A stretch of 64,000 nt of DNA from the NCBI GenBank assembly GCA_024690665.1, contig JAILOU010000007.1, positions 18,595-82,594 on the forward strand, given 5' to 3'. Shown in pieces: positions 1 through 64,000 of the stretch (position 1 is the stretch's first letter; every line of letters starts with the position of its first letter). The notes beneath the pieces are model-generated. The model saw nothing but the letters and a program-made list of their open reading frames with translations. It did not search any database and was not told the origin of the DNA. Position numbers and translations under genes: made by a program. This stretch comes from Eubacterium sp. GTDB lineage: Bacteria > Bacillota > Clostridia > Lachnospirales > Lachnospiraceae.

Positions 1-1226
1 ATCACATCATTTACCACTGTTTTGACATCTCTTCCCCCCATCTGCACACCAAATACAATGCGGTCAAAATCCTTTGCATAGCCTTGCGTCGTTGTTACCG
101 AATCATTCTCTCCAATCTTGGCGGTGACATAACCGGCTTCCTTAAAGTAACTGACATATGCTTTTTCGTCTCTTAAAAAATCCCATTTCATATCTTCCGA
201 CAGATACATGTGATGCGACGGTAATTTCCCGGTCCAGTAAGTTGCTACGCTTGGGAGGGTATATTCAGACCCCGCATAATAATTCGTAAACATGGCTCCA
301 TCACTAAAGTAACGCGCGGTGTTTGGCATCACCTGTTCTAGGCCATACTCTTCTAATACCGAAGCATTTAGCGAATCGACAAAGATATTAAGCACAAGTT
401 TTTTGCTCTTTGGCGGCTGTTTTAAAGGAATTGCCTTTCCCATAATCACAGGATGATAAAACACAATTTTCTCTCCCGGCTCAAGCATAATCCGCGAATA
501 CTTCTTATGTTGAAATAATTCGTAGGCTTCTTGTCCAAGAACCGCGACATTGTTTTCCTTGCGCTGATCCAAATCAGGATTCGCCACAGCCGGCAGGATA
601 CACGGCGCATCACTTTCATTTTTATATTCCTGACCCAACTGCAATCCGGCATAGATTTCGCTCCTTCTCGACCACAAATCCAGATTCTCTGTCGATCCAT
701 ACAAGGATACTCCCGCATCATCTGCAAATCCCAAATAATAGACATCTTTCAAAAACACCTGGAACATCTTGCCGATAAAATCCGTTTTATAGCGATACAT
801 ATTATCGGTGCTAAATTGAAGCTGCTGATTCACTTTTCCAATTACATTCTCCCGGCCGGACTCTTTTAATACCCCTTCCAGCCTCGCAATGATCTTTTGT
901 AACTCATTTTCATCCACCACAGTCTGCTGCTGAATCTCCTGCAATTGCTTGGTGAGCCTGTAGTACACATATGCATGTACAACATCTTCACAGCATTCAT
1001 AGCACGTCGCCAGATTATAATTATTTTCTATAAAAAAAGGATTCTTTCGATAAGCTTCCCTGGCGTACTCAGTTGCCTTTTGTGGATGATCTTGCAGCAG
1101 TTCCAGATTGACATAATACGAATAAAGATCCATATCCTTTGGATTTACCGTCTCGTACGCTTTAATCTGTTTCACTGCTTCTTCCAAATTTCCTTCTATA
1201 ATAAATTGTTCAATCTGCGCTTTCAT
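1..1226 (-). CDS. TPR-repeat protein with C-terminal alkaline phosphatase/sulfatase-superfamily domain (3' end truncated by window edge)
   Basis: Manual minus-strand translation from ATG at 1226: TPR-like N-terminus (EGNLEEAVKQIKAYETVNPKDMDLYSYYVNLELL...), then LVLNIFVDSLNASVLEEYGLEQVMPNTARYFSDGAMFTNYYAGSEYTLPSVATYWTGKLPSHH, an alkaline-phosphatase-superfamily core; open through position 1. Confidence 0.7.
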   Translation of the reverse strand, partial: MKAQIEQFIIEGNLEEAVKQIKAYETVNPKDMDLYSYYVNLELLQDHPQKATEYAREAYRKNPFFIENNYNLATCYECCEDVVHAYVYYRLTKQLQEIQQQTVVDENELQKIIARLEGVLKESGRENVIGKVNQQLQFSTDNMYRYKTDFIGKMFQVFLKDVYYLGFADDAGVSLYGSTENLDLWSRRSEIYAGLQLGQEYKNESDAPCILPAVANPDLDQRKENNVAVLGQEAYELFQHKKYSRIMLEPGEKIVFYHPVIMGKAIPLKQPPKSKKLVLNIFVDSLNASVLEEYGLEQVMPNTARYFSDGAMFTNYYAGSEYTLPSVATYWTGKLPSHHMYLSEDMKWDFLRDEKAYVSYFKEAGYVTAKIGENDSVTTTQGYAKDFDRIVFGVQMGGRDVKTVVNDV

Positions 1227-1401
1227 CGATTCTCCTTTTTCGTATTCTGCCTTACGTTTATGTTTATCGACTTGTCTTATCTTTTATTATACCTTTTTCC
1301 CACTTTTCACACTAGTTTTTCCTAATTTTCTTTCCTTCTTATCCGATAAATCTTGTATAATGAATTTAAATAGTATTTATATAAGAAACGGAGTGTGTAA
1401 G

Positions 1402-2271
1402 ATGTATCAAAAACCATATCTGATTGCAGAAGCAGGTTGTAATCACAAAGGTGACATGGAGATTGCCAGACAGCTTATTGAGACTGCTGCAAAAACTTGT
1501 CACGCCGATGCAATTAAATTTCAAAAAAGATGTCCAAAGGAATTATTAACCGAGGAACAATATAATGCACCGCACCCAAATCCTGCCAATTCCTACGGCG
1601 ATACTTATGGTGCGCATCGTGAATTTTTAGAGCTTACAAAAGAGCAGCACAGACAGCTGAAAACCTGGTGCGAAGAGTATGGCATCACGTATTCCACTTC
1701 TGTGTGGGATCTGACCTCGGCTAAGGAAATCGCGGACTTAAAGCCGGAATTTATCAAGATTCCGTCTGCCTGCAACACGCATTTTGAAATGCTTGGCTAC
1801 CTGTGCGACAACTACGAAGGCGAGATTCAGCTTTCCTTTGGTATGACAACACATGAAGAAGAAGAAAAGATTGTTTCGTTCTTTGAGGAAAAAGGACGCG
1901 CAAAAGATCTGGTTTTATTCAACTGTACTTCCGGTTATCCGGTTCCATATAAGGATGTATGCCTTCTTGAAATCAACCGCATGCGTGCTTCTTATGAAGA
2001 CCGCGTAAAAGCAATCGGTTTTTCCGGACACCACATCAATACGGCTGTTGACATTGCAGCTTACACACTTGGCGCTGATATCATCGAGCGCCACTATACA
2101 CTCGACCGCACCTGGAAAGGGACTGACCATGCAGCTTCCCTTGAGCCGGATGATATGAAACGCTTAAAGGAAGAACTCATGAGCGTGCACGAAGCCCTGA
2201 CCTATAAAAATCAGGAGATTCTGCCAATCGAACAGGTGCAGCGTGACAAATTAAAATATCGCAAACACTAG
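1402..2271 (+). CDS. NeuB-family nonulosonate (N-acetylneuraminate-like) synthase, TIM barrel only
   Basis: PYLIAEAGCNHKGDMEIARQLI, FIKIPSACNTHFEML, IGFSGHH, GADIIERHYTLDR; start at MYQKPY in place of the longer ORF start at 1360. Confidence 0.85.
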   Translation: MYQKPYLIAEAGCNHKGDMEIARQLIETAAKTCHADAIKFQKRCPKELLTEEQYNAPHPNPANSYGDTYGAHREFLELTKEQHRQLKTWCEEYGITYSTSVWDLTSAKEIADLKPEFIKIPSACNTHFEMLGYLCDNYEGEIQLSFGMTTHEEEEKIVSFFEEKGRAKDLVLFNCTSGYPVPYKDVCLLEINRMRASYEDRVKAIGFSGHHINTAVDIAAYTLGADIIERHYTLDRTWKGTDHAASLEPDDMKRLKEELMSVHEALTYKNQEILPIEQVQRDKLKYRKH

Positions 2272-2284
2272 GAAGGACACTCAC

Positions 2285-3448
2285 ATGACTGTAGCATTTA
2301 TTCCTGTCCGCGGGGGCAGTAAATCCATACCACTAAAAAATATCAAACCAATCCTTGGAAGGCCGCTTGTCTACTGGACCGTTAAGGCAGCCTGCGAATG
2401 CGATGCCATTGACAAGGTCTATATCGCAACAGACTCAGACAAGATCAAAGACACGGTAGAAAGTTTTGGATTCTCTAAGGCCGTTGTAATCGGACGCAGC
2501 GCCGAATCGGCTTCCGATACAGCTTCCACGGAATCTGCCATGCTTGAATTCGCCGAGCAATATGACTTTGACAACATCGTCTTAATCCAGGCAACGTCTC
2601 CGCTTCTTACCGCTGACGACTTAAACCGCGGCATGAAGCTCTTTGAAAGCGACGGATGTGACAGCGTCTTATCCGCCGTCTTACAAAAGCGCTTTTACTG
2701 GGAGACCGATGCGGATGGATTCGCCTCACCAACCAACTACGATGTCTATCACCGTCCGCGCCGCCAGGACTTTGACGGCTCTTATACGGAAAACGGTGCT
2801 TTTTATATTACCCGAAAGGAAGACTTGCTTCGCACGAAAAACCGGGTATCCGGTCACATGAAAATCTGCGAGATGAGCGAAGAATCCTTCTTTGAAATCG
2901 ATGAACCCTCTGACTGGGTCATTATCGAAGCGCTTATGCGTAAGAAAGGAATTACCGCTGCGCCATGCGATCTGTCCAAAATCAAACTGTTTTTGACAGA
3001 CTGCGACGGCTGCCTTACAGACGGCGGTATGTATCTGACAGAATATGGTGATGAAACCAAGCGCTTCCAGGCGCTTGACGGTAAGGGCATGGCCATCTTA
3101 AGAGATCACGGCATTAAAGTCGGCATTGTAACCGGCGAAACCCGCAATCTGCTTAAAGTACGGGCAAAAAAATTAAAACTGGACTATCTTAAGATGGGCG
3201 CAGACGACAAACTGCCAATTGTTCAAAAAATCGCAGACAAGCTTGGAATAGATTTATCAGAGGTTGCGTACGTCGGAGATGACCTTCCGGATATTCCGGT
3301 CATTCAGGCTGTCGGCTATGGCTGCTCTGTTCCAAATGGCCGCGAGGAAGTAAAAGCCGTGGCCGACTATGTCACACAGACAGCCGGCGGAAGCGGCGCC
3401 ATCCGTGAAGTTACCGATCAGATTGCAAAAGCAAAGGGGATTTTATGA
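2285..3448 (+). CDS. Acylneuraminate cytidylyltransferase fused to KdsC-like HAD phosphatase
   Basis: N-term VAFIPVRGGSKSIPLKNIKPILGRPLVYW (NeuA); C-term KLFLTDCDGCLTDGGMYL...VGDDLPDIPVI (KdsC-like HAD). Confidence 0.88.
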   Translation: MTVAFIPVRGGSKSIPLKNIKPILGRPLVYWTVKAACECDAIDKVYIATDSDKIKDTVESFGFSKAVVIGRSAESASDTASTESAMLEFAEQYDFDNIVLIQATSPLLTADDLNRGMKLFESDGCDSVLSAVLQKRFYWETDADGFASPTNYDVYHRPRRQDFDGSYTENGAFYITRKEDLLRTKNRVSGHMKICEMSEESFFEIDEPSDWVIIEALMRKKGITAAPCDLSKIKLFLTDCDGCLTDGGMYLTEYGDETKRFQALDGKGMAILRDHGIKVGIVTGETRNLLKVRAKKLKLDYLKMGADDKLPIVQKIADKLGIDLSEVAYVGDDLPDIPVIQAVGYGCSVPNGREEVKAVADYVTQTAGGSGAIREVTDQIAKAKGIL

Positions 3449-4617
3449 AAATAATTGTGCTGGATCGACCTGCATTTGGAAAACAAGATATCATAGAAGC
3501 ATTTCACGCGCTGGGGATTGAAACAACGCTCTATATTCATGACGACATTCAAGAAGCGGTAAGTGAAACACTTGAAGAAGACTTTGCAAACTTCGCATTT
3601 GGCGGAGAATATGACTTTGTCTTTTCTTTTAATTACTTTCCGTCTCTTTCAAGAGCTGCAAAAAAAGCTGGACTGAAATACGTCTCTTTTGTCTATGACA
3701 GTCCCCTTTTGGCACTGTTTTCCTGCACGATTATTGAGCCGCATAATTATGTCTTTATATTCGACAGTGCCATGTATCAGCGCCTTGCTGATATCGGCAT
3801 TCCAACGGTCTATTATCTGCCACTGTGCTCTAATCCGGATCGTAATCTGCATCTTACCATCTCTGATGCAGCAAGAAAGGCATTTACAAGTGATATCTCA
3901 TTTGTCGGTTCTTTATATAACGAGGAGCACAATCTGCTCGATCGCATCCGGGACATGGAGCCATTTACCAAGGGATATCTTGACAGCCTGATGGAGGCGC
4001 AGATGCAAGTTAGCGGTGTTAATTTTGTAGAGGACTGTCTTTCCAAAAACATCCTGGACGAGTTTCAAAAAAAGAGTCCGTATCTAACGCAGCCGGGCGG
4101 CACAGAGCCGGACTCTTATATCTATGCCAACTACTTTGTCAATCGCAAGATTACCTCGATTGAGCGCATCCGCCTGTTAAGTGCCATCAGTGAAAAGTAT
4201 CCGCTTAAGATCTTTTCAAAAGCCAACAGCAGCACGATTCCTAAGGCTGCTTTCCCCGGAACGGTGGACTACTATGAGCAGATGCCACTGGTCTTTCAGT
4301 GTTCGAAAATCAATCTAAACATCACACTTAGAAGTATCATAAACGGAATTCCGCTTCGTGCCTTTGACATTATGGGCAATGGCGGTTTTCTTCTGACAAA
4401 CTTCCAAAGTGATTTATTAAATTATTTTGTACCGAACGAAGATTTCGTTTACTTCGAAAGCAAGGATGACCTTCTAACCAAGGTCGACTACTACCTCACA
4501 CATGAGAAGGAACGTAAGGAAATCGCCGCAAATGGGCTTGCACGCGTCAAAGCGGACCACACCTATGTGCACCGCGCAAAACTAATTCTTGAAGTTGTAA
4601 TGGGAGAATCATCATGA
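3445..4617 (+). CDS. CgeB-like glycosyltransferase (DUF3880 / Glyco_trans_1_2 type)
   Basis: C-term GIPLRAFDIMGNGGFLLTNFQSDLLNYFVPNEDFVYFESKDDLLTKVDYYL typical of CgeB-like transferases; overlaps neighbours by 4 nt. Confidence 0.75.
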   Translation: MKIIVLDRPAFGKQDIIEAFHALGIETTLYIHDDIQEAVSETLEEDFANFAFGGEYDFVFSFNYFPSLSRAAKKAGLKYVSFVYDSPLLALFSCTIIEPHNYVFIFDSAMYQRLADIGIPTVYYLPLCSNPDRNLHLTISDAARKAFTSDISFVGSLYNEEHNLLDRIRDMEPFTKGYLDSLMEAQMQVSGVNFVEDCLSKNILDEFQKKSPYLTQPGGTEPDSYIYANYFVNRKITSIERIRLLSAISEKYPLKIFSKANSSTIPKAAFPGTVDYYEQMPLVFQCSKINLNITLRSIINGIPLRAFDIMGNGGFLLTNFQSDLLNYFVPNEDFVYFESKDDLLTKVDYYLTHEKERKEIAANGLARVKADHTYVHRAKLILEVVMGESS

Positions 4618-5786
4618 ATGTATTACTATACCGATATGGCAGTATCTGCGAACCTGATATGATGGAAACCTTTGAAAATCTTGGTTTTCATGTAGATACG
4701 ATCGATGTTGAAATAACCAAAAAGAGCATAACGCCAAACGAACAGCTTAAGTTGCTTCAGGAAGCGCTTGAAAAAAAGGAGTACAGCTTCGTTTTTACCA
4801 TCAATTTCTTCCCAACCTTGTCCGCTGTTCTTGAAATCTATAAGATTCCATACCTGTGCTGGATTGTAGACAGTCCGGTTTTGGAGCTTTATTCAGATAT
4901 GATTCAAAACTCTGTGAATCGCATCTTTTTATTTGATTATGCACTTTATGAGGAATTTTCTCCTTACAATCCACAGGGCATCTTCTATCTGCCTCTTGCA
5001 ACCAATATCAGGCGTTGGAAGGAAGCGATTCATAATGCCACCTTTAATGAACAGCAAAAATTCGCCTGCGATGTTTCCTTCGTCGGCTCTTTATATACAG
5101 AAAAAAATCCGTTCCAACGCTTTAACGGACCGGATTATCTAAAGGGATATTTTGAAGGTATGATTCGCGCGCAAGAGCGTGTCTACGGTGCTTTTTTTCT
5201 TCAAGATCTTCTGACGGATGAGTTAGTCTTACAGTTCAAAGAACACTTGCCGGGCTTTTATACATTTCCGGAAAAGACTCGCGCTGATGACCGCGCATGC
5301 GTAGCACAACTCTACCTTGCGACTGCCGTTGCCGCCTATGAGCGCATTGATTTATTTACTGCAATTGAAGAACATTATGGCATGACGCTTTACACAGGCT
5401 CTGATACCACTCCTTATAATTTTGAGAGTAAAGGCCTTGTAAAGACACTTACCGAGATGCCGCTTGTCTTCGCCGGCAGTAAAATCAACCTCAACATCAC
5501 CGCCAAGCCAATCCGGACCGGTCTGCCGCTTCGTATCTGGGACATCTTAGGTTGTCATGGATTCATGATCAGCAACTACCAGTCCGAAATTCCGGAATAC
5601 TTTGTAAATGGCGAAGATATCGTGATGTACGAATCGATTGAACATGCGATTGAACTGATTGGTTATTATCTCGACCACTCAAAAAAACGCAAAGAAATTG
5701 CAGACGCTGCCTATGACAAAGTCTGCAAATTCCATACTTATGAACTTCGAGTAACACAGATGCTCGAGATGGCATTTCAGTTATAG
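4614..5786 (+). CDS. CgeB-like glycosyltransferase, tandem paralogue
   Basis: Parallel to previous ORF: GLPLRIWDILGCHGFMISNYQSEIPEYFVNGEDIVMYESIEHAIELIGYYL. Confidence 0.75.
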   Translation: MNVLLYRYGSICEPDMMETFENLGFHVDTIDVEITKKSITPNEQLKLLQEALEKKEYSFVFTINFFPTLSAVLEIYKIPYLCWIVDSPVLELYSDMIQNSVNRIFLFDYALYEEFSPYNPQGIFYLPLATNIRRWKEAIHNATFNEQQKFACDVSFVGSLYTEKNPFQRFNGPDYLKGYFEGMIRAQERVYGAFFLQDLLTDELVLQFKEHLPGFYTFPEKTRADDRACVAQLYLATAVAAYERIDLFTAIEEHYGMTLYTGSDTTPYNFESKGLVKTLTEMPLVFAGSKINLNITAKPIRTGLPLRIWDILGCHGFMISNYQSEIPEYFVNGEDIVMYESIEHAIELIGYYLDHSKKRKEIADAAYDKVCKFHTYELRVTQMLEMAFQL

Positions 5787-7804
5787 ATTTTTTGAATCTG
5801 TTCTTCTAAGCGTTCAGCGCCTTTTTTATAACATTTAATTAAGGCCTGCGCTTCCCTTGCAATCTCTACAACGGTTAAATCATCTGTATAGATATTGTCA
5901 CCAAGCTGTCCTTCATCCTGTGCACTATACATCCGAACCATTTTCATTAATCGATACTCTTTTTCCATCTTATTCCATTTTTCAATTCTTTTCACAACTT
6001 CCTTGTACTGCGGAAGATTCTGTGCTCCGTTTTCTTCGAGATTAATCAGTTCTTCATAATCCTCGATTGCCCTATCTAAATCTTTTTGGAAGGCTTCAAT
6101 TTCATCCGGCATATGCTTAATCCCGGTAAGAACTTTTTCTCGTTCTTCTAAGGTAAACGCATTGTCTGTATCATCTACAATCGCCTTAAAGTCAACCTGT
6201 TTGTGACACAGCTGCGCGGCAGCTTCTTTCAGCGTCATTATCTCTGTTCCATGAATCTTCGCACCGCCTTCTGTTGCATTAATGACGCGAACATCTTCCT
6301 CATGCGCAAGCAGCACTTCCTTTTCAAACCACTGCCTGTACGAATCCATCTGCACATCCGTCTCAATGTCTTGTCCGTCATTTCCTTCCACAATACTTAT
6401 CATACGTGATTTCTTATGATCGATATTGTCCTGCTCGCTTTTTTCAAATCCGCTTACATGGCCTCTGCCTCCGGTAAAGGCAAGGTCTTGCCCCATCAAA
6501 ATAATAATTTTAAATCCACACTCCCGAATCAGAGAAAATGCATCTGTCGCGACCGAACCACCGGTTGGAAGATCTTTGTATGTTTTGTGCGTTTCTTTCA
6601 CCACGATATCATTGATAAAATCAAATCCAATTCCGCCCTGGAAGAAGATCTTCCCCGTTAATACATCAATAAATTCCGGTCTTGCATACGGCGTCAGCAT
6701 CATAGGATAATGATTCATTCTCTCATCTGCAAACACGGAAAATTCCTTTCTTGGGTCAGAGGAAATTCCGATATGAAACTCAATACCTTCTCGCACAAGT
6801 GCTTTTAACGCGGAATCAACCGCTACGATAAATGCCTTATCTTCTAACTCTTTAAGTTGCCGGATATTCTTATCCAGCGACGGGCCTGCCGATACTAAAA
6901 TCGCCGGTATATGCTCCACATCTTCTTGCCGCACCCGCTTTACAAGATCCAGATGATTATATTCATTTAACATCCGCGGCACATTGCGAAGCGAATTGGT
7001 CATAATCAAATCGCCGAAGGTAGCCATCGTAGTATCTTCCATATACATAAGACCCATATAATAGATGACAAGGTCAATCATTCTGCTGCATTCTGTCGGA
7101 TAAGTCGCATCGTAATTCGGCATAATACAAAACTCTACGAGTTCTTTTTGTTGATAGGTGAACATATAGCGAATCATACTAAGCGTTTTTTCCATGACCT
7201 TAGAAATGTCTAACACCTTTATCTGATGTTCTTCGCAAAAATCATATATTTCCTCCGTCTCATTATATAAGGTTACGTCTGTTTCATCCGCAAGCAAAAG
7301 AACAAGGGAAACGGTTGTATTATTTTGCTCTATCAGTTCTCTAAGTGCACGTCCATCCCCTAAGCCATAGATAAACAAAACCGAATAATCCTTCAGATTG
7401 GCATAGCGCTGTGCCAGCGTCTTGGCCGCATACTTCGGATATGCTGCAGATACACGAACTCTGCTTGTATCTTTATTTTCCAGATTATGCAGTGTATATT
7501 CTTGCTCTTCCATCTTGTTTTGCACTCCTATCAGTGTGCACACATCTGCTCTTAAGACATCTGCAAGCGAGAGTACGTCGGTTATCTGATAGCAGTAGAT
7601 TAATTTTTTCAGCACTGAAACCAGGTATTCCTGCTCGGACGCTTCTGTAATAATCTGTTTTTCTATCAGTTCATTAAACAGCGTCTGAAGGTTTTGAATC
7701 AGTCCCGGAATACTTTCATAGATTTCTTCTGTCTTATTTTGGTACAGGCAGGTGATAGTCTGTTGTACCTGTTGATTTAATTGTTCAATCCTGTTGTCTG
7801 CCAT
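5777..7804 (-). CDS. Motility accessory factor (Maf/DUF115, 6-hydroxymethylpterin pyrophosphokinase MptE-like)
   Basis: AILVSAGPSLDKNIRQLKELEDKAFIVAVDSALKALVREGIEFHIGISSDP and GGSVATDAFSLIRECGFKIIILMGQDLAFTGGRGH; adjacent to flagellin. Confidence 0.82.
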   Translation of the reverse strand: MADNRIEQLNQQVQQTITCLYQNKTEEIYESIPGLIQNLQTLFNELIEKQIITEASEQEYLVSVLKKLIYCYQITDVLSLADVLRADVCTLIGVQNKMEEQEYTLHNLENKDTSRVRVSAAYPKYAAKTLAQRYANLKDYSVLFIYGLGDGRALRELIEQNNTTVSLVLLLADETDVTLYNETEEIYDFCEEHQIKVLDISKVMEKTLSMIRYMFTYQQKELVEFCIMPNYDATYPTECSRMIDLVIYYMGLMYMEDTTMATFGDLIMTNSLRNVPRMLNEYNHLDLVKRVRQEDVEHIPAILVSAGPSLDKNIRQLKELEDKAFIVAVDSALKALVREGIEFHIGISSDPRKEFSVFADERMNHYPMMLTPYARPEFIDVLTGKIFFQGGIGFDFINDIVVKETHKTYKDLPTGGSVATDAFSLIRECGFKIIILMGQDLAFTGGRGHVSGFEKSEQDNIDHKKSRMISIVEGNDGQDIETDVQMDSYRQWFEKEVLLAHEEDVRVINATEGGAKIHGTEIMTLKEAAAQLCHKQVDFKAIVDDTDNAFTLEEREKVLTGIKHMPDEIEAFQKDLDRAIEDYEELINLEENGAQNLPQYKEVVKRIEKWNKMEKEYRLMKMVRMYSAQDEGQLGDNIYTDDLTVVEIAREAQALIKCYKKGAERLEEQIQKIYN

Positions 7805-7831
7805 ATATGAAATCCCCCATATATCAAAACA

Positions 7832-7859
7832 AGCACCCCGGCTATATAGCCGGCGTGCT
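7832..7859 (-). terminator. Hairpin terminator downstream of flagellin 1
   Basis: AGCACgCCGGCTATATAGCCGGgGTGCT near-perfect palindrome followed by TGTTTTG on the minus strand. Confidence 0.7.
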
Positions 7860-7882
7860 GTTTATTCATTTTAGTTTTTCGA

Positions 7883-8701
7883 TTACTGAAGCAGTGATAA
7901 TACTCCCTGTGTAGACTGATTAGCCTGTGCCAGCATAGACTGTCCTGCCTGCTGCAGAATATTGTTCTTGCTGTAAGTAACCATTTCAGCTGCCATATCT
8001 GTATCACGGATACGAGACTCTGCTGCTGATGTATTTTCAGATGTTGTATCAAGGTTCGCAATTGTGTGTTCGAGACGGTTCTGGATTGCACCAAGTTTTG
8101 ATCTTTGTGTTGAAACGATGGAAATTGCCTTCTGTACATTACACATTGTTGCACCGGCTGTATCAAAGCTTGAAACTGCAATATTAGCTTCATCTACGCC
8201 AAGACTTGTTGCTGACATGCTTGTGATATTAATGGTAATCGCCTGTCCACAAACTGATCCAACCTGAAGGTTCTTATTAACAAAAGTTCCGTCAAGAAGA
8301 TTCATTGTGTTGAACTGTGTTGTAGAAGAAATTCTAGAAAGCTCTGTAGAAAGCTGTTTCATTTCTTCTGAGATTGCAGTTCTGTCAGATGTGGTATTTG
8401 TATCGTTTGCTGCCTGTGTAGACAGTTCGTTCATACGCTGCAGAATTGCGTGCGCTTCGTTTAATGCACCTTCTGCTGTCTGTATTGCCGAGATACCATC
8501 TTCTGCGTTGGTAGATGCTTTATCAAGACCTCTGATCTGACTTCTCATCTTCTCAGAAATTGTTAAGCCGGCTGCGTCATCAGCTGCTCGGTTAATCTTA
8601 TAACCAGATGATAACTTCTCTGTTGACTTAGATAAATTATTTGTTGTGATACCTAACTGTCTGTTTGTGTTTGCCGCCTGCATATTGTGTTGTACTACCA
8701 T
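7883..8701 (-). CDS. Flagellin (copy 1)
   Basis: MVVQHNMQAANTNRQLGITTNNLSKSTEKLSSGYKINRAADDAAGLTISEKMRSQIRGL ... ESRIRDTDMAAEMVTYSKNNILQQAGQSMLAQANQSTQGVLSLLQ. Confidence 0.97.
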   Translation of the reverse strand: MVVQHNMQAANTNRQLGITTNNLSKSTEKLSSGYKINRAADDAAGLTISEKMRSQIRGLDKASTNAEDGISAIQTAEGALNEAHAILQRMNELSTQAANDTNTTSDRTAISEEMKQLSTELSRISSTTQFNTMNLLDGTFVNKNLQVGSVCGQAITINITSMSATSLGVDEANIAVSSFDTAGATMCNVQKAISIVSTQRSKLGAIQNRLEHTIANLDTTSENTSAAESRIRDTDMAAEMVTYSKNNILQQAGQSMLAQANQSTQGVLSLLQ

Positions 8702-8931
8702 AATAGTTTCCTCCTTGAATAACCTTTTTCCTAAATCTGATCCTCTATGCGGATTGTATGTTTTTTGTTCTTTTACTTCTTTTCGATCGAATTGCCGGAT
8801 GTTTAATTTCTCTTCTTCATCCTTGCACCTTATATTTCGGAGGAGACTTTTTAATCCTTAACAAAAAAAAGCGATTTTTTCACAAAAACCGCTCTTTTTT
8901 CGAATTTTATCTAATTTTAGACACCAAAAGC

Positions 8932-8952
8932 GGCGTGGCCGGTGGCCACGCC
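8932..8952 (-). terminator. Terminator hairpin of flagellin 2
   Basis: GGCGTGGCC-N3-GGCCACGCC perfect 9-bp stem, followed on the minus strand by GCTTTTGG. Confidence 0.75.
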
Positions 8953-8984
8953 TTTCTTTTGAACGTTCATGATAATACAGCGGA

Positions 8985-9803
8985 TTATCCGAGTAATGAT
9001 AACACTCCCTGTGTAGACTGGTTAGCCTGAGCCAGCATAGACTGTCCTGCCTGCTGCAGAATGTTGTTCTTGCTGTAGGTAACCATTTCAGCTGCCATAT
9101 CTGTATCACGGATACGAGACTCTGCTGCTGATGTGTTTTCAGAAGATGTATCGAGGTTTGCAATTGTGTGCTCGAGACGGTTCTGAATAGCACCGAGCTT
9201 AGATCTCTGCTGAGATACCTGAGAGATAGCTTTCTGTACGTTACACATTGTTGCACCAGCTGTTGCAAATGTAGAAACACCGATGTTGTCTTCATCTACA
9301 CCAAGGCTTGTTGCTGACATGCTAGTGATATCAATTGTAATTGCCTGTCCACAAAGTGATCCAACCTGAAGGCTCTTTCCTGTGAAGTTACCATCGAGAA
9401 GGTTCATTGTGTTGAACTGAGTTGTAGAAGAAATTCTAGAAAGCTCAGTAGAGAGCTGCTTCATTTCGTCTGAGATTGCAGTTCTGTCAGAAGTTGTGTT
9501 AGTATCGTTTGCTGCCTGTGTAGCCAGCTCATTCATACGCTGCAAGATAGCGTGCGATTCATTTAATGCACCTTCTGCTGTCTGAATTGCTGAGATACCA
9601 TCTTCTGCGTTAGTAGAAGCTTTGTCAAGACCTCTGATCTGACTTCTCATCTTCTCGGAAATAGTTAAGCCGGCTGCGTCATCGCCTGCACGGTTAATCT
9701 TATAACCTGAAGATAACTTCTCTGTAGACTTAGCTAAATTACCTGTTGTGATACCTAACTGTCTGTTTGTGTTTGCCGCTTGCATGTTGTGTTGTACTAC
9801 CAT
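8985..9803 (-). CDS. Flagellin (copy 2)
   Basis: 272 aa, same length as and nearly identical to copy 1. Confidence 0.97.
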   Translation of the reverse strand: MVVQHNMQAANTNRQLGITTGNLAKSTEKLSSGYKINRAGDDAAGLTISEKMRSQIRGLDKASTNAEDGISAIQTAEGALNESHAILQRMNELATQAANDTNTTSDRTAISDEMKQLSTELSRISSTTQFNTMNLLDGNFTGKSLQVGSLCGQAITIDITSMSATSLGVDEDNIGVSTFATAGATMCNVQKAISQVSQQRSKLGAIQNRLEHTIANLDTSSENTSAAESRIRDTDMAAEMVTYSKNNILQQAGQSMLAQANQSTQGVLSLLG

Positions 9804-9831
9804 AATATATTCCTCCTTGAATTTTGTTAAG

Positions 9832-9845
9832 CCGCATCCTTGCGG
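9832..9845 (-). promoter_or_regulatory. Candidate CsrA-binding hairpin in flagellin 2 leader
   Basis: Minus strand CCGC-AAGGAT-GCGG: ARGGAU displayed in a hairpin loop; second GGA site overlaps the SD (CAAGGAGGAA). Confidence 0.6.
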
Positions 9846-9890
9846 TCTTTTGGTATTTAGGATAAAACCTATTTTTTATCCTTACACTTC

Positions 9891-9920
9891 TTATATCGGT
9901 ACTTAGTACCAGATACTTTA
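9891..9920 (-). promoter_or_regulatory. Sigma-28-type promoter of flagellin 2
   Basis: Minus strand TAAA-N16-ACCGATAT, close to the flagellar sigma consensus. Confidence 0.65.
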
Positions 9921-9955
9921 TAACAATTAGAAAAAATTTTTCTAAAGTTATCAAA

Positions 9956-10432
9956 TTATTTTTTGCTGTCGAGAAACTGTGAATCTACATAGTTCACCTT
10001 CATCATATTGTTGTAATACTGGTTTACAACCTTTTGCGAATTACGCACCTGCTTCACCTTATCCCGAACTCCGGAGAATTTTTTTTCGGCAAGCTTTTTA
10101 TTCCTGGCTTCCTGCGCCTGGATCTCGTTGCTCTTATCCATAATCTCCCGGATTAGAACCTGCATCGCAGTAATCTCTTTCTTATACTGCTGGCGATTGT
10201 ATTCTAATTGTGCTTTTACCTTGTTATATACGCTCTGAAAGCCTCTGTCAAGTCTTGTAAGCGTTTCAATCAGGCCTGCTTTTTCTCTTACGAGTGCATT
10301 AAAATCATCCGCTGTTAGAGCCGGATCATTGAGTTCTTGCTCTTGCTGCCTGCTTTTTTCCAATATCTTATCTAAGAGGGTATTTTTCTTCTCCAGACTC
10401 TGGAGCATCACCTCTAAGTAATTCTTGTCCAT
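9956..10432 (-). CDS. Flagellar export chaperone-like protein (FlgN/FliT-like)
   Basis: Short coiled-coil protein (MLQSLEKKNTLLDKILEKSRQQEQ...) between flagellin and fliS. Confidence 0.55.
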   Translation of the reverse strand: MDKNYLEVMLQSLEKKNTLLDKILEKSRQQEQELNDPALTADDFNALVREKAGLIETLTRLDRGFQSVYNKVKAQLEYNRQQYKKEITAMQVLIREIMDKSNEIQAQEARNKKLAEKKFSGVRDKVKQVRNSQKVVNQYYNNMMKVNYVDSQFLDSKK

Positions 10433-10476
10433 ACCGGAATTCTCCTTTTTTAACTAGTATAACACCTGATGAAGAA

Positions 10477-10878
10477 TTATGATACCTGCTTTGTCACACC
10501 TACTTTATTAGCACGCATAACTTCCTTCCAGGTGTCACGCATACCACGAAGATGCTCTAAAATCTCCTCTAAGATTTCCTTGTCTTTTTTAATATTCGCC
10601 TCTGTAAGACGCTGTTTTACATAGGTATATACGTTATTAAAGTCCTTGGCAACCGGATATTTAAAATTAAGTGTTGCCTGAAACTCCGATATGATGTTCT
10701 CTACTTTACGAATATTCGTATGCGCTTTCATAATATCCTGCTCTTCTACTCCCGCAATTGCAAGGTTACAGAATTTAATGGCTCCGTCGTAAAGCATAAG
10801 TGTAAGTTCTGCCGGCGACGCTGTCATGATTTTGTTGTTTGCATACGCTGCATATCCTCTGTTTAAAGCCATTGTCAT
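10477..10878 (-). CDS. fliS: Flagellar export chaperone FliS
   Basis: MALNRGYAAYANNKIMTASPAELTLMLYDGAIKFCNLAI; likely start at the second Met. Confidence 0.93.
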   Translation of the reverse strand: MTMALNRGYAAYANNKIMTASPAELTLMLYDGAIKFCNLAIAGVEEQDIMKAHTNIRKVENIISEFQATLNFKYPVAKDFNNVYTYVKQRLTEANIKKDKEILEEILEHLRGMRDTWKEVMRANKVGVTKQVS

Positions 10879-10969
10879 TACCTCCCTGTATTATCTGATG
10901 TATGGGTATGCGGCCGGATGCCGCACACCCCTACTATATTTTTAACTTATCATTAGAACGTTTTTTTGA

Positions 10970-13426
10970 TTATGATCCGAGTAAGGATGATAATGCCGAA
11001 GTCTGTGACTGTAGCTCTGCAAGTGCTGTTTCCATCGCAGAGAACTTGTCGTAATAATAATCCTCTAAGTCTTCTAACTTATCTTCCCAATCAGAGATTG
11101 TATCAGTGTAATCACTGTATTCTTGTGCCATTTCCTTGTCATTGTATACGGTATAGGCACTGCTTAAGGTTGTCGACTTCATCTTGTTGTCGACTGCCGT
11201 ATACAAGTTGCTGGTAAGCTGCTTCATAAATGCAACTACCGTATCCGGATCAGACTGAATCATTGCCATCAGCTTATCTGTATTTCCTGAGGTTGCTTCA
11301 TCGTCTTCGTCACCATCGATATGGTATGCATTTTGCTCATTTTCATCTGCACTTAGGTATCCCAGCGTAGAGATTCCAAAGCTGGATAAACTATAGCTGG
11401 TAAATCCATTTTCCGACGCATAAGTTCTTAGCTGACTTGTCGTCGTAATGGCATTTCCATCATCATCATACAACGTCTCACCGTTATACTGATATGCCTT
11501 TGCAGTACTTGAATAGGTGATGGCTTCTCCATCTAAAATATAAATATTAGAAGCCATTGCATTAGTCATAACACTTGTAATGCTGCTAAGCGTCGTATCT
11601 CGTCTAAGAAGCGCATCCTTAATCTTTTCTTCCCATGCTTCAATCTCAGACTCTGTCATAGCTTCTTTCTCATCATCTGTCAGCGGCTCATATCCTTTGG
11701 CAGAATCAGCGTTATACAAACTGGTCATCTCGTTGATCAGTTCATTATACTCGCTTAAGAAAGATTTTATCTTGTCATAGATTCCATCCGTATCGGTTGA
11801 TGTTGTAATGCTGATTGCATCATCTTCATCCGAGCCGGTAAGTCCGGTAGCTGTAATGGTCAAACCATTTACCGAAAATGTATTAGAACTTGAAGTAAAT
11901 GTAGCTCCATTTAATATAATGGTTGCATCTTCTGCATCCACACGTACCGCATCGGAATTCACATACGTACTATCTGTCCCTGCGCCCTGTGATACCGCAT
12001 AAGAAACATTTTCCATAAACGCTTCCGTCGCTGCGCTAAGCGCTCCTTCTGCAAGGTCTTCAAGTGATGAATAATCACTGTCTGTTCCGGCTGCAACTGC
12101 GCCGATTTTCTCCATAACATCATATAAAGAACTGCTTTCATAAGATGAGATGGTGGAAACATTTTCCTCATATTCCGCCAGTGCATCATCATCGCTAAGC
12201 CCCGCCGTTGCTTTCAGGTTCTCAAGATATTCCGTACCCGTCAGCACATCATCTTCTGCCACTTCTACGGTGTTGCCGTCGTCATCTGTATAAGAATAGG
12301 TAACGGTTTCGTTACCGTCATCATCGGTTGATGTTGTCTTGGTCAGCTTATTACCATCTGCATCATAGTAAGTGCTCTCTAGCGCTGATGAAGACTTTGA
12401 CAATAAAGACGTAAATGTTGAATAATCATCTCCAAGTGCCGACTTTACTGCATCCACTGCATCAGATGCTTCATGATATGCCGTATACTGATCAATCAGC
12501 GTTGTATCTCCATTCGCTGCAGCCAGTGCATAATTATACAGATTAGTCTGATACTGATAAGTCGAATTCGCATAACTCGAAGCTGTAAGCGTTCCATCCT
12601 CAATCAGACTTTGCACATTGGCGGTCGTTGCGTCTTCATCGTAACTTGCAACTTTGTTACCATCGCTGTCAGCAAGATAATAACCGTCTGTCTCATCATA
12701 AGTTAAGGTATAATCAGATACATCATAGGTATTTCCATCATCATCCGTAAATACACCATACTCTTCAACAATGCTTTCATATGCTGAACTTGCGGAAGAA
12801 GAACTTGTGCTAAGTCCCAGTGCATATAACGCCTGCGTTCCGGCTGAATCTGCACCGTATAAGGTGAATTCGTTCTCTGTTCCGGAATCGGTAGAGCTGA
12901 CAAAGATACGATTATTGGTTGTATCTAATGATGCATTTACTCCCGCATTCTTCAGATTGGTTAACACATCTGAAATTGTGGTATCGCCATCTACTTCAAA
13001 TGTCGTTCCATTAATGCTGATGGTTCCGGTTCCACCGGAATATCCAAGATCGCTTAATGTTGTAGATGTCGTCGCATCATCTTCCGAAAGCACTCCACCT
13101 GTCAGATATCCTGACTTAGCAAGTGATGTGATCAGTAAAGACTGTGTTCCGTTAACAGCGCTTGACGAAGCAGTAACGGTTGCCTTAGTTGTGTCTGATA
13201 CACTTGTTGTCTTTAAGTTATATGCGGAAGTATATCGCATTGTTCCGACGCTTGAATAAAGACTGTATATCTTGGTGTTCAAAGACTTCCATGCATCCTG
13301 CTTCCAGGACAACTTGGTCTGTGCACTCTTATACTTATCTACTTTTGTTGAATATGCGGATACCAGTTCTGTTACAATCGCATCTGTATCAAGACCTGAT
13401 ATCATACCGCTCATACGAATAGCCAT
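10970..13426 (-). CDS. fliD: Flagellar filament capping protein FliD (large variant)
   Basis: N-term MAIRMSGMISGLDTDAIVTELVSAYSTKVDKYKSAQTKLSWKQDAWKSLNTKI; C-term coiled coil QSQTSALSSLLGS; 818 aa. Confidence 0.93.
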   Translation of the reverse strand: MAIRMSGMISGLDTDAIVTELVSAYSTKVDKYKSAQTKLSWKQDAWKSLNTKIYSLYSSVGTMRYTSAYNLKTTSVSDTTKATVTASSSAVNGTQSLLITSLAKSGYLTGGVLSEDDATTSTTLSDLGYSGGTGTISINGTTFEVDGDTTISDVLTNLKNAGVNASLDTTNNRIFVSSTDSGTENEFTLYGADSAGTQALYALGLSTSSSSASSAYESIVEEYGVFTDDDGNTYDVSDYTLTYDETDGYYLADSDGNKVASYDEDATTANVQSLIEDGTLTASSYANSTYQYQTNLYNYALAAANGDTTLIDQYTAYHEASDAVDAVKSALGDDYSTFTSLLSKSSSALESTYYDADGNKLTKTTSTDDDGNETVTYSYTDDDGNTVEVAEDDVLTGTEYLENLKATAGLSDDDALAEYEENVSTISSYESSSLYDVMEKIGAVAAGTDSDYSSLEDLAEGALSAATEAFMENVSYAVSQGAGTDSTYVNSDAVRVDAEDATIILNGATFTSSSNTFSVNGLTITATGLTGSDEDDAISITTSTDTDGIYDKIKSFLSEYNELINEMTSLYNADSAKGYEPLTDDEKEAMTESEIEAWEEKIKDALLRRDTTLSSITSVMTNAMASNIYILDGEAITYSSTAKAYQYNGETLYDDDGNAITTTSQLRTYASENGFTSYSLSSFGISTLGYLSADENEQNAYHIDGDEDDEATSGNTDKLMAMIQSDPDTVVAFMKQLTSNLYTAVDNKMKSTTLSSAYTVYNDKEMAQEYSDYTDTISDWEDKLEDLEDYYYDKFSAMETALAELQSQTSALSSLLGS

Positions 13427-13438
13427 GGCAGGTTCCTC

Positions 13439-13924
13439 CTATCGTTTCTCATCCACAAACAGGCCGGCCATTTCCCAAACCTTTGCGATCATATCCAGCG
13501 TCTTTTCAGGTGGAAGTTCTTTGATCACTTCCTTGGATTCTTTATCCACGATCTTAATGGTTACACGATTAGTTTTATCATGAATACCAAAGATTGCCTC
13601 TGTATTTGATGCCTTGTTGATAGTATCTACTGCGCTTTTTATGGATTCATTTTGCGCCTCTACACGCTCTTTTGAATCCTCTTCCGATGGCGCAATTGTG
13701 GCAGCCATATCTCCGGCATTTTTTGTGCTAAAGTCTGCAGTTGATGCATTTCTGTTGCTTCCATTACTGCTTGAAGTATTGCTGCTCGGAGCAGGAACAC
13801 TTGCACTTACCGACTTAGTCGGTGCCGGTCTGGATACAGGTGCTGCCTGTACAGGCTCGGTATAGCTTGCTGTTGCTGTTGTTGAATTAATTGAATCGAT
13901 TCCCATTTTACTTCTCACCTCCAT
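13439..13924 (-). CDS. flaG: FlaG family protein
   Basis: C-term FGIHDKTNRVTIKIVDKESKEVIKELPPEKTLDMIAKVWEMAGLFVDEKR. Confidence 0.85.
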   Translation of the reverse strand: MEVRSKMGIDSINSTTATASYTEPVQAAPVSRPAPTKSVSASVPAPSSNTSSSNGSNRNASTADFSTKNAGDMAATIAPSEEDSKERVEAQNESIKSAVDTINKASNTEAIFGIHDKTNRVTIKIVDKESKEVIKELPPEKTLDMIAKVWEMAGLFVDEKR

Positions 13925-13980
13925 GTGCCTTTACGCGATCTTAATCGCTATATAAAATGGACTCTATTACTTTGGTTAAT

Positions 13981-14009
13981 GAAAGCCGCCAAAAATTCTA
14001 GCGGCTTTC
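13981..14009 (-). terminator. Strong hairpin between csrA and flaG
   Basis: GAAAGCCGC-N11-GCGGCTTTC perfect 9-bp stem. Confidence 0.6.
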
Positions 14010-14021
14010 TGGTCATTATTA

Positions 14022-14049
14022 GTATCGGACGGTTCCCTTAATTAATTTA
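14022..14049 (-). promoter_or_regulatory. Sigma-28-type promoter upstream of flaG
   Basis: Minus strand TAAA-N16-TCCGATAC, same N16 spacing as the flagellin 2 promoter. Confidence 0.6.
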
Positions 14050-14070
14050 CCGTTCATCCGATATTTTTTT

Positions 14071-14298
14071 CTACTTCTTTGGTCCAAGCATATTTTTTAA
14101 AGCCGCAAGACCTGCTGCATCCTGGGCTGCTTTGTTTTCTTCTTGAATCTGCAGATAAACTTCTTTTCGATAAATGGATACATCTTTTGGTGCGCTAATA
14201 CCGATCTTGACCTGGTCTCCGCGGATTTCCAGAATGGTAATTTCGATGTTGTTATTGAGCATTAAAGACTCGCCTTTTTTTCTTGTCAGTGCTAACAT
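14071..14298 (-). CDS. csrA: Carbon storage regulator CsrA
   Basis: [48 protein letters not shown]. Confidence 0.97.
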
Positions 14299-14300
14299 TC

Positions 14301-14753
14301 TTATTCACCCGCCCCTTCTTTTAAAATATCGTAAATGTAAAACTTCACAGGATAATGATCTTCCACAATAATCTGTGCAGCATTACAAGTTTCTGTGTTT
14401 ACCACGAACGGTGCTCTCAAGTTCACGGACATCTTCTCAATATCCGCCGGTACGGTTACCGTTACAAGCAGTAATCCATTTTCGCTTCCGATATTACCAA
14501 GGGCTTCTAAAGACTCCTCTGAAAACATCGGATTGTAATCCGATTTCACTACAAGCGGATCTAATACCGGCATTGCAAATTCCGGCTCATCCATAGACTG
14601 TAGCCAGGAGATTGCATGCCCCTCTTCTTCTTCGGCATCATAGATCAATGTAAAGTTCTTAAGGTCCGGGAAGCCGATAATGCCATTATTGAATTTCAGG
14701 ATTTTGCTGTCCTCAATTTCAATTTCCCCAAATAATCGTGTTTTTGCCTTCAT
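14301..14753 (-). CDS. fliW: Flagellar assembly factor FliW
   Basis: [47 protein letters not shown]; adjacent to csrA. Confidence 0.95.
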
Positions 14754-14779
14754 GTATATACTCCTTTCCGGTCTTTATC

Positions 14780-16291
14780 CTAGATGAAATCAAGCAGTGA
14801 CTGCTGATTAATCTTGGATGCGGCAGTCAGTGATGCAGTGTACGCATTATATGCTGCCGTATAATCTATAATTATATCAGATATATCCCTGTCTTCGTTC
14901 TGTGATTTTAATTCTTCTATTGTTTCTTGCTGTGCATTCACTCTTGTCTTGGTCAGAGAAAGTCTTTGCGCACGGCTTCCGCAATCTGTTACCGCCAGAT
15001 TAACATCTGCAAGATAATCGGTAAAGTCTCCAACTGCATTAGAGAACTTATCCTGTACATATTCTTCATAATAGTCCGATTCTTTTTTTGCTGCTTCGAG
15101 CCAGGAATTGAGTCTCTCAATCTCATCCTCATCATCTGTCTCAGCTATCATCTGTTCAATCTGTGTTACCTTATCAGATGCTGCCTGCGCTTTATTCACA
15201 GCTTCTGTCAGTTCCTTAATATCTCTTGCAACCGACGCATCAAATACATCATGTGCCTGTGTATTCACCGTGATTGTCTGATTGCTTGCTACCGTATAAT
15301 TAATATCCTGATCTTCATATTCATAAGTGACCGAATCTAGTGCTTCTCCATCTGCCGTTACCTCTGTCTTGGTGCAGGAAAAATAGTGTTCCGGCTTAAG
15401 TTCTCCGGCTTCAAAACCAGTCTTCATATAAGTAATTGAGATATCATAGGCTTCCGACTGCGTCAAGGTATTCGAAACATTGGCACCTAAAATCAATTCT
15501 CCGGTATCTGCCAAAAACAGCACTTCGTCATCGCCTACGGCATAGCCGCCATCTTCCCAGTCTTCTTTGGTTGTCGTCGTTACCGTGTAAGAGCCGCTTT
15601 GCTCCTCACCCGAATCATCCAGATAACTGTATGTCAGCTCACTTGGATCAGTAAGCGGCTGGTCATCACTGTATGCACCATAAGACAGACGAATTCTCTG
15701 CAGCGTTGTACTCGTTGGCATCGTAACAGTTGAAGTTGTATCCGTTACATCTGAAATGCTGACTTCATTTCCAAAGTAGTCCTGACTTTCAATGTCCGAA
15801 TAAGTAAAGACCTCTGTTAAGGTATAGATGTCATTACTGTCGTCTTCTGAAAATGTCAGCGTCTCGTTGGTCTTGTATCCTGTAAACACTGTACGTCCTG
15901 CGTAATCCGAATTGCCTTCTGCATAAAACTGCTCTGACAATGCCTGCAGACTGGTTACAATCGCTTCTCTGTCATCCGCTGTCAGGGTATCGGTCGCGCC
16001 GTTAACGCACTGGCGATACATATCCGTTAAGATATCTTTCATATTAGATAATGAAGTTTCTGTTACATCCATCCAGGATTCCGCATCCGGAATATTCTTC
16101 TCATAATACTGGTTAACTTCGCTTAGAGAATCTGCCAGGCGAAGAGAACGAATTGCCACAACCGGATCTTCTGATGCTCTTGCGATCTTCTTTTGTGTCG
16201 ACATCTGCGTATTGTATTTATCTACGCTGACTTTGTTGGAATTAATATTGTATTTTGAGTTTTTCACAATTATGTTGTTGGTAATTCGCAT
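14780..16291 (-). CDS. flgL: Flagellar hook-associated protein 3 FlgL
   Basis: MRITNNIIVKNSKYNINSNKVSVDKYNTQMSTQKKIARASEDPVVAIRSLRL. Confidence 0.9.
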   Translation of the reverse strand: MRITNNIIVKNSKYNINSNKVSVDKYNTQMSTQKKIARASEDPVVAIRSLRLADSLSEVNQYYEKNIPDAESWMDVTETSLSNMKDILTDMYRQCVNGATDTLTADDREAIVTSLQALSEQFYAEGNSDYAGRTVFTGYKTNETLTFSEDDSNDIYTLTEVFTYSDIESQDYFGNEVSISDVTDTTSTVTMPTSTTLQRIRLSYGAYSDDQPLTDPSELTYSYLDDSGEEQSGSYTVTTTTKEDWEDGGYAVGDDEVLFLADTGELILGANVSNTLTQSEAYDISITYMKTGFEAGELKPEHYFSCTKTEVTADGEALDSVTYEYEDQDINYTVASNQTITVNTQAHDVFDASVARDIKELTEAVNKAQAASDKVTQIEQMIAETDDEDEIERLNSWLEAAKKESDYYEEYVQDKFSNAVGDFTDYLADVNLAVTDCGSRAQRLSLTKTRVNAQQETIEELKSQNEDRDISDIIIDYTAAYNAYTASLTAASKINQQSLLDFI

Positions 16292-16304
16292 CTAATATTC
16301 CTCC

Positions 16305-18206
16305 TTATACACCGGTCTCAAGAATCAAGCGTTCATACATTTCTGATAATGTTGAAATCATCTTGGACGATAAATTATAGGCGTTTTGAAACTTTACAAG
16401 GTCTAATGCTTCTTCATCCTCGTCAACTCCGGAAATGGATAATCTCTGGTTCGAAATTGTATTCGCCATATCCGTATAATTTGATGAAAAGATACTGGCT
16501 TCTTCTGTATCCACTGAGCTGTCCGAAATCAGACACTGTAAAAAATCTGAAGCTGCACAGCCTCGGTACATCACTACCTCATCCTTTAATGTGGCAAGAG
16601 TTGTTACCACCGAATAATCGGCAACACCGTTAAGTGGATCATCGGTTGTTGCGAATCGATTCGGATCTTCTAAAGATTCATCGGATACCGCCACCGAAAG
16701 TGCTGTAAGTGCATAATAACTTTGACTGGTATCTGTTGAAACACTTGAAAAGCTTGTCGTCTTCTCTCCCAAATCAATCTGCGTTGTATCCGTTGTGCTG
16801 TTGGCCACCCAAAAGCATCCCATTGCAACCGGATCTCCGTCTTCGTTCAGATAATAATTACACTCGGCATTTCCATCAGAATCGTAAGCAATTTCTCCGG
16901 TATCATCAATTTGATACATCTCCATCTTATTAAACTCCGCACAGAAATTTCGAAGAAACTCTGTAAGCTGTGCCTGGTAATATGGAATTCCCATATAATC
17001 TACATCATCACCGACCGTCAGTCTCGTTGCGCTTTCAATTGCTGTCGTGTCGGTTCCTTCTGCCAAAGTAAAGGCAAATGTCTCAAGTTCTCCTTCGTCG
17101 TTATAATATGCCGTGAAGGAATCATAGACATAATCGACATTATTAACGGTAATAACACCGGACTCCGGAAGTGTTAACTCGGAAACCGAAATTGCTGAAT
17201 CAGCCGTTACCGAAACAACTGCTTTTGTCCCGGTTGTAGATACACCGGTAATGGTACTTTGGAAATATTCTCCGTTATTCCCGTCTCTTAAAAGCAACAA
17301 GCCCTTTAATTTGCCGGAACCGGTAGAACTTTCTGCATGGAAGGTGTTTCCCGTGCTTTCCCACTCAATTTCATATAAGCCGTCCGCATCTGTCTGGTTT
17401 ACTTTTTCTTCTCTTGCAACGCATTTTAAGGTGTCATATTCATTTCCGCTAACCAATGTCTGTCCATTGATTTTCACCGTATAAATCGTTGCGCCTGTAT
17501 AGTAATCCTCATTGTTGGAATTCTTAACCAGCGTCTCAGATGCCTCTGTCGGCACGATTTCTGATAATTCATCGATCAATAAAGCTCTCTGGTCACGAAG
17601 CTCATTGGCCGTACCACCCTGAATCTCAATCGTGTTAATCTGGTCGTTTAACACTGCAATCTTCTTGGCAATGGCATTGATTTCATCGACTGCCGATTTC
17701 ACCTGCGTATTCAGGTCTTCTTGAAGATCCTGAAGAGATGTTGCCGTAGAATTAAAATAAGTTGCCATCGACTGTGCACTCGAGATAAACTGGTTTCTCA
17801 CACTGTCGTCAGACGAATTGGTTGCCAGCGTCTCTAAGTTATTAAACATCGTAGAAAGAATTGTAGAAAATCCGGTTGTTGATTCATCATCTGCCAGATA
17901 ATCTTCAATCTGTACGGCATATTCATATAAGGTGTCATACAATCCCACAGATGCATTATTCGTCCAGTATTTGTTGTCATAATAAACATCTCTTACCTGC
18001 GTAATGGATTCTGTTTCAACACCGGTTCCAAGCGTACCGTACTTGGCATTAACGCGAAGTGCAGCAGATGCCACGCGGTTGGTAACCTGCTTTGAATATC
18101 CTTCTGTCTGTACATTTGAAATATTATTTGCAACGGTATTGGTCGCAATCTGATAAGTAGAAAGACCACTATGTGCAGTTGATAATCCTAAAAAGGTTGA
18201 TGGCAT
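16305..18206 (-). CDS. flgK: Flagellar hook-associated protein FlgK (paralogue A)
   Basis: STFLGLSTAHSGLSTYQIATNTVANNISNVQTEGYSKQVTNRVAS ... FQNAYNLSSKMISTLSEMYERLILETGV. Confidence 0.9.
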   Translation of the reverse strand: MPSTFLGLSTAHSGLSTYQIATNTVANNISNVQTEGYSKQVTNRVASAALRVNAKYGTLGTGVETESITQVRDVYYDNKYWTNNASVGLYDTLYEYAVQIEDYLADDESTTGFSTILSTMFNNLETLATNSSDDSVRNQFISSAQSMATYFNSTATSLQDLQEDLNTQVKSAVDEINAIAKKIAVLNDQINTIEIQGGTANELRDQRALLIDELSEIVPTEASETLVKNSNNEDYYTGATIYTVKINGQTLVSGNEYDTLKCVAREEKVNQTDADGLYEIEWESTGNTFHAESSTGSGKLKGLLLLRDGNNGEYFQSTITGVSTTGTKAVVSVTADSAISVSELTLPESGVITVNNVDYVYDSFTAYYNDEGELETFAFTLAEGTDTTAIESATRLTVGDDVDYMGIPYYQAQLTEFLRNFCAEFNKMEMYQIDDTGEIAYDSDGNAECNYYLNEDGDPVAMGCFWVANSTTDTTQIDLGEKTTSFSSVSTDTSQSYYALTALSVAVSDESLEDPNRFATTDDPLNGVADYSVVTTLATLKDEVVMYRGCAASDFLQCLISDSSVDTEEASIFSSNYTDMANTISNQRLSISGVDEDEEALDLVKFQNAYNLSSKMISTLSEMYERLILETGV

Positions 18207-18223
18207 ATCTTACACCCCTCGTT

Positions 18224-20020
18224 CTATAAATTCGTTACAATATGTTCAATCATTTCGCTGATAACGTTGATGTACCGGCTGGCTGCGTTATACGCATTTT
18301 GGTATTTGATCATCTTAGTCAGCTCTTCATCGGAAGAAACACCGAGCACGGAACTTCTGGAAGTCGTAAGAGCTTCTGTTGTGCTCTCTAAGTTTTCAAC
18401 CGTTGTCTTAAATACATTACCGTTTGTTCCAAGTTCTCCGACCATCTGCTCGTAATACTCTGCAAATGTCCAGGTTCCTCCTATTGTCGGATTCAGCTGT
18501 AAGTCAGCGCTTTCCCACATGCTTGAAAGTGCTTCGCCAAGTTCGTAGCTGACTTCCCCGTTTTGTTCTAAGTGCGGAAGCATGCTCGAATCCTGCTGAA
18601 TCGTTTCATTAATGGAAAGACTCTTGATGGTATACATCATGCTGGTATCCGTTAAGTCTTCTTCGTTATATAGATAATAGGTGTTACCCGATGAATCGGT
18701 CACCTCTGTGTATCTATCGCATCCTGTTCTGGTAAACAATTCCTGCGGCGGCAATTCTCCGTCACTTCCCACGCAACAGTTATCAGTGTCTAATACTCTT
18801 GTTGAATCGGTAATGGTATAACTGTTTCCATCTGCATCCGTCACAATTGTTCCGGTGGTAAGTCCTGCGTCGTTAGCTGTTGTCAGCGGGCTTAACAGAT
18901 CGTTAATCGTTGTTACGATGGAATGAATCAGTGTGTCAAATTCTGCCTGTGTATTTAAACAAACCGATGCGCCCGTAAGCTCATCATATTCGCTTTCTGT
19001 CTTGTAATCATCTTCTGTCAGTTCACTAAAATACTCTGCTGTTGTATTGACCAGGTCATACATATCACGGTAATCTGCCACGCTGTCGCCTCTTGCAAGT
19101 AAGATTCCCTTTAGCTTACCGATATCGGAATTATACGCTGAGGAAATCTCGGCTTCTAAGTCAAACACTTCGTAGTTGTTACCATCGCTGTCTTGTCCAA
19201 GCTGCGGCCAGATTGGAGTTGCGAATCCGGTTGACTTATCGTATTCAACGTCCATCTCATAGACCATTGCTTCATTGATAAATTCCACACCTTCAATGCT
19301 TACCTTCACAATCCCCTGCGTCGTCTCCTTGTAAGAGATGTTGCACAGTTCAGCAAGTTCATCAAGCGCCAGGTCTCTTTCATCTCGAAGTGAAGATGCT
19401 GTTTCCACTCCGCCTGCTTCAATCTTTTGAATCTGAATATTTAATTCGTAAATGGTATTGCCCAGTTCATTAATCTTATCAACCGCATCCTCGATTTGGT
19501 CATTTAACTGTGTCTGATAGGTATTAATGCTTTCATATACCGCCTGAGCTCTTGTAATAAAAAGAGATGCCTTTTGGAGAACAAGATTCTGATTTACGCT
19601 GCTGGACGGGTCCTTTGCCAGTTCCTGAAAAGCAACCCAGAGACTTTCGTCATCACTACTTAAGATATTCTGAAATGACTCTCCGTCAAGTTCTTGCAGG
19701 ATATCCTCAATTTCTGTAGTTGCGTCGTAAGATGCAGAATAAAATTCATATCGTCCAACTTCCTGACGATATGACTGATCCAAAAAGACATCACGTGTAT
19801 GAAGAACGTCTGAGATCGAAACTCCCAGACCATTCGTCTGCTTACTGATCGCTGCCGACACCCCGGAAGCGATATAAGTTTTGTCTGCAAACAGCACCTG
19901 CTGACGTACATAACCGGTTGTATCTACATTCGTCAAGTTGTTCGCTGTTATGTTCATTGCATTTTGACTATTTTGTAATCCGGATGCTCCCACCCAGAGA
20001 CTTCCCATACTGTTTGCCAT
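18224..20020 (-). CDS. flgK: Flagellar hook-associated protein FlgK (paralogue B)
   Basis: SLWVGASGLQNSQNAMNITANNLTNVDTTGYVRQQVLFADKTY ... YQNAYNAASRYINVISEMIEHIVTNL. Confidence 0.9.
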   Translation of the reverse strand: MANSMGSLWVGASGLQNSQNAMNITANNLTNVDTTGYVRQQVLFADKTYIASGVSAAISKQTNGLGVSISDVLHTRDVFLDQSYRQEVGRYEFYSASYDATTEIEDILQELDGESFQNILSSDDESLWVAFQELAKDPSSSVNQNLVLQKASLFITRAQAVYESINTYQTQLNDQIEDAVDKINELGNTIYELNIQIQKIEAGGVETASSLRDERDLALDELAELCNISYKETTQGIVKVSIEGVEFINEAMVYEMDVEYDKSTGFATPIWPQLGQDSDGNNYEVFDLEAEISSAYNSDIGKLKGILLARGDSVADYRDMYDLVNTTAEYFSELTEDDYKTESEYDELTGASVCLNTQAEFDTLIHSIVTTINDLLSPLTTANDAGLTTGTIVTDADGNSYTITDSTRVLDTDNCCVGSDGELPPQELFTRTGCDRYTEVTDSSGNTYYLYNEEDLTDTSMMYTIKSLSINETIQQDSSMLPHLEQNGEVSYELGEALSSMWESADLQLNPTIGGTWTFAEYYEQMVGELGTNGNVFKTTVENLESTTEALTTSRSSVLGVSSDEELTKMIKYQNAYNAASRYINVISEMIEHIVTNL

Positions 20021-20037
20021 AAAAAAAACCTCTTTTT

Positions 20038-20550
20038 CTACTGTTTTGTATCAAACCCCGAAGACCCCAATAAATCACCGGTGTTAAAAGCATTCCGGTT
20101 ATAGTTCGCGGTCTCAGGCGCCTGACGAAAACTTCGAAAGAGGTTTAAGTCATATTCTACAAGCTCTAAAGCCTGCTCAGTTAATACTCGATTTTGCTCA
20201 TTGATGGTCGACACTTCTTTTAGCGTTGCCCCAAGCTTTGTCCTGATTTCAGTTAAACGAGACTGTTGTTCCGGTTGCTTATCCAATATTTCAATCATTT
20301 TTCCAAGCGTCAGTTCTTCCTTTTTCTTATTCAGAACAACTGACATATCATCCATGATCTGTTCCCGCTTATTCTCGAGATTTCTAAGCGCACTGGAAAC
20401 ATCCTGTTCCCGTTCTGTCAGCACCTCTAGTTCCTCAACGTCAGCATCGATTAAAACCTGCTTTTTTCTCTGTCCGAGTTTTAACAGCTTCTCATATTCA
20501 TCGTGCTCACGTTCGAGGACTTCTAGAAGGTTTTCCATCAAACTTGCCAA
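20038..20550 (-). CDS. flgN: Flagellar chaperone FlgN
   Basis: MENLLEVLEREHDEYEKLLKLGQRKKQVLIDADVEELEVLTEREQDVSSAL; between flgK and flgM. Confidence 0.85.
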   Translation of the reverse strand: MASLMENLLEVLEREHDEYEKLLKLGQRKKQVLIDADVEELEVLTEREQDVSSALRNLENKREQIMDDMSVVLNKKKEELTLGKMIEILDKQPEQQSRLTEIRTKLGATLKEVSTINEQNRVLTEQALELVEYDLNLFRSFRQAPETANYNRNAFNTGDLLGSSGFDTKQ

Positions 20551-20565
20551 TTTTTTCCCTCATTT

Positions 20566-20847
20566 CTATATCAGAGATTCGTTGTATTTTTCTAGTAATT
20601 TTGAAGCAAAATCATCTGTGCTTACGCTGTAACTTCCGTTATCAATTGCGCTTTTCACACTTGCGACTTTGTCTTCTCTGATATCTGAAGCATTCTTGAC
20701 TGCATCTTTCGCTACCTGGAATGCCTGACCGAAAGAAGAAATCTGTACTTCATCTCTTGCTGAGGTTGTGTTTGACGATGCATAAGCTTTGCCCGTCTTA
20801 GAGGTTTTGTAAACCTGCGAAATTTGATTATAGGCTTCTATACGCAT
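20566..20847 (-). CDS. flgM: Anti-sigma-28 factor FlgM
   Basis: MRIEAYNQISQVYKTSKTGKAYA ... VASVKSAIDNGSYSVSTDDFASKLLEKYNESLI. Confidence 0.9.
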   Translation of the reverse strand: MRIEAYNQISQVYKTSKTGKAYASSNTTSARDEVQISSFGQAFQVAKDAVKNASDIREDKVASVKSAIDNGSYSVSTDDFASKLLEKYNESLI

Positions 20848-21046
20848 ATTTATGCATCTCCTTTCTCTATCTCTTATCTGTTTCGAAAAATATGTAACCC
20901 TAACCTATTCTTCTGTATTATGTATCGGAGATTCTCATTAAAACATTAGTCTTTTTTTATGAAAACTTAAAAAAGTACCCATAGTCCTAGTGTTTCCTGA
21001 CTTTCTTCCTACTCATCCGATACTCTCAGCTCACCAATCTAAGCAG

Positions 21047-21090
21047 TAAAAAAACTGCCGATTAGTATTGCTATGATACTTATCGGCAGT
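21047..21090 (-). terminator. Intrinsic terminator of the exoIII gene
   Basis: Minus strand ACTGCCGATaAGTAT-loop-ATACTaATCGGCAGTTTTTTT. Confidence 0.88.
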
Positions 21091-21135
21091 ACGAGCCTAT
21101 TTCTTTAGACTTATTCTAAGTTGCATTAATTGATT

Positions 21136-21903
21136 CTAGATTTCAATCTCAAGTGCCACCGGGCAGTGGTCTGAGCCGAGCACTTTTGTTAAAATCTTCG
21201 CATCCACCAGATTCTCGCGGATTCGTTCCGATACCAGGAAGTAGTCAATACGCCATCCTGCATTCTTCTCTCTGGCTTTAAATCGATACGACCACCACGA
21301 ATAGATCTCGGTCTGATTCGGATAGAAATACCGGAAGGTATCTACAAATCCTGCATCAAAGAGTTCGTCAATCTTATTACGCTCCTCATCGGTAAATCCG
21401 GCATTCTTGTGGTTGGTCTTCGGATTTTTAAGATCGATATCCTGATAGGCCACATTCATATCTCCGCAGACAACAACCGGCTTTTTCACATCCAGACTCT
21501 TTAGATATTCTCGAAAATCATCTTCCCACTTCATCCGGTATTCCAAACGTTTCAGTTCGGTCTGTGAATTCGGCGTATAGACCGTTACAAAATAATACGA
21601 GTCAAATTCCAGCGTAATCACGCGGCCTTCCTGATCATGCTCTTCGATACCCATGCCGTATGTTACATTAAGCGGTTCTTCCTTGGTGAAAATCGCCGTT
21701 CCGGAATACCCCTTCTTCACAGCATAATTCCAGTACTGATGATACCCCTGCAGTTCTAAATCGATCTGTCCTTCCTGCAACTTACTTTCCTGGATACAAA
21801 AGATATCTGCATCTGCTTCCATGAAAAATTCCATAAATCCCTTTGTCACGCAGGCTCTAAGGCCATTGACATTCCATGATACAAACTTTTTACTACTTGC
21901 CAT
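21136..21903 (-). CDS. Exodeoxyribonuclease III (AP endonuclease)
   Basis: FVSWNVNGLRACVTKGF, DIFCIQESKL, VVCGDMNVAYQDIDL, GSDHCPVALEIEI. Confidence 0.95.
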   Translation of the reverse strand: MASSKKFVSWNVNGLRACVTKGFMEFFMEADADIFCIQESKLQEGQIDLELQGYHQYWNYAVKKGYSGTAIFTKEEPLNVTYGMGIEEHDQEGRVITLEFDSYYFVTVYTPNSQTELKRLEYRMKWEDDFREYLKSLDVKKPVVVCGDMNVAYQDIDLKNPKTNHKNAGFTDEERNKIDELFDAGFVDTFRYFYPNQTEIYSWWSYRFKAREKNAGWRIDYFLVSERIRENLVDAKILTKVLGSDHCPVALEIEI

Positions 21904-21915
21904 ATAACTTCCTTT

Positions 21916-22854
21916 CTATATGCGTCTCATACCTTCCCAAATATACATTGCGGCTTCTCTTGAAATCAGCTTTGCGAAAATCCTGTGTACAATGCAAAAG
22001 ATTCCCGGCGTCGCCACTGCCCGTCCGATTCTCGATGCCCGAAGCGAGCGCTTTGCGACCGGCTCTGCCTTTGTGGAAAATGGGAAATGTCTGACGGCGC
22101 TGTGTCCATGCACCATCTGCTCGTCATCTTTCGCTACTGATATAAACTCGGTGTCTTTAATCCAATACGGGCATACTGCCGTCACCTTAATCCTGCGAGG
22201 CAAAAGTTCCATCCGAAGTCCTCTTGTGTAATTGTATAAAAACGCCTTACTTGCGGCGTAGATATTCATATGTTGAAGTGGCTGAAATGCTGCCGTTGAA
22301 CACACTTCCATAATGCGGTCTCCCGCCTTCATAAACGGAAGTGCCACAAGCGTTGTATCAACTGCTGCCTTGCAGTTTAAATCAATCATATGTCCACTGT
22401 CAAACCGACTGACTCTTTCATAGTTCCCAATCTTGGCATACCCGGCGCAGACAATTAACAGCCCGATACGAACCTGCTCTTTTTTCAGTTCTTCTTCTAA
22501 TCTCGCATAGCTAATATCATCCGTCAAATCAAGTGCAAGAACTTTAGCGGGCATCCCCATCTGCTTAAGCTGATTAGAAAACGCCTCAAGTCTGTCCGCG
22601 CGTCTTGCCACCAGCCAGATTTCCTCAATACCTTTTTCTGTTACTGCAATCTGCCTTGCATAAGCATTGCCCAGTCCGCTCGAAGCTCCGGTTACCAGCG
22701 CAATTCTTTTTTCATCATCCCTATCCGGTGCTTTTTTCTTCGCAAGAAGTGCCGTCACATAGACCAATATGATGCTGACTATGACAAACAACACGAAGAC
22801 ATTACCAAAAAAGTTTCGCAGCCACCAGACAATATCCATTAACACATCCCACAT
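21916..22854 (-). CDS. Membrane-anchored SDR family oxidoreductase
   Basis: N-terminal TM helix, then IALVTGASSGLGNAYARQI and YAASKAFLYNYTRGL. Confidence 0.88.
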   Translation of the reverse strand: MWDVLMDIVWWLRNFFGNVFVLFVIVSIILVYVTALLAKKKAPDRDDEKRIALVTGASSGLGNAYARQIAVTEKGIEEIWLVARRADRLEAFSNQLKQMGMPAKVLALDLTDDISYARLEEELKKEQVRIGLLIVCAGYAKIGNYERVSRFDSGHMIDLNCKAAVDTTLVALPFMKAGDRIMEVCSTAAFQPLQHMNIYAASKAFLYNYTRGLRMELLPRRIKVTAVCPYWIKDTEFISVAKDDEQMVHGHSAVRHFPFSTKAEPVAKRSLRASRIGRAVATPGIFCIVHRIFAKLISREAAMYIWEGMRRI

Positions 22855-22999
22855 ATGAAGCGCCTACCTTTCTGTCTCGTATTATAACAGATTTTAAATC
22901 GATAGAATACATCACAAAATGCAACAAACGGACATCTTACCCTCCGGCTTATTAAGCCGCCCGGTAAAATGCCCGCCTGTGCATATTTCTCCCTAATCT

Positions 23000-23545
23000 T
23001 TAAAGAAGAGTTTCTAGTAGGTCTTTATGTGGATGCGGAATGACAACCTTACTAATCAGCATTCCGCTTTCCATCGCTTCTTCAATTCCGGCGCTGACTG
23101 CAGCTTCCACCGCCGATACATCTCCTGTCATCGTAACAAAAGACTTTCCACCGATTCCCGTGCCAAGTCGCACCTCAATCAGAGTAATTCCTGCAGCCTT
23201 CACTGCCGCATCGGCACCAACCACTGCAGCGGCTACAGAAAAGTATTCCATCACACCAACCGCCTTAATTGTCTCCGGCATAGTTGCCAGATTGATGGCT
23301 TCAATTACCTGTGGATGTACTCTCGGAATGATAAGCTCATCAATCAATGAATCCCTTATCACTTCCTTACCTGCCTCCATCGCTGCGTCTACCGCAGATA
23401 CTTCCCCGGACACCATGATGTGATATTTTCCGGGACAGCTCGGCCGCGATGTTACGAGTCTTACCTCTGCAGCCTTAAGCATTGCATCAGCACCTTCTAT
23501 TCCTTTTGCAATACTATTGCTTTCTAAAAATCCTATCGTAATCAT
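23000..23545 (-). CDS. BMC shell protein with two BMC domains (PduT-like)
   Basis: ITIGFLESNSIAKGIEGADAMLKAAEV ... AVGVMEYFSVAAAVVGADAAVKAAGITLIEVRLGTGIGGKSFVTMTGDVSAVEAAV. Confidence 0.9.
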   Translation of the reverse strand: MITIGFLESNSIAKGIEGADAMLKAAEVRLVTSRPSCPGKYHIMVSGEVSAVDAAMEAGKEVIRDSLIDELIIPRVHPQVIEAINLATMPETIKAVGVMEYFSVAAAVVGADAAVKAAGITLIEVRLGTGIGGKSFVTMTGDVSAVEAAVSAGIEEAMESGMLISKVVIPHPHKDLLETLL

Positions 23546-23560
23546 GTGAGCTTCTCCTTA

Positions 23561-24907
23561 TTATCTTTCAATTACTACAATTCCGTCTCCTACGCTTGTG
23601 ACCTTACCGCTGATTGCAGCATGAATGTTGGCTCCTAATGCTTTGTCCGGAATCTTTGCCACCAGACTTCCCTTATTTACAATATCACCGGTCTGCACAA
23701 CCGGCTCAGCCGGTGCTCCAATATGCTGCTGCAGCAAAATCGTCACCTTGTTTGGCATCAGCGTCTTTAGTTCATGAATTGTATAATCGTAATACTGTTC
23801 TACCCCGAGTCTGGCCGCGATTCTGTGTGAAGGAATCCGGCGATACTCCCGGTCTTGTCTAAGCTGATATGACTGATTCGTATCCTTTTGATACTTAAAT
23901 CCGGCTTTTCGAAGCTCATTTTTAAGATAGATATTCACCTGTCTTGGGGCTAGCCCCATCGGACAGGCATATGCCTCACAAACGCCGCATTCCGAACATG
24001 TCATCACTTCTTGAACGTCTTTATCATTCAGGATTGATGTCACATCATTAACATAGGCCATCTTACGCATAATCTTATGCGGCGACAGCGGATGCCCGCT
24101 TAGATATCTTGGACACATCTGTGTACAGGTCTGGCACTGAATACAAGAGCCCTTGGCTCTTTTTTGAATATAATGCAACGGTGTTTCCCGCATCTTGACA
24201 AGATGTGCCTCATCCGGAACGATGACAACTCCCGAAGTCGTCTTCGTTACAAATTGCTGCTCTAGCATTTCTTTTGGATAAACCTTTCCCATCAAAGGTC
24301 CGCCTATCAAGATGTGATACTCTTGTGTCGTTACACCCCCGGCCGCTTCAATGCATTCCTTTAACGGCGTTCCAAGCGGTGCATTTACAATCACCGGACT
24401 CTTAACTGCTCCTGTAACGGTCAGATACTTATCTGTAAACGGCTTATCTTCCAGCGCTTCATAGATGGCATACACTGTCGCAACATTGGAAACCACTGCC
24501 CCAACATCCAGCGGAATGCCGGATGGCGGAACGGTTCGTCCCGTCACCTCCAGCACCATAATCTGTTCATCTCCGGCCGGATAAAAGTTCTTTAGGAAAA
24601 ACAGCTTTGTCTTACTGTTTTGATCCCGGATGGCACGCTCCAAAGAAGCGATTTCCTCCTGATAAGTCTCCTTTAAGGCAATATACACCTTCTTGGCCTT
24701 TGTCAGCTCAGCCACCCGATCAAGCGCCGTTATAATTTCTTTTGCCTTATTCAGCATCAGATAGCGGTCTGTCCGCAGCAAAGGTTCACACTCCGCTGCG
24801 TTGACAATCAGATATTCCACCTCACAATTTAATTTGACATGGGTTGGAAATCCGGCGCCTCCACATCCAACGATTCCGGCTTTTTTAATCTGCTCTAATA
24901 CTTCCAT
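23561..24907 (-). CDS. PduS-like RnfC-family Fe-S flavoprotein
   Basis: GIVGCGGAGFPTHVKL; two Fe-S motifs CIQCQTCTQMCPR and CSECGVCEAYACP; BMC operon context. Confidence 0.9.
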   Translation of the reverse strand: MEVLEQIKKAGIVGCGGAGFPTHVKLNCEVEYLIVNAAECEPLLRTDRYLMLNKAKEIITALDRVAELTKAKKVYIALKETYQEEIASLERAIRDQNSKTKLFFLKNFYPAGDEQIMVLEVTGRTVPPSGIPLDVGAVVSNVATVYAIYEALEDKPFTDKYLTVTGAVKSPVIVNAPLGTPLKECIEAAGGVTTQEYHILIGGPLMGKVYPKEMLEQQFVTKTTSGVVIVPDEAHLVKMRETPLHYIQKRAKGSCIQCQTCTQMCPRYLSGHPLSPHKIMRKMAYVNDVTSILNDKDVQEVMTCSECGVCEAYACPMGLAPRQVNIYLKNELRKAGFKYQKDTNQSYQLRQDREYRRIPSHRIAARLGVEQYYDYTIHELKTLMPNKVTILLQQHIGAPAEPVVQTGDIVNKGSLVAKIPDKALGANIHAAISGKVTSVGDGIVVIER

Positions 24908-24922
24908 GGCAGCCCCTTTCGA

Positions 24923-26371
24923 CTATCTGATGTGCAGCGCATCTGACATTACACATTTTCTCTTTCTGCAAAATGATCTTGCACTGGTAAGACCCTCACC
25001 TGTAGGTCCTGCAATTGTAAATGTCGTATGACCTTCTCCTCCCACTCCGATTCCGGCATAGGATGGTGCATTCTTCACAAAGATTGTGGTTTCTAACAAT
25101 TTCGCCATCTTCGTAAGCTTGTCAACATTCTTTGAATGCATCATGGCGGTATGACGGTTACCATGCTCTGCAACGTATGCATCCTCAATTGCCTCATCAA
25201 CATCATGGCATCTGACAATCGGAAGAATCGGCATCATCATCTCTTCTGTTACCAGATGATGATTTTTATTTACTTCCATAATAATGACGCGGATATCATC
25301 TCCAACGGTAATTCCAAGTTTACCAAGGATATGTTTTGCGCTCTTACCAACGAATTCTACCTTAGGAGATCCTTTTTCATTCGTTACAAGTGCGTCGAGC
25401 TGCTCAATCATAGCAGGATCTTTCATCTCATAGGCACCATTTTGCTTCATGCAGTGAATGAGATAATCACAGATCTGATCCACGGCAAATACTTCTTTTT
25501 CTGCAATACAAGGTACATTGTTGTCAAATGAGCATCCATCTACGATATCTTTTGCAGCCTGCTCAATATCTGCCGTTTCGTCTACTACAACCGGTGGATT
25601 ACCGGCTCCGGCGCCGATTGCCTTCTTACCGGTTGACATAACTTTTCGTACTATCGATGGGCCTCCGGTTGCTACCAACATTCTAATCTTTGGATGTTCA
25701 CACATCGCATTGGTATTCTCAATCGATGGCTCCTTAACCGTGGTAATCATATTCTTTGGTGCCCCAACCTCTTCTAATGCCTTGTTTAGGATAGTCACAA
25801 GAAGGTGTGAAACTTTTGTAGCTCTTGGATGCGGACTAAAGACAACGGTGTTACCACCGGCAATCATGGAAATAGAATTACCGATAATCGTCTCTGTTGG
25901 GTTCGTTGTCGGTGTGATTGCTCCAATTACACCAAAGGCACAATACTCAATCAGCGTAAGTCCGTTATCTCCTGTCTGTGCTTCCGTAATCAGATCCTCT
26001 GTTCCCGGTGTCTTAATTGCAGCAAGTCTGTTCTTAATCAGCTTATGCTCGTACTTTCCAATCTCTGTTTCTTCCACTGACAAAAGAGAAATCATCTCAA
26101 GATTCTCACGATTTAATACGGCATCCCGAATGGCCTGAACGTATTTTTCCCGTTCTTCCATCGTAGAATGCAGCAACTGTTTTTGCGCAATAACCGAAGC
26201 TTCAATGGCTCCGTCCATCGTATCAAACACACCGTAATTACCGGTCTGCGACATGCACGGCGCTACGGCCACATTTCCCTCCCGTGACACATCTACAATT
26301 GCCTTTCTTACCATCTGTTCAATTACATTTACATCGATATCCATAGCTTTTCTTTCCTTCCTTATCCTCAT
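24923..26371 (-). CDS. CoA-acylating propionaldehyde dehydrogenase (PduP/EutE-like)
   Basis: EYCAFGVIGAITPTTNPTETIIGNSISMIAGGNTVVFSPHP; catalytic Cys context SFDNNVPCIAEKEVFAVD; start likely at internal MDIDVN. Confidence 0.93.
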   Translation of the reverse strand: MRIRKERKAMDIDVNVIEQMVRKAIVDVSREGNVAVAPCMSQTGNYGVFDTMDGAIEASVIAQKQLLHSTMEEREKYVQAIRDAVLNRENLEMISLLSVEETEIGKYEHKLIKNRLAAIKTPGTEDLITEAQTGDNGLTLIEYCAFGVIGAITPTTNPTETIIGNSISMIAGGNTVVFSPHPRATKVSHLLVTILNKALEEVGAPKNMITTVKEPSIENTNAMCEHPKIRMLVATGGPSIVRKVMSTGKKAIGAGAGNPPVVVDETADIEQAAKDIVDGCSFDNNVPCIAEKEVFAVDQICDYLIHCMKQNGAYEMKDPAMIEQLDALVTNEKGSPKVEFVGKSAKHILGKLGITVGDDIRVIIMEVNKNHHLVTEEMMMPILPIVRCHDVDEAIEDAYVAEHGNRHTAMMHSKNVDKLTKMAKLLETTIFVKNAPSYAGIGVGGEGHTTFTIAGPTGEGLTSARSFCRKRKCVMSDALHIR

Positions 26372-26374
26372 TTT

Positions 26375-27190
26375 TTATCTGCTACTGTTCATCGCAATTC
26401 CAAGTGGTGTTACCAAAAGCGGTTGGTTTGACTTAATCGTTGGAATCCCCAGTTCCTTTTCAAACACCTGCGGGAACTCGCTAAAGCTACACGCACCCCC
26501 AACTACATACACTGCCGGCACATCAAAATCCTTTAGAAAATTCTTAACGATGGATGCCATCTTCTGGATGACCGGTTTGACAATCGGGAAGATCTCCGCT
26601 TCCTTTGTCACATCTTTTTTTAATGCCTCTGCCTCTTCCATCGTGATGTCATAATATCCGGCCAGCACAAGCGTCATATGCGTCCCCCCGGTTGGTTCAT
26701 CTGCTGTGTAGATGACCTCACCATCTTTCATAATGCTTATGCCTGTCGTGCCACCGCCAACATCTACAACGGCTCCATCCATGATATCAAGCACTGTCGC
26801 AGCTGCTGTTGGTTCGTCCACGATATTAATCACATCAAATCCTGCGCCTTCCACAACATTTGATATGGCCTTTACGCTTCCTGATACCACTCCCGGCGGT
26901 ATCGCACAGGAGGCCTCGGTAAGCTCTGTTCCAAGACGCCCCTCTATCTGTTCTTTTAATCCCTTTACAACACGAATGGCTCCCATATAATCAACGACAA
27001 TCCCGTCTTTTACCACCGATGATGGGAACATGGCTCCTGCCACCGGCTCATTTTGTTCATCTACCACTGCCAGTACGATATTGGCCGTTCCAAGATCGAC
27101 GCCGACTTTGAGCGTTCCTTCATGGGAATTGACATTTTCTGTTTCTACCAGCGTTGCAAAGGAATCCAACACACCTTTTTCTATAATCAC
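26375..27190 (-). CDS. eutJ: EutJ-like actin/HSP70-family BMC protein
   Basis: LKVGVDLGTANIVLAVVDEQNEPVAGAMFPSSVVKDGIVVDYMGAIRVVKGLKEQIE ... VVDVGGGTTGISIMKDGEVIY. Confidence 0.9.
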   Translation of the reverse strand: MIIEKGVLDSFATLVETENVNSHEGTLKVGVDLGTANIVLAVVDEQNEPVAGAMFPSSVVKDGIVVDYMGAIRVVKGLKEQIEGRLGTELTEASCAIPPGVVSGSVKAISNVVEGAGFDVINIVDEPTAAATVLDIMDGAVVDVGGGTTGISIMKDGEVIYTADEPTGGTHMTLVLAGYYDITMEEAEALKKDVTKEAEIFPIVKPVIQKMASIVKNFLKDFDVPAVYVVGGACSFSEFPQVFEKELGIPTIKSNQPLLVTPLGIAMNSSR

Positions 27191-27204
27191 CGCTTACCAC
27201 TCCA

Positions 27205-27855
27205 TTATCTTTTAATCTTTACGTAGTCCTTATTCTTGAGCATACAGGCATTTGCTTCATCGATATCTACATGCATTTCCAATGCAAATTTATCCGATAC
27301 CCTTACCAGAACATTACCAAGAACGCCTGCTCGTTCCCCATAGGTCTCAACTTCTACTATGTCTTTATCTTTTAATCCGATCTTTTGCGCCTGCTCAGGT
27401 GTCATATGAATATGTCTGAGTGCGACAATCGTTCCGCGCGGCATTTCAACCATTCCATTTGGTCCAACCAGCGTTACACCCGGAGTTCCATCAAGCTGAC
27501 CGGACTCTTTGACCGGAGCCTTTACCCCCAGTTGGAAACCGTCGGTAAGTGAGATTTCAACCTGACTTTGCGGACGAACCGGACCTAATATCCTTACTTT
27601 TTGAAATTCCCCCTTCGGTCCTCTGACCGTCACTGTTTCATTTGCTGCGAACTGCCCCGGCTGACCAAGGTCAGCCTTTTTTGTCAGTTCATATCCTTTG
27701 CCGTACAAGATATCCAGATCCTGCCTGGATACATGTACATGTCGATTGGATACCCCAATCGGAATCTTCAGCTCGTCGTAATCTTGAAGCTGTTCCATTA
27801 CATTTTCTACAATTTTTTTAATCAGCTGTTCCTGACTCATTGCTTCCGCTTCCAT
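27205..27855 (-). CDS. pduL: Phosphate propanoyltransferase PduL
   Basis: IPIGVSNRHVHVSRQDLDILYGKGYELTKKADLGQPGQFAANETV ... ALRHIHMTPEQA. Confidence 0.95.
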   Translation of the reverse strand: MEAEAMSQEQLIKKIVENVMEQLQDYDELKIPIGVSNRHVHVSRQDLDILYGKGYELTKKADLGQPGQFAANETVTVRGPKGEFQKVRILGPVRPQSQVEISLTDGFQLGVKAPVKESGQLDGTPGVTLVGPNGMVEMPRGTIVALRHIHMTPEQAQKIGLKDKDIVEVETYGERAGVLGNVLVRVSDKFALEMHVDIDEANACMLKNKDYVKIKR

Positions 27856-29058
27856 CTACACCCCTTCACTTTCTCGTATAAATCTTTCATATTGTGCTGA
27901 TACTGCTTTTTGTCTAAGTAGTTCTACCATATCCAGTTTTTCCCAGCCAAAGCCCTCGTCTTCTCTTCCAAAATGTCCATAGGCCGCTGTCTTTTGATAT
28001 TGCGGTCTTCTAAGATCCAGCTTTCGTATCATTCCGGCAACCGAGAAATCAAACAGTTCTTCGACAATCCTTTTTATAATTCGAATATCCACCTGTTCAC
28101 TTCCAAATGTTTCGATATTCACATTCTCCGGCTGAATCTGACCAATGGCGTATGCAATCGCCACTTCACACCGTTTGGCAAGCCCTGCTGCCACAATGTT
28201 CTTCGCAACGTACCTGGCCATGTAAGCCGCACTTCTGTCTACCTTGGTCGGATCTTTTCCGGAGAAAGCTCCACCGCCATGTCTTGCGACACTGCCATAA
28301 GTGTCTACCATAATTTTTCTTCCGGTAACGCCGGTATCTCCGGCCGGTCCACCAATTACAAATCTTCCGGTAGGATTAATCTGAATTCTGGTATGTTCGA
28401 TATTAAATTGTCCTTTCAGTACGGGATGAATGACTTCATCCATGAGCGTACTTTTTAAATAATCATAATGAATTGAGGGAAAATGCTGGGCAGAAAGAAC
28501 GATATCCTCCAGCGAGAATGGATTATCGTCGTCATTGTATTTTACCGTTACTTGGGCTTTTCCATCCGGATACAGCCACGGTAGAATTCCTTCTTTTCTT
28601 ACTTCAGTCAGCCGCTTTACGAGACTGTGGGCCAACTCAATGGTAATCGGCATATACGTGGGGGTTTCATTTGTTGCGTATCCATACATGATACCCTGGT
28701 CCCCACCGCCGATTTGCTCATCTGTCGTTGTTTTTTGAACGCCCCTTGAGATATCGGCTGACTGTTTGTTTATATTTGTTAAGACTATACACTGTGCGGC
28801 ATCAATACCGCTTTCTTCTGAAATGTAACCAACATCCTTTATCACATTTCTCGCAATAGCCGGTATGTCCAGCCTTGCGGTGGTGGAAATCTCTCCTGCG
28901 ATCATAACGGTATTTTTCGATACCATGGTTTCCACCGCAACATGAGCTTTTGGATCTTGCGACAAGGCCGAATCGAGAATACCATCTGAAATCTGATCGC
29001 AGAGCTTATCAGGATGGCCTTCCGTAACAGATTCGGACGTTACATACTGTTCACGCAT
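27856..29058 (-). CDS. metK: S-adenosylmethionine synthetase within the BMC operon
   Basis: YVTSESVTEGHPDKLCDQISDGILDSAL, GGGDQGIMYGYATNET, GRFVIGGPAGDTGVTGRKIMVDTYG, GGGAFSGKDPTKVDRSAAY. Confidence 0.96.
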   Translation of the reverse strand: MREQYVTSESVTEGHPDKLCDQISDGILDSALSQDPKAHVAVETMVSKNTVMIAGEISTTARLDIPAIARNVIKDVGYISEESGIDAAQCIVLTNINKQSADISRGVQKTTTDEQIGGGDQGIMYGYATNETPTYMPITIELAHSLVKRLTEVRKEGILPWLYPDGKAQVTVKYNDDDNPFSLEDIVLSAQHFPSIHYDYLKSTLMDEVIHPVLKGQFNIEHTRIQINPTGRFVIGGPAGDTGVTGRKIMVDTYGSVARHGGGAFSGKDPTKVDRSAAYMARYVAKNIVAAGLAKRCEVAIAYAIGQIQPENVNIETFGSEQVDIRIIKRIVEELFDFSVAGMIRKLDLRRPQYQKTAAYGHFGREDEGFGWEKLDMVELLRQKAVSAQYERFIRESEGV

Positions 29059-29062
29059 CTCA

Positions 29063-30085
29063 TCACCCGCCTGTTCCGCTTGATGCTATTACTGACTTTT
29101 TATATTGTTGTACTGTCATCTTTTCATACTTTTTAAATACTTTGCTAAAATAACTGCTTTCGTTGTATCCCAGTTTAAATGCAACTTCTGCAACACTGTC
29201 ATTCGTAAGATAAAAATACCCTTTGGCAAGATGTATCTTTCTCATATGCAGATACTCCATCACACTGATATTAAACTGGTCTTTAAATATTCTACTTAAA
29301 TATCCCTGCGAGATGGCACAGTTGTCAATAATCTGACTTAGCCCAATCTCCTCATGAATACTATTCTCAATATAGGCAAATACATTTTCCAAAACCTGGT
29401 ATCTTCGAATGCTGTTTTGCTCAAACACGTAATTGATTACTTTAAACAGCCACATCTCTCCAATCATCGGTTCTGTGATATGCAATTCGTTAATTGCAAA
29501 CAAGCCTTCAATGTCCTTTGCCTGACCTTCCATGTGTCCGGCAGCCACAACCAGTCGCTGCCCGAGGAATCTAAAGTTCGTTGCCAGTTTTACACTGTCC
29601 TGACCGTATTTGTTATAGAAATCCTCAATCAGACTGTGAAGTCCATAATATGCTTTTTTGAAGTCCCGTCCGGCAACCATCTCTTCTAAAACATTCAGAT
29701 AATGTCCGGCCTTTCCTTCCTGTTCAATTCTGTAGTTTTTGAGAACATCGCTTAGAATTCTCATCGATAGCGGCTTTAACAGGTATTCATTCACCTTTAG
29801 TTTTACCGCTTCTTTGGCAAGTTCAAAGTTGTTATATGCACTTATGATGTAGATAATGGTTTCATCATCTTTTTCTCTGATCTGCCGAATGGCTTCTATC
29901 CCGGTCATCACCGGCATCACGATGTCCATAAAGATAATGTCCGGTTTACACTGTTCATACTCTTCAAGTGCATTCTTTCCATTGGTTGCTTCTGCGCACA
30001 CCTCAAAGCCTTCTAACTTGCCTAGCATAACCTTAAGAGCCTTGCGCATAATCTGGTCATCATCAACTATTAGAATCCGATACAT
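29063..30085 (-). CDS. Response regulator with AraC-type HTH
   Basis: Receiver MYRILIVDDDQIMRKALKVML ... DIIFMDIVMPVMTGIEAI; C-terminal AraC HTH YLSRIFKDQFNISVMEYLHMRKIHLAKGYF. Confidence 0.93.
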   Translation of the reverse strand: MYRILIVDDDQIMRKALKVMLGKLEGFEVCAEATNGKNALEEYEQCKPDIIFMDIVMPVMTGIEAIRQIREKDDETIIYIISAYNNFELAKEAVKLKVNEYLLKPLSMRILSDVLKNYRIEQEGKAGHYLNVLEEMVAGRDFKKAYYGLHSLIEDFYNKYGQDSVKLATNFRFLGQRLVVAAGHMEGQAKDIEGLFAINELHITEPMIGEMWLFKVINYVFEQNSIRRYQVLENVFAYIENSIHEEIGLSQIIDNCAISQGYLSRIFKDQFNISVMEYLHMRKIHLAKGYFYLTNDSVAEVAFKLGYNESSYFSKVFKKYEKMTVQQYKKSVIASSGTGG

Positions 30086-31403
30086 CGGCGTCTATCCTTT
30101 CATCAAAATACTTGGGATATCTTATGCAGGCTTTCCTGCCTTTTCCCTTCACAACTTCCGTGGTAATATCATACTCTTTTCCATAAAGAGTTCTGATTCT
30201 TCTACTGACAAGTTCCACACCTTGTTGTATTCCATCGCCGCTTCCGGTTTCATCAAAGGAACTGTAATACTTTTCGATATAATCATTACCCAGTCCCGGT
30301 CCATCATCTTCGACATACAAGACGACATCGTCTCCTACATATTCTCCGACGATTCGGATGTGGCCTCCGTCTTCGTTCATGCAGATGCCATGCTCCACCG
30401 CCTGCTGCACAAATGGCTGCAGGATGAGTGCCGGTACTCTCTGCATTCGCATCTTCTCCGGAATCTCGATTGTGTATTCTAATTTCTCTCCATGGCGGAT
30501 CTTTTGAATCTGCAGATATCGCTCTACATTGTCTATCTCATCCATCATGTAAGAAAAACTGTTTGTATTGAGCATTGACTTAATATACTCCGCCAACACA
30601 ACCAATGCCTCGTTGGTTTCGGTTGCACCTTCAATCATTGCCAGATTCGCAATTGATGTAACGGTATTGATTACAAAGTGCGGATTTTTTTCATAGCTCA
30701 TGGAAGAAATCTTCAATTCCTTAATCTTATTTTGATATTTCAGATTGCGATTTTCCTGCTTTAGCGTTTCAATCTTTCCGTGATCGGTTTTATGACGCTC
30801 GAGTTTGGAGATCTCACTTTCTGTCATCTGCCGGATAATCATCGCCGCCAGTTCCGAAGCATTACAAAACTGTTCATATGTAAGTTCCGTCGCCTCGTCC
30901 TTTAGTTCAATATCAATCCCGTTTTGCTCTAACAATTCTGTTCGATCAAAAATCGTTTCCAGTCTTGCAATATCCTTTGGTGCATCCTGACACTTAATCT
31001 GTCCACCGATGAATCCCCCCAGATAATGACCTTCCACAATCAGCGGAATTGCCACTTCCAATAATCCACATGGACAAAAGTATATACACGACTTTTGTGT
31101 GGTTGCTGCCTGTATGGCACCATACGCATCTGACGACCAGCATCCTTGTTCCGTGATCCTGTTTTCTCTGACACACTGACAGAATCTTGTAAAGGAAATC
31201 GATTTTGTCACAGGCTCTCCTTTATAATCGACTGTGACGAAAGCCAACCCCGTAACTTTCGAAATCTTTTCTTGAATTTCTTCCAGTTTTTCCTTTCCAA
31301 ATACATGCACGATATCAAAGTGATTAAGATCAACATTGACCTGCTTTTCATCAGACCCCGACTCTACTTTACTGCTACTTCCTAAAGAATCCCTATGTCC
31401 CAT
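30063..31403 (-). CDS. Histidine kinase with PocR ligand-binding domain
   Basis: CQCVRENRITEQGCWSSDAYGAIQAATTQKSCIYFCPCGLLEVAIPLIVEGHYLGGFIGGQI (PocR type), then HFVINTVTSIANLAMIEGATE (His_kinase) and HATPase VLYVEDDGPGLG. Confidence 0.88.
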   Translation of the reverse strand: MGHRDSLGSSSKVESGSDEKQVNVDLNHFDIVHVFGKEKLEEIQEKISKVTGLAFVTVDYKGEPVTKSISFTRFCQCVRENRITEQGCWSSDAYGAIQAATTQKSCIYFCPCGLLEVAIPLIVEGHYLGGFIGGQIKCQDAPKDIARLETIFDRTELLEQNGIDIELKDEATELTYEQFCNASELAAMIIRQMTESEISKLERHKTDHGKIETLKQENRNLKYQNKIKELKISSMSYEKNPHFVINTVTSIANLAMIEGATETNEALVVLAEYIKSMLNTNSFSYMMDEIDNVERYLQIQKIRHGEKLEYTIEIPEKMRMQRVPALILQPFVQQAVEHGICMNEDGGHIRIVGEYVGDDVVLYVEDDGPGLGNDYIEKYYSSFDETGSGDGIQQGVELVSRRIRTLYGKEYDITTEVVKGKGRKACIRYPKYFDERIDADVSDSNS

Positions 31404-31477
31404 AATATACCTACTACTTTAATTTCGCTTGCCGGCAGTTTCCTGCCTTTATATAACACCCATCTTCTAATTAAGAA

Positions 31478-32593
31478 TTATAACAGACCGAAAAGTACAT
31501 TTACAATCTCTGTCTTACTAAAGATATATTTTGCAGTTTCCGTACATCGGTCATTCATTGCATTTTGGTAAATTATATCTATTTTGTCTCTAAGATCTTG
31601 CTCTGTCACATTACACTCTCGCAATGTAAGTGGCATCGCCATCTCTTTTTGACACTTTGTAATTTCAGAACATAACATCCCCACAGCATCTTCATCACTC
31701 ATTTCAAGAGATGCAAGATTTAGTTTTCTTGCTAAAATCGCATAACGATGCTTCATTTCACTTGTTTCAGAATTCTTCTTGATTACGGCATTTAAAATTA
31801 CCGCATTCGCCAGTCCATGTGGCAAATGAAAGACGCTGCCAAGCTGATGTGCAATGGAGTGGTTCATCCCCAGACCGGCAATGTTAAATGCGCTGCCAGC
31901 CAGGTTGGATGCCTCCTGCATCATGCTTCTCGCTTTCAAATGCGTCCCTTCGTGGTAACAGACCTTCAGATAGCGAAACACAAGCTCCACCGCCTTTTCT
32001 GCCAATGCATCGGAATACGTATTCGCATTCGTCGATACATATGCCTCTATTGCGTGTGTCAGCACATCCATTCCCGTATTCGCGGTCACAGCCGGTGGCA
32101 CAGAGACAGTAAGCGTGGGACACAAAATCACTTCGTCCGGTAGGATGTTATCATCTACAACCGGATATTTAACCTGTGTCTGCTTATCCGAAATCACCGT
32201 AACAGATGTGACCTCCGAACCCGTTCCGCTTGTCGTTGGAATTGCAATAAATCGAAGATTGCCTTCATACTTTCCGAGTCTCGAAAAATAGATGACTCCT
32301 TTTGCGGTGTCGATTGCCGATCCGCCTCCGTAGGCGATGATGACATCCGGACGCACACTGTGTATCAGTGCGACCCCTTTTGCAATTACTTCAAGTGGCG
32401 GATCCGGAACTACATCACCACAGACAACCACTTTATTTGAGGGATCAAGATGATCGGTTATCTGCTTTAGACTTCCATTGTCCACTAAAAAAGCATCTGC
32501 TATTAACCATATTGTTTTGTCTTCAAATTTTTCAAGTCGCTTCAGGGAATCCTCCCCTGAAACAACCTTTGTTTTTATATATACCTGGTTCAT
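31478..32593 (-). CDS. Iron-containing alcohol dehydrogenase (PduQ-like)
   Basis: YGGGSAIDTAKGVIYF, IPTTSGTGSEVTSVTVISD, GMNHSIAHQLGSVFHLPHGLANA; start at MNQVYIKTK. Confidence 0.92.
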   Translation of the reverse strand: MNQVYIKTKVVSGEDSLKRLEKFEDKTIWLIADAFLVDNGSLKQITDHLDPSNKVVVCGDVVPDPPLEVIAKGVALIHSVRPDVIIAYGGGSAIDTAKGVIYFSRLGKYEGNLRFIAIPTTSGTGSEVTSVTVISDKQTQVKYPVVDDNILPDEVILCPTLTVSVPPAVTANTGMDVLTHAIEAYVSTNANTYSDALAEKAVELVFRYLKVCYHEGTHLKARSMMQEASNLAGSAFNIAGLGMNHSIAHQLGSVFHLPHGLANAVILNAVIKKNSETSEMKHRYAILARKLNLASLEMSDEDAVGMLCSEITKCQKEMAMPLTLRECNVTEQDLRDKIDIIYQNAMNDRCTETAKYIFSKTEIVNVLFGLL

Positions 32594-32601
32594 GTCTTCC
32601 C

Positions 32602-33918
32602 CTAGCGAATAGAAAATCCGTTCGTCAGCATACATTTTCTTCTTCTTGTATAATGTCTGGCGCTCACAGTTCCCTCTCCGGTAACATTGGCTACCATCTG
32701 GGTAAATGGAGTGTGATTCCCCAAAATCCCTACTCCTTCAAGTGCCGGTCCATTCTTGACAAACACCGCTGTCTGAAGTTTTTTCGCCACTTCATTCAGT
32801 CGGTCTATGGAGGTTGAATGTACGGCTGCCGTGTGTTTATAACCCTGTTCAATGACAAGCATCCTCTCAAGTCCTTCTTCGTAGCTTTCTGCCCCTACAA
32901 GTGGAACGATTGGTGCCGGCACCTCCTGTGTTACAAATCTGTGGTATTCTGTTGTCTTTACCACAATCAGCTTCACTCTTCCTTCATAATAAATGCCTGC
33001 TGTCTGCAAAATGGTTTCTGCGGATTTTCCTATCCATTTTCTACTTACCGATCCGTCTTCGCGAAAGATTAGACCGGCAAGTTTTTCTATTTCATCGGAA
33101 CTTTGTATGATAAGCGCGCCGTTTTTTTCCAGTTCTGATTCCAACTCTTTTTCGATGTCATCTACTGCAACGAGCGCCTTTTCCGATGTATGCATGACAT
33201 TGTAATCAAACGAAGCGCTTAAAACGATGTCATGTGCCGCCTTTTTTAAATCTGCTGTTTCATCAATCAGTGCCACGCAGTTTGCGCCGCCTTCGCCAAT
33301 CACTTTTTTTGCACAGGCAAAGGACCCTTTTAGCGCTTCTTCTCCCACATTACATACCACCATATCCACGTCCGGATGATGCATAATCTCCTTCGCATTC
33401 GCAATATTACTTACATCATACGAAACTACAAGATTGTCAATTCCACACGTCTCCACGATGGCTCGATCAATCAGCGAGGTCACATAATTCGATGTCTTTA
33501 CAGCTCTTGGATTCGGACAAACAACCACTGCATTTCCTGCCGCAATCATGCCTATGACATGATTGATGATAGAAGCTGCAGGACTACCTGCCGGTTCCAT
33601 GGTACAGATAATGCCAAATGCGCTTAGTTCATACAGCGTCATTCCGCGATCACCTGTCTTTACTTCTGTCACGAGATCTTCTGCTGCCGGCGTTCTTTCA
33701 ATTGCGGCTATTAGCTTTTGTTTTTTATCCGGATAGTTTCCCATCCCGGTTTCTTCGACTGCCAGCATGGCCATGATCTCTACATGGGACATCAGTTTTT
33801 TTCGTATTGCATCCACAATTTCCTCTCGGTCTTCGAGCGATAGTTTTTCGTATCTCTCATGTGCTTTTTTAACCAGGCACATCGCATCATTGATGGATGA
33901 AAATATTCCAGCTTCCAT
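32602..33918 (-). CDS. Acylating aldehyde dehydrogenase homologue lacking catalytic Cys (second ALDH paralogue)
   Basis: Strong resemblance to the 24923-26371 ORF but active-site segment reads SFDYNVMHTSEKALVAVD instead of SFDNNVPCIAEKEVFAVD. Confidence 0.88.
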   Translation of the reverse strand: MEAGIFSSINDAMCLVKKAHERYEKLSLEDREEIVDAIRKKLMSHVEIMAMLAVEETGMGNYPDKKQKLIAAIERTPAAEDLVTEVKTGDRGMTLYELSAFGIICTMEPAGSPAASIINHVIGMIAAGNAVVVCPNPRAVKTSNYVTSLIDRAIVETCGIDNLVVSYDVSNIANAKEIMHHPDVDMVVCNVGEEALKGSFACAKKVIGEGGANCVALIDETADLKKAAHDIVLSASFDYNVMHTSEKALVAVDDIEKELESELEKNGALIIQSSDEIEKLAGLIFREDGSVSRKWIGKSAETILQTAGIYYEGRVKLIVVKTTEYHRFVTQEVPAPIVPLVGAESYEEGLERMLVIEQGYKHTAAVHSTSIDRLNEVAKKLQTAVFVKNGPALEGVGILGNHTPFTQMVANVTGEGTVSARHYTRRRKCMLTNGFSIR

Positions 33919-33942
33919 GATTTTACCCTCTTTACGCCGGTT

Positions 33943-34215
33943 TTATGCTCCGGTAGTATCAATGCTGTCGATGATTCCTATCACCGCCATATCGATTGTT
34001 TTTCCTTTTTTTGTTTCTTCTACTCGTACGGATGAACCGGTTGCACAAAGTACAAATTCACCAATTCCGCAGCCAACATAATCGACTGCCACAGCTTCCG
34101 GTTCAATGTATTCCCCTTCAGCATCTACGCGGCGAACGATCATTAACTTGGTGCCTTCAAGTGTTTCATCCTTGCGTGTAGCAACAACATTTCCGATTAC
34201 TTTTGCCAAAATCAT
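33943..34215 (-). CDS. EutN/CcmL-type pentameric BMC vertex protein
   Basis: MILAKVIGNVVATRKDETLEGTKLMIVRRVD ... AVDYVGCGIGEFVLCATGSSVR. Confidence 0.95.
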   Translation of the reverse strand: MILAKVIGNVVATRKDETLEGTKLMIVRRVDAEGEYIEPEAVAVDYVGCGIGEFVLCATGSSVRVEETKKGKTIDMAVIGIIDSIDTTGA

Positions 34216-34218
34216 ACG

Positions 34219-34782
34219 CTATTTCTTTCCTTTCGGTGGCGTCTTTGCCTTCGAGGTCTTACCTTTTGCTTTCGGTTCCTTTTTTGGCGGTTCCGTTTTC
34301 TTCGGCTCTTCTGCCTTCTTTGGCTCTTCTGCCTTCTTTGGCTCCTCTGCCTTCTTTGGCTCCTCTGCCTTCTTCGGCTCCTCTGCCTTCTTCGGCTCTT
34401 CCACCTTCAATGGTACTACCGCCTTCTTTGGCTCTTCTACCTTCTTTGGCGCTTCCGGCTTCTTAGGCTCTTTTGCCTTCTGATTCACTGACTGATACGG
34501 AACCGTTGGATTGCAAAAAACTTTCGCCATACTTTCTGCCGGCCTTGCAATCACAGATGCGGATACGAAATTGCCATATTTAATTGCCGCCGCCCTGGCA
34601 GCATCAACTCCGGCCTTTACTGCTCCGACATCGCCTACAATCTTCACGGTCATATAACCGCTTCCCCGGCTGTTTTCCAGCTCTAAGATCTTCACATTGG
34701 CTGCCTTGACCATAACGTCTGCAACCTCAATCGCTGTTGAGATTCCTCGTGTCTCAATAAGCCCTAACGCTTCTTGCATCAT
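34219..34782 (-). CDS. BMC shell protein with long repetitive Lys/Glu/Pro-rich C-terminal tail
   Basis: BMC domain [62 protein letters not shown], then repeated EEPKKA units. Confidence 0.92.
   Translation of the reverse strand: MMQEALGLIETRGISTAIEVADVMVKAANVKILELENSRGSGYMTVKIVGDVGAVKAGVDAARAAAIKYGNFVSASVIARPAESMAKVFCNPTVPYQSVNQKAKEPKKPEAPKKVEEPKKAVVPLKVEEPKKAEEPKKAEEPKKAEEPKKAEEPKKAEEPKKTEPPKKEPKAKGKTSKAKTPPKGKK
34295..34480 (-). repeat. 18-bp in-frame tandem repeats encoding EEPKKA-type units
   Basis: Direct read: repeated gccttctttggctcytct units, degenerate at both ends. Confidence 0.93.
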
Positions 34783-34783
34783 C

Positions 34784-35317
34784 TCACCTTCCTTCCGTAT
34801 CTAACTCAATTTCAATTCCATATTCCAAGATTGTTCTGATATAGCCCATTATTGTTCGTTGGTACGCTTCCGGTTCCTTTCCGGTAAATGGCTCAAGAGC
34901 CCCTCGCGCTACCACAACATCGATTCCCTCTTCCATTGCCCTTGTGATTATCTTCGTTTCGGGTATATCCGATATCCCAAGTGCACACTTTGCCAGTACC
35001 GGCCTGGGAAAGAGCGGGAATACTATCTTGTCATATAAAAACGGTTCACGAAATAACTTTTGCGGACTTACAATCCGCTTGCACAGATTGCAAACTTCTT
35101 TTACAAATTCCTCGCAGTCTAGTTGCTGCTCCACGGCGACAAGCGTAATCTCGCATGCCCTTTCTGCCCTCAGGGCTCTTAATGTTTTTACACATCTTTT
35201 CTTATCACTTCCGGAGTACACAACTACTACTTTCTCTTCTTGAGGATTCATAAGATCCACAGTCAGCTCCATTACCCGTTCTATTAATGATCGTAATTGT
35301 TTTTCACTTATTTCCAT
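34784..35317 (-). CDS. BMC-locus flavoprotein-like protein
   Basis: N-terminal helix MEISEKQLRSLIERVMELT, then VVVVYSGSDKKRCVKTLRALRAERACEITLVAVEQQ ... DKIVFPLFPRPVLAKCALGISDIPETKIITRAMEEGIDVVVARG. Confidence 0.55.
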   Translation of the reverse strand: MEISEKQLRSLIERVMELTVDLMNPQEEKVVVVYSGSDKKRCVKTLRALRAERACEITLVAVEQQLDCEEFVKEVCNLCKRIVSPQKLFREPFLYDKIVFPLFPRPVLAKCALGISDIPETKIITRAMEEGIDVVVARGALEPFTGKEPEAYQRTIMGYIRTILEYGIEIELDTEGR

Positions 35318-35427
35318 GGGTCACCTCAATATGATTAGGCAAAGACTGCCCACAGGCAGCCTTCGCCCAAAGTCTGCCATCTTCTGTGAAGTCAAGACTC
35401 GCTCGCGGAGCTTGTACTCCGACTGAG

Positions 35428-35712
35428 TTAATCAACTAATGACTTCGGAATAATCTTCTCTGTATCCATGTGTGGACGAGGAATAACGTGAATTGATACA
35501 ACCTCTCCAACTGCTTTTGCTGCAGCTGCGCCTGCATCTGTTGCTGCTTTTACAGCTCCTACATCACCTCTGACCATGACTGTTACAAGTCCTGATCCAA
35601 TCTTCTCATAACCGCACAGAGAAACATTTGCTGCTTTTACCATCGCATCTGCTGCCTCAATTGCGCCTACAAGTCCTTTTGTTTCGACCATACCTAATGC
35701 ATCTGCATTCAT
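35428..35712 (-). CDS. BMC hexameric shell protein (PduA/EutM-like)
   Basis: [61 protein letters not shown]. Confidence 0.96.
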
Positions 35713-35736
35713 ATCTTTACCTCCTTAAATCAATTG

Positions 35737-36546
35737 TTAAATATATGGTTGTGTTGTTGACTCCGGCTCACCGCCAAGGGAACCAAGAAGTTTTTTGCCA
35801 ACTTCGATTGCCGCTCTAACGGCCTGACGAACAGCACCGGAATCACCTGTAAATGTCAAAATACACTCGTTCGAATAACTTGTTCCGCCATTACCCGGAG
35901 AAGAATATCCGATTACTTCAACATTCGCTGCTTTTACAGCCGTATCTGCAAGAATTGCTCCAATCGCTGCAGGTCCTGCACAGGTCATTCCCCATGCTCT
36001 GCCGTGTGTTGCGCCCATTGCCTTTTCCAGACAATAACTTGCTCTTGCCGTATACTGAAACTCAAGATGTCCTGCTTCATTTCCATATACATCTCCAAAG
36101 TATTTTGGAAGTACGTTAAGCGCAATCTCAACTGCTCTTCTCGCATCTGATACATCTTCTGCACCGATGATAATCAAAGAACCATGTCCTGCTCCGCCCT
36201 TTGTATCTCTTGGAAGTTCCACAGAAATCACCTGTGTATTCGTTGCTTTTACTGCTTCGTCCACAGCCATAATCTGTGGGCCTGCTCCTGTTCGACCTCC
36301 GATAATACCAATCGAACGGTATTTACCAAGCTTCATTACTTCTGTAAGCATTGGGTCAACACTTGCGATGACAAGCCCGATCGTATCGCCAATGGCTGTT
36401 CCCACAAACTCTGTAAGTCCCACATTGTCCACGTTGCATGCATCACATGCCGGCGCGGTTGATGATGCGCTTGCAGATGCAGTTTGAGTAGCTGCAAGTT
36501 CATCAGAAACCTGCTTCATTACTTTTTCAATTAACTGCTGATCCAT
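35737..36546 (-). CDS. BMC trimeric shell protein (PduB-like)
   Basis: MDQQLIEKVMKQVSDEL N-terminal helix; TEFVGTAIGDTIGLVIASVDP and GYSSPGNGGTSYSNECILTFTGDSGAVRQAV. Confidence 0.93.
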   Translation of the reverse strand: MDQQLIEKVMKQVSDELAATQTASASASSTAPACDACNVDNVGLTEFVGTAIGDTIGLVIASVDPMLTEVMKLGKYRSIGIIGGRTGAGPQIMAVDEAVKATNTQVISVELPRDTKGGAGHGSLIIIGAEDVSDARRAVEIALNVLPKYFGDVYGNEAGHLEFQYTARASYCLEKAMGATHGRAWGMTCAGPAAIGAILADTAVKAANVEVIGYSSPGNGGTSYSNECILTFTGDSGAVRQAVRAAIEVGKKLLGSLGGEPESTTQPYI

Positions 36547-36569
36547 TTTTTTCCTCCATTCTTATTCTT

Positions 36570-37490
36570 TTAACCAATTCGACAGTTTACTCCGCACTGT
36601 TCCACTACCTCTTTTAGGGCGTTGATGTCATCTTTTTCAAGCATCTTAACCCCCTGAAGGCTATAATCCCTGCCCAGCATCTTGTATTTGTTTTCCCCAA
36701 AGGAATGATAGGGCAATAGATTAACTCCTTTTAAATGGTTTTGGTCTAGTGTCTTTGCAAATTCTGCAATCTGTAAAATATCTTCTTTCTTATCATTACA
36801 TCCCGGAATAACCGGTACTCTTACCATGATATCTGTAATCTGAGAGATAAGCTTTACGCCCGGAAGAATCTTGTCATTGGAAACCCCGGTATACTGCTCA
36901 TGCACTTGTGCATTCATGCTTTTCACATCCGTCAACGCCAGATCTACATGTGGCAGTACCTCTCGAATCACTTCTTCACTCGCACATGCCGTTGTTTCTA
37001 TTGCAGTGTTCCAGCCTTGTGCATGTGCCGCCTTTAACAGTTCTTTTGCAAATTCATGCTGTACAAGCGGCTCTCCTCCGGATATGGTCAGTCCTCCTCC
37101 GGAACGCCTGTAATTGGTTCCGTCTTTTTTTAGCTCCTTCACAACTTCCTGCACGCTCATTTTTTTACCTTTCATGATCAATGCACCAACCGGGCACACT
37201 AAAGAACATTCTCCGCAGCCGACACACTTGTTATGGTCAATCAGCGCTTTGTTGTCAGAACTAATTGCTCCTTGTTTGCAAACGGAAAGACAGGCACCAC
37301 AGTGGATACATTCAAGTTCATTGAACATCACCACCGGTCTTAATAACTGTGATTCCGGATTTGAACACCATATACATCGCAAAGGACACCCATTTAAAAA
37401 CACAATCGTACGGATTCCGGGACCATCATTGACAGAGAATCTCTGTATATCAAATACAAGTCCTTCTAATGCGTAATTAATCTGGTCCAT
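36570..37490 (-). CDS. Glycyl-radical enzyme activating enzyme (radical SAM)
   Basis: FSVNDGPGIRTIVFLNGCPLRCIWCSNPES; two ferredoxin clusters CIHCGACLSVCKQGA and CVGCGECSLVCPVGA. Confidence 0.96.
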   Translation of the reverse strand: MDQINYALEGLVFDIQRFSVNDGPGIRTIVFLNGCPLRCIWCSNPESQLLRPVVMFNELECIHCGACLSVCKQGAISSDNKALIDHNKCVGCGECSLVCPVGALIMKGKKMSVQEVVKELKKDGTNYRRSGGGLTISGGEPLVQHEFAKELLKAAHAQGWNTAIETTACASEEVIREVLPHVDLALTDVKSMNAQVHEQYTGVSNDKILPGVKLISQITDIMVRVPVIPGCNDKKEDILQIAEFAKTLDQNHLKGVNLLPYHSFGENKYKMLGRDYSLQGVKMLEKDDINALKEVVEQCGVNCRIG

Positions 37491-37507
37491 AGCTCATTCT
37501 CCTTTGA

Positions 37508-40108
37508 CTAGCATCCTCCTGCGCTAAACTCATGCTCGGTACGCTCGATAATGTTATCCTGTACCTCTTTTGCCAGGGTGACAAAGTGAGCACTGTATCC
37601 GGCAACTCGAACTACCAGGTCTTTGTGAAGTTCCGGATGCTGCTGTGCATCAATCAGGGTCTGACGATCGATGACATTGAACTGTACGTGCATTCCCTTA
37701 TGGTCAAAGTAGCTACGTACAACGGATGCGAAATTCATAAGTCCCTCATCTCCTGCAACTGCGGATGGGGTAAACTTCTGATTGTAAAGCGTTCCGTTTG
37801 AGAAATACTCATGGTCTAACTTCGCAACAGAATTGGTTGCTGCTGTAGGGCCACTGACATCCTTACCTGCTCTTGGTGATACACCGTCTGCCAAAGGTGT
37901 TGTTGCAAGTCGTCCATCCGGAAGTGCTGCAACATCCTTACCAAAGAGTACATTGGCAGATACCGGATAGCATCCTGCCTGGAACTGACCGCCTCTTGGG
38001 TTGGTATATTTTTCTACCTCTGCACTGTAGATGCGGGCAACTCTTGCGGATACATAATCCGTCTCATCAATATCGTTACCGTACCATTCTGTCTTCTCCA
38101 TCAGGCGCTTGATTGCAAAATAATCTGCTCCGCCGCCGCATGAAGTGCATTCATTCATATTCTGGTTAACAGCGCTTGTTACCGTTGCCAAATCAACAGA
38201 ACCGTTGCTGCTAAGAATCTTCTTCACGATCTCATAGACTTTTTGTTCATCGCTCTGCGTAGCCTGTGTTGTTGCCGGCATAACACCGCCATTCATTCTT
38301 GCTGCGTCAAATTCTCTTTCTGCCTGTGTAGAGCTGTCTACCGGATATCCAAAGTTGTGATCAAGCGCATCCTTTAACTGTGCAACTGTAATCTCCTTAT
38401 TTTCGAAGATATGCTTTTGCATTGCGTATGCGGAATCACCAACGTCTACTACACCAAATGCCTGCGGACCGGTAAAGTTATAGATTGCTCCACCTTCTTC
38501 CACTGTCATGCCTCGTCCGATACAATCATCAACAAGTGCTGACAGGAATGGAAGCTGGTCTCTTTCCATATGTGCAAGGTCTACTGCATTGTCTGCTTCC
38601 ACCAAATGGTATACGAAGTATTCCATCTGCTTTTTAAATGCTGTAAAGAAATCTTCGATGTCTGTCCAGTCTTTCATCTCACCGGTTACCGGGCCAAGCT
38701 GCTTATTGCCGACTCTACCGTTGTTCATGGTGATTTCCATTACCTTTGCCACATTAAAGAATGCTGCATCATGCCATCCTTCTGTCTTGTGCGGACACTG
38801 TGGTTCCACGCAGCCGATGATACAATAGTTTCTTGCATCCTCAAGCTTGACGCCGCGGTTGACAAGGGATGGGATAATAACCTCATCGTTGTACATTGCC
38901 GGCACGCCAAGTCCAAGTCTTGCAAGCTCGCATGCGCGATATAAGAACTCGTCCGGTGTATTTTCATGTACTCGGATGGAGAACGAAGGTGCCGGGAGAC
39001 GAACATGGGCACAAGCTTCCATACACATATAGGAAATATCATTGGTAATATCTCTACCGAGCTCATCCTGACCACCAACTCCCAGATTCTGGAAGATTGC
39101 ATATCCTGCAAATGCCTGATCGGAGATGGCATCACGAGTCTTATTCAAATCGTTTAACTTTACCCAGATACAGTCAATCAGTTCCTGAGCGAATTCTTTT
39201 GTAATGTTTTTATCATCTCTAAAATACGGATACATATAAGTATCAAATCTACCCGGTGAAATAGAATGTCCGGATGATTCAATCTGAAGCATCAACTGTA
39301 CAAACCAGAACGCCTGGCATGCTTCGTAAAAATTCGTTGCTCCATGTTCCGGTACTCGCTCACAGTTCGCTGCAATCTGAAGAAGCTCCTGCTTTCTTGT
39401 AGGATTCATCTCTGTTTGTGCCATCTGTCTTGCCTTTTCTGCATAACGATGAGCAAATTTGATTGCCGCCGTGTAAGTAATGATCACAGCGTTATAGAAC
39501 TGCTGTTTTTTCATATACGCAGGATCCATGCGGTCCATCTTCTCCATTGCGCATACAACTTCTTCTATGACACCGCGAAATCCTTTTTGAATAATCTTTC
39601 CATAGTCAACGCATACATGGCCAACACCGCCGTAGTAGTAATTACCAACGGTAAACACACCATTGTTCTGACAATCCTTTGTTTCCTCAGACATATAAGA
39701 AGTTGCCAGATCGCTGACGGTCTTTCCCGGCCAGTAAAGAAATGCCTCGTGAAGCTTAGCCGCAACATCTTTTGGAATCTTAAATGGATCGGCCATTCTT
39801 GTTTCCATTGTGTCGAACTCTGCTTCCACCCAGTCATAGGAATATTCCGGTGTAATCTGACAAGATCTTGGATGAACTGTAAGTGATCCGACGATTAATT
39901 CATCATCTCGAATCGTTACCGGTAATTCCGTAAATAACTTCTCTGCTACTTTTGCGCGGCGCATAACATTAGGAAGACCCTCTGTTTCCTTATACGCCTC
40001 CGTTGCGAGAACCGCTCTTTCCGCTTCTACTTCCGGAAATGCGGTTACGATAACATTGGCCAGACGCTTAACTCGGTCTGTCGGTTCTGTAAAACCTTTT
40101 GCTATCAT
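37508..40108 (-). CDS. Glycyl radical enzyme, B12-independent diol (propanediol/glycerol) dehydratase
   Basis: Cys motif NYCIIGCVEPQCPHKTEGWHDAAFFN; GGVGHVCVDYGK; glycyl radical motif LVVRVAGYSAHFVTL; WHD and GH context suggest diol/glycerol dehydratase over choline lyase. Confidence 0.88.
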   Translation of the reverse strand: MIAKGFTEPTDRVKRLANVIVTAFPEVEAERAVLATEAYKETEGLPNVMRRAKVAEKLFTELPVTIRDDELIVGSLTVHPRSCQITPEYSYDWVEAEFDTMETRMADPFKIPKDVAAKLHEAFLYWPGKTVSDLATSYMSEETKDCQNNGVFTVGNYYYGGVGHVCVDYGKIIQKGFRGVIEEVVCAMEKMDRMDPAYMKKQQFYNAVIITYTAAIKFAHRYAEKARQMAQTEMNPTRKQELLQIAANCERVPEHGATNFYEACQAFWFVQLMLQIESSGHSISPGRFDTYMYPYFRDDKNITKEFAQELIDCIWVKLNDLNKTRDAISDQAFAGYAIFQNLGVGGQDELGRDITNDISYMCMEACAHVRLPAPSFSIRVHENTPDEFLYRACELARLGLGVPAMYNDEVIIPSLVNRGVKLEDARNYCIIGCVEPQCPHKTEGWHDAAFFNVAKVMEITMNNGRVGNKQLGPVTGEMKDWTDIEDFFTAFKKQMEYFVYHLVEADNAVDLAHMERDQLPFLSALVDDCIGRGMTVEEGGAIYNFTGPQAFGVVDVGDSAYAMQKHIFENKEITVAQLKDALDHNFGYPVDSSTQAEREFDAARMNGGVMPATTQATQSDEQKVYEIVKKILSSNGSVDLATVTSAVNQNMNECTSCGGGADYFAIKRLMEKTEWYGNDIDETDYVSARVARIYSAEVEKYTNPRGGQFQAGCYPVSANVLFGKDVAALPDGRLATTPLADGVSPRAGKDVSGPTAATNSVAKLDHEYFSNGTLYNQKFTPSAVAGDEGLMNFASVVRSYFDHKGMHVQFNVIDRQTLIDAQQHPELHKDLVVRVAGYSAHFVTLAKEVQDNIIERTEHEFSAGGC

Positions 40109-40244
40109 TTAAATACCCTCCTTTTTCTCATTTTTTAGCGGCTGTATTTCATTTCCTTCACCCCAATATTCGAAGGTGCCGCCTTTGTATTGACATGTTA
40201 AATTATGACATAGGTGCTTTTAAAACCACCTACACATTTAAAAC

Positions 40245-40724
40245 CTACTTAGGTAAAATTGAAACCGAATTCCAGGGAAGCACATCTCCTTGTTCACTTA
40301 AATACTCTAAGATGTCTGCCACCCCTTCTCCGGTAACCGAATCTATAAAGAAGATCTTCTTACATCCGGTCAGGCGCAGCCACTGCTCCGCCATATCCAC
40401 TCTGGCTCCCGGAGCGTGTATCTTGGTTACGATTCCAATTACCTCTCTGGTTGCTAATGCTGCAATATTCGGACTGTACACCGAATACTCTTCAGTCGAG
40501 CTCATCATCAGTCCTATCACATCTGCCTCATATGCATAAAGTATGATTCCATTGGCAAGTGTTCGATTCTCACAATACTCACCCGGCGTGTCAATGATCA
40601 CATCATAGTGATTGACATATTGCGTCTTGTGATAGGAGATTTGTTTTCCTTTTAAAGCCTGCGTCAGTGTTGTCTTGCCGGTTCCCGTACGTCCGATTAA
40701 GATGATTTTTTTCATAAGCGTCAC
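40245..40724 (-). CDS. EutP/PduV-like GTPase
   Basis: KKIILIGRTGTGKTTLTQALKGKQISYHKTQYVNHYDVIIDTPGEYCEN. Confidence 0.93.
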   Translation of the reverse strand: MTLMKKIILIGRTGTGKTTLTQALKGKQISYHKTQYVNHYDVIIDTPGEYCENRTLANGIILYAYEADVIGLMMSSTEEYSVYSPNIAALATREVIGIVTKIHAPGARVDMAEQWLRLTGCKKIFFIDSVTGEGVADILEYLSEQGDVLPWNSVSILPK

Positions 40725-41095
40725 GCCTTTGTGATTTTACAGACCGAGAACCCCATTTCCCGCTCTGCATACATCAGTACTGTCTCCCACGCCATTGACA
40801 CATCCGCGATCTTTCCTGTTATAATGAGCGTCCCGCTGAATCGATCGATAAATCCAATCTCGATTCTCGCTCTTTTCATCGCGATGTCGGCAGCTATGAT
40901 TGCGGTCTCACTCGGGGAAAGCGTCATTACTCCTATTGCTGCCTTGTTATAATCAATCGTAGGATCTAATCCTAATTTCTGGTAAATCAATTCGTTTGGA
41001 CTAGAGATTACATGTGCCATCGTGATTTGTTTTCCCGGCACTGCTTCTTGAATAATTCTTGTAAGTCCTCCGCCATCTATGTTCCACTGTTTCAT
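40721..41095 (-). CDS. BMC shell protein, circularly permuted type (PduU/EutS-like)
   Basis: PGKQITMAHVISSPNELIYQKLGL ... AIGVMTLSPSETAIIAADIAMKRARIEIGFIDRFSGTLIITGKIADV. Confidence 0.9.
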   Translation of the reverse strand: MKQWNIDGGGLTRIIQEAVPGKQITMAHVISSPNELIYQKLGLDPTIDYNKAAIGVMTLSPSETAIIAADIAMKRARIEIGFIDRFSGTLIITGKIADVSMAWETVLMYAEREMGFSVCKITKA

Positions 41096-41117
41096 AAAAC
41101 CATCCTGCTTTCTTTTT

Positions 41118-41846
41118 TTATCCTAATGCCGCCATACATGCATTTATGGCAAATACCGCCAGAACACCTCCGACTGTACTTCCCACCAGGTTGACAACAA
41201 GCTGATATCCCCAATCTACTTTTTCTCCATTCTTTTGTGGAATTGGGATCAGTGCAAACCAGATACTACTGAATACAGAACGCATCGCATTCATAGAGAA
41301 CCCGGTCAGGTCAAGAGTAAGCGATAACAAGAATACAGCGGCGAATCCGATTGCACCAAGCTGCAGCGCAACGGTCTTTCCGTCCATAACTTTTCCTGCT
41401 CCCAGTACCAAAAACAAAAACACAAATGTTGCACATACTTCCTGGAAGAAGTTCAGCACCATATGTTTTTCTACCGGATATGCTGAGAAAATACCTCTCT
41501 TAGAAATTCCCTCACTTGCTTTAAAACTGTCATGGAAATTAAGAACAGTAAGTCCTACTGCCGATCCTGCTGCCAAAAACTCCATCAGCAGATACATACA
41601 TGCCTGCGCTCCGGTAATCCCTCCGGAAAACAGCATTCCAAATACAACCCCCGGATTCAGAAGTGCCGGTCCTCCAAGTACAACTGCGATACATAGTCCA
41701 AATCCAACTGACAAAGACCATGCAAATGACAGTTCCACGAAGTTAAGTTTGCCGATCAGCGTTTTCTTTAATGTAATATTGCTCATGTAACAATATCCAC
41801 CAAGCAAAAATACCAGGCTACCGACAAATTCCGATAAATAAATCAT
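41118..41846 (-). CDS. Divergent MIP-family channel (PduF/GlpF-like)
   Basis: Six-TM pattern with two half-repeats; NPA positions read LLNPGVVFGML and LTGFSMNAMRSVFSSIW; BMC context. Confidence 0.65.
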   Translation of the reverse strand: MIYLSEFVGSLVFLLGGYCYMSNITLKKTLIGKLNFVELSFAWSLSVGFGLCIAVVLGGPALLNPGVVFGMLFSGGITGAQACMYLLMEFLAAGSAVGLTVLNFHDSFKASEGISKRGIFSAYPVEKHMVLNFFQEVCATFVFLFLVLGAGKVMDGKTVALQLGAIGFAAVFLLSLTLDLTGFSMNAMRSVFSSIWFALIPIPQKNGEKVDWGYQLVVNLVGSTVGGVLAVFAINACMAALG

Positions 41847-42056
41847 TTCATCCTTCCTTTCTTTTTTTCAGTTATTTCCCCGATTACGTTATACATTAAG
41901 TAATTTTTTCGTCTTTTAACAGATAATATACAAACTATAAAATGAAAAATCTTCACTCTCCGCAATGGTTTGAATTTTACATTTTTAAGTTTCCCATGTT
42001 TCTGTATCTGTCTTTTTTTCTTTGCTAAACTATACGGATAAAAAGGATTACTGACC

Positions 42057-42074
42057 GGCCTCATATATGAGGCC
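42057..42074. promoter_or_regulatory. 18-bp perfect palindrome in nifJ leader
   Basis: GGCCTCATATATGAGGCC. Confidence 0.6.
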
Positions 42075-42097
42075 TTAGCGATTATAAGGAGGAATGC

Positions 42098-45000
42098 ATG
42101 ATGCGTAATTATAAGATGTTAAGCGGTAACAGCGCTGCTGCCACAACCGCTTACGCTTTTACCGATTCCGCTTTTATCTATCCCATCACTCCGTCTTCTG
42201 ATATGGCTGAGCAGATGAGCGAGTTTTCATTTCATAATAAAAAGAACTTATGGGGACAACCGGTAAGCATCAACCAGATGCAATCGGAGGCCGGCGTTGC
42301 CGGTGCCATGCACGGAGCTCTTTCAGCCGGAAGCCTCGCAACAACATTTACCTCTTCTCAGGGACTTTTATTAATGCTTCCTAATCTCTATAAGATTGCA
42401 GCAGAGCGATTGCCGGGTGTCTTTTATGTAGCCTCCCGCACAGTTGCGACACATGCCTTGTCAATCTTTGGAGATCATTCGGATATCTATGCGGTTCGCC
42501 AATGCGGCGCTCCCATCTTATGTGCCTCTAGTGTTCAGGAAGTCATCGATCTGTCTCCTGTGGCACATGTTTGTGCATTAATCGGACGTCTTCCATTTCT
42601 CTTCTTTTTTGATGGTTTTCGCACTTCTCACGAATTACAAAAGGTTGAGATATGGAGCGAGGATGATTTCGTTTCGATGATTCCACACGAGCAGATCTTA
42701 GATTACAGAAATCACGCGCTGAATCCGAACCATCCTTATGTGATGGGTTCTTCGCAAAGTCCGGATATCTACTTTCAGCAGCGGGAAGCCTGTAATCTTG
42801 CTTACACATCTCTGCCTGAGATTGTTTCTTATCAGATGGATATGATTAACCAAAAGCTCGGTACTTCTTATGCTCCATTTCATTACTATGGTGCACCGGA
42901 CGCCGAACATGTCATTGTGGCTATGGGATCTGTGACAGAAACTATTCGCCGGGCGGTTGACTCGCTTAACAAGCGTGATCATCGCGTCGGCATGATTCAG
43001 GTTCATCTGTTTCGGCCTTTTAGTACTTCAAAGTTTTTATCTGCGCTTCCTGACTGTGTAAAGCGCATCAGTGTCTTAGACAAAGCCAAGGAACCAGGTA
43101 GCAGTGGAGAGCCTTTGTATCTGGATGTTCTTGCCGCCATTCACAATAAGCGCCCTGATGTTACGATTTATCGCGGCAGATATGGTCTTTCTTCTAAGGA
43201 CACAACACCGGAGGATATTATTGCCGTTTTTTCCAATACAGATAAGGAAGAGTTTACACTTGGGATTCATGATGATGTTACGCATCTATCTCTTCCGTCT
43301 TCGCCAATTGCAGCGGATTCATCTTCGGCTATCTGCGCTAAGTTCTGGGGATTTGGCTCTGACGGCTGCGTAAGTGCGTGCAAAAATGCCGCCACTGTAA
43401 TCGGTGAGGGCTCTTCTTACTATGCGCAGTCTTACTCCGAGTATGATTCCAGAAAATCAGGTGGCCTTACGGTTAGTCACCTTCGCTATGACCATGCGCC
43501 GATTCGTGAACCTTATCTGATTCAACAGGCGGATTACGTTACTTGCAGCCATTTTGAGTATCTGCACCAATATCCTCTTGCCGAGGAACTAAAAGAAGGC
43601 GGCACCTTACTTGTTAGCTGTTCTTATTCTGCACAGCAGCTTATTAACAAATTGCCAGCTCACGTTCTTAAGATTCTAAGCAATAAAAAAGCACATCTAT
43701 ATACCATAGATGCACATAAGATTTCAAAATCATCCGGCCTTGACGGGCATACCGGCATGGTGATTATGGCTGCCTTTTTTTCGCTTGCACAGATTCTGCC
43801 GATTGAGCAGTGTCATGAACTTTTAAAAAAGCAGGTTCTCAAAGAATATGGTGCAAAAGGTGATGACATCATCCAGCACAACTTCGCAGCAATTAAGGCG
43901 GCTGGCGATGCGCTTCATGAAATTACTCTGCCTGATAATCTACCTGTTACACATGGCGAGATAGAAAACGCGTCTCCGGCTGTAAAGGGCTCTTTTCTAT
44001 TACAAAACTACGTAAATAATATTCATAAACCAATGAATGCCAGATGCGGAAACCAGATTCCGGTCTCTTCTTTTATTCCTTATGCCAATGGCTCATGCCC
44101 GGTCGGCACAGCCTCCTATGACAAACGGGGTAACGCTGATTTTGTTCCGGTCTGGGATCCGCAGCGCTGTATTCAGTGTAACCAGTGTTCCTTTGTGTGT
44201 CCTCATTCTGTCATAAGGCCGGTGGCCATGACTGAGCAGGAAGTGAAGGCAGCTCCTAATCCTGATCAGACCGCTTCTATGACCGGAATCAACCGGCTGT
44301 ACTTTGCCGTTGTCATCTCGGTATTAGATTGTACCGGCTGTGCGGCATGTGTGCAGGCTTGTCCTTGTGCCAAAAAAGCGCTAAAACTGCAACGGCTTGA
44401 TGAAGTTTCACACCTGCAGACACAATTTGACTACGCTGTATCGCTTCCTCAAAAAGAGGAAGTCTATAAGGTCTTTCGGCCTGACAGTGTCAAGGGCAGT
44501 CAGTTTAAAAAGCCTCTTATGGAATATCCGGGAGCCTGCGCCGGATGCGGTCAGACCCCTTATGTCCGGCTCTTAACCCAGCTGTTTGGAGAACGCATGA
44601 TCATAGCCAACGCCACAGGTTGCTCTTCTATCTGGGGGAACTCGTCTCCTTCGGTTCCTTATACCAGGGCAGCCTCCGGCCGTGGCCCTGCGTGGTCCAA
44701 CTCTTTGTTTGAGGATGCTGCAGAATATGGGTATGGAATGGCGATTGGTCATAATGACATCCGCGCTTCCCTTAAGGAGAAGCTGTCTGCCATCCTAAGC
44801 AGTAGCACGCAAACAGAGCTGTGTGTAAGCGCCGGTGACTGGATTGCTACCTATTATGACGGCGAGAAGAACGAAGTTGCTTCCGCCCGTCTGATTGAGG
44901 TTCTCGCGCAGTCTGATGAGCCTGCCTGTCGTTACATATACGAGAGAAGAGAGTTTCTTTCTAAAAAATCGCACTGGATATTCGGCGGTGACGGCTGGGC

Positions 45001-45553
45001 TTACGATATCGGCTTTGGAGGGCTCGACCAGGTACTTGCCAGCAGAGAAGATCTTAACATCCTGATTTTTGATAATGAAGTTTACGCCAATACCGGCGGT
45101 CAGCTTTCCAAATCTACGCCGCGGGGTGCCATCACACCATTTTCTTTAGACGGAAAACCAACTGCCAAAAAAGATCTTGCTTCGTATCTGATTGGTCTTG
45201 GTCATGTGTATGTTGCGCAGATTGCCATGGGTGCAGATATGAACCAGTGCATCAAAGCGATGGCAGAAGCGGAGCGCTATGCGGGGCCTTCTGTCCTTCT
45301 TGCATACTCTCCTTGCACCTGCCACGGCATCAGACATTTTCGCTCTCATGCTCAGGAGGAAGAACGCCGGGCGGTACAAAGCGGACACTGGGCGCTGTTT
45401 CGTTATGATCCTTCCGGCGCCGGTTATACTTGTGACTTCGCGCTGCCTTCCCTGCGTTATGAGCGCTTTCTTGATGGAGAACTGCGCTTTTCTCATAGTG
45501 AATCACTTCGTGAAGATGCGAAGGTGGATGCTGCGCGAAGAAGAAAAGAATAA
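42098..45553 (+). CDS. nifJ: Pyruvate:ferredoxin (flavodoxin) oxidoreductase
   Basis: AFTDSAFIYPITPSSDMAEQMSEF; ferredoxin motifs CIQCNQCSFVCPH and CTGCAACVQACP; TPP domain GDGWAYDIGFGGLDQVLAS, EVYANTGGQLSKSTPRGA. Confidence 0.98.
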   Translation: MMRNYKMLSGNSAAATTAYAFTDSAFIYPITPSSDMAEQMSEFSFHNKKNLWGQPVSINQMQSEAGVAGAMHGALSAGSLATTFTSSQGLLLMLPNLYKIAAERLPGVFYVASRTVATHALSIFGDHSDIYAVRQCGAPILCASSVQEVIDLSPVAHVCALIGRLPFLFFFDGFRTSHELQKVEIWSEDDFVSMIPHEQILDYRNHALNPNHPYVMGSSQSPDIYFQQREACNLAYTSLPEIVSYQMDMINQKLGTSYAPFHYYGAPDAEHVIVAMGSVTETIRRAVDSLNKRDHRVGMIQVHLFRPFSTSKFLSALPDCVKRISVLDKAKEPGSSGEPLYLDVLAAIHNKRPDVTIYRGRYGLSSKDTTPEDIIAVFSNTDKEEFTLGIHDDVTHLSLPSSPIAADSSSAICAKFWGFGSDGCVSACKNAATVIGEGSSYYAQSYSEYDSRKSGGLTVSHLRYDHAPIREPYLIQQADYVTCSHFEYLHQYPLAEELKEGGTLLVSCSYSAQQLINKLPAHVLKILSNKKAHLYTIDAHKISKSSGLDGHTGMVIMAAFFSLAQILPIEQCHELLKKQVLKEYGAKGDDIIQHNFAAIKAAGDALHEITLPDNLPVTHGEIENASPAVKGSFLLQNYVNNIHKPMNARCGNQIPVSSFIPYANGSCPVGTASYDKRGNADFVPVWDPQRCIQCNQCSFVCPHSVIRPVAMTEQEVKAAPNPDQTASMTGINRLYFAVVISVLDCTGCAACVQACPCAKKALKLQRLDEVSHLQTQFDYAVSLPQKEEVYKVFRPDSVKGSQFKKPLMEYPGACAGCGQTPYVRLLTQLFGERMIIANATGCSSIWGNSSPSVPYTRAASGRGPAWSNSLFEDAAEYGYGMAIGHNDIRASLKEKLSAILSSSTQTELCVSAGDWIATYYDGEKNEVASARLIEVLAQSDEPACRYIYERREFLSKKSHWIFGGDGWAYDIGFGGLDQVLASREDLNILIFDNEVYANTGGQLSKSTPRGAITPFSLDGKPTAKKDLASYLIGLGHVYVAQIAMGADMNQCIKAMAEAERYAGPSVLLAYSPCTCHGIRHFRSHAQEEERRAVQSGHWALFRYDPSGAGYTCDFALPSLRYERFLDGELRFSHSESLREDAKVDAARRRKE

Positions 45554-45577
45554 AAAATGTTCATATTGTTATCCGTA

Positions 45578-45631
45578 ATGTTAACTATGGTTAATTTTAT
45601 TGTTGACTTTAGGTTAACATCATCCTATAAT
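45578..45631 (+). promoter_or_regulatory. bioB promoter with overlapping BirA-like GTTAAC operator
   Basis: TTGACT-N17-TATAAT (45603-45631) with ATGTTAAC (45578) and GTTAACAT (45613) inverted copies. Confidence 0.7.
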
Positions 45632-45645
45632 GACCTAGGAAGACA

Positions 45646-46632
45646 ATGAAAACAAAGAGGATACACAATATGAAATTAGCTAATGAAATTATTGCCGGCC
45701 GAAGACTTGGCCGGGATGATGACCTTTCGTTTTTCGAGACGACACCTGTAGATGAGTTATGCGAAGGTGCCAACCACATCCGCATGCGCCTATGCGGTAA
45801 TCATATCGATTTATGTACCATTATCAACGGACGCGCCGGAAGATGCTTTGAGAACTGCAAGTTCTGCGCGCAATCCGCACATCACCATACAGCTTGTAAC
45901 GAGTATGAGATGTTAACGCCAAGGGAATTTTTACATGACTGCCTTGCTAAGGATGCTGCCAAAGTGCACGCTTACTCGATTGTGACGGCCGGCAGAACTG
46001 TTGAAGGCGATGATTTTGATACTTTATTAGAGTCTTATCGTCTAATGCATAAACATACGGATATGCGTCTATGTGCTTCCCATGGGTTACTTGAGCAGGA
46101 TGCCTTTTTTGAACTGAAAAAGGCCGGCGTTTCGATGTACCATTCCAATATCGAAACCAGTCGGCGATTCTTTCCTGAGATCTGTACGACCCATACATTT
46201 GAAGATAAGCTTACCGAGATTGCCCGTGCAAAGACGGCCGGCCTTGAGGTCTGCAGCGGAGGCATTATCGGAATGGGCGAAACATTTGCCGACCGTGTAG
46301 ACATGGCTCTTACATTAGCGGAACTTGAAATTACTTCCATTCCGATTAATGTTTTGATGCCGGTTCCCGGAACACCGCTTGGTCACAATAAACCGCTTAG
46401 CAACGAGGAAGTGCTGCGCACTCTTACGATGTTTCGCTATGTAAATCCGACGGCCTATATCCGAATCGCTGCGGGAAGAGGTCAATTCCCGGATGGCGGA
46501 CGAAAGCTGTTTACCAGCGGCGTCAACGCGACGATTACCGGCGATATGCTGACAACGGTAGGAAATAATATGTCTCAGGACCGCGAGATGCTCTCCGGGA
46601 TGGGATTTGATATTGAAAGGATTAAAAACTAA
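45646..46632 (+). CDS. bioB: Biotin synthase
   Basis: NGRAGRCFENCKFCAQSAHH, MRLCASHGLL, YHSNIETS, EVCSGGIIGMGET, YIRIAAGRGQF; start may be the internal Met of MKLANEIIAG. Confidence 0.92.
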   Translation: MKTKRIHNMKLANEIIAGRRLGRDDDLSFFETTPVDELCEGANHIRMRLCGNHIDLCTIINGRAGRCFENCKFCAQSAHHHTACNEYEMLTPREFLHDCLAKDAAKVHAYSIVTAGRTVEGDDFDTLLESYRLMHKHTDMRLCASHGLLEQDAFFELKKAGVSMYHSNIETSRRFFPEICTTHTFEDKLTEIARAKTAGLEVCSGGIIGMGETFADRVDMALTLAELEITSIPINVLMPVPGTPLGHNKPLSNEEVLRTLTMFRYVNPTAYIRIAAGRGQFPDGGRKLFTSGVNATITGDMLTTVGNNMSQDREMLSGMGFDIERIKN

Positions 46633-47186
46633 TGAACGAAGCAATGAACACACCAAAAATTTCAATTAAAACTATGGCCTTTATAGGCGTTATGACAGCC
46701 GTAACATGCATTTTGGCTCCGCTGTCCATACCAATCGGACCGGTTCCGATTTCCCTTACAAACCTTGTGCTGTACTTTACTTTGTACTTACTCGGTACAA
46801 AAAGCACCACAATCAGTTATGTCATCTATCTGCTTCTTGGTCTTGTCGGACTTCCTGTTTTCTCCGGATTTGTAGGCGGCCCTGCCAAATTATTCGGACC
46901 AACCGGCGGATATCTCATCGGATTTATTCCTATGATTTTGATTGCCGGATTATTTATGAAGAGAGCAAACCAAAAACGCGTTTTGGAATTTCTCGGCATG
47001 CTGCTTGGTACGTGGGTATGCTATGCAATCGGAACGCTCTGGCTCTCCTACAGCGCAGGCATGAGCTTTAAAGCCGCACTGCTTGCAGGTGTTATTCCAT
47101 TTATTGCCGAAGATATCATCAAGATGATTGTTGCTATGATCCTCGGTCGGAAAGTAAAAAAACAGATTGGCATGTACCAGCCATAA
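46632..47186 (+). CDS. bioY: Biotin transporter BioY
   Basis: ILAPLSIPIGPVPISLTNLVLYFTLYLLGTK ... GLPVFSGFVGGPAKLFGPTGGYLIGF. Confidence 0.96.
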   Translation: MNEAMNTPKISIKTMAFIGVMTAVTCILAPLSIPIGPVPISLTNLVLYFTLYLLGTKSTTISYVIYLLLGLVGLPVFSGFVGGPAKLFGPTGGYLIGFIPMILIAGLFMKRANQKRVLEFLGMLLGTWVCYAIGTLWLSYSAGMSFKAALLAGVIPFIAEDIIKMIVAMILGRKVKKQIGMYQP

Positions 47187-47211
47187 CAAATAGCTATTTA
47201 CTTCTTGACGC

Positions 47212-47289
47212 AAAGAGTAAACGAGAGTAAAATTTTATTAAAAGAGTAAACGACAGTAAAAATTTTCCTAAAGAGTAAACAACCGCCAA
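47212..47289 (+). repeat. Three direct repeats with 29-bp period overlapping a promoter
   Basis: AAAGAGTAAACGAGAGTAAA (47212), AAAGAGTAAACGACAGTAAA (47241), AAAGAGTAAACAACCGCCAA (47270); TTGACG-N17-TAAAAT at 47205-47233. Confidence 0.85.
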
Positions 47290-47302
47290 AAAGGAGGTAG
47301 CT

Positions 47303-48340
47303 ATGAAACGTAATCCGTATACCTTAACGTTCGGCAAAGAACCGGCCGAAAGCATTTCCAGACCCTTACAACTAAACGAAATCATAGACACGTTTCGTGC
47401 AGATAGACCTTCTCAGCAAATATATATGATTTCCGGAGTAAGAGGTGCCGGAAAAACCGTATTTATGTCTGAGCTTTCCTCCTATTTTCAAAAGGAAGAA
47501 GATTGGGTTGTTACGGAACTTAATCCAAATAAAAACATGTTAGAAGAACTTGCTTCCCATCTTTCAAATGAGCACACAATCGCACAAATATTTAAAAACG
47601 CTAAAATCAATTTGTCTTTTTGGAATTTTGGAATAGAATTTAATACCGGAATGCAGCTTACGGATATCGATACAGCTTTGTACAACATGCTAGAGGCTTT
47701 ACAAAAAAAACAAAAAAAGCTTCTGATTACCATTGATGAAGTTATTAGTTCTGAAAATATGCATATTTTTGCAAGCACATACCAGATTATGCTTAGAAAA
47801 AATCTCCCGGTTTTCCTTCTCATGACCGGTTTATATGAAAATATTAATCAGCTACAAAATGAAAAAAGCCTAACTTTTTTATACCGTGCACCAAAGATTA
47901 CCCTGAAGCCTCTAAATCTAGGTTCTATTGCCAGTAATTATAAATCTGTTTTCAACTTAGACCAGAATACATCTCGTGATATGGCCGCTCTTACTTTGGG
48001 ATATCCTTTTGCTTTTCAGGTGCTTGGCTATATGACTTGGAAATACAATGGCAATTATAAAGATGCATTGAGCGAATATCGACAATATCTTGAAGAATAT
48101 GTCTATGAAAAAATTTGGTCTGAACTGTCTCCAAAAGACCGCCAAGTTGCCTATGCAATTGCCAAATGCAGTAATGATACTATAAAAGATATTCGTGAAA
48201 TATTAGATATGCAAACCAATGAATTCAATCCTTATCGGAAAAGATTATTGAGAAAAGGGATTATTAATGGCGAATCTCGTGGACATGTTCATTTTACATT
48301 ACCACTTTTTGATGAATTTGTTCTTGATAATTATTTTTAA
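47303..48340 (+). CDS. AAA/STAND-type ATPase with C-terminal winged-helix-like region
   Basis: Walker A MISGVRGAGKTVFMSEL; Walker B-like KLLITIDEV; C-term RQVAYAIAKCSNDTIKDIREILDMQTNEFNPYRKRLLRKGII; RBS aaggagg. Confidence 0.85.
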   Translation: MKRNPYTLTFGKEPAESISRPLQLNEIIDTFRADRPSQQIYMISGVRGAGKTVFMSELSSYFQKEEDWVVTELNPNKNMLEELASHLSNEHTIAQIFKNAKINLSFWNFGIEFNTGMQLTDIDTALYNMLEALQKKQKKLLITIDEVISSENMHIFASTYQIMLRKNLPVFLLMTGLYENINQLQNEKSLTFLYRAPKITLKPLNLGSIASNYKSVFNLDQNTSRDMAALTLGYPFAFQVLGYMTWKYNGNYKDALSEYRQYLEEYVYEKIWSELSPKDRQVAYAIAKCSNDTIKDIREILDMQTNEFNPYRKRLLRKGIINGESRGHVHFTLPLFDEFVLDNYF

Positions 48341-48355
48341 TCCTTAAACGGTTAT

Positions 48356-48964
48356 CTACTTAAGTTCTATCACCTGATCCGCCTCTTCATACAAACCTGT
48401 GTCGTGAGTCACCATGATGACGATTTTTCCTTCATCTGCAAATTTATGCAGTAAATCCATTACAATGCGCCCATTTTCAGCATCTAACGATCCGGTTGGT
48501 TCATCTGCCAATATCATTTTGCATTTTTTCATCATCAGCCTTGCAAGTGCCACCCTTTGTTGCTCTCCACCGGATAATTTATATACTTTCGTATTCATTT
48601 GATCTGACAATCCAACCTCATCAAGCGCCTGCTTCATAATTATGTCTGAACGATTTTTCTTTTTAATTATTTCAAGATTCTGCTTTACGGTCTTGTTCTC
48701 CATTAGTGCAAAATTCTGAAACAAAAATCCTACATATTCACTAAAATACTCCCCTTGCGAAATCGCTTTGATATCTGTTCCATCTATTAAGATGTCACCC
48801 TCATCCGTTTTTTCCAAGTATCCTAACATATTAAGAAGTGTTGTTTTTCCACATCCACTTGGCCCGGCAATGATTGTAAAGGTTCCATCTTCAATCGTTG
48901 CACAAAGCCCATCTATAATCACTTTATCACCAAACGACTTTCTTATATTTCTAAGTTCAATCAT
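48356..48964 (-). CDS. ABC transporter ATP-binding protein (lactococcin-972-type cluster)
   Basis: MIELRNIRKSFGDKVIIDGL, AGPSGCGKTTLLNMLGYLE, LSGGEQQRVALARLMMKKCKMILADEPTGSLD. Confidence 0.93.
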   Translation of the reverse strand: MIELRNIRKSFGDKVIIDGLCATIEDGTFTIIAGPSGCGKTTLLNMLGYLEKTDEGDILIDGTDIKAISQGEYFSEYVGFLFQNFALMENKTVKQNLEIIKKKNRSDIIMKQALDEVGLSDQMNTKVYKLSGGEQQRVALARLMMKKCKMILADEPTGSLDAENGRIVMDLLHKFADEGKIVIMVTHDTGLYEEADQVIELK

Positions 48965-50862
48965 AAGCACCCTCCCTTTAGAATCTTGGTAATCGATATC
49001 TTTTCCTGTCGAAGCATATAAATCGCTACTATCACAATTTCCGTAATGATAAGGAGCAGACCAATGAGTATGCACTGGCGGGCGTTATATAGATTCACAA
49101 AGAGTCCGGCTATTCCATATACAGTTACCACAACCAAGCTAGGAACAATGAGCTGTATGAAATATCGCCTATTTCTTTCCAGAAATGAATATCCATGAAC
49201 CTTCTTAATCGCATACTCCATTCCTTTCATCTTGTATTGCATATTGCAAAGTGTAATTGCAATCACCACATCTAAAATCAGTACCAAAATGCATAAAGAA
49301 CTTAGAAAGCGAATTAATTTTTTTACAAAACTCATCTGATAGTCATAGATTTCCCGCACCCCGGACACCACGATTTCATATTGTTCACTCGTTATTTTGG
49401 CATCTTGCAAAATCGCCTTTAGATCATCCTTTGAAATCCGATAAATGACATTGTTTTTAGTCCTAAGTGTCTCTACATTTATTCTCACATCGCTTGGACA
49501 ATAAATAATAATCGGGTCCTTTTCTTCCCCAAACCACTGCGTTTCTTCACCTGTTAAGCACGGTTGTCGGATAGATTGTTGATACGTTTTTTGGCATATA
49601 TCTTCTTCATCCACATATAAACCGCAGATTCCCTCAGCTTCTGCTGATTCAAGTGTGCTGCCCTTTGGGCTCCAGATGGTGATCATGTTACCGGATTCAG
49701 ATTCTCCTACGATTTCCTGCGGAAGAACATCGGCAGCATATTCATTTGCCAAAATAATTGCACGTCCCTCATCTGCAATCTTCGTGCACACAGCCGGCTT
49801 AAGCTGATTATAATATTCCTCCTGCAGTTTTTCCCATGCAGTATCATCTGCAATTTCATCTAAAGACTGAATCCCAACAAACAGGCTCTCTTGCACCTGA
49901 TCCGCAAATGTCTCGTGTGTGCTTTCCATAGAGAGTTTTCCTAGTGTTTCGAAATTAGTCACAATGGTACCTAGTGTAATCGTAAATGCTGCCACCTTCA
50001 TTACGTGCAACAAGGTAATTGTACCTTTATTCTCCACTACATTAGAAAATACCGCCTTAACATCCGGACGCAAAAATAAGAGATTAAACAGCGACGCGGC
50101 TATGGCTGCGATTTCATAAACCAGCAAAGCAATGGCGCTTTTATAATCTCCTTGAATAAAACCGGATACAAACCATCCGGCCAGTACATATATAATTTGA
50201 AACAAGATGAAATCGACTACAAGCGAATATATCGTAATTTGTAGAAGGTCTTCCCCGTAAATTGCTCGAATTAGCATCTGTTTCTTCTTCCGAACAATAA
50301 TGCAGACATTGATTAATACTACACAGATTGCAATCATCACCCATACAATAAGAAGCATATCGGTTTCGCTTGCACTATATTGCTGCGGATAAGTCACCGT
50401 ATAATTTTTGCTTAAGACTTCGTATGCCAATTCTTTTCCATCAATTACAGCCAAAAGCGAATTCTTTCGAAAGACATCATACGTTACTTGTGACAGCTGC
50501 TTAACTTCAATTTGCACACTACCACTAAACAGGGATTCATAGCTACCTTCCTTGTAGTGACACGTTTTTTCTAATTCCTGTTTTACCTTGTCATTTGTAA
50601 CATATACAATCAGCGTTCTTTTTAACTCCGAGTCCCGATTCTCGCCTACGATTGCCACGTCCAGATTTTGTGACGTAATTTTCTGCACAAATCCGGGCAA
50701 TTGCTCCTTTGTGATCTCACATTCCATAGCCGGATAAACAGCACTAATCTCCGATGTCATAGTCTGATGAAATAATTCACAACGCATAACAAATCCTAAT
50801 ACCAGGATTAGAAATATTGGTATGCATTTCATCATTTTTTCAAATATAAAATCAGCTTTCAT
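48961..50862 (-). CDS. Bacteriocin-associated integral membrane protein (DUF1430-like)
   Basis: Multi-TM permease-like protein with large extracytoplasmic region, between lcn972-like peptide and ABC ATPase. Confidence 0.7.
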   Translation of the reverse strand: MKADFIFEKMMKCIPIFLILVLGFVMRCELFHQTMTSEISAVYPAMECEITKEQLPGFVQKITSQNLDVAIVGENRDSELKRTLIVYVTNDKVKQELEKTCHYKEGSYESLFSGSVQIEVKQLSQVTYDVFRKNSLLAVIDGKELAYEVLSKNYTVTYPQQYSASETDMLLIVWVMIAICVVLINVCIIVRKKKQMLIRAIYGEDLLQITIYSLVVDFILFQIIYVLAGWFVSGFIQGDYKSAIALLVYEIAAIAASLFNLLFLRPDVKAVFSNVVENKGTITLLHVMKVAAFTITLGTIVTNFETLGKLSMESTHETFADQVQESLFVGIQSLDEIADDTAWEKLQEEYYNQLKPAVCTKIADEGRAIILANEYAADVLPQEIVGESESGNMITIWSPKGSTLESAEAEGICGLYVDEEDICQKTYQQSIRQPCLTGEETQWFGEEKDPIIIYCPSDVRINVETLRTKNNVIYRISKDDLKAILQDAKITSEQYEIVVSGVREIYDYQMSFVKKLIRFLSSLCILVLILDVVIAITLCNMQYKMKGMEYAIKKVHGYSFLERNRRYFIQLIVPSLVVVTVYGIAGLFVNLYNARQCILIGLLLIITEIVIVAIYMLRQEKISITKILKGGCL

Positions 50863-50863
50863 G

Positions 50864-51208
50864 CTAATACTTTACCCCATACAGAACCACATTTCCCTTA
50901 TGTGTCACCTCTATTTTCGACCATTTTGAATGCAAATTAGCATTTGCTCTAAATTTTCCATTCGCATTCACCAAATAAGCTTGTGAATATTTCAAATTTG
51001 AATGTGCGTAATCCTCATCTATGGCAATTGTATTAAATCCATACACAAACTTCTTTTCATTTCCAAAGCGCTTACTAACTTCCCACGCTTTGTTGAATTT
51101 ATGTTTTCCATTATCTGTTTCATATTCTTTTGCCGAAACGTTCATCACACATGTTGATACCATTACCAAAACGGTCAACATTAATGCTATTATTTTTCTT
51201 CTTTTCAT
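50864..51208 (-). CDS. Lactococcin-972-family-like bacteriocin precursor
   Basis: Signal peptide MKRRKIIALMLTVLVMVSTCVMNVSA; mature DYAHSNLKYSQAYLVNANGKFRANANLHSKWSKIEVTHKGNVVLYGVKY; operon with permease and ATPase. Confidence 0.7.
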   Translation of the reverse strand: MKRRKIIALMLTVLVMVSTCVMNVSAKEYETDNGKHKFNKAWEVSKRFGNEKKFVYGFNTIAIDEDYAHSNLKYSQAYLVNANGKFRANANLHSKWSKIEVTHKGNVVLYGVKY

Positions 51209-51299
51209 TTTTCTTCCCCCTCGTATTATATTGTAAAGTCAAAAAATCTCCATACTTTCTTAATGCACAATAGATGAATAAGACGTTTCATGCTTTCCA

Positions 51300-51773
51300 C
51301 TATAGCTCAAGCCCCCATACATCCTCTGCTTTTAGAAAAACCATTTCAAGGTCTTCTTGATTTGCGTCTACCCATGGCTGATCATCTGAATTAATTGCCG
51401 TTGCAGAATCTTTCAAATATACTTCCCTAGACTCCCCTTTATAAGTGAGTATACTTCCAACCTCACTCACATCTCCGGAATAATGTTTTATCCATATCAC
51501 TAAATCAGCATGACCTGAATATTCTCCTTCAATCGGAGATGCAACCGACAGATTCCCATCCTTCCAATATAAATAAGTCGGCATTGCTACTTCGCACAAA
51601 TATCCATCTGGGTACCACACACCACCATCCTCCACTCTATAGTATTCGCTCTCTTTCATTGTTTGAACGTAGCTGAAATACGGTTTAAACACATCAATAA
51701 GCCAAAAAACATTTACTGCAACAAATACTGCTATTACAATAATCACAATTCTTTTTATGTATGACGTTTTCAT
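51300..51773 (-). CDS. Hypothetical single-TM extracytoplasmic protein
   Basis: MKTSYIKRIVIIVIAVFVAVNVFWLIDVFKPYF...; start chosen for RBS agaggggaagaaATG. Confidence 0.6.
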   Translation of the reverse strand: MKTSYIKRIVIIVIAVFVAVNVFWLIDVFKPYFSYVQTMKESEYYRVEDGGVWYPDGYLCEVAMPTYLYWKDGNLSVASPIEGEYSGHADLVIWIKHYSGDVSEVGSILTYKGESREVYLKDSATAINSDDQPWVDANQEDLEMVFLKAEDVWGLEL

Positions 51774-51899
51774 TTCTTCCCCTCTTAAAAGATAAGACGC
51801 ATAGTGTAAATCAAAAAATCCCACAAAGGCGAGCTGATTTTTGTCATTCCCTGTAAATATTTTAGCATTCAATACTTACATTTGTCTAGGAAGTTTTTT

Positions 51900-51995
51900 T
51901 ACGTCCTTTAATACCAGAATTGAAATTTTAAATTCCACCTCCCGATTTACCATTTCACTGGAATTTACAATTTCAAGTTAGTACGTCCTTTAATA
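51900..51995. repeat. Imperfect 18-bp inverted repeat flanked by 14-bp direct repeats
   Basis: Direct repeats TACGTCCTTTAATA at 51900-51913 and 51982-51995; arms TTGAAATTTTAAATTCCA (51920-51937) and TGGAATTTACAATTTCAA (51959-51976), one mismatch. Confidence 0.75.
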
Positions 51996-53356
51996 AATCC
52001 AAATGCCATTACAACGCAAACTGCGGCCAACACAACCATTCCCATATAGCTGTTTTTCACATTGGCCATGGTGTAATTCGATCCCTGCACCCCAACAGAC
52101 ATAAGGGATACAAAACCTGCTGCCCCCAGTGCTCCGCCAATGGTACGCAAACAGCTCATGAGGGCCGTTCCATCTGTCTTTTGGATGTCTTCCAGCTTTT
52201 CCATGGCAAATGCGGAAAGATTCATCATAACAAATGACATTCCAAATCCCAAAACAACCAGCGGAAGGATCAGCACATAAGATGACATTTCTTCCGTTAC
52301 AAACAAAACTCCGATCTCACTGACAAATACAAGAACCGTTCCCAGCATTGCCAGAGGCTTCATTCCAATTTTATCATACAGTTTTCCTGCAACCGGACTC
52401 ATAAGCCCGGTAATCAGGGCGCAGGGTGCAATCACAATTCCGAAAACCGTTGCGCTCTGCCCTTGCACCGTCTGTATCAGAATGGGAATAATCGTAGACA
52501 TGCCATTCATCAATGCATAAAAAATCATAACGATAATAACCGACACGGTAAAATCACGGGTCTTAAAAACCCGCAGATTCAAAAGAGGCGATTCTATCTT
52601 CATCTGGCGAATGGCAAAAAGCACCAGCACCACCAGTCCAATCACCAGCAAAAGCCCCACCTGAAGACTTACAAAAGAATAACTTCCCATATTTCCGGCC
52701 ATCAAAACGATGCAGGTAAATCCCACAGCTGCCAGCACCATGGACAAAATATCAAAGGATGGTGAAGAATTCTCCAGCACGTTTTTCATAAACTTGGCAC
52801 CGCACAAAAAATCCACTACACAAAACAGCAAAATGATCCAGAAGATCAATCGCCATCCCCAATGGTCAATGATCACTCCGGCGATCATGGGCGCCACCAC
52901 CGGTGCAAAGGTTACCGCCAATCCGTATACGCCCATGGCAAATCCCCTTTTGGCCGATGGAATAATAATCAGGATCACCATCTGGGTCATAGAAATAATA
53001 ATTCCATAGCCGACGCCCTGTACCACTCGCCCAAAGAGCATCACTGCAAAAGACGGTGCAACGGCACAAAGCAAAACGCCGATTGCAAACAATCCCATTC
53101 CCACAAAAAACAGCCGCTTCGTAGGAAATCGCTTCACCACAAACGCCGTGGCAAGAATCATAATCCCGCTGACCAGAGAATAAATACTGGTCACCATCTG
53201 AGCCCGGCTGGCCGTAATGGAAAAATCTACCATGATGACCGGCAGTGCCGTACTCATCACCGTAGAAACAATGGATGTAATCACTGATCCCAGAACCAGG
53301 ACAAAAAAGATTCCCTTTCTGCTTATTTTTTCCTCGGTTGCTACTGTATTCATCAA
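51965..53356 (-). CDS. MFS drug:H+ antiporter (DHA2/EmrB-like)
   Basis: STALPVIMVDFSITASRAQMVTSIYSLVSGIMILATAFVVKRFPTKRLFFVGMGLFAIGVLLCAVAPSFAVMLFGRVVQGVGYGI. Confidence 0.93.
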   Translation of the reverse strand: MMNTVATEEKISRKGIFFVLVLGSVITSIVSTVMSTALPVIMVDFSITASRAQMVTSIYSLVSGIMILATAFVVKRFPTKRLFFVGMGLFAIGVLLCAVAPSFAVMLFGRVVQGVGYGIIISMTQMVILIIIPSAKRGFAMGVYGLAVTFAPVVAPMIAGVIIDHWGWRLIFWIILLFCVVDFLCGAKFMKNVLENSSPSFDILSMVLAAVGFTCIVLMAGNMGSYSFVSLQVGLLLVIGLVVLVLFAIRQMKIESPLLNLRVFKTRDFTVSVIIVMIFYALMNGMSTIIPILIQTVQGQSATVFGIVIAPCALITGLMSPVAGKLYDKIGMKPLAMLGTVLVFVSEIGVLFVTEEMSSYVLILPLVVLGFGMSFVMMNLSAFAMEKLEDIQKTDGTALMSCLRTIGGALGAAGFVSLMSVGVQGSNYTMANVKNSYMGMVVLAAVCVVMAFGFIKGRTNLKL

Positions 53357-53498
53357 ATCTTCCTTCTTGTTATTTTTTTATGTTGTAATTATCTTCCTCT
53401 ATTGTCAAGACTCGCTCCAACACATAGGACTATTGTACTGCCATTTTTCCCCTTTGTAAATTATGTATATTTGTAAAAATGTCGATTTTATGGGCTTT

Positions 53499-53537
53499 CC
53501 ACCTTTTTTGATATAATAATAGTATCAAAAAAGGTGG
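53499..53537 (+). promoter_or_regulatory. 15-bp perfect inverted repeat containing an extended -10 promoter
   Basis: CCACCTTTTTTGATA-TAATAATAG-TATCAAAAAAGGTGG; TGATATAAT inside. Confidence 0.8.
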
Positions 53538-53578
53538 TTAAATTCATGATTACAGAACAAACCGAACAAGAATAGAAG

Positions 53579-53616
53579 AAACCCCTTGTTGGATGCGAAA
53601 ATCCTTCAAGGGGTTT
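53579..53616 (+). terminator. Hairpin (terminator-like) closing a cryptic short transcription unit
   Basis: AAACCCCTTG-TT-GGAT-GCGAAA-ATCC-TT-CAAGGGGTTT. Confidence 0.7.
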
Positions 53617-53632
53617 GTCTACGGTCTGATAT

Positions 53633-53657
53633 GGACAGAGAGTCTATCTCTCTGTCC
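53633..53657 (-). terminator. Terminator hairpin of fba
   Basis: GGACAGAGAG-N5-CTCTCTGTCC, 10-bp perfect stem just after the fba stop. Confidence 0.75.
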
Positions 53658-53666
53658 ACATAAGGT

Positions 53667-54602
53667 TTACGCTTTTCCGTCACATCCAAGAACATCTACA
53701 ATCTTGTGTGCTACCATATCTTTGATTGCCTGACGAGCAGGTTTAAGATACTGACGTGGATCGAAATCTCCCGGATGAAGTGCCATATGCTCACGAATGG
53801 AAGCAGTCATGGCAAGTCTCAGATCGGAATCAATATTGATCTTGCATACGGCAAGCTGTGCAGCCTTACGAAGCTGATCTTCCGGAACACCGATAGCTCC
53901 CGGCATGTCTCCGCCGTACTTATTCACCTTAGCAACAAAATCCTGTGGTACTGAAGAAGAACCATGAAGAACAATTGGGAAACCAGGAAGTTTCTTCATG
54001 CACTCCTCAAGAACATCGAATCTAAGCTGTGGCTTTGTACCCGGCTTAAACTTATATGCACCGTGGCTGGTTCCAATTGCAATTGCAAGAGAGTCACAAC
54101 CTGTACGGTCAACGAATTCCTGAACTTCTTCCGGCTTTGTATAAGAAGAATCCTCAGCAGATACGTTTACTTCATCTTCAACACCTGCAAGTGTTCCAAG
54201 CTCAGCCTCTACAACAACGCCCTTATCATGTGCGTATTCTACAACCTGCTTGGTAATTGCGATATTTTCTTCAAATGGCTTAGAAGATGCGTCGATCATA
54301 ACAGATGTAAATCCGCCGTCGATACAGCTCTTGCACAGTTCAAAGCTATCGCCATGATCTAAATGAAGACAGATTGGAAGATCTGTTTCAATAATAGCAG
54401 CCTCTACAAGTTTCATCAGATAGGTATGGTTCGCATAGTTACGAGCTCCCTTAGAAACCTGAAGGATAAGCGGTGCTCTAAGCTCTCCTGCTGCTTCTGT
54501 AATTCCCTGAACAATCTCCATGTTGTTAACATTGAACGCACCAATGGCATAACCCCCATTATATGCCTTCTCAAACATTTCTTTCGTAGTTACTAATGGC
54601 AT
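53667..54602 (-). CDS. fba: Class II fructose-bisphosphate aldolase
   Basis: MPLVTTKEMFEKAYNGGYAIGAFNVNNMEIVQGI, LHLDHGDSFELCKSCIDGGFTSVMIDASS, VEAELGTLAGVED. Confidence 0.97.
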   Translation of the reverse strand: MPLVTTKEMFEKAYNGGYAIGAFNVNNMEIVQGITEAAGELRAPLILQVSKGARNYANHTYLMKLVEAAIIETDLPICLHLDHGDSFELCKSCIDGGFTSVMIDASSKPFEENIAITKQVVEYAHDKGVVVEAELGTLAGVEDEVNVSAEDSSYTKPEEVQEFVDRTGCDSLAIAIGTSHGAYKFKPGTKPQLRFDVLEECMKKLPGFPIVLHGSSSVPQDFVAKVNKYGGDMPGAIGVPEDQLRKAAQLAVCKINIDSDLRLAMTASIREHMALHPGDFDPRQYLKPARQAIKDMVAHKIVDVLGCDGKA

Positions 54603-54639
54603 AACATTACACTCCTTTTCTATTATTTTGTGGCGGAGA

Positions 54640-55146
54640 TTATCTCGCCAAAAATTCAACTATTTCTCCGATATACATGGTGTGATAATCACCATCCGCA
54701 TAAAACTCTCCGTCTATGCTTGCATCTGTAAATGTCTCCTTCGGCATCGGAACTGCAGCCATCTTCTTGCAGACAATTGCAAAGTTTCCTTCGTCGATAA
54801 ACGGAATCTCTTTATGAAGGTTGACCTTCATACCCGCGGTCTTAATCTTATTTTCCTTACGACCGGTCGCTGCACCTAAGTACTTAAGCATGGAACGGTA
54901 TTTCTCATCAAAAAAGGTAATGGAGAATACGTCCGACTTATCAATCAGTTCCTTCGTGTAGCGGGATTCTCTGACATATATCGTTGCTACCTTCTTTCCC
55001 CAGATGACACCCATGCCACCCCAGGAAACGGTCATGGCGTTTACCTTGCCGCCGGCCATGGCGGTTAAAACGCCCCAGTCTTTTTCAAACACCTTGAATG
55101 GATTGATATCCAACGTTGTCGCGTCAAAAGGTTGAAAATTATGCAT
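54640..55146 (-). CDS. Flavin reductase family protein
   Basis: WGVLTAMAGGKVNAMTVSWGGMGVIWGKKVATIYVRESRYTKELID. Confidence 0.88.
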   Translation of the reverse strand: MHNFQPFDATTLDINPFKVFEKDWGVLTAMAGGKVNAMTVSWGGMGVIWGKKVATIYVRESRYTKELIDKSDVFSITFFDEKYRSMLKYLGAATGRKENKIKTAGMKVNLHKEIPFIDEGNFAIVCKKMAAVPMPKETFTDASIDGEFYADGDYHTMYIGEIVEFLAR

Positions 55147-55247
55147 GCAATAACCTCCCTACAAAACAAACACTTCTGTTTATTTTTTCTTCAACTTCTA
55201 TTGTAACAGATTTTAAATAAATGCGTTAAAAATTCTCACATTCTTTC

Positions 55248-55430
55248 CTACATCTGTTTTCTTACCGTAAGGTATTCATTGTCCGACTGATAGTACGGAC
55301 ATTCCTTATATTTACTCGCGTAAAAATGTGCAAGATCGTCTTCATCCATCGATACATCGCAGTAATATTCTTCGTCGTCTTCGTCATAAATAAAATTGTT
55401 GCAGCTTTCGCAAGGATATCCATTTGCCAT
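55248..55430 (-). CDS. Small cysteine-rich acidic protein (DUF6472-like)
   Basis: MANGYPCESCNNFIYDEDDEEYYCDVSMDEDDLAHFYASKYKECPYYQ. Confidence 0.7.
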   Translation of the reverse strand: MANGYPCESCNNFIYDEDDEEYYCDVSMDEDDLAHFYASKYKECPYYQSDNEYLTVRKQM

Positions 55431-55517
55431 AACATCACTCCTATTCGTGAATGTATTATAGCACAAAAAAACAGCAGCCGAAATCTTCCTTTCGACTGCT
55501 GCCATAAAACGTTCTTA

Positions 55518-55931
55518 TTAGATTGCGAACATAACAGATGTAGCCTTAATTACTGCAACAACTTCTTTTCCAACTGCAAGTCCAAGATCCTTAACAGAAG
55601 CCATTGAGATGGTTGCGCTGATGGTGTTACCGCCTGCAACTTCCACCTTAACGATGGCATTCACTGCACCTTCATCGATAGCAGTAACCTTACCTGCAAG
55701 TTTGTTTCTTGCGCTAAGTGTCAGATCGCCGATTCCGATCATAACTTCTGTTGCTTTGATGATTGCTGTTGCCTTTGTTCCCTTTGCAAGGCCAAGTTCT
55801 TTAACTGCTGCCATGGAGATGGTTCCGCTGATGGTTTCCCCTGCAAAATCCATCGCAACGATTGCATTAACTGCACCTTCATTAACAGCTGCGATAGTTC
55901 CCTCGATTTGATTTCTTGCACTAAGTTTCAT
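55518..55931 (-). CDS. Molybdopterin-binding protein with tandem TOBE/Mop domains
   Basis: KLSARNQIEGTIAAVNEGAVNAIVAMDFAGETISGTISMAAVKELGLAKGTKATAIIKATEVMIGI, repeated in the second half. Confidence 0.93.
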   Translation of the reverse strand: MKLSARNQIEGTIAAVNEGAVNAIVAMDFAGETISGTISMAAVKELGLAKGTKATAIIKATEVMIGIGDLTLSARNKLAGKVTAIDEGAVNAIVKVEVAGGNTISATISMASVKDLGLAVGKEVVAVIKATSVMFAI

Positions 55932-56047
55932 AATTATAACCTCCTGATATGTTGTTCGTTTTTTGATATAGCTATCATAACACTATAGCGTTTTTCTTGT
56001 AAAATTAACCTTCTTTATTTCTAAAATAACTTATCTGTTATGCTGCC

Positions 56048-56302
56048 TTATCCCAGCACAATAGGAAGTGTGGACACATTTCTTCCATCTACTCGAATAC
56101 CCGTCACATACAGCGCTGCAGCCTGCTTCTTTCCGGTCAGTTCTATCGTCACACCGGTATCAATCTTATATTCTTCTGTCACCGTTTTCCCGTCACCGGC
56201 TTTTAATAGCATCCCTTTAAAATCATTTACGATTCCCGGCAGGACTACCGACGCACTTCCTACGCCAAGTTCTCTTTGTAAGATTTCAAGTAGCTGTTTC
56301 AT
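56048..56302 (-). CDS. Hypothetical protein
   Basis: Short ORF (MKQLLEILQRELGVGSASVVLPGIVNDFKGMLLKAG...) starting right at the GIY-YIG gene stop. Confidence 0.55.
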   Translation of the reverse strand: MKQLLEILQRELGVGSASVVLPGIVNDFKGMLLKAGDGKTVTEEYKIDTGVTIELTGKKQAAALYVTGIRVDGRNVSTLPIVLG

Positions 56303-56303
56303 G

Positions 56304-56777
56304 CTAATCACCCATATTCCCTTTCGTTTTGTTGTAGCCTTTGGCATAGGCGTTGTAGCGCGCAATCGTTTCGCGTTCTAGGTCATCAAGATTTCGATAG
56401 CCACTGCCTTTTAGTGAAATCATCCGAATGCGAAAATCATCGCCGTAGATATAATCGGCATAGACATCTCCATTGCCCTTGCCGGTAAAGTGTGAGTTCA
56501 CTCTGGAAAATACCCGCACAGACTGTCCCACATAATACAGATTGCGGCTTCTGTTGAAGATGATATAGATGCCTTCGAAGTTCGGCGCATCCACATAGTC
56601 CTCTTCGCGAATCGCAAAAAACTCATCTACTGTCAGTTCTTTCTTGCCATGAAGGAGTTTTCGCATTCTTCGCTTCTCCCGGTGACGATAGCGAAATCGC
56701 ACAATTACAAATACGATATATAAGATGATTACGACCGCCACAAAGGCAATAATATTGTCCGGTATATTACTTAGCAA
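56304..56777 (-). CDS. GIY-YIG nuclease-family protein with N-terminal TM segment
   Basis: TM IIAFVAVVIILYIVFVIVRF; GIYIIFNRSRNLYYVGQSVRVFSRVNSHF; LERETIARYNA. Confidence 0.88.
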   Translation of the reverse strand: MLSNIPDNIIAFVAVVIILYIVFVIVRFRYRHREKRRMRKLLHGKKELTVDEFFAIREEDYVDAPNFEGIYIIFNRSRNLYYVGQSVRVFSRVNSHFTGKGNGDVYADYIYGDDFRIRMISLKGSGYRNLDDLERETIARYNAYAKGYNKTKGNMGD

Positions 56778-58218
56778 GTCTTCGTAACACTTCCTTTGTC
56801 AGATTCCAGGTTCTTTCTACACTCTTCACATCCATATGCTCCTTTGGCGTGTGAATGTCCAATAGATCCGGTCCGTAAGAGACGCAATCGAGCTGCGGCA
56901 TCTTTCCCACAAATATACCACATTCCACGCCGGCATGCATCGTTTCAATGATTGGTTTATGCCCATACTGCTCTTCAAACACTTCCACCATCAACTCACG
57001 AAGCGGCGAGTCCATACGATATTCCCAGCCCGGATAGTCTCCTTCGCACGCAAGAAAACCGCCAATTGTCTCCATCAGATTCTCAAGGCGCATTAGCATC
57101 TCACGCTTTTCCGAATCCACACTGCTTCGCACGGAATACGAATACACAGCTTCATCGCTTGTCATCGTCATAATACCAAGATTAAGTGAGGTCTGCACAA
57201 GTCCTTCCACATCCGGATTCATTCTCTGGATACCGCGCGGCGCATTGATAATCGCCGTCACAAAATTGCGCGCTGACTGCTCGGTCAAAACCATCTCCTG
57301 CACACGCTTTCCCTCTACAAGATGAATGCTCACACCCGGATCGGTAACCTTGTATTCACCGGAATATATCGCCTGCACTTTTGCCACTGCCGCCTTAAGC
57401 GCATTTACCTCTTCCTTTGGCACAAGCAATCCGGCCGTTGCCTTTCTTACGATTGCATTATCTTTTAATCCACCCTCAGCGCTTACGATTCCAAACGAAA
57501 CCTCTTTTCCAAGAAGATACAGCGCACGTCCAAGCAGATTGTCGGCATTGCCGCGTCCCTTATCAATCTCCATACCGGAGTGTCCACCTTCTAGTCCGTC
57601 AATGATCAGCTCGCACAAGATGCCCTGCTCCATCCTGCGCTCGAGTGGCAGGTGACAAATTGCCGTCACTCCGCCGGCGCAGCCTGTTAAAAAATGTCCT
57701 TCCTCCTCAGAGTCAAGATTTAACATGCGCTCAGCCTTTAAGTCTGCCGTATCAAGCGCAGTCGCACCAAGAAGTCCAATCTCCTCATCTACGGTAAGCA
57801 CCACTTCCAATGGCGGATGTTCTAAGGAGTCATCTTCTAGGATTGCAAGCGCATACGCAACCGCAATTCCATCATCTGCGCCAAGCGTCGTGCCCTTCGC
57901 CGAGATGATCCCATCTTCTACCTGAAGGCTCAGCCCCTGCGTGTTAAAATCAATCTCGCAGCCTTCCTCCTTTTCACATACCATGTCCATGTGCCCTTGA
58001 ATCATCACCGCCGGCTTGTCCTCGGCACCCTTACTTGCTGCCTTTCGAATCACAACATTGCCCGCTTCATCTTGTCTATAATCAAGTCCATGCGCTCTTG
58101 CAAACTCTACGAGGTAATCACTGATTGCCTGCGTCTGCCTTGAGCCATGCGGAATCTTACAGATTTCCTCAAAGTAATAAAATACTCTCTTTGGCTCGAG
58201 TCCTTCTAATACTGCCAT
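56767..58218 (-). CDS. pepD: Aminoacyl-histidine dipeptidase (PepD, M20)
   Basis: MAVLEGLEPKRVFYYFEEICKIPHGSRQTQAISDYL, MIQGHMDMVCEKE, TLGADDGIAVAYALAIL, LTVDEEIGLLGA. Confidence 0.93.
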   Translation of the reverse strand: MAVLEGLEPKRVFYYFEEICKIPHGSRQTQAISDYLVEFARAHGLDYRQDEAGNVVIRKAASKGAEDKPAVMIQGHMDMVCEKEEGCEIDFNTQGLSLQVEDGIISAKGTTLGADDGIAVAYALAILEDDSLEHPPLEVVLTVDEEIGLLGATALDTADLKAERMLNLDSEEEGHFLTGCAGGVTAICHLPLERRMEQGILCELIIDGLEGGHSGMEIDKGRGNADNLLGRALYLLGKEVSFGIVSAEGGLKDNAIVRKATAGLLVPKEEVNALKAAVAKVQAIYSGEYKVTDPGVSIHLVEGKRVQEMVLTEQSARNFVTAIINAPRGIQRMNPDVEGLVQTSLNLGIMTMTSDEAVYSYSVRSSVDSEKREMLMRLENLMETIGGFLACEGDYPGWEYRMDSPLRELMVEVFEEQYGHKPIIETMHAGVECGIFVGKMPQLDCVSYGPDLLDIHTPKEHMDVKSVERTWNLTKEVLRRLAK

Positions 58219-58256
58219 ATATGTTCCTTCTTTCCAATTAAGTACTTCTATATTTA

Positions 58257-58286
58257 CCGAAATCGATTTCGGCGAAATTAATTTCG
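58257..58286. promoter_or_regulatory. Two adjacent palindromic sites upstream of pepD
   Basis: CGAAATCGATTTCG (58258-58271) and CGAAATTAATTTCG (58273-58286), 15-bp spacing. Confidence 0.75.
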
Positions 58287-58369
58287 GTATTTTTATCATA
58301 ACCACCTCTATGCAATAAAACAAGGACCATTCTTTCGAACAGTCCCTGACTTTACGCACTATATTTAGT

Positions 58370-59158
58370 TTAAAATACGTCTTTTTCCTCTGCATAAACC
58401 TTTGGAAGGATTGCTGCAAGATTCGTAAACTCCTTAATATTGTGAGCAAATAATCCCTTAGGAGCAATGTCCGGTACGCGGGCACCTTCCGGTAAAGCAC
58501 GCTCAACCTTACGATCCTCTGTCAGACGATATCCAATCCAGAATCTTGAACAGAACATGACGCCATCCTTATATGGATACCACTTATGCGTCATAGCAGC
58601 TGCCAGCGAACTAAGTCCGACTGCACATACCAAAGACTCACACTGATCGGTTCCGATAATGGAAGTGTCATATCCAAAGTCTGCCGGATTCATAAACTGC
58701 AGCATCAAAAATTCCGGTCCCGGTCCGACATCTTCCATAATATAATGTGTTACGCCCCAAGTCTTCTGGTTCATCGGTACGTTCGGGTCCACTACATAAT
58801 CTGCCTTATCAGCTCTTGCAAAATAATGATCTTCCGGATCCCAGATCTTATAACGAAGATCGGAACCAACAGAATGCCATGCAAACCACCAATCCAGCAT
58901 CTCACCTGTTACGCCCGGCATGTAGGTTTCATTTGCAACAAAACCAATGCCGTCATCCATAACACCATAACCGATATGCAGATAATCATCGTCCTTACCT
59001 GCCAGGAATAAATCCTTCTTTTCAATCGGTACGCAGGTTCCCTGTGACTGATTCTCTAAAAGAGCCAGTTTCTCCGGTGGAATCGGAGCCAGGTCCTGTT
59101 CAAAGTACTTGTAATAGGAAAGATTCTTCTCTTCTTGTGATACACCTACTTTTTTCAT
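58370..59158 (-). CDS. DAPG/phloretin-hydrolase-like protein
   Basis: EMLDWWFAWHSVGSDLRYKIWDPEDHYFARAD and HYIMEDVGPGPEFLMLQFMNPADFGYD resemble the DAPG hydrolase family. Confidence 0.65.
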   Translation of the reverse strand: MKKVGVSQEEKNLSYYKYFEQDLAPIPPEKLALLENQSQGTCVPIEKKDLFLAGKDDDYLHIGYGVMDDGIGFVANETYMPGVTGEMLDWWFAWHSVGSDLRYKIWDPEDHYFARADKADYVVDPNVPMNQKTWGVTHYIMEDVGPGPEFLMLQFMNPADFGYDTSIIGTDQCESLVCAVGLSSLAAAMTHKWYPYKDGVMFCSRFWIGYRLTEDRKVERALPEGARVPDIAPKGLFAHNIKEFTNLAAILPKVYAEEKDVF

Positions 59159-59258
59159 TAAAATACCTCCTAGCCATCAATAACATTATTATAATATGTT
59201 TTTGCCCACTTTGCCATTTCCCAAATATGCCAATTTCTTTTGTGATTGATTACTATAT

Positions 59259-59636
59259 TTAATCAATCGTAGCAATCACTTCAATCTCCACAAGTGCATC
59301 CTTCGGAAGTCGTGCGACCTGCACGCAGGATCTTGCCGGATAATCCTTGGTAAAATAAGCGCCATAGATTTCATTTACCTTACCAAAATCGTTCATGTCC
59401 GCAATGTAAATCGTCGTCTTTACCACGTGGTTCATATCAGAACCCGCACCTTCTAAGATGTGCTTTATATTGTCGAGCGATTGCTTTGTCTGCGCCTCGA
59501 TTCCCTCCGGAAGCGTTCCATCCTGTGGATTTAATCCGAGCTGTCCGGATAAAAACAATAAGTTCCCTGTCTGTACGGCATGCACATATGGTCCAAGCGC
59601 TGCCGGTGCGCCTTCTACTTCAAATGTTTTTTTCAT
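59259..59636 (-). CDS. ridA: RidA family deaminase
   Basis: GPYVHAVQTGNLLFLSGQLGLNPQDGTLPEGIEAQTKQSLDNIKHILEGAG ... CVQVARLPKDALVEIEVIA. Confidence 0.96.
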   Translation of the reverse strand: MKKTFEVEGAPAALGPYVHAVQTGNLLFLSGQLGLNPQDGTLPEGIEAQTKQSLDNIKHILEGAGSDMNHVVKTTIYIADMNDFGKVNEIYGAYFTKDYPARSCVQVARLPKDALVEIEVIATID

Positions 59637-60604
59637 GATTTTAGTTCCTCCTGACTTGCTTTTATCTTATCATATTTCTTCACGTGGTTGATAAAGAAGA
59701 TTCCCGCACTTACGAAGATGAGCGCGATAAGTGTCATAATGCCAAGTCCGCTGTCAGAGCCAAGTATCACAGCCGACAAGATCGTGCCAATCACCGGAAT
59801 CAAAAAGGAAAATGCACTGATTCTTGAAACATTATTGTACTTGATCAAGACGCTCCATACGGTATATGCCACCGACGAAATCAGTGCCATATAAATCAGC
59901 AAGATGACACCGCCTGCGGATGGTCTTGCCAGGTGTCCGCCACATAGTACGCCTACAATCATCATAACGAATCCACCAAAGGCAAATTGATACCCGCTTA
60001 GCATAATCGGATCTTCCTTGCCGGAAAATAATTTCACCAAAATCGAAGATGTCGCACTTGATACCGTAGAAATAATCATCAGCGTATCTCCGACAAGATG
60101 CAGCCCTGCTCCTGCCATCAGACCGCTTAAGTTCACGACAACAAGTCCCGCCACTGCAAGTACGCAGCCAAGCGCCTTAGACGCCGTCATCTTCTCATAG
60201 CGAAAGATCAGGCATGCTCCGATGATGACAAACAAGCCTGTGCAGCCCGAGATAATCGAACCGTTTACCGCGCTGGTTCTGGCCAGTCCCACGTAAAAGA
60301 AGATGTATTGTCCAATCGTCTGTGCCAGGGCGAGCGCCCCAATCTTCGGAAGCGATGCCTTCGTCGGGATTAACAACCTTTTGCTGATCAGGCTTCCAAA
60401 GATGACAGTCAATATCCCCGCCAAAAAGAAGCGAATGCCCGCAAATAAAATCTGCGATGCGCTGTCTCCTGCCCCGACTTCGAATATCTGATATCCTACC
60501 TTAATACAAGGAAACGCGCTTCCCCATAAGATAGTTGAAATCATCGCTCCGAGCACGACTACTTTTCTTTTTTGAAATAATTGCTTTTTTTGTTCTCTTT
60601 CCAT
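59633..60604 (-). CDS. EamA/DMT-family transporter
   Basis: ILWGSAFPCIKVGYQIF ... ten-TM pattern with two EamA repeats (STILWGSAFP; ALISSVAYTVWSVLIKY). Confidence 0.93.
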   Translation of the reverse strand: MEREQKKQLFQKRKVVVLGAMISTILWGSAFPCIKVGYQIFEVGAGDSASQILFAGIRFFLAGILTVIFGSLISKRLLIPTKASLPKIGALALAQTIGQYIFFYVGLARTSAVNGSIISGCTGLFVIIGACLIFRYEKMTASKALGCVLAVAGLVVVNLSGLMAGAGLHLVGDTLMIISTVSSATSSILVKLFSGKEDPIMLSGYQFAFGGFVMMIVGVLCGGHLARPSAGGVILLIYMALISSVAYTVWSVLIKYNNVSRISAFSFLIPVIGTILSAVILGSDSGLGIMTLIALIFVSAGIFFINHVKKYDKIKASQEELKS

Positions 60605-60638
60605 AACGCTACAAGGTTACTCTTTTCTATGCGTTATG

Positions 60639-61301
60639 TCAATTCAATAATCCGTCCTCTATTCGATATGTTGTATTGCAGCAATTTGCCACACTTTCAT
60701 CATGAGTTACAATGATGAGAGTCTTTCCTTCTTTATGTAACTGCATAAAAACATCCATAATTTCTTTTGACGTTTTTTTATCCAAAGCTCCCGTAGGTTC
60801 ATCGCACAATAAGATATCCGCATCATTTACTATGGCTCTTGCAATCGCTACTCGTTGTTTTTGTCCTCCGGATAGATTCGTTGGAGTTGTCTTCCATTTT
60901 TCCTCTATCCCTACTTTTTTTAATGCTTCCATGGCCCTATTTATCATTTCTTTGCGAGGTATCTTTTGATATCTCATCGGCAACATCACATTTTTAAGTA
61001 CACTCTCATCCATAAGCAAGGCAAAGTTTTGCATTACAAATCCAATATTTTTATTTCTAAGACGAGCTTTTTCTTTAATAGAATATTTTTGGATTGCCTT
61101 CCCCTCTAGCTCGTACTCACCTTCGGTTGCATCACATAATGTTCCGATAATGTGCAAAAGGGTCGTTTTTCCACTTCCACTGGTCCCCATAATTGATATA
61201 GAGTCCCCTTTATCTATATCCATAGAGACCCCTTTTAGGGCATGCACAATGTTATCTCCATTACCATAGCTTTTTTTCACATTTCTCAAACTAATTTGCA
61301 T
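60639..61301 (-). CDS. ABC transporter ATP-binding protein (MacB/LolD-like)
   Basis: ISIMGTSGSGKTTLLHIIGTL, LSGGQKQRVAIARAIVNDADILLCDEPTGALD. Confidence 0.96.
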   Translation of the reverse strand: MQISLRNVKKSYGNGDNIVHALKGVSMDIDKGDSISIMGTSGSGKTTLLHIIGTLCDATEGEYELEGKAIQKYSIKEKARLRNKNIGFVMQNFALLMDESVLKNVMLPMRYQKIPRKEMINRAMEALKKVGIEEKWKTTPTNLSGGQKQRVAIARAIVNDADILLCDEPTGALDKKTSKEIMDVFMQLHKEGKTLIIVTHDESVANCCNTTYRIEDGLLN

Positions 61302-62458
61302 TACCCTTTTTCTCCAATCGTTTCAACAATTTTCATGTGTTTCATATAATAGTTTGCGTACAAAGCAACCAATATCAATTCAGCAGATGCTATGCATATC
61401 AATAACAATGTTTCCATGTGTAATCCATAAAAAACTAAAGTAACGACCACTCCTGCTGTCAGCATGCATACAAATTGAAACAGGCTTCGAATAAGTAAAT
61501 CCCTTTCTGTTGCTCCGCAAAGTAGATGCACCGCATAATCATACGAGGATTCTTTTATTAAACTAATCATTCCACACACTATTCCTATGTACGAAAAAAA
61601 CAAAAGTATCCCCCCAATCGTACCATAAAGTACGAGATTTTGTAGCACATTCTCGCTTACATGATTTAGCTGTCTTGAGTAGCTTTGCAAATACATATCT
61701 AATAATTTATTTTCGCTATTATACAAAACAACTTCTTGCAATTCCTTAGCAGAATCCGCTTCAAATTGACAAGAAAACACGAAATCTATCATTTCATCAT
61801 TTTCCTCCATATCTAAATAAGCCGGTATTACAATCTTTTGATCCAAGCTTTGAGTTGATGCTCCTTGCGTCGGCTGTGCATATTTCGAATTCTTTGGAAA
61901 AAATGCAATAATCATATATTGTTCCCCATAATCATCTGTGATTACATCTCCCACACGATACTGCTTATGAAAATCACTTCCTGCAATCGCCGGTTTAATT
62001 GTATTTAACTGATTCTCATAACTCATTTTTTTCAGCGTGAATAGCTTATCTATATCTATATCTTCTTCTATCCCTTGCAGATTATATTGTTCCAAAAAAT
62101 CCTTTGTGACTGATATTCTTTCAACTGACTCTTCATTTAATGTTATTGAGTATTCATCATTAAATACCCGATAATTTGCTTCTCCTTCCAAAATACGTTT
62201 GACTAATTCTTGCAAATTATCTGTGTATTGTTCCTGTTCAAGTTCTGCATATCTTTCATCCTCTATATTATTTCTAAACACATAGATTTCTTTACCTTCC
62301 CGCATCTTATCTATATAATACCGATACTGCTGATAATCAAATATCACATGAAACATTGATGCGAGAAAAACAAATGATAATAAAACCTGAACAAGACGAA
62401 AGATAAACCCAACTAGATTCTTTCTAATCCCATCTATTCCAAATATAATATTTTTCAT
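61301..62458 (-). CDS. ABC transporter permease-like membrane protein
   Basis: N-terminal TM, large extracytoplasmic domain, three C-terminal TMs (FtsX-like layout); overlaps ATPase start. Confidence 0.7.
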   Translation of the reverse strand: MKNIIFGIDGIRKNLVGFIFRLVQVLLSFVFLASMFHVIFDYQQYRYYIDKMREGKEIYVFRNNIEDERYAELEQEQYTDNLQELVKRILEGEANYRVFNDEYSITLNEESVERISVTKDFLEQYNLQGIEEDIDIDKLFTLKKMSYENQLNTIKPAIAGSDFHKQYRVGDVITDDYGEQYMIIAFFPKNSKYAQPTQGASTQSLDQKIVIPAYLDMEENDEMIDFVFSCQFEADSAKELQEVVLYNSENKLLDMYLQSYSRQLNHVSENVLQNLVLYGTIGGILLFFSYIGIVCGMISLIKESSYDYAVHLLCGATERDLLIRSLFQFVCMLTAGVVVTLVFYGLHMETLLLICIASAELILVALYANYYMKHMKIVETIGEKG

Positions 62459-62471
62459 TTCTATCCCGATT

Positions 62472-63530
62472 CTAATATCTTCTAATATCCATCTTTCCGC
62501 TGTTTCTTATCATAAAATAACGAATATTCAGTGTTATGATTCCTATCACAAATACAAACAACACACCACTCAACATATTGCCTAAACGAATACGATTATC
62601 AAAGATTCCTGCAAAAATTTGAAAGTACTCAATCTTTGAAAATGCTCTATAAATAATCAAATCAATTATGCAACCAACCATAGCCGCTATTGTGAACACA
62701 ATGCAAAATCGTTTCATCATTAATTTTAAATTACTAAAATCATGTGCTCCTACAAGCTTCCGAACGCTAAATTCATATATTGAGTTTCGAATCCAACTAT
62801 CCATGAATCCAACGCAGTTTACACATATAACAATCGCCACAATCAAAATCACAACTGCATAGACATCTCGTACTACAATTTCTTCCGTTGTCTTTACTCC
62901 CGACCATTCAACCGGTTGAACTGCTTTTACTTTATTGGCAACTGATTTTTCGACCTTTTTTAAATCAGTTGGCGTCTCAAAATCGCATAACATATACTCA
63001 TAATTACAATCTTTTCTAGTCACATCTGAATTCAGATTTATATAATACGCTGTATCTGACATACCATCTTTTTTTAAATCTTCAAAAGTGCCAATCACTC
63101 GATATTGTTGTCCATTTGACTGTATAAATCGTTCTCCATTCTCTTCAATGCAAATCTCCATTTCATCCTGATTCACAAGAGCCACCGGTTCGTTATCAGA
63201 TTTCATATCTTTTGTAAGATTAGCACCTATTTCCTTGAAGAATGAATTCGTAAAATTCGTTGCCTTTCCATCTGACCAATTATATAAAAATGTTATATGT
63301 AACATCTTTTGCGTATCCATTGTATTCAACAAGTCTCCAATTGACATCTTTTCATTATCGAAGTGTATACTAAAATAATATTCTGACAGATAATCTGCAT
63401 CCTTCTCCTCATGATAATAAGGATAGAATAAAGACGAAATGGATAAAATGAAAATGGCGACTCCCATCGCCATTATCCCAAAAAGTATTTTATTCTTTTT
63501 TAAAAGATTTACTTGTATGTCCATCTCCAT
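62472..63530 (-). CDS. ABC transporter permease-like membrane protein
   Basis: MEMDIQVNLLKKNKILFGIMAMGVAIFILSISSLFYPYY... with C-terminal TM triplet; same operon. Confidence 0.65.
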   Translation of the reverse strand: MEMDIQVNLLKKNKILFGIMAMGVAIFILSISSLFYPYYHEEKDADYLSEYYFSIHFDNEKMSIGDLLNTMDTQKMLHITFLYNWSDGKATNFTNSFFKEIGANLTKDMKSDNEPVALVNQDEMEICIEENGERFIQSNGQQYRVIGTFEDLKKDGMSDTAYYINLNSDVTRKDCNYEYMLCDFETPTDLKKVEKSVANKVKAVQPVEWSGVKTTEEIVVRDVYAVVILIVAIVICVNCVGFMDSWIRNSIYEFSVRKLVGAHDFSNLKLMMKRFCIVFTIAAMVGCIIDLIIYRAFSKIEYFQIFAGIFDNRIRLGNMLSGVLFVFVIGIITLNIRYFMIRNSGKMDIRRY

Positions 63531-63628
63531 GTCCCTTTCATTCCTCCGTAAAATACTAATTATGATACGAAGCAATTGTAACAAACACGAATTTTTAATC
63601 AATGCGTTTTGTCGTTAACGGTCATATT

Positions 63629-64000
63629 TCATCCCGAACGGTCTGCATATTTCAAAATCACTTCCGTACAAAACCTTTGTTCTTTAATGTTCATCTTGTA
63701 TTTTCCATCATATTTTTTTATAATCTCTTTCATATTTCGAAGTCCAAACCCATGATTCCTATTGTCCTTTTTTGATGTGACAATTTCTCCATTAGAATCT
63801 GTAAGTAATTTCCCATCATATGAATTCTCCATACTCATAGACAAATAACACTTCCCTTGCTCTATATGAAATCGTATCTCGCCGTCCTTAGTTTTCTGAG
63901 ACGCCTCCGATGCATTTTTTATAAGATTTGCACAAAGTGTACACAAATCCCTTTCCTCTATTAACAAATTGTTATTCACATACCCCGAAACTTCTATATC
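63629..64000 (-). CDS. GHKL-domain sensor histidine kinase, C-terminal part (truncated by window edge)
   Basis: LCTLCANLIKNASEASQKTKDGEIRFHIEQG ... NHGFGLRNMKEIIKKYDGKYKMN; frame stays open upstream to 64000. Confidence 0.85.
   Translation of the reverse strand, partial: DIEVSGYVNNNLLIEERDLCTLCANLIKNASEASQKTKDGEIRFHIEQGKCYLSMSMENSYDGKLLTDSNGEIVTSKKDNRNHGFGLRNMKEIIKKYDGKYKMNIKEQRFCTEVILKYADRSG

Follow-up and report, generated by a model that had tools for sequence, protein, structure and literature searches.

A second aldehyde dehydrogenase with histidine at the catalytic cysteine position in a GRM3-like compartment locus: a candidate pseudoenzyme

Why would a compartment locus that encodes a catalytically complete aldehyde dehydrogenase (AldDH) keep a second AldDH gene in which the codon for the catalytic cysteine now encodes histidine? 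The question is raised by the 64,000-nucleotide stretch of DNA analysed here (the window), where a compartment operon runs entirely on the minus strand from the gene of a MIP channel (41846) down to that of a PduT-like BMC-T (23000). The genes that concern us are the following.

41118-41846, minus strand: aquaporin-family (MIP) channel, head of the compartment operon
37508-40108, minus strand: glycyl radical enzyme (GRE) of the diol/glycerol-dehydratase type, with an insertion of ~69 aa (residues 590-658)
36570-37490, minus strand: GRE activase with a ferredoxin-like domain
35737-36546, minus strand: PduB-type BMC-T shell protein
35428-35712, minus strand: BMC-H shell protein (family from sequence)
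34784-35317, minus strand: 177-aa protein
34219-34782, minus strand: BMC-H with a long K/P/E-rich repetitive tail
33943-34215, minus strand: BMC-P (EutN-like) vertex protein, 24 bp upstream of AldDH2 (family from sequence)
32602-33918, minus strand: AldDH2, predicted type II (PduP-like) AldDH fold, 438 aa, without encapsulation peptide, catalytic Cys replaced by His
31478-32593, minus strand: iron-type alcohol dehydrogenase (ADH)
29063-31403, minus strand: PocR-type sensor kinase and AraC-type response regulator
27856-29058, minus strand: S-adenosylmethionine synthetase (MetK), as listed for GRM3 loci (PMC4207490; family from sequence)
27205-27855, minus strand: PduL-type phosphotransacylase
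26375-27190, minus strand: EutJ
24923-26371, minus strand: AldDH1, catalytically complete PduP-like AldDH with an N-terminal extension (putative encapsulation peptide)

The diol-dehydratase-type GRE with its insertion, the ferredoxin-type activase, the S-adenosylmethionine synthetase, EutJ and the PocR two-component pair match the published description of GRM3 loci (PMC4207490, PMC6325248), and the locus is therefore regarded as GRM3-like. The GRE scores 518.7 against a cut-off of 1050 for the choline lyase CutC and is closest to solved diol/glycerol-type dehydratases. Judging from homology, the substrate would be 1,2-propanediol, and the MIP channel possibly serves diol uptake. The 177-aa protein has no Pfam or NCBIfam match; it occupies the same position in the mapped AldDH2 loci except those of Pseudoramibacter porci and G886, and is perhaps the flavoprotein mentioned for GRM3 loci. 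A metK gene is present in all AldDH2 loci mapped, which fits the need of a radical-SAM activase. The tail of the BMC-H at 34219-34782 contains EEPKKA units, and the length of the orthologous ORFs, taken from the first start codon, varies widely, between about 144 and 306 aa (L040, L038, L039, L101). Elsewhere in the window, two adjacent ORFs on the minus strand (16305-18206 and 18224-20020; 633 and 598 aa) resemble the flagellar hook-associated protein FlgK.

The AldDH2 ORF runs from an ATG start to a TAG stop and lies, as the earlier note had described, intact between the ADH and vertex-protein genes. The likely ADH start, an ATG at 32593, is 8 nt behind the AldDH2 stop, a spacing that suggests translational coupling. 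Codon 243 (window 33192-33190) reads CAT within SFDYNVMHTSEKA, and the equivalent segment of AldDH1, SFDNNVPCIAEKE, keeps the Cys. In alignments, His243 stands opposite Cys269 of Cphy1178 (4c3s) and the acylated Cys of 5jfn; no Cys of AldDH2 is aligned at the nucleophile site, in agreement with the substitution that had been noticed from the sequence. Among 92 distinct AldDH ORFs compared, all type II AldDHs have this Cys except those of four genomes of the AldDH2 clade, three of which are assemblies independent of that of the window (97-99% completeness). A gene-finding artefact, a frameshift and an assembly or sequencing error are ruled out by the intact ORF in four genomes. The substitution is not private to the window genome either, as it is shared by four genomes in two genera, with no signs of the decay that the earlier note had considered. 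A change from TGY to CAT takes two nucleotide changes, which rules out a single-nucleotide origin.

The earlier note had also stated that AldDH2 lacks the N-terminal extension of the first AldDH, and this is indeed the case: the chain starts at the catalytic domain, and its open frame of just 446 codons leaves no room upstream. A hidden N-terminal peptide is ruled out by open frames of 445-452 codons across the AldDH2s of the family. Homology to the curated PduP-like model NF011927 is full-length (462.9 bits; cut-off 403), and the tree places AldDH2 in the type II trunk. Meanwhile, the catalytic Cys, the oxyanion Asn and the NAD/CoA loop of type II BMC acylating AldDHs are replaced by His, Ser and CNVG, and the N-terminal encapsulation peptide of these enzymes is absent from the 438-aa chain. 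AldDH2 thus appears to be a type II BMC acylating AldDH by descent and probably not a functional AldDH, and it constitutes an annotation trap, because the curated family model calls it an aldehyde dehydrogenase with a score above the cut-off.

The positions that bear on activity are given below by AldDH2 codon, with Cphy1178 numbering for the equivalents.

33583-33585, minus strand: codon 112, AGT: Ser instead of the oxyanion-hole Asn (N138), which G293 and G627 retain
33337-33354, minus strand: CNVGEE, replacing the NAD/CoA loop ATGGPG (Cphy1178 215-220)
33292-33294, minus strand: codon 209, GAA: Glu in place of A235; hydrolytic ALDHs have their general base here (PMC4762007)
33190-33192, minus strand: codon 243, CAT: His instead of the nucleophile Cys269
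32923-32925, minus strand: codon 332, Glu kept (E357)
32833-32835, minus strand: codon 362, CAC, catalytic-base His kept (H387)

Further changes in the window AldDH2 affect T216-G217 (Asn-Val), P240 (Cys), T134 (Glu) and F431/T432 (Gln/Met). In the aldehyde pocket of the His-type copies, residue 432 is Met in all and residue 431 is Met or Gln; R318, which contacts the CoA phosphate, is K or R; and H387 and E357 are kept in every copy. In Cphy1178, the adenine and pyrophosphate moieties of NAD and CoA are held by the loop 215-223, whose counterpart in AldDH2 is now acidic and Gly-poor, with the Thr-Gly gone. Within the type II alignment, Glu at A235 is confined to the His-type copies, all four of which carry it; the oxyanion Asn has been lost in two of the four, belonging to one of the two genera only.

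To place these changes against the background of the family, we used the 48 residues that are constant in 27 Cys-bearing type II AldDHs, with residue roles taken from the literature (PMC4762007, PMC5311937). The equivalents of Cys269, Asn138, Thr216, Gly217, Ala235 and Pro240 are invariant in these 27 relatives and changed in the window AldDH2. Each of the three distinct His-type lineages loses 6-7 of the 48 invariants, with 8 lost in all, and the sites lost in at least one lineage comprise 5 of 7 literature-defined active or cofactor sites versus 3 of the 41 other invariants (Fisher p = 0.0006). By the same count, single Cys-type AldDH2 lineages lose none when close and 2-6 when deep, mostly away from the active and cofactor sites. 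The C269A and H387A mutants of Cphy1178 are inactive (PMC4762007), as are Cys-to-Ser/Ala mutants (PMC5311937). The earlier note had proposed an inactive ALDH, and the case now extends beyond the evidence given there to the Cys, the Asn and the cofactor loop, all of which are changed, with H362 and E332 kept; AldDH2 has in all probability lost its activity.

Whole-genome searches turned up AldDH2 orthologues in a small number of genera (5 of 334 sampled within the family of the window). The His type is present in the window, in G103 of the same genus (74% identity) and in G293 and G627 of another genus (62-63%), and all four copies are intact. Cys-bearing orthologues, which the earlier note had missed, occupy the same kind of locus. 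Those with a complete site are found in G265, G964/S2R_St_11 and G119 and, branching more deeply, in P. porci, G886 and G832. In four species of one genus (G388, G482, G545, G603), the Cys is kept, N138 is replaced by Ser and the loop GG by GC; these copies may represent a half-way stage of active-site loss. They are located at 1498-2814 in L047-L050 and at 5150-6463 in L105. The window, G103, G293, G627, S2R, G265, G119, G603, G388 and G832 all have the order GRE, activase, PduB, BMC-H, 177-aa protein, tailed BMC-H, BMC-P, AldDH2, after which ADH comes in seven of the ten loci and MetK in the other three. In all His-type loci AldDH2 lies tightly between BMC-P and ADH, and its operon position and ribosome-binding spacing are kept in these genomes. 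A peptide-bearing AldDH1 is present in every AldDH2 genome checked, mostly in the same gene cluster; in P. porci it lies on the same contig about 15 kb off, and in G886 on other contigs.

Secondary AldDH genes have been reported in the GRM3 loci of C. cf. saccharolyticum and C. beijerinckii (Axen 2014, PMC4207490), and the Cys-type AldDH2s may be of the same kind. However, the reported secondary AldDHs have the Cys, being retained in the tree of that paper, whereas the window AldDH2 has His. No description of an inactive AldDH in GRM3 loci was found in the literature covered, which does not include the principal GRM-locus paper, Zarzycki 2015 (AEM 81:8315). A published precedent that the earlier note had not mentioned exists for GRM1: inactive second AldDHs of GRE compartments were described for GRM1 in 2014 (PMC4207490) and flagged in 2021 for GRM1A/1B only (Sutter 2021, PMC8217296). 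In GRM1 (choline) loci as in the window, a GRE-compartment locus carries an AldDH with the catalytic Cys replaced and an intact AldDH alongside, and a scaffold or regulator role has already been proposed for the GRM1 protein. However, the GRM1 copies carry Ser or Pro and belong to the type I (EutE-like) trunk, whereas AldDH2 carries His and belongs to the type II trunk; and the GRM1 copy of the mapped G388 locus lies directly upstream of CutC, whereas the AldDH2 locus is propanediol-type and has the gene between those of BMC-P and ADH. This GRM1 locus of G388, which carries a Cys-to-Ser AldDH (L094 2584-4083), occurs in addition to the AldDH2 of that genome.

A phylogenetic tree was constructed with IQ-TREE under a site-mixture model. 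The AldDH2 group (support 100/99) and the His type within it (100/100) are well supported, and the AldDH1s of the same loci form a separate clade. The inactive GRM1 AldDHs from three loci (Cys to Ser twice, Pro once) fall in the other AldDH trunk, and the AU test rejects a clade that unites them with the His type (p = 3e-149). The tree and the AU test rule out orthology of AldDH2 to the GRM1 inactive copies; AldDH2 has His and not Ser or Pro, lacks common descent with those copies and is not in a CutC locus. Because the trunks differ and a common clade is rejected, inactive AldDHs arose independently in GRM1 and here. Bootstrap support favours nesting of the His type among Cys-type AldDH2s, and the alternative that it is sister to all of them is not rejected (AU p = 0.125). 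Since all outgroups carry Cys, with character states read from label counts on the tree, the Cys would have been lost under either topology.

The earlier note had proposed to look for purifying selection across related loci, and it is evident in the comparison of the window with G103, to which dN/dS is limited, dS being saturated in most pairs. Here AldDH2 has a dN/dS of 0.120 (NG86, 95% 0.077-0.172) or 0.087 (ML), i.e. 0.09-0.12, with no indel in 438 codons. For AldDH1 of the same pair the values are 0.032 (NG86, 0.018-0.049) and 0.013 (ML), so that purifying selection on AldDH2 is 4-7 times weaker than on its operon partner. When neutral drift was simulated to 0.1 changes per site, just 2 of 300 frames were still open; neutral drift would therefore have broken the frame, and AldDH2 is under persisting constraint. 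The AldDH2/AldDH1 distance ratio, from branch-length sums on the tree, is about 5 for window-G103 and 3.7 for window-G293; Cys-type pairs give about 1.6, and a pair with the N138S genus gives 2. The low dN/dS together with the higher ratios in His-type pairs indicates that AldDH2 is constrained, yet less so since the loss of the site. Three-way identity in the oligomerisation hairpin and the C-terminus is 0.83 and 0.87 for the His type (Cys types, 0.83 and 0.93), and in the catalytic domain 0.48 versus 0.57. The hairpin and the C-terminal strand are thus kept as in active copies or nearly so, and the catalytic domain and the cofactor loop are not.

The AlphaFold2 model of the AldDH2 monomer (pLDDT 91, pTM 0.90, whole chain) predicts an intact ALDH fold, in line with the earlier expectation. 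Its best PDB match is the GRM3 propionaldehyde dehydrogenase of R. palustris 5jfn, a tetramer (TM 0.95, Z 56, rmsd 2.1 over 437 residues). The fold is predicted to be that of the R. palustris structures 5jfl/5jfm/5jfn and of Cphy1178 4c3s over the whole chain (TM 0.94-0.95, 37-38% identity); however, the R. palustris enzyme and Cphy1178 are active, carry an encapsulation peptide at the N-terminus and possess the Cys, the Asn and the NAD/CoA loop, whereas AldDH2 lacks the Cys, the Asn, the loop and the peptide.

On balance we lean towards AldDH2 being a pseudoenzyme that has lost activity, kept the fold and become a structural subunit acting with AldDH1 and/or ADH. This reading draws on what the sequences establish (orthology, residue losses, selection, synteny, peptide absence and the predicted monomer fold), and it is favoured because the losses concentrate at the active site while the oligomerisation segments, fold and operon position are kept. 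AldDH2 would descend from a second type II acylating AldDH that was catalytically complete and belonged to GRM3-like loci. Within the lineage comprising the two genera, CoA-acylating activity may have been lost through C269H, A235E and loss of the cofactor loop, the Asn disappearing in one genus only, and the ALDH fold would then have been held by purifying selection. The peptide-less subunit could assemble with the peptide-bearing AldDH1, possibly giving fewer peptides per tetramer, and/or could dock the adjacent peptide-less ADH to the AldDH core. A single study with synthetic tetramers showed that cargo condensation in cells depends strongly on how many peptides each oligomer carries (PMC12339742), and AldDH probably brings peptide-less ADH into the compartment (PMC6325248). 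The proposed peptide dilution draws on the former study and on analogy, and mixed oligomers, ADH docking and piggy-back encapsulation are all conjectural. However, conservation of the oligomerisation segments suits homotetramers equally, and the fixed pocket residues E235 and H269 with the kept H387 and E357 could mean a new pocket function. The main rival reading, an unlikely one, is that the cleft, with Glu209, His243, His362 and Glu332, has been rebuilt for metal or ligand binding or new catalysis. C269H, which took two changes, and A235E, which took one, are fixed in all four His-type genomes, and the lost sites 138, 216, 217 and 240 drift; E134, H146, E219 and M432, probably in or near the former pocket, are further fixed residues specific to the His clade. 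However, with 55% of all sites identical among the three independent His-type lineages, two fixed residues prove little. The narrower proposal that C269H and A235E are coupled and create, together with H387 and E357, a pocket of two His and two Glu for a metal, a new ligand or new chemistry is improbable; if true, the compartment would gain a component not known from any metabolosome.

The faster amino-acid evolution of AldDH2 than of AldDH1 and Cys-type AldDH2, and its presence in just a few genera of the family, could also point to a redundant, functionless duplicate under relaxed selection and heading for loss. We consider this rather unlikely: the dN/dS value is well under 1, no indel or stop has appeared in four genomes from two genera at near-saturated synonymous divergence, the losses cluster on the active site and are not evenly spread, and the operon position and ribosome-binding spacing are kept. 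The earlier note had offered a structural or scaffolding role, which stands as the best remaining inference, next to a regulatory one through binding of aldehyde, CoA or NAD, which does not fare as well. The kept H362 and E332 and the K or R at the CoA-phosphate contact R318 would suit an inactive AldDH that retains binding of NAD, CoA or aldehyde and serves as a regulatory sensor of the pathway; however, the adenine/pyrophosphate loop is without its Thr-Gly and has become acidic, Glu has replaced T134, and F431/T432 are changed, making such a sensor very unlikely. It is hardly credible that AldDH2 is still an acylating or hydrolytic aldehyde dehydrogenase using the His or an alternative Cys as nucleophile. 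The Glu at the general-base position of hydrolytic ALDHs (PMC4762007) would fit hydrolysis; against this, C269A of the homologue Cphy1178 is dead, Cys-to-Ser/Ala mutants are inactive, the oxyanion Asn is missing from half of the copies and the NAD loop is destroyed.

As far as the literature covered shows, the new elements are the GRM3-like locus, the type II trunk, Cys-to-His together with Ala-to-Glu, the independent origin, and the existence of living active and half-way orthologues. GRE-type organelles have turned a second AldDH into a probable non-enzyme at least twice, independently and from different enzyme trunks; a dead AldDH subunit would thus seem to be of use to such loci. In addition, active, seemingly half-way (Cys kept, Asn lost, in one genus) and apparently dead forms of AldDH2 coexist in the same kind of locus. 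Because all three survive, what is gained when this protein ceases to be an enzyme would be directly testable, step by step.
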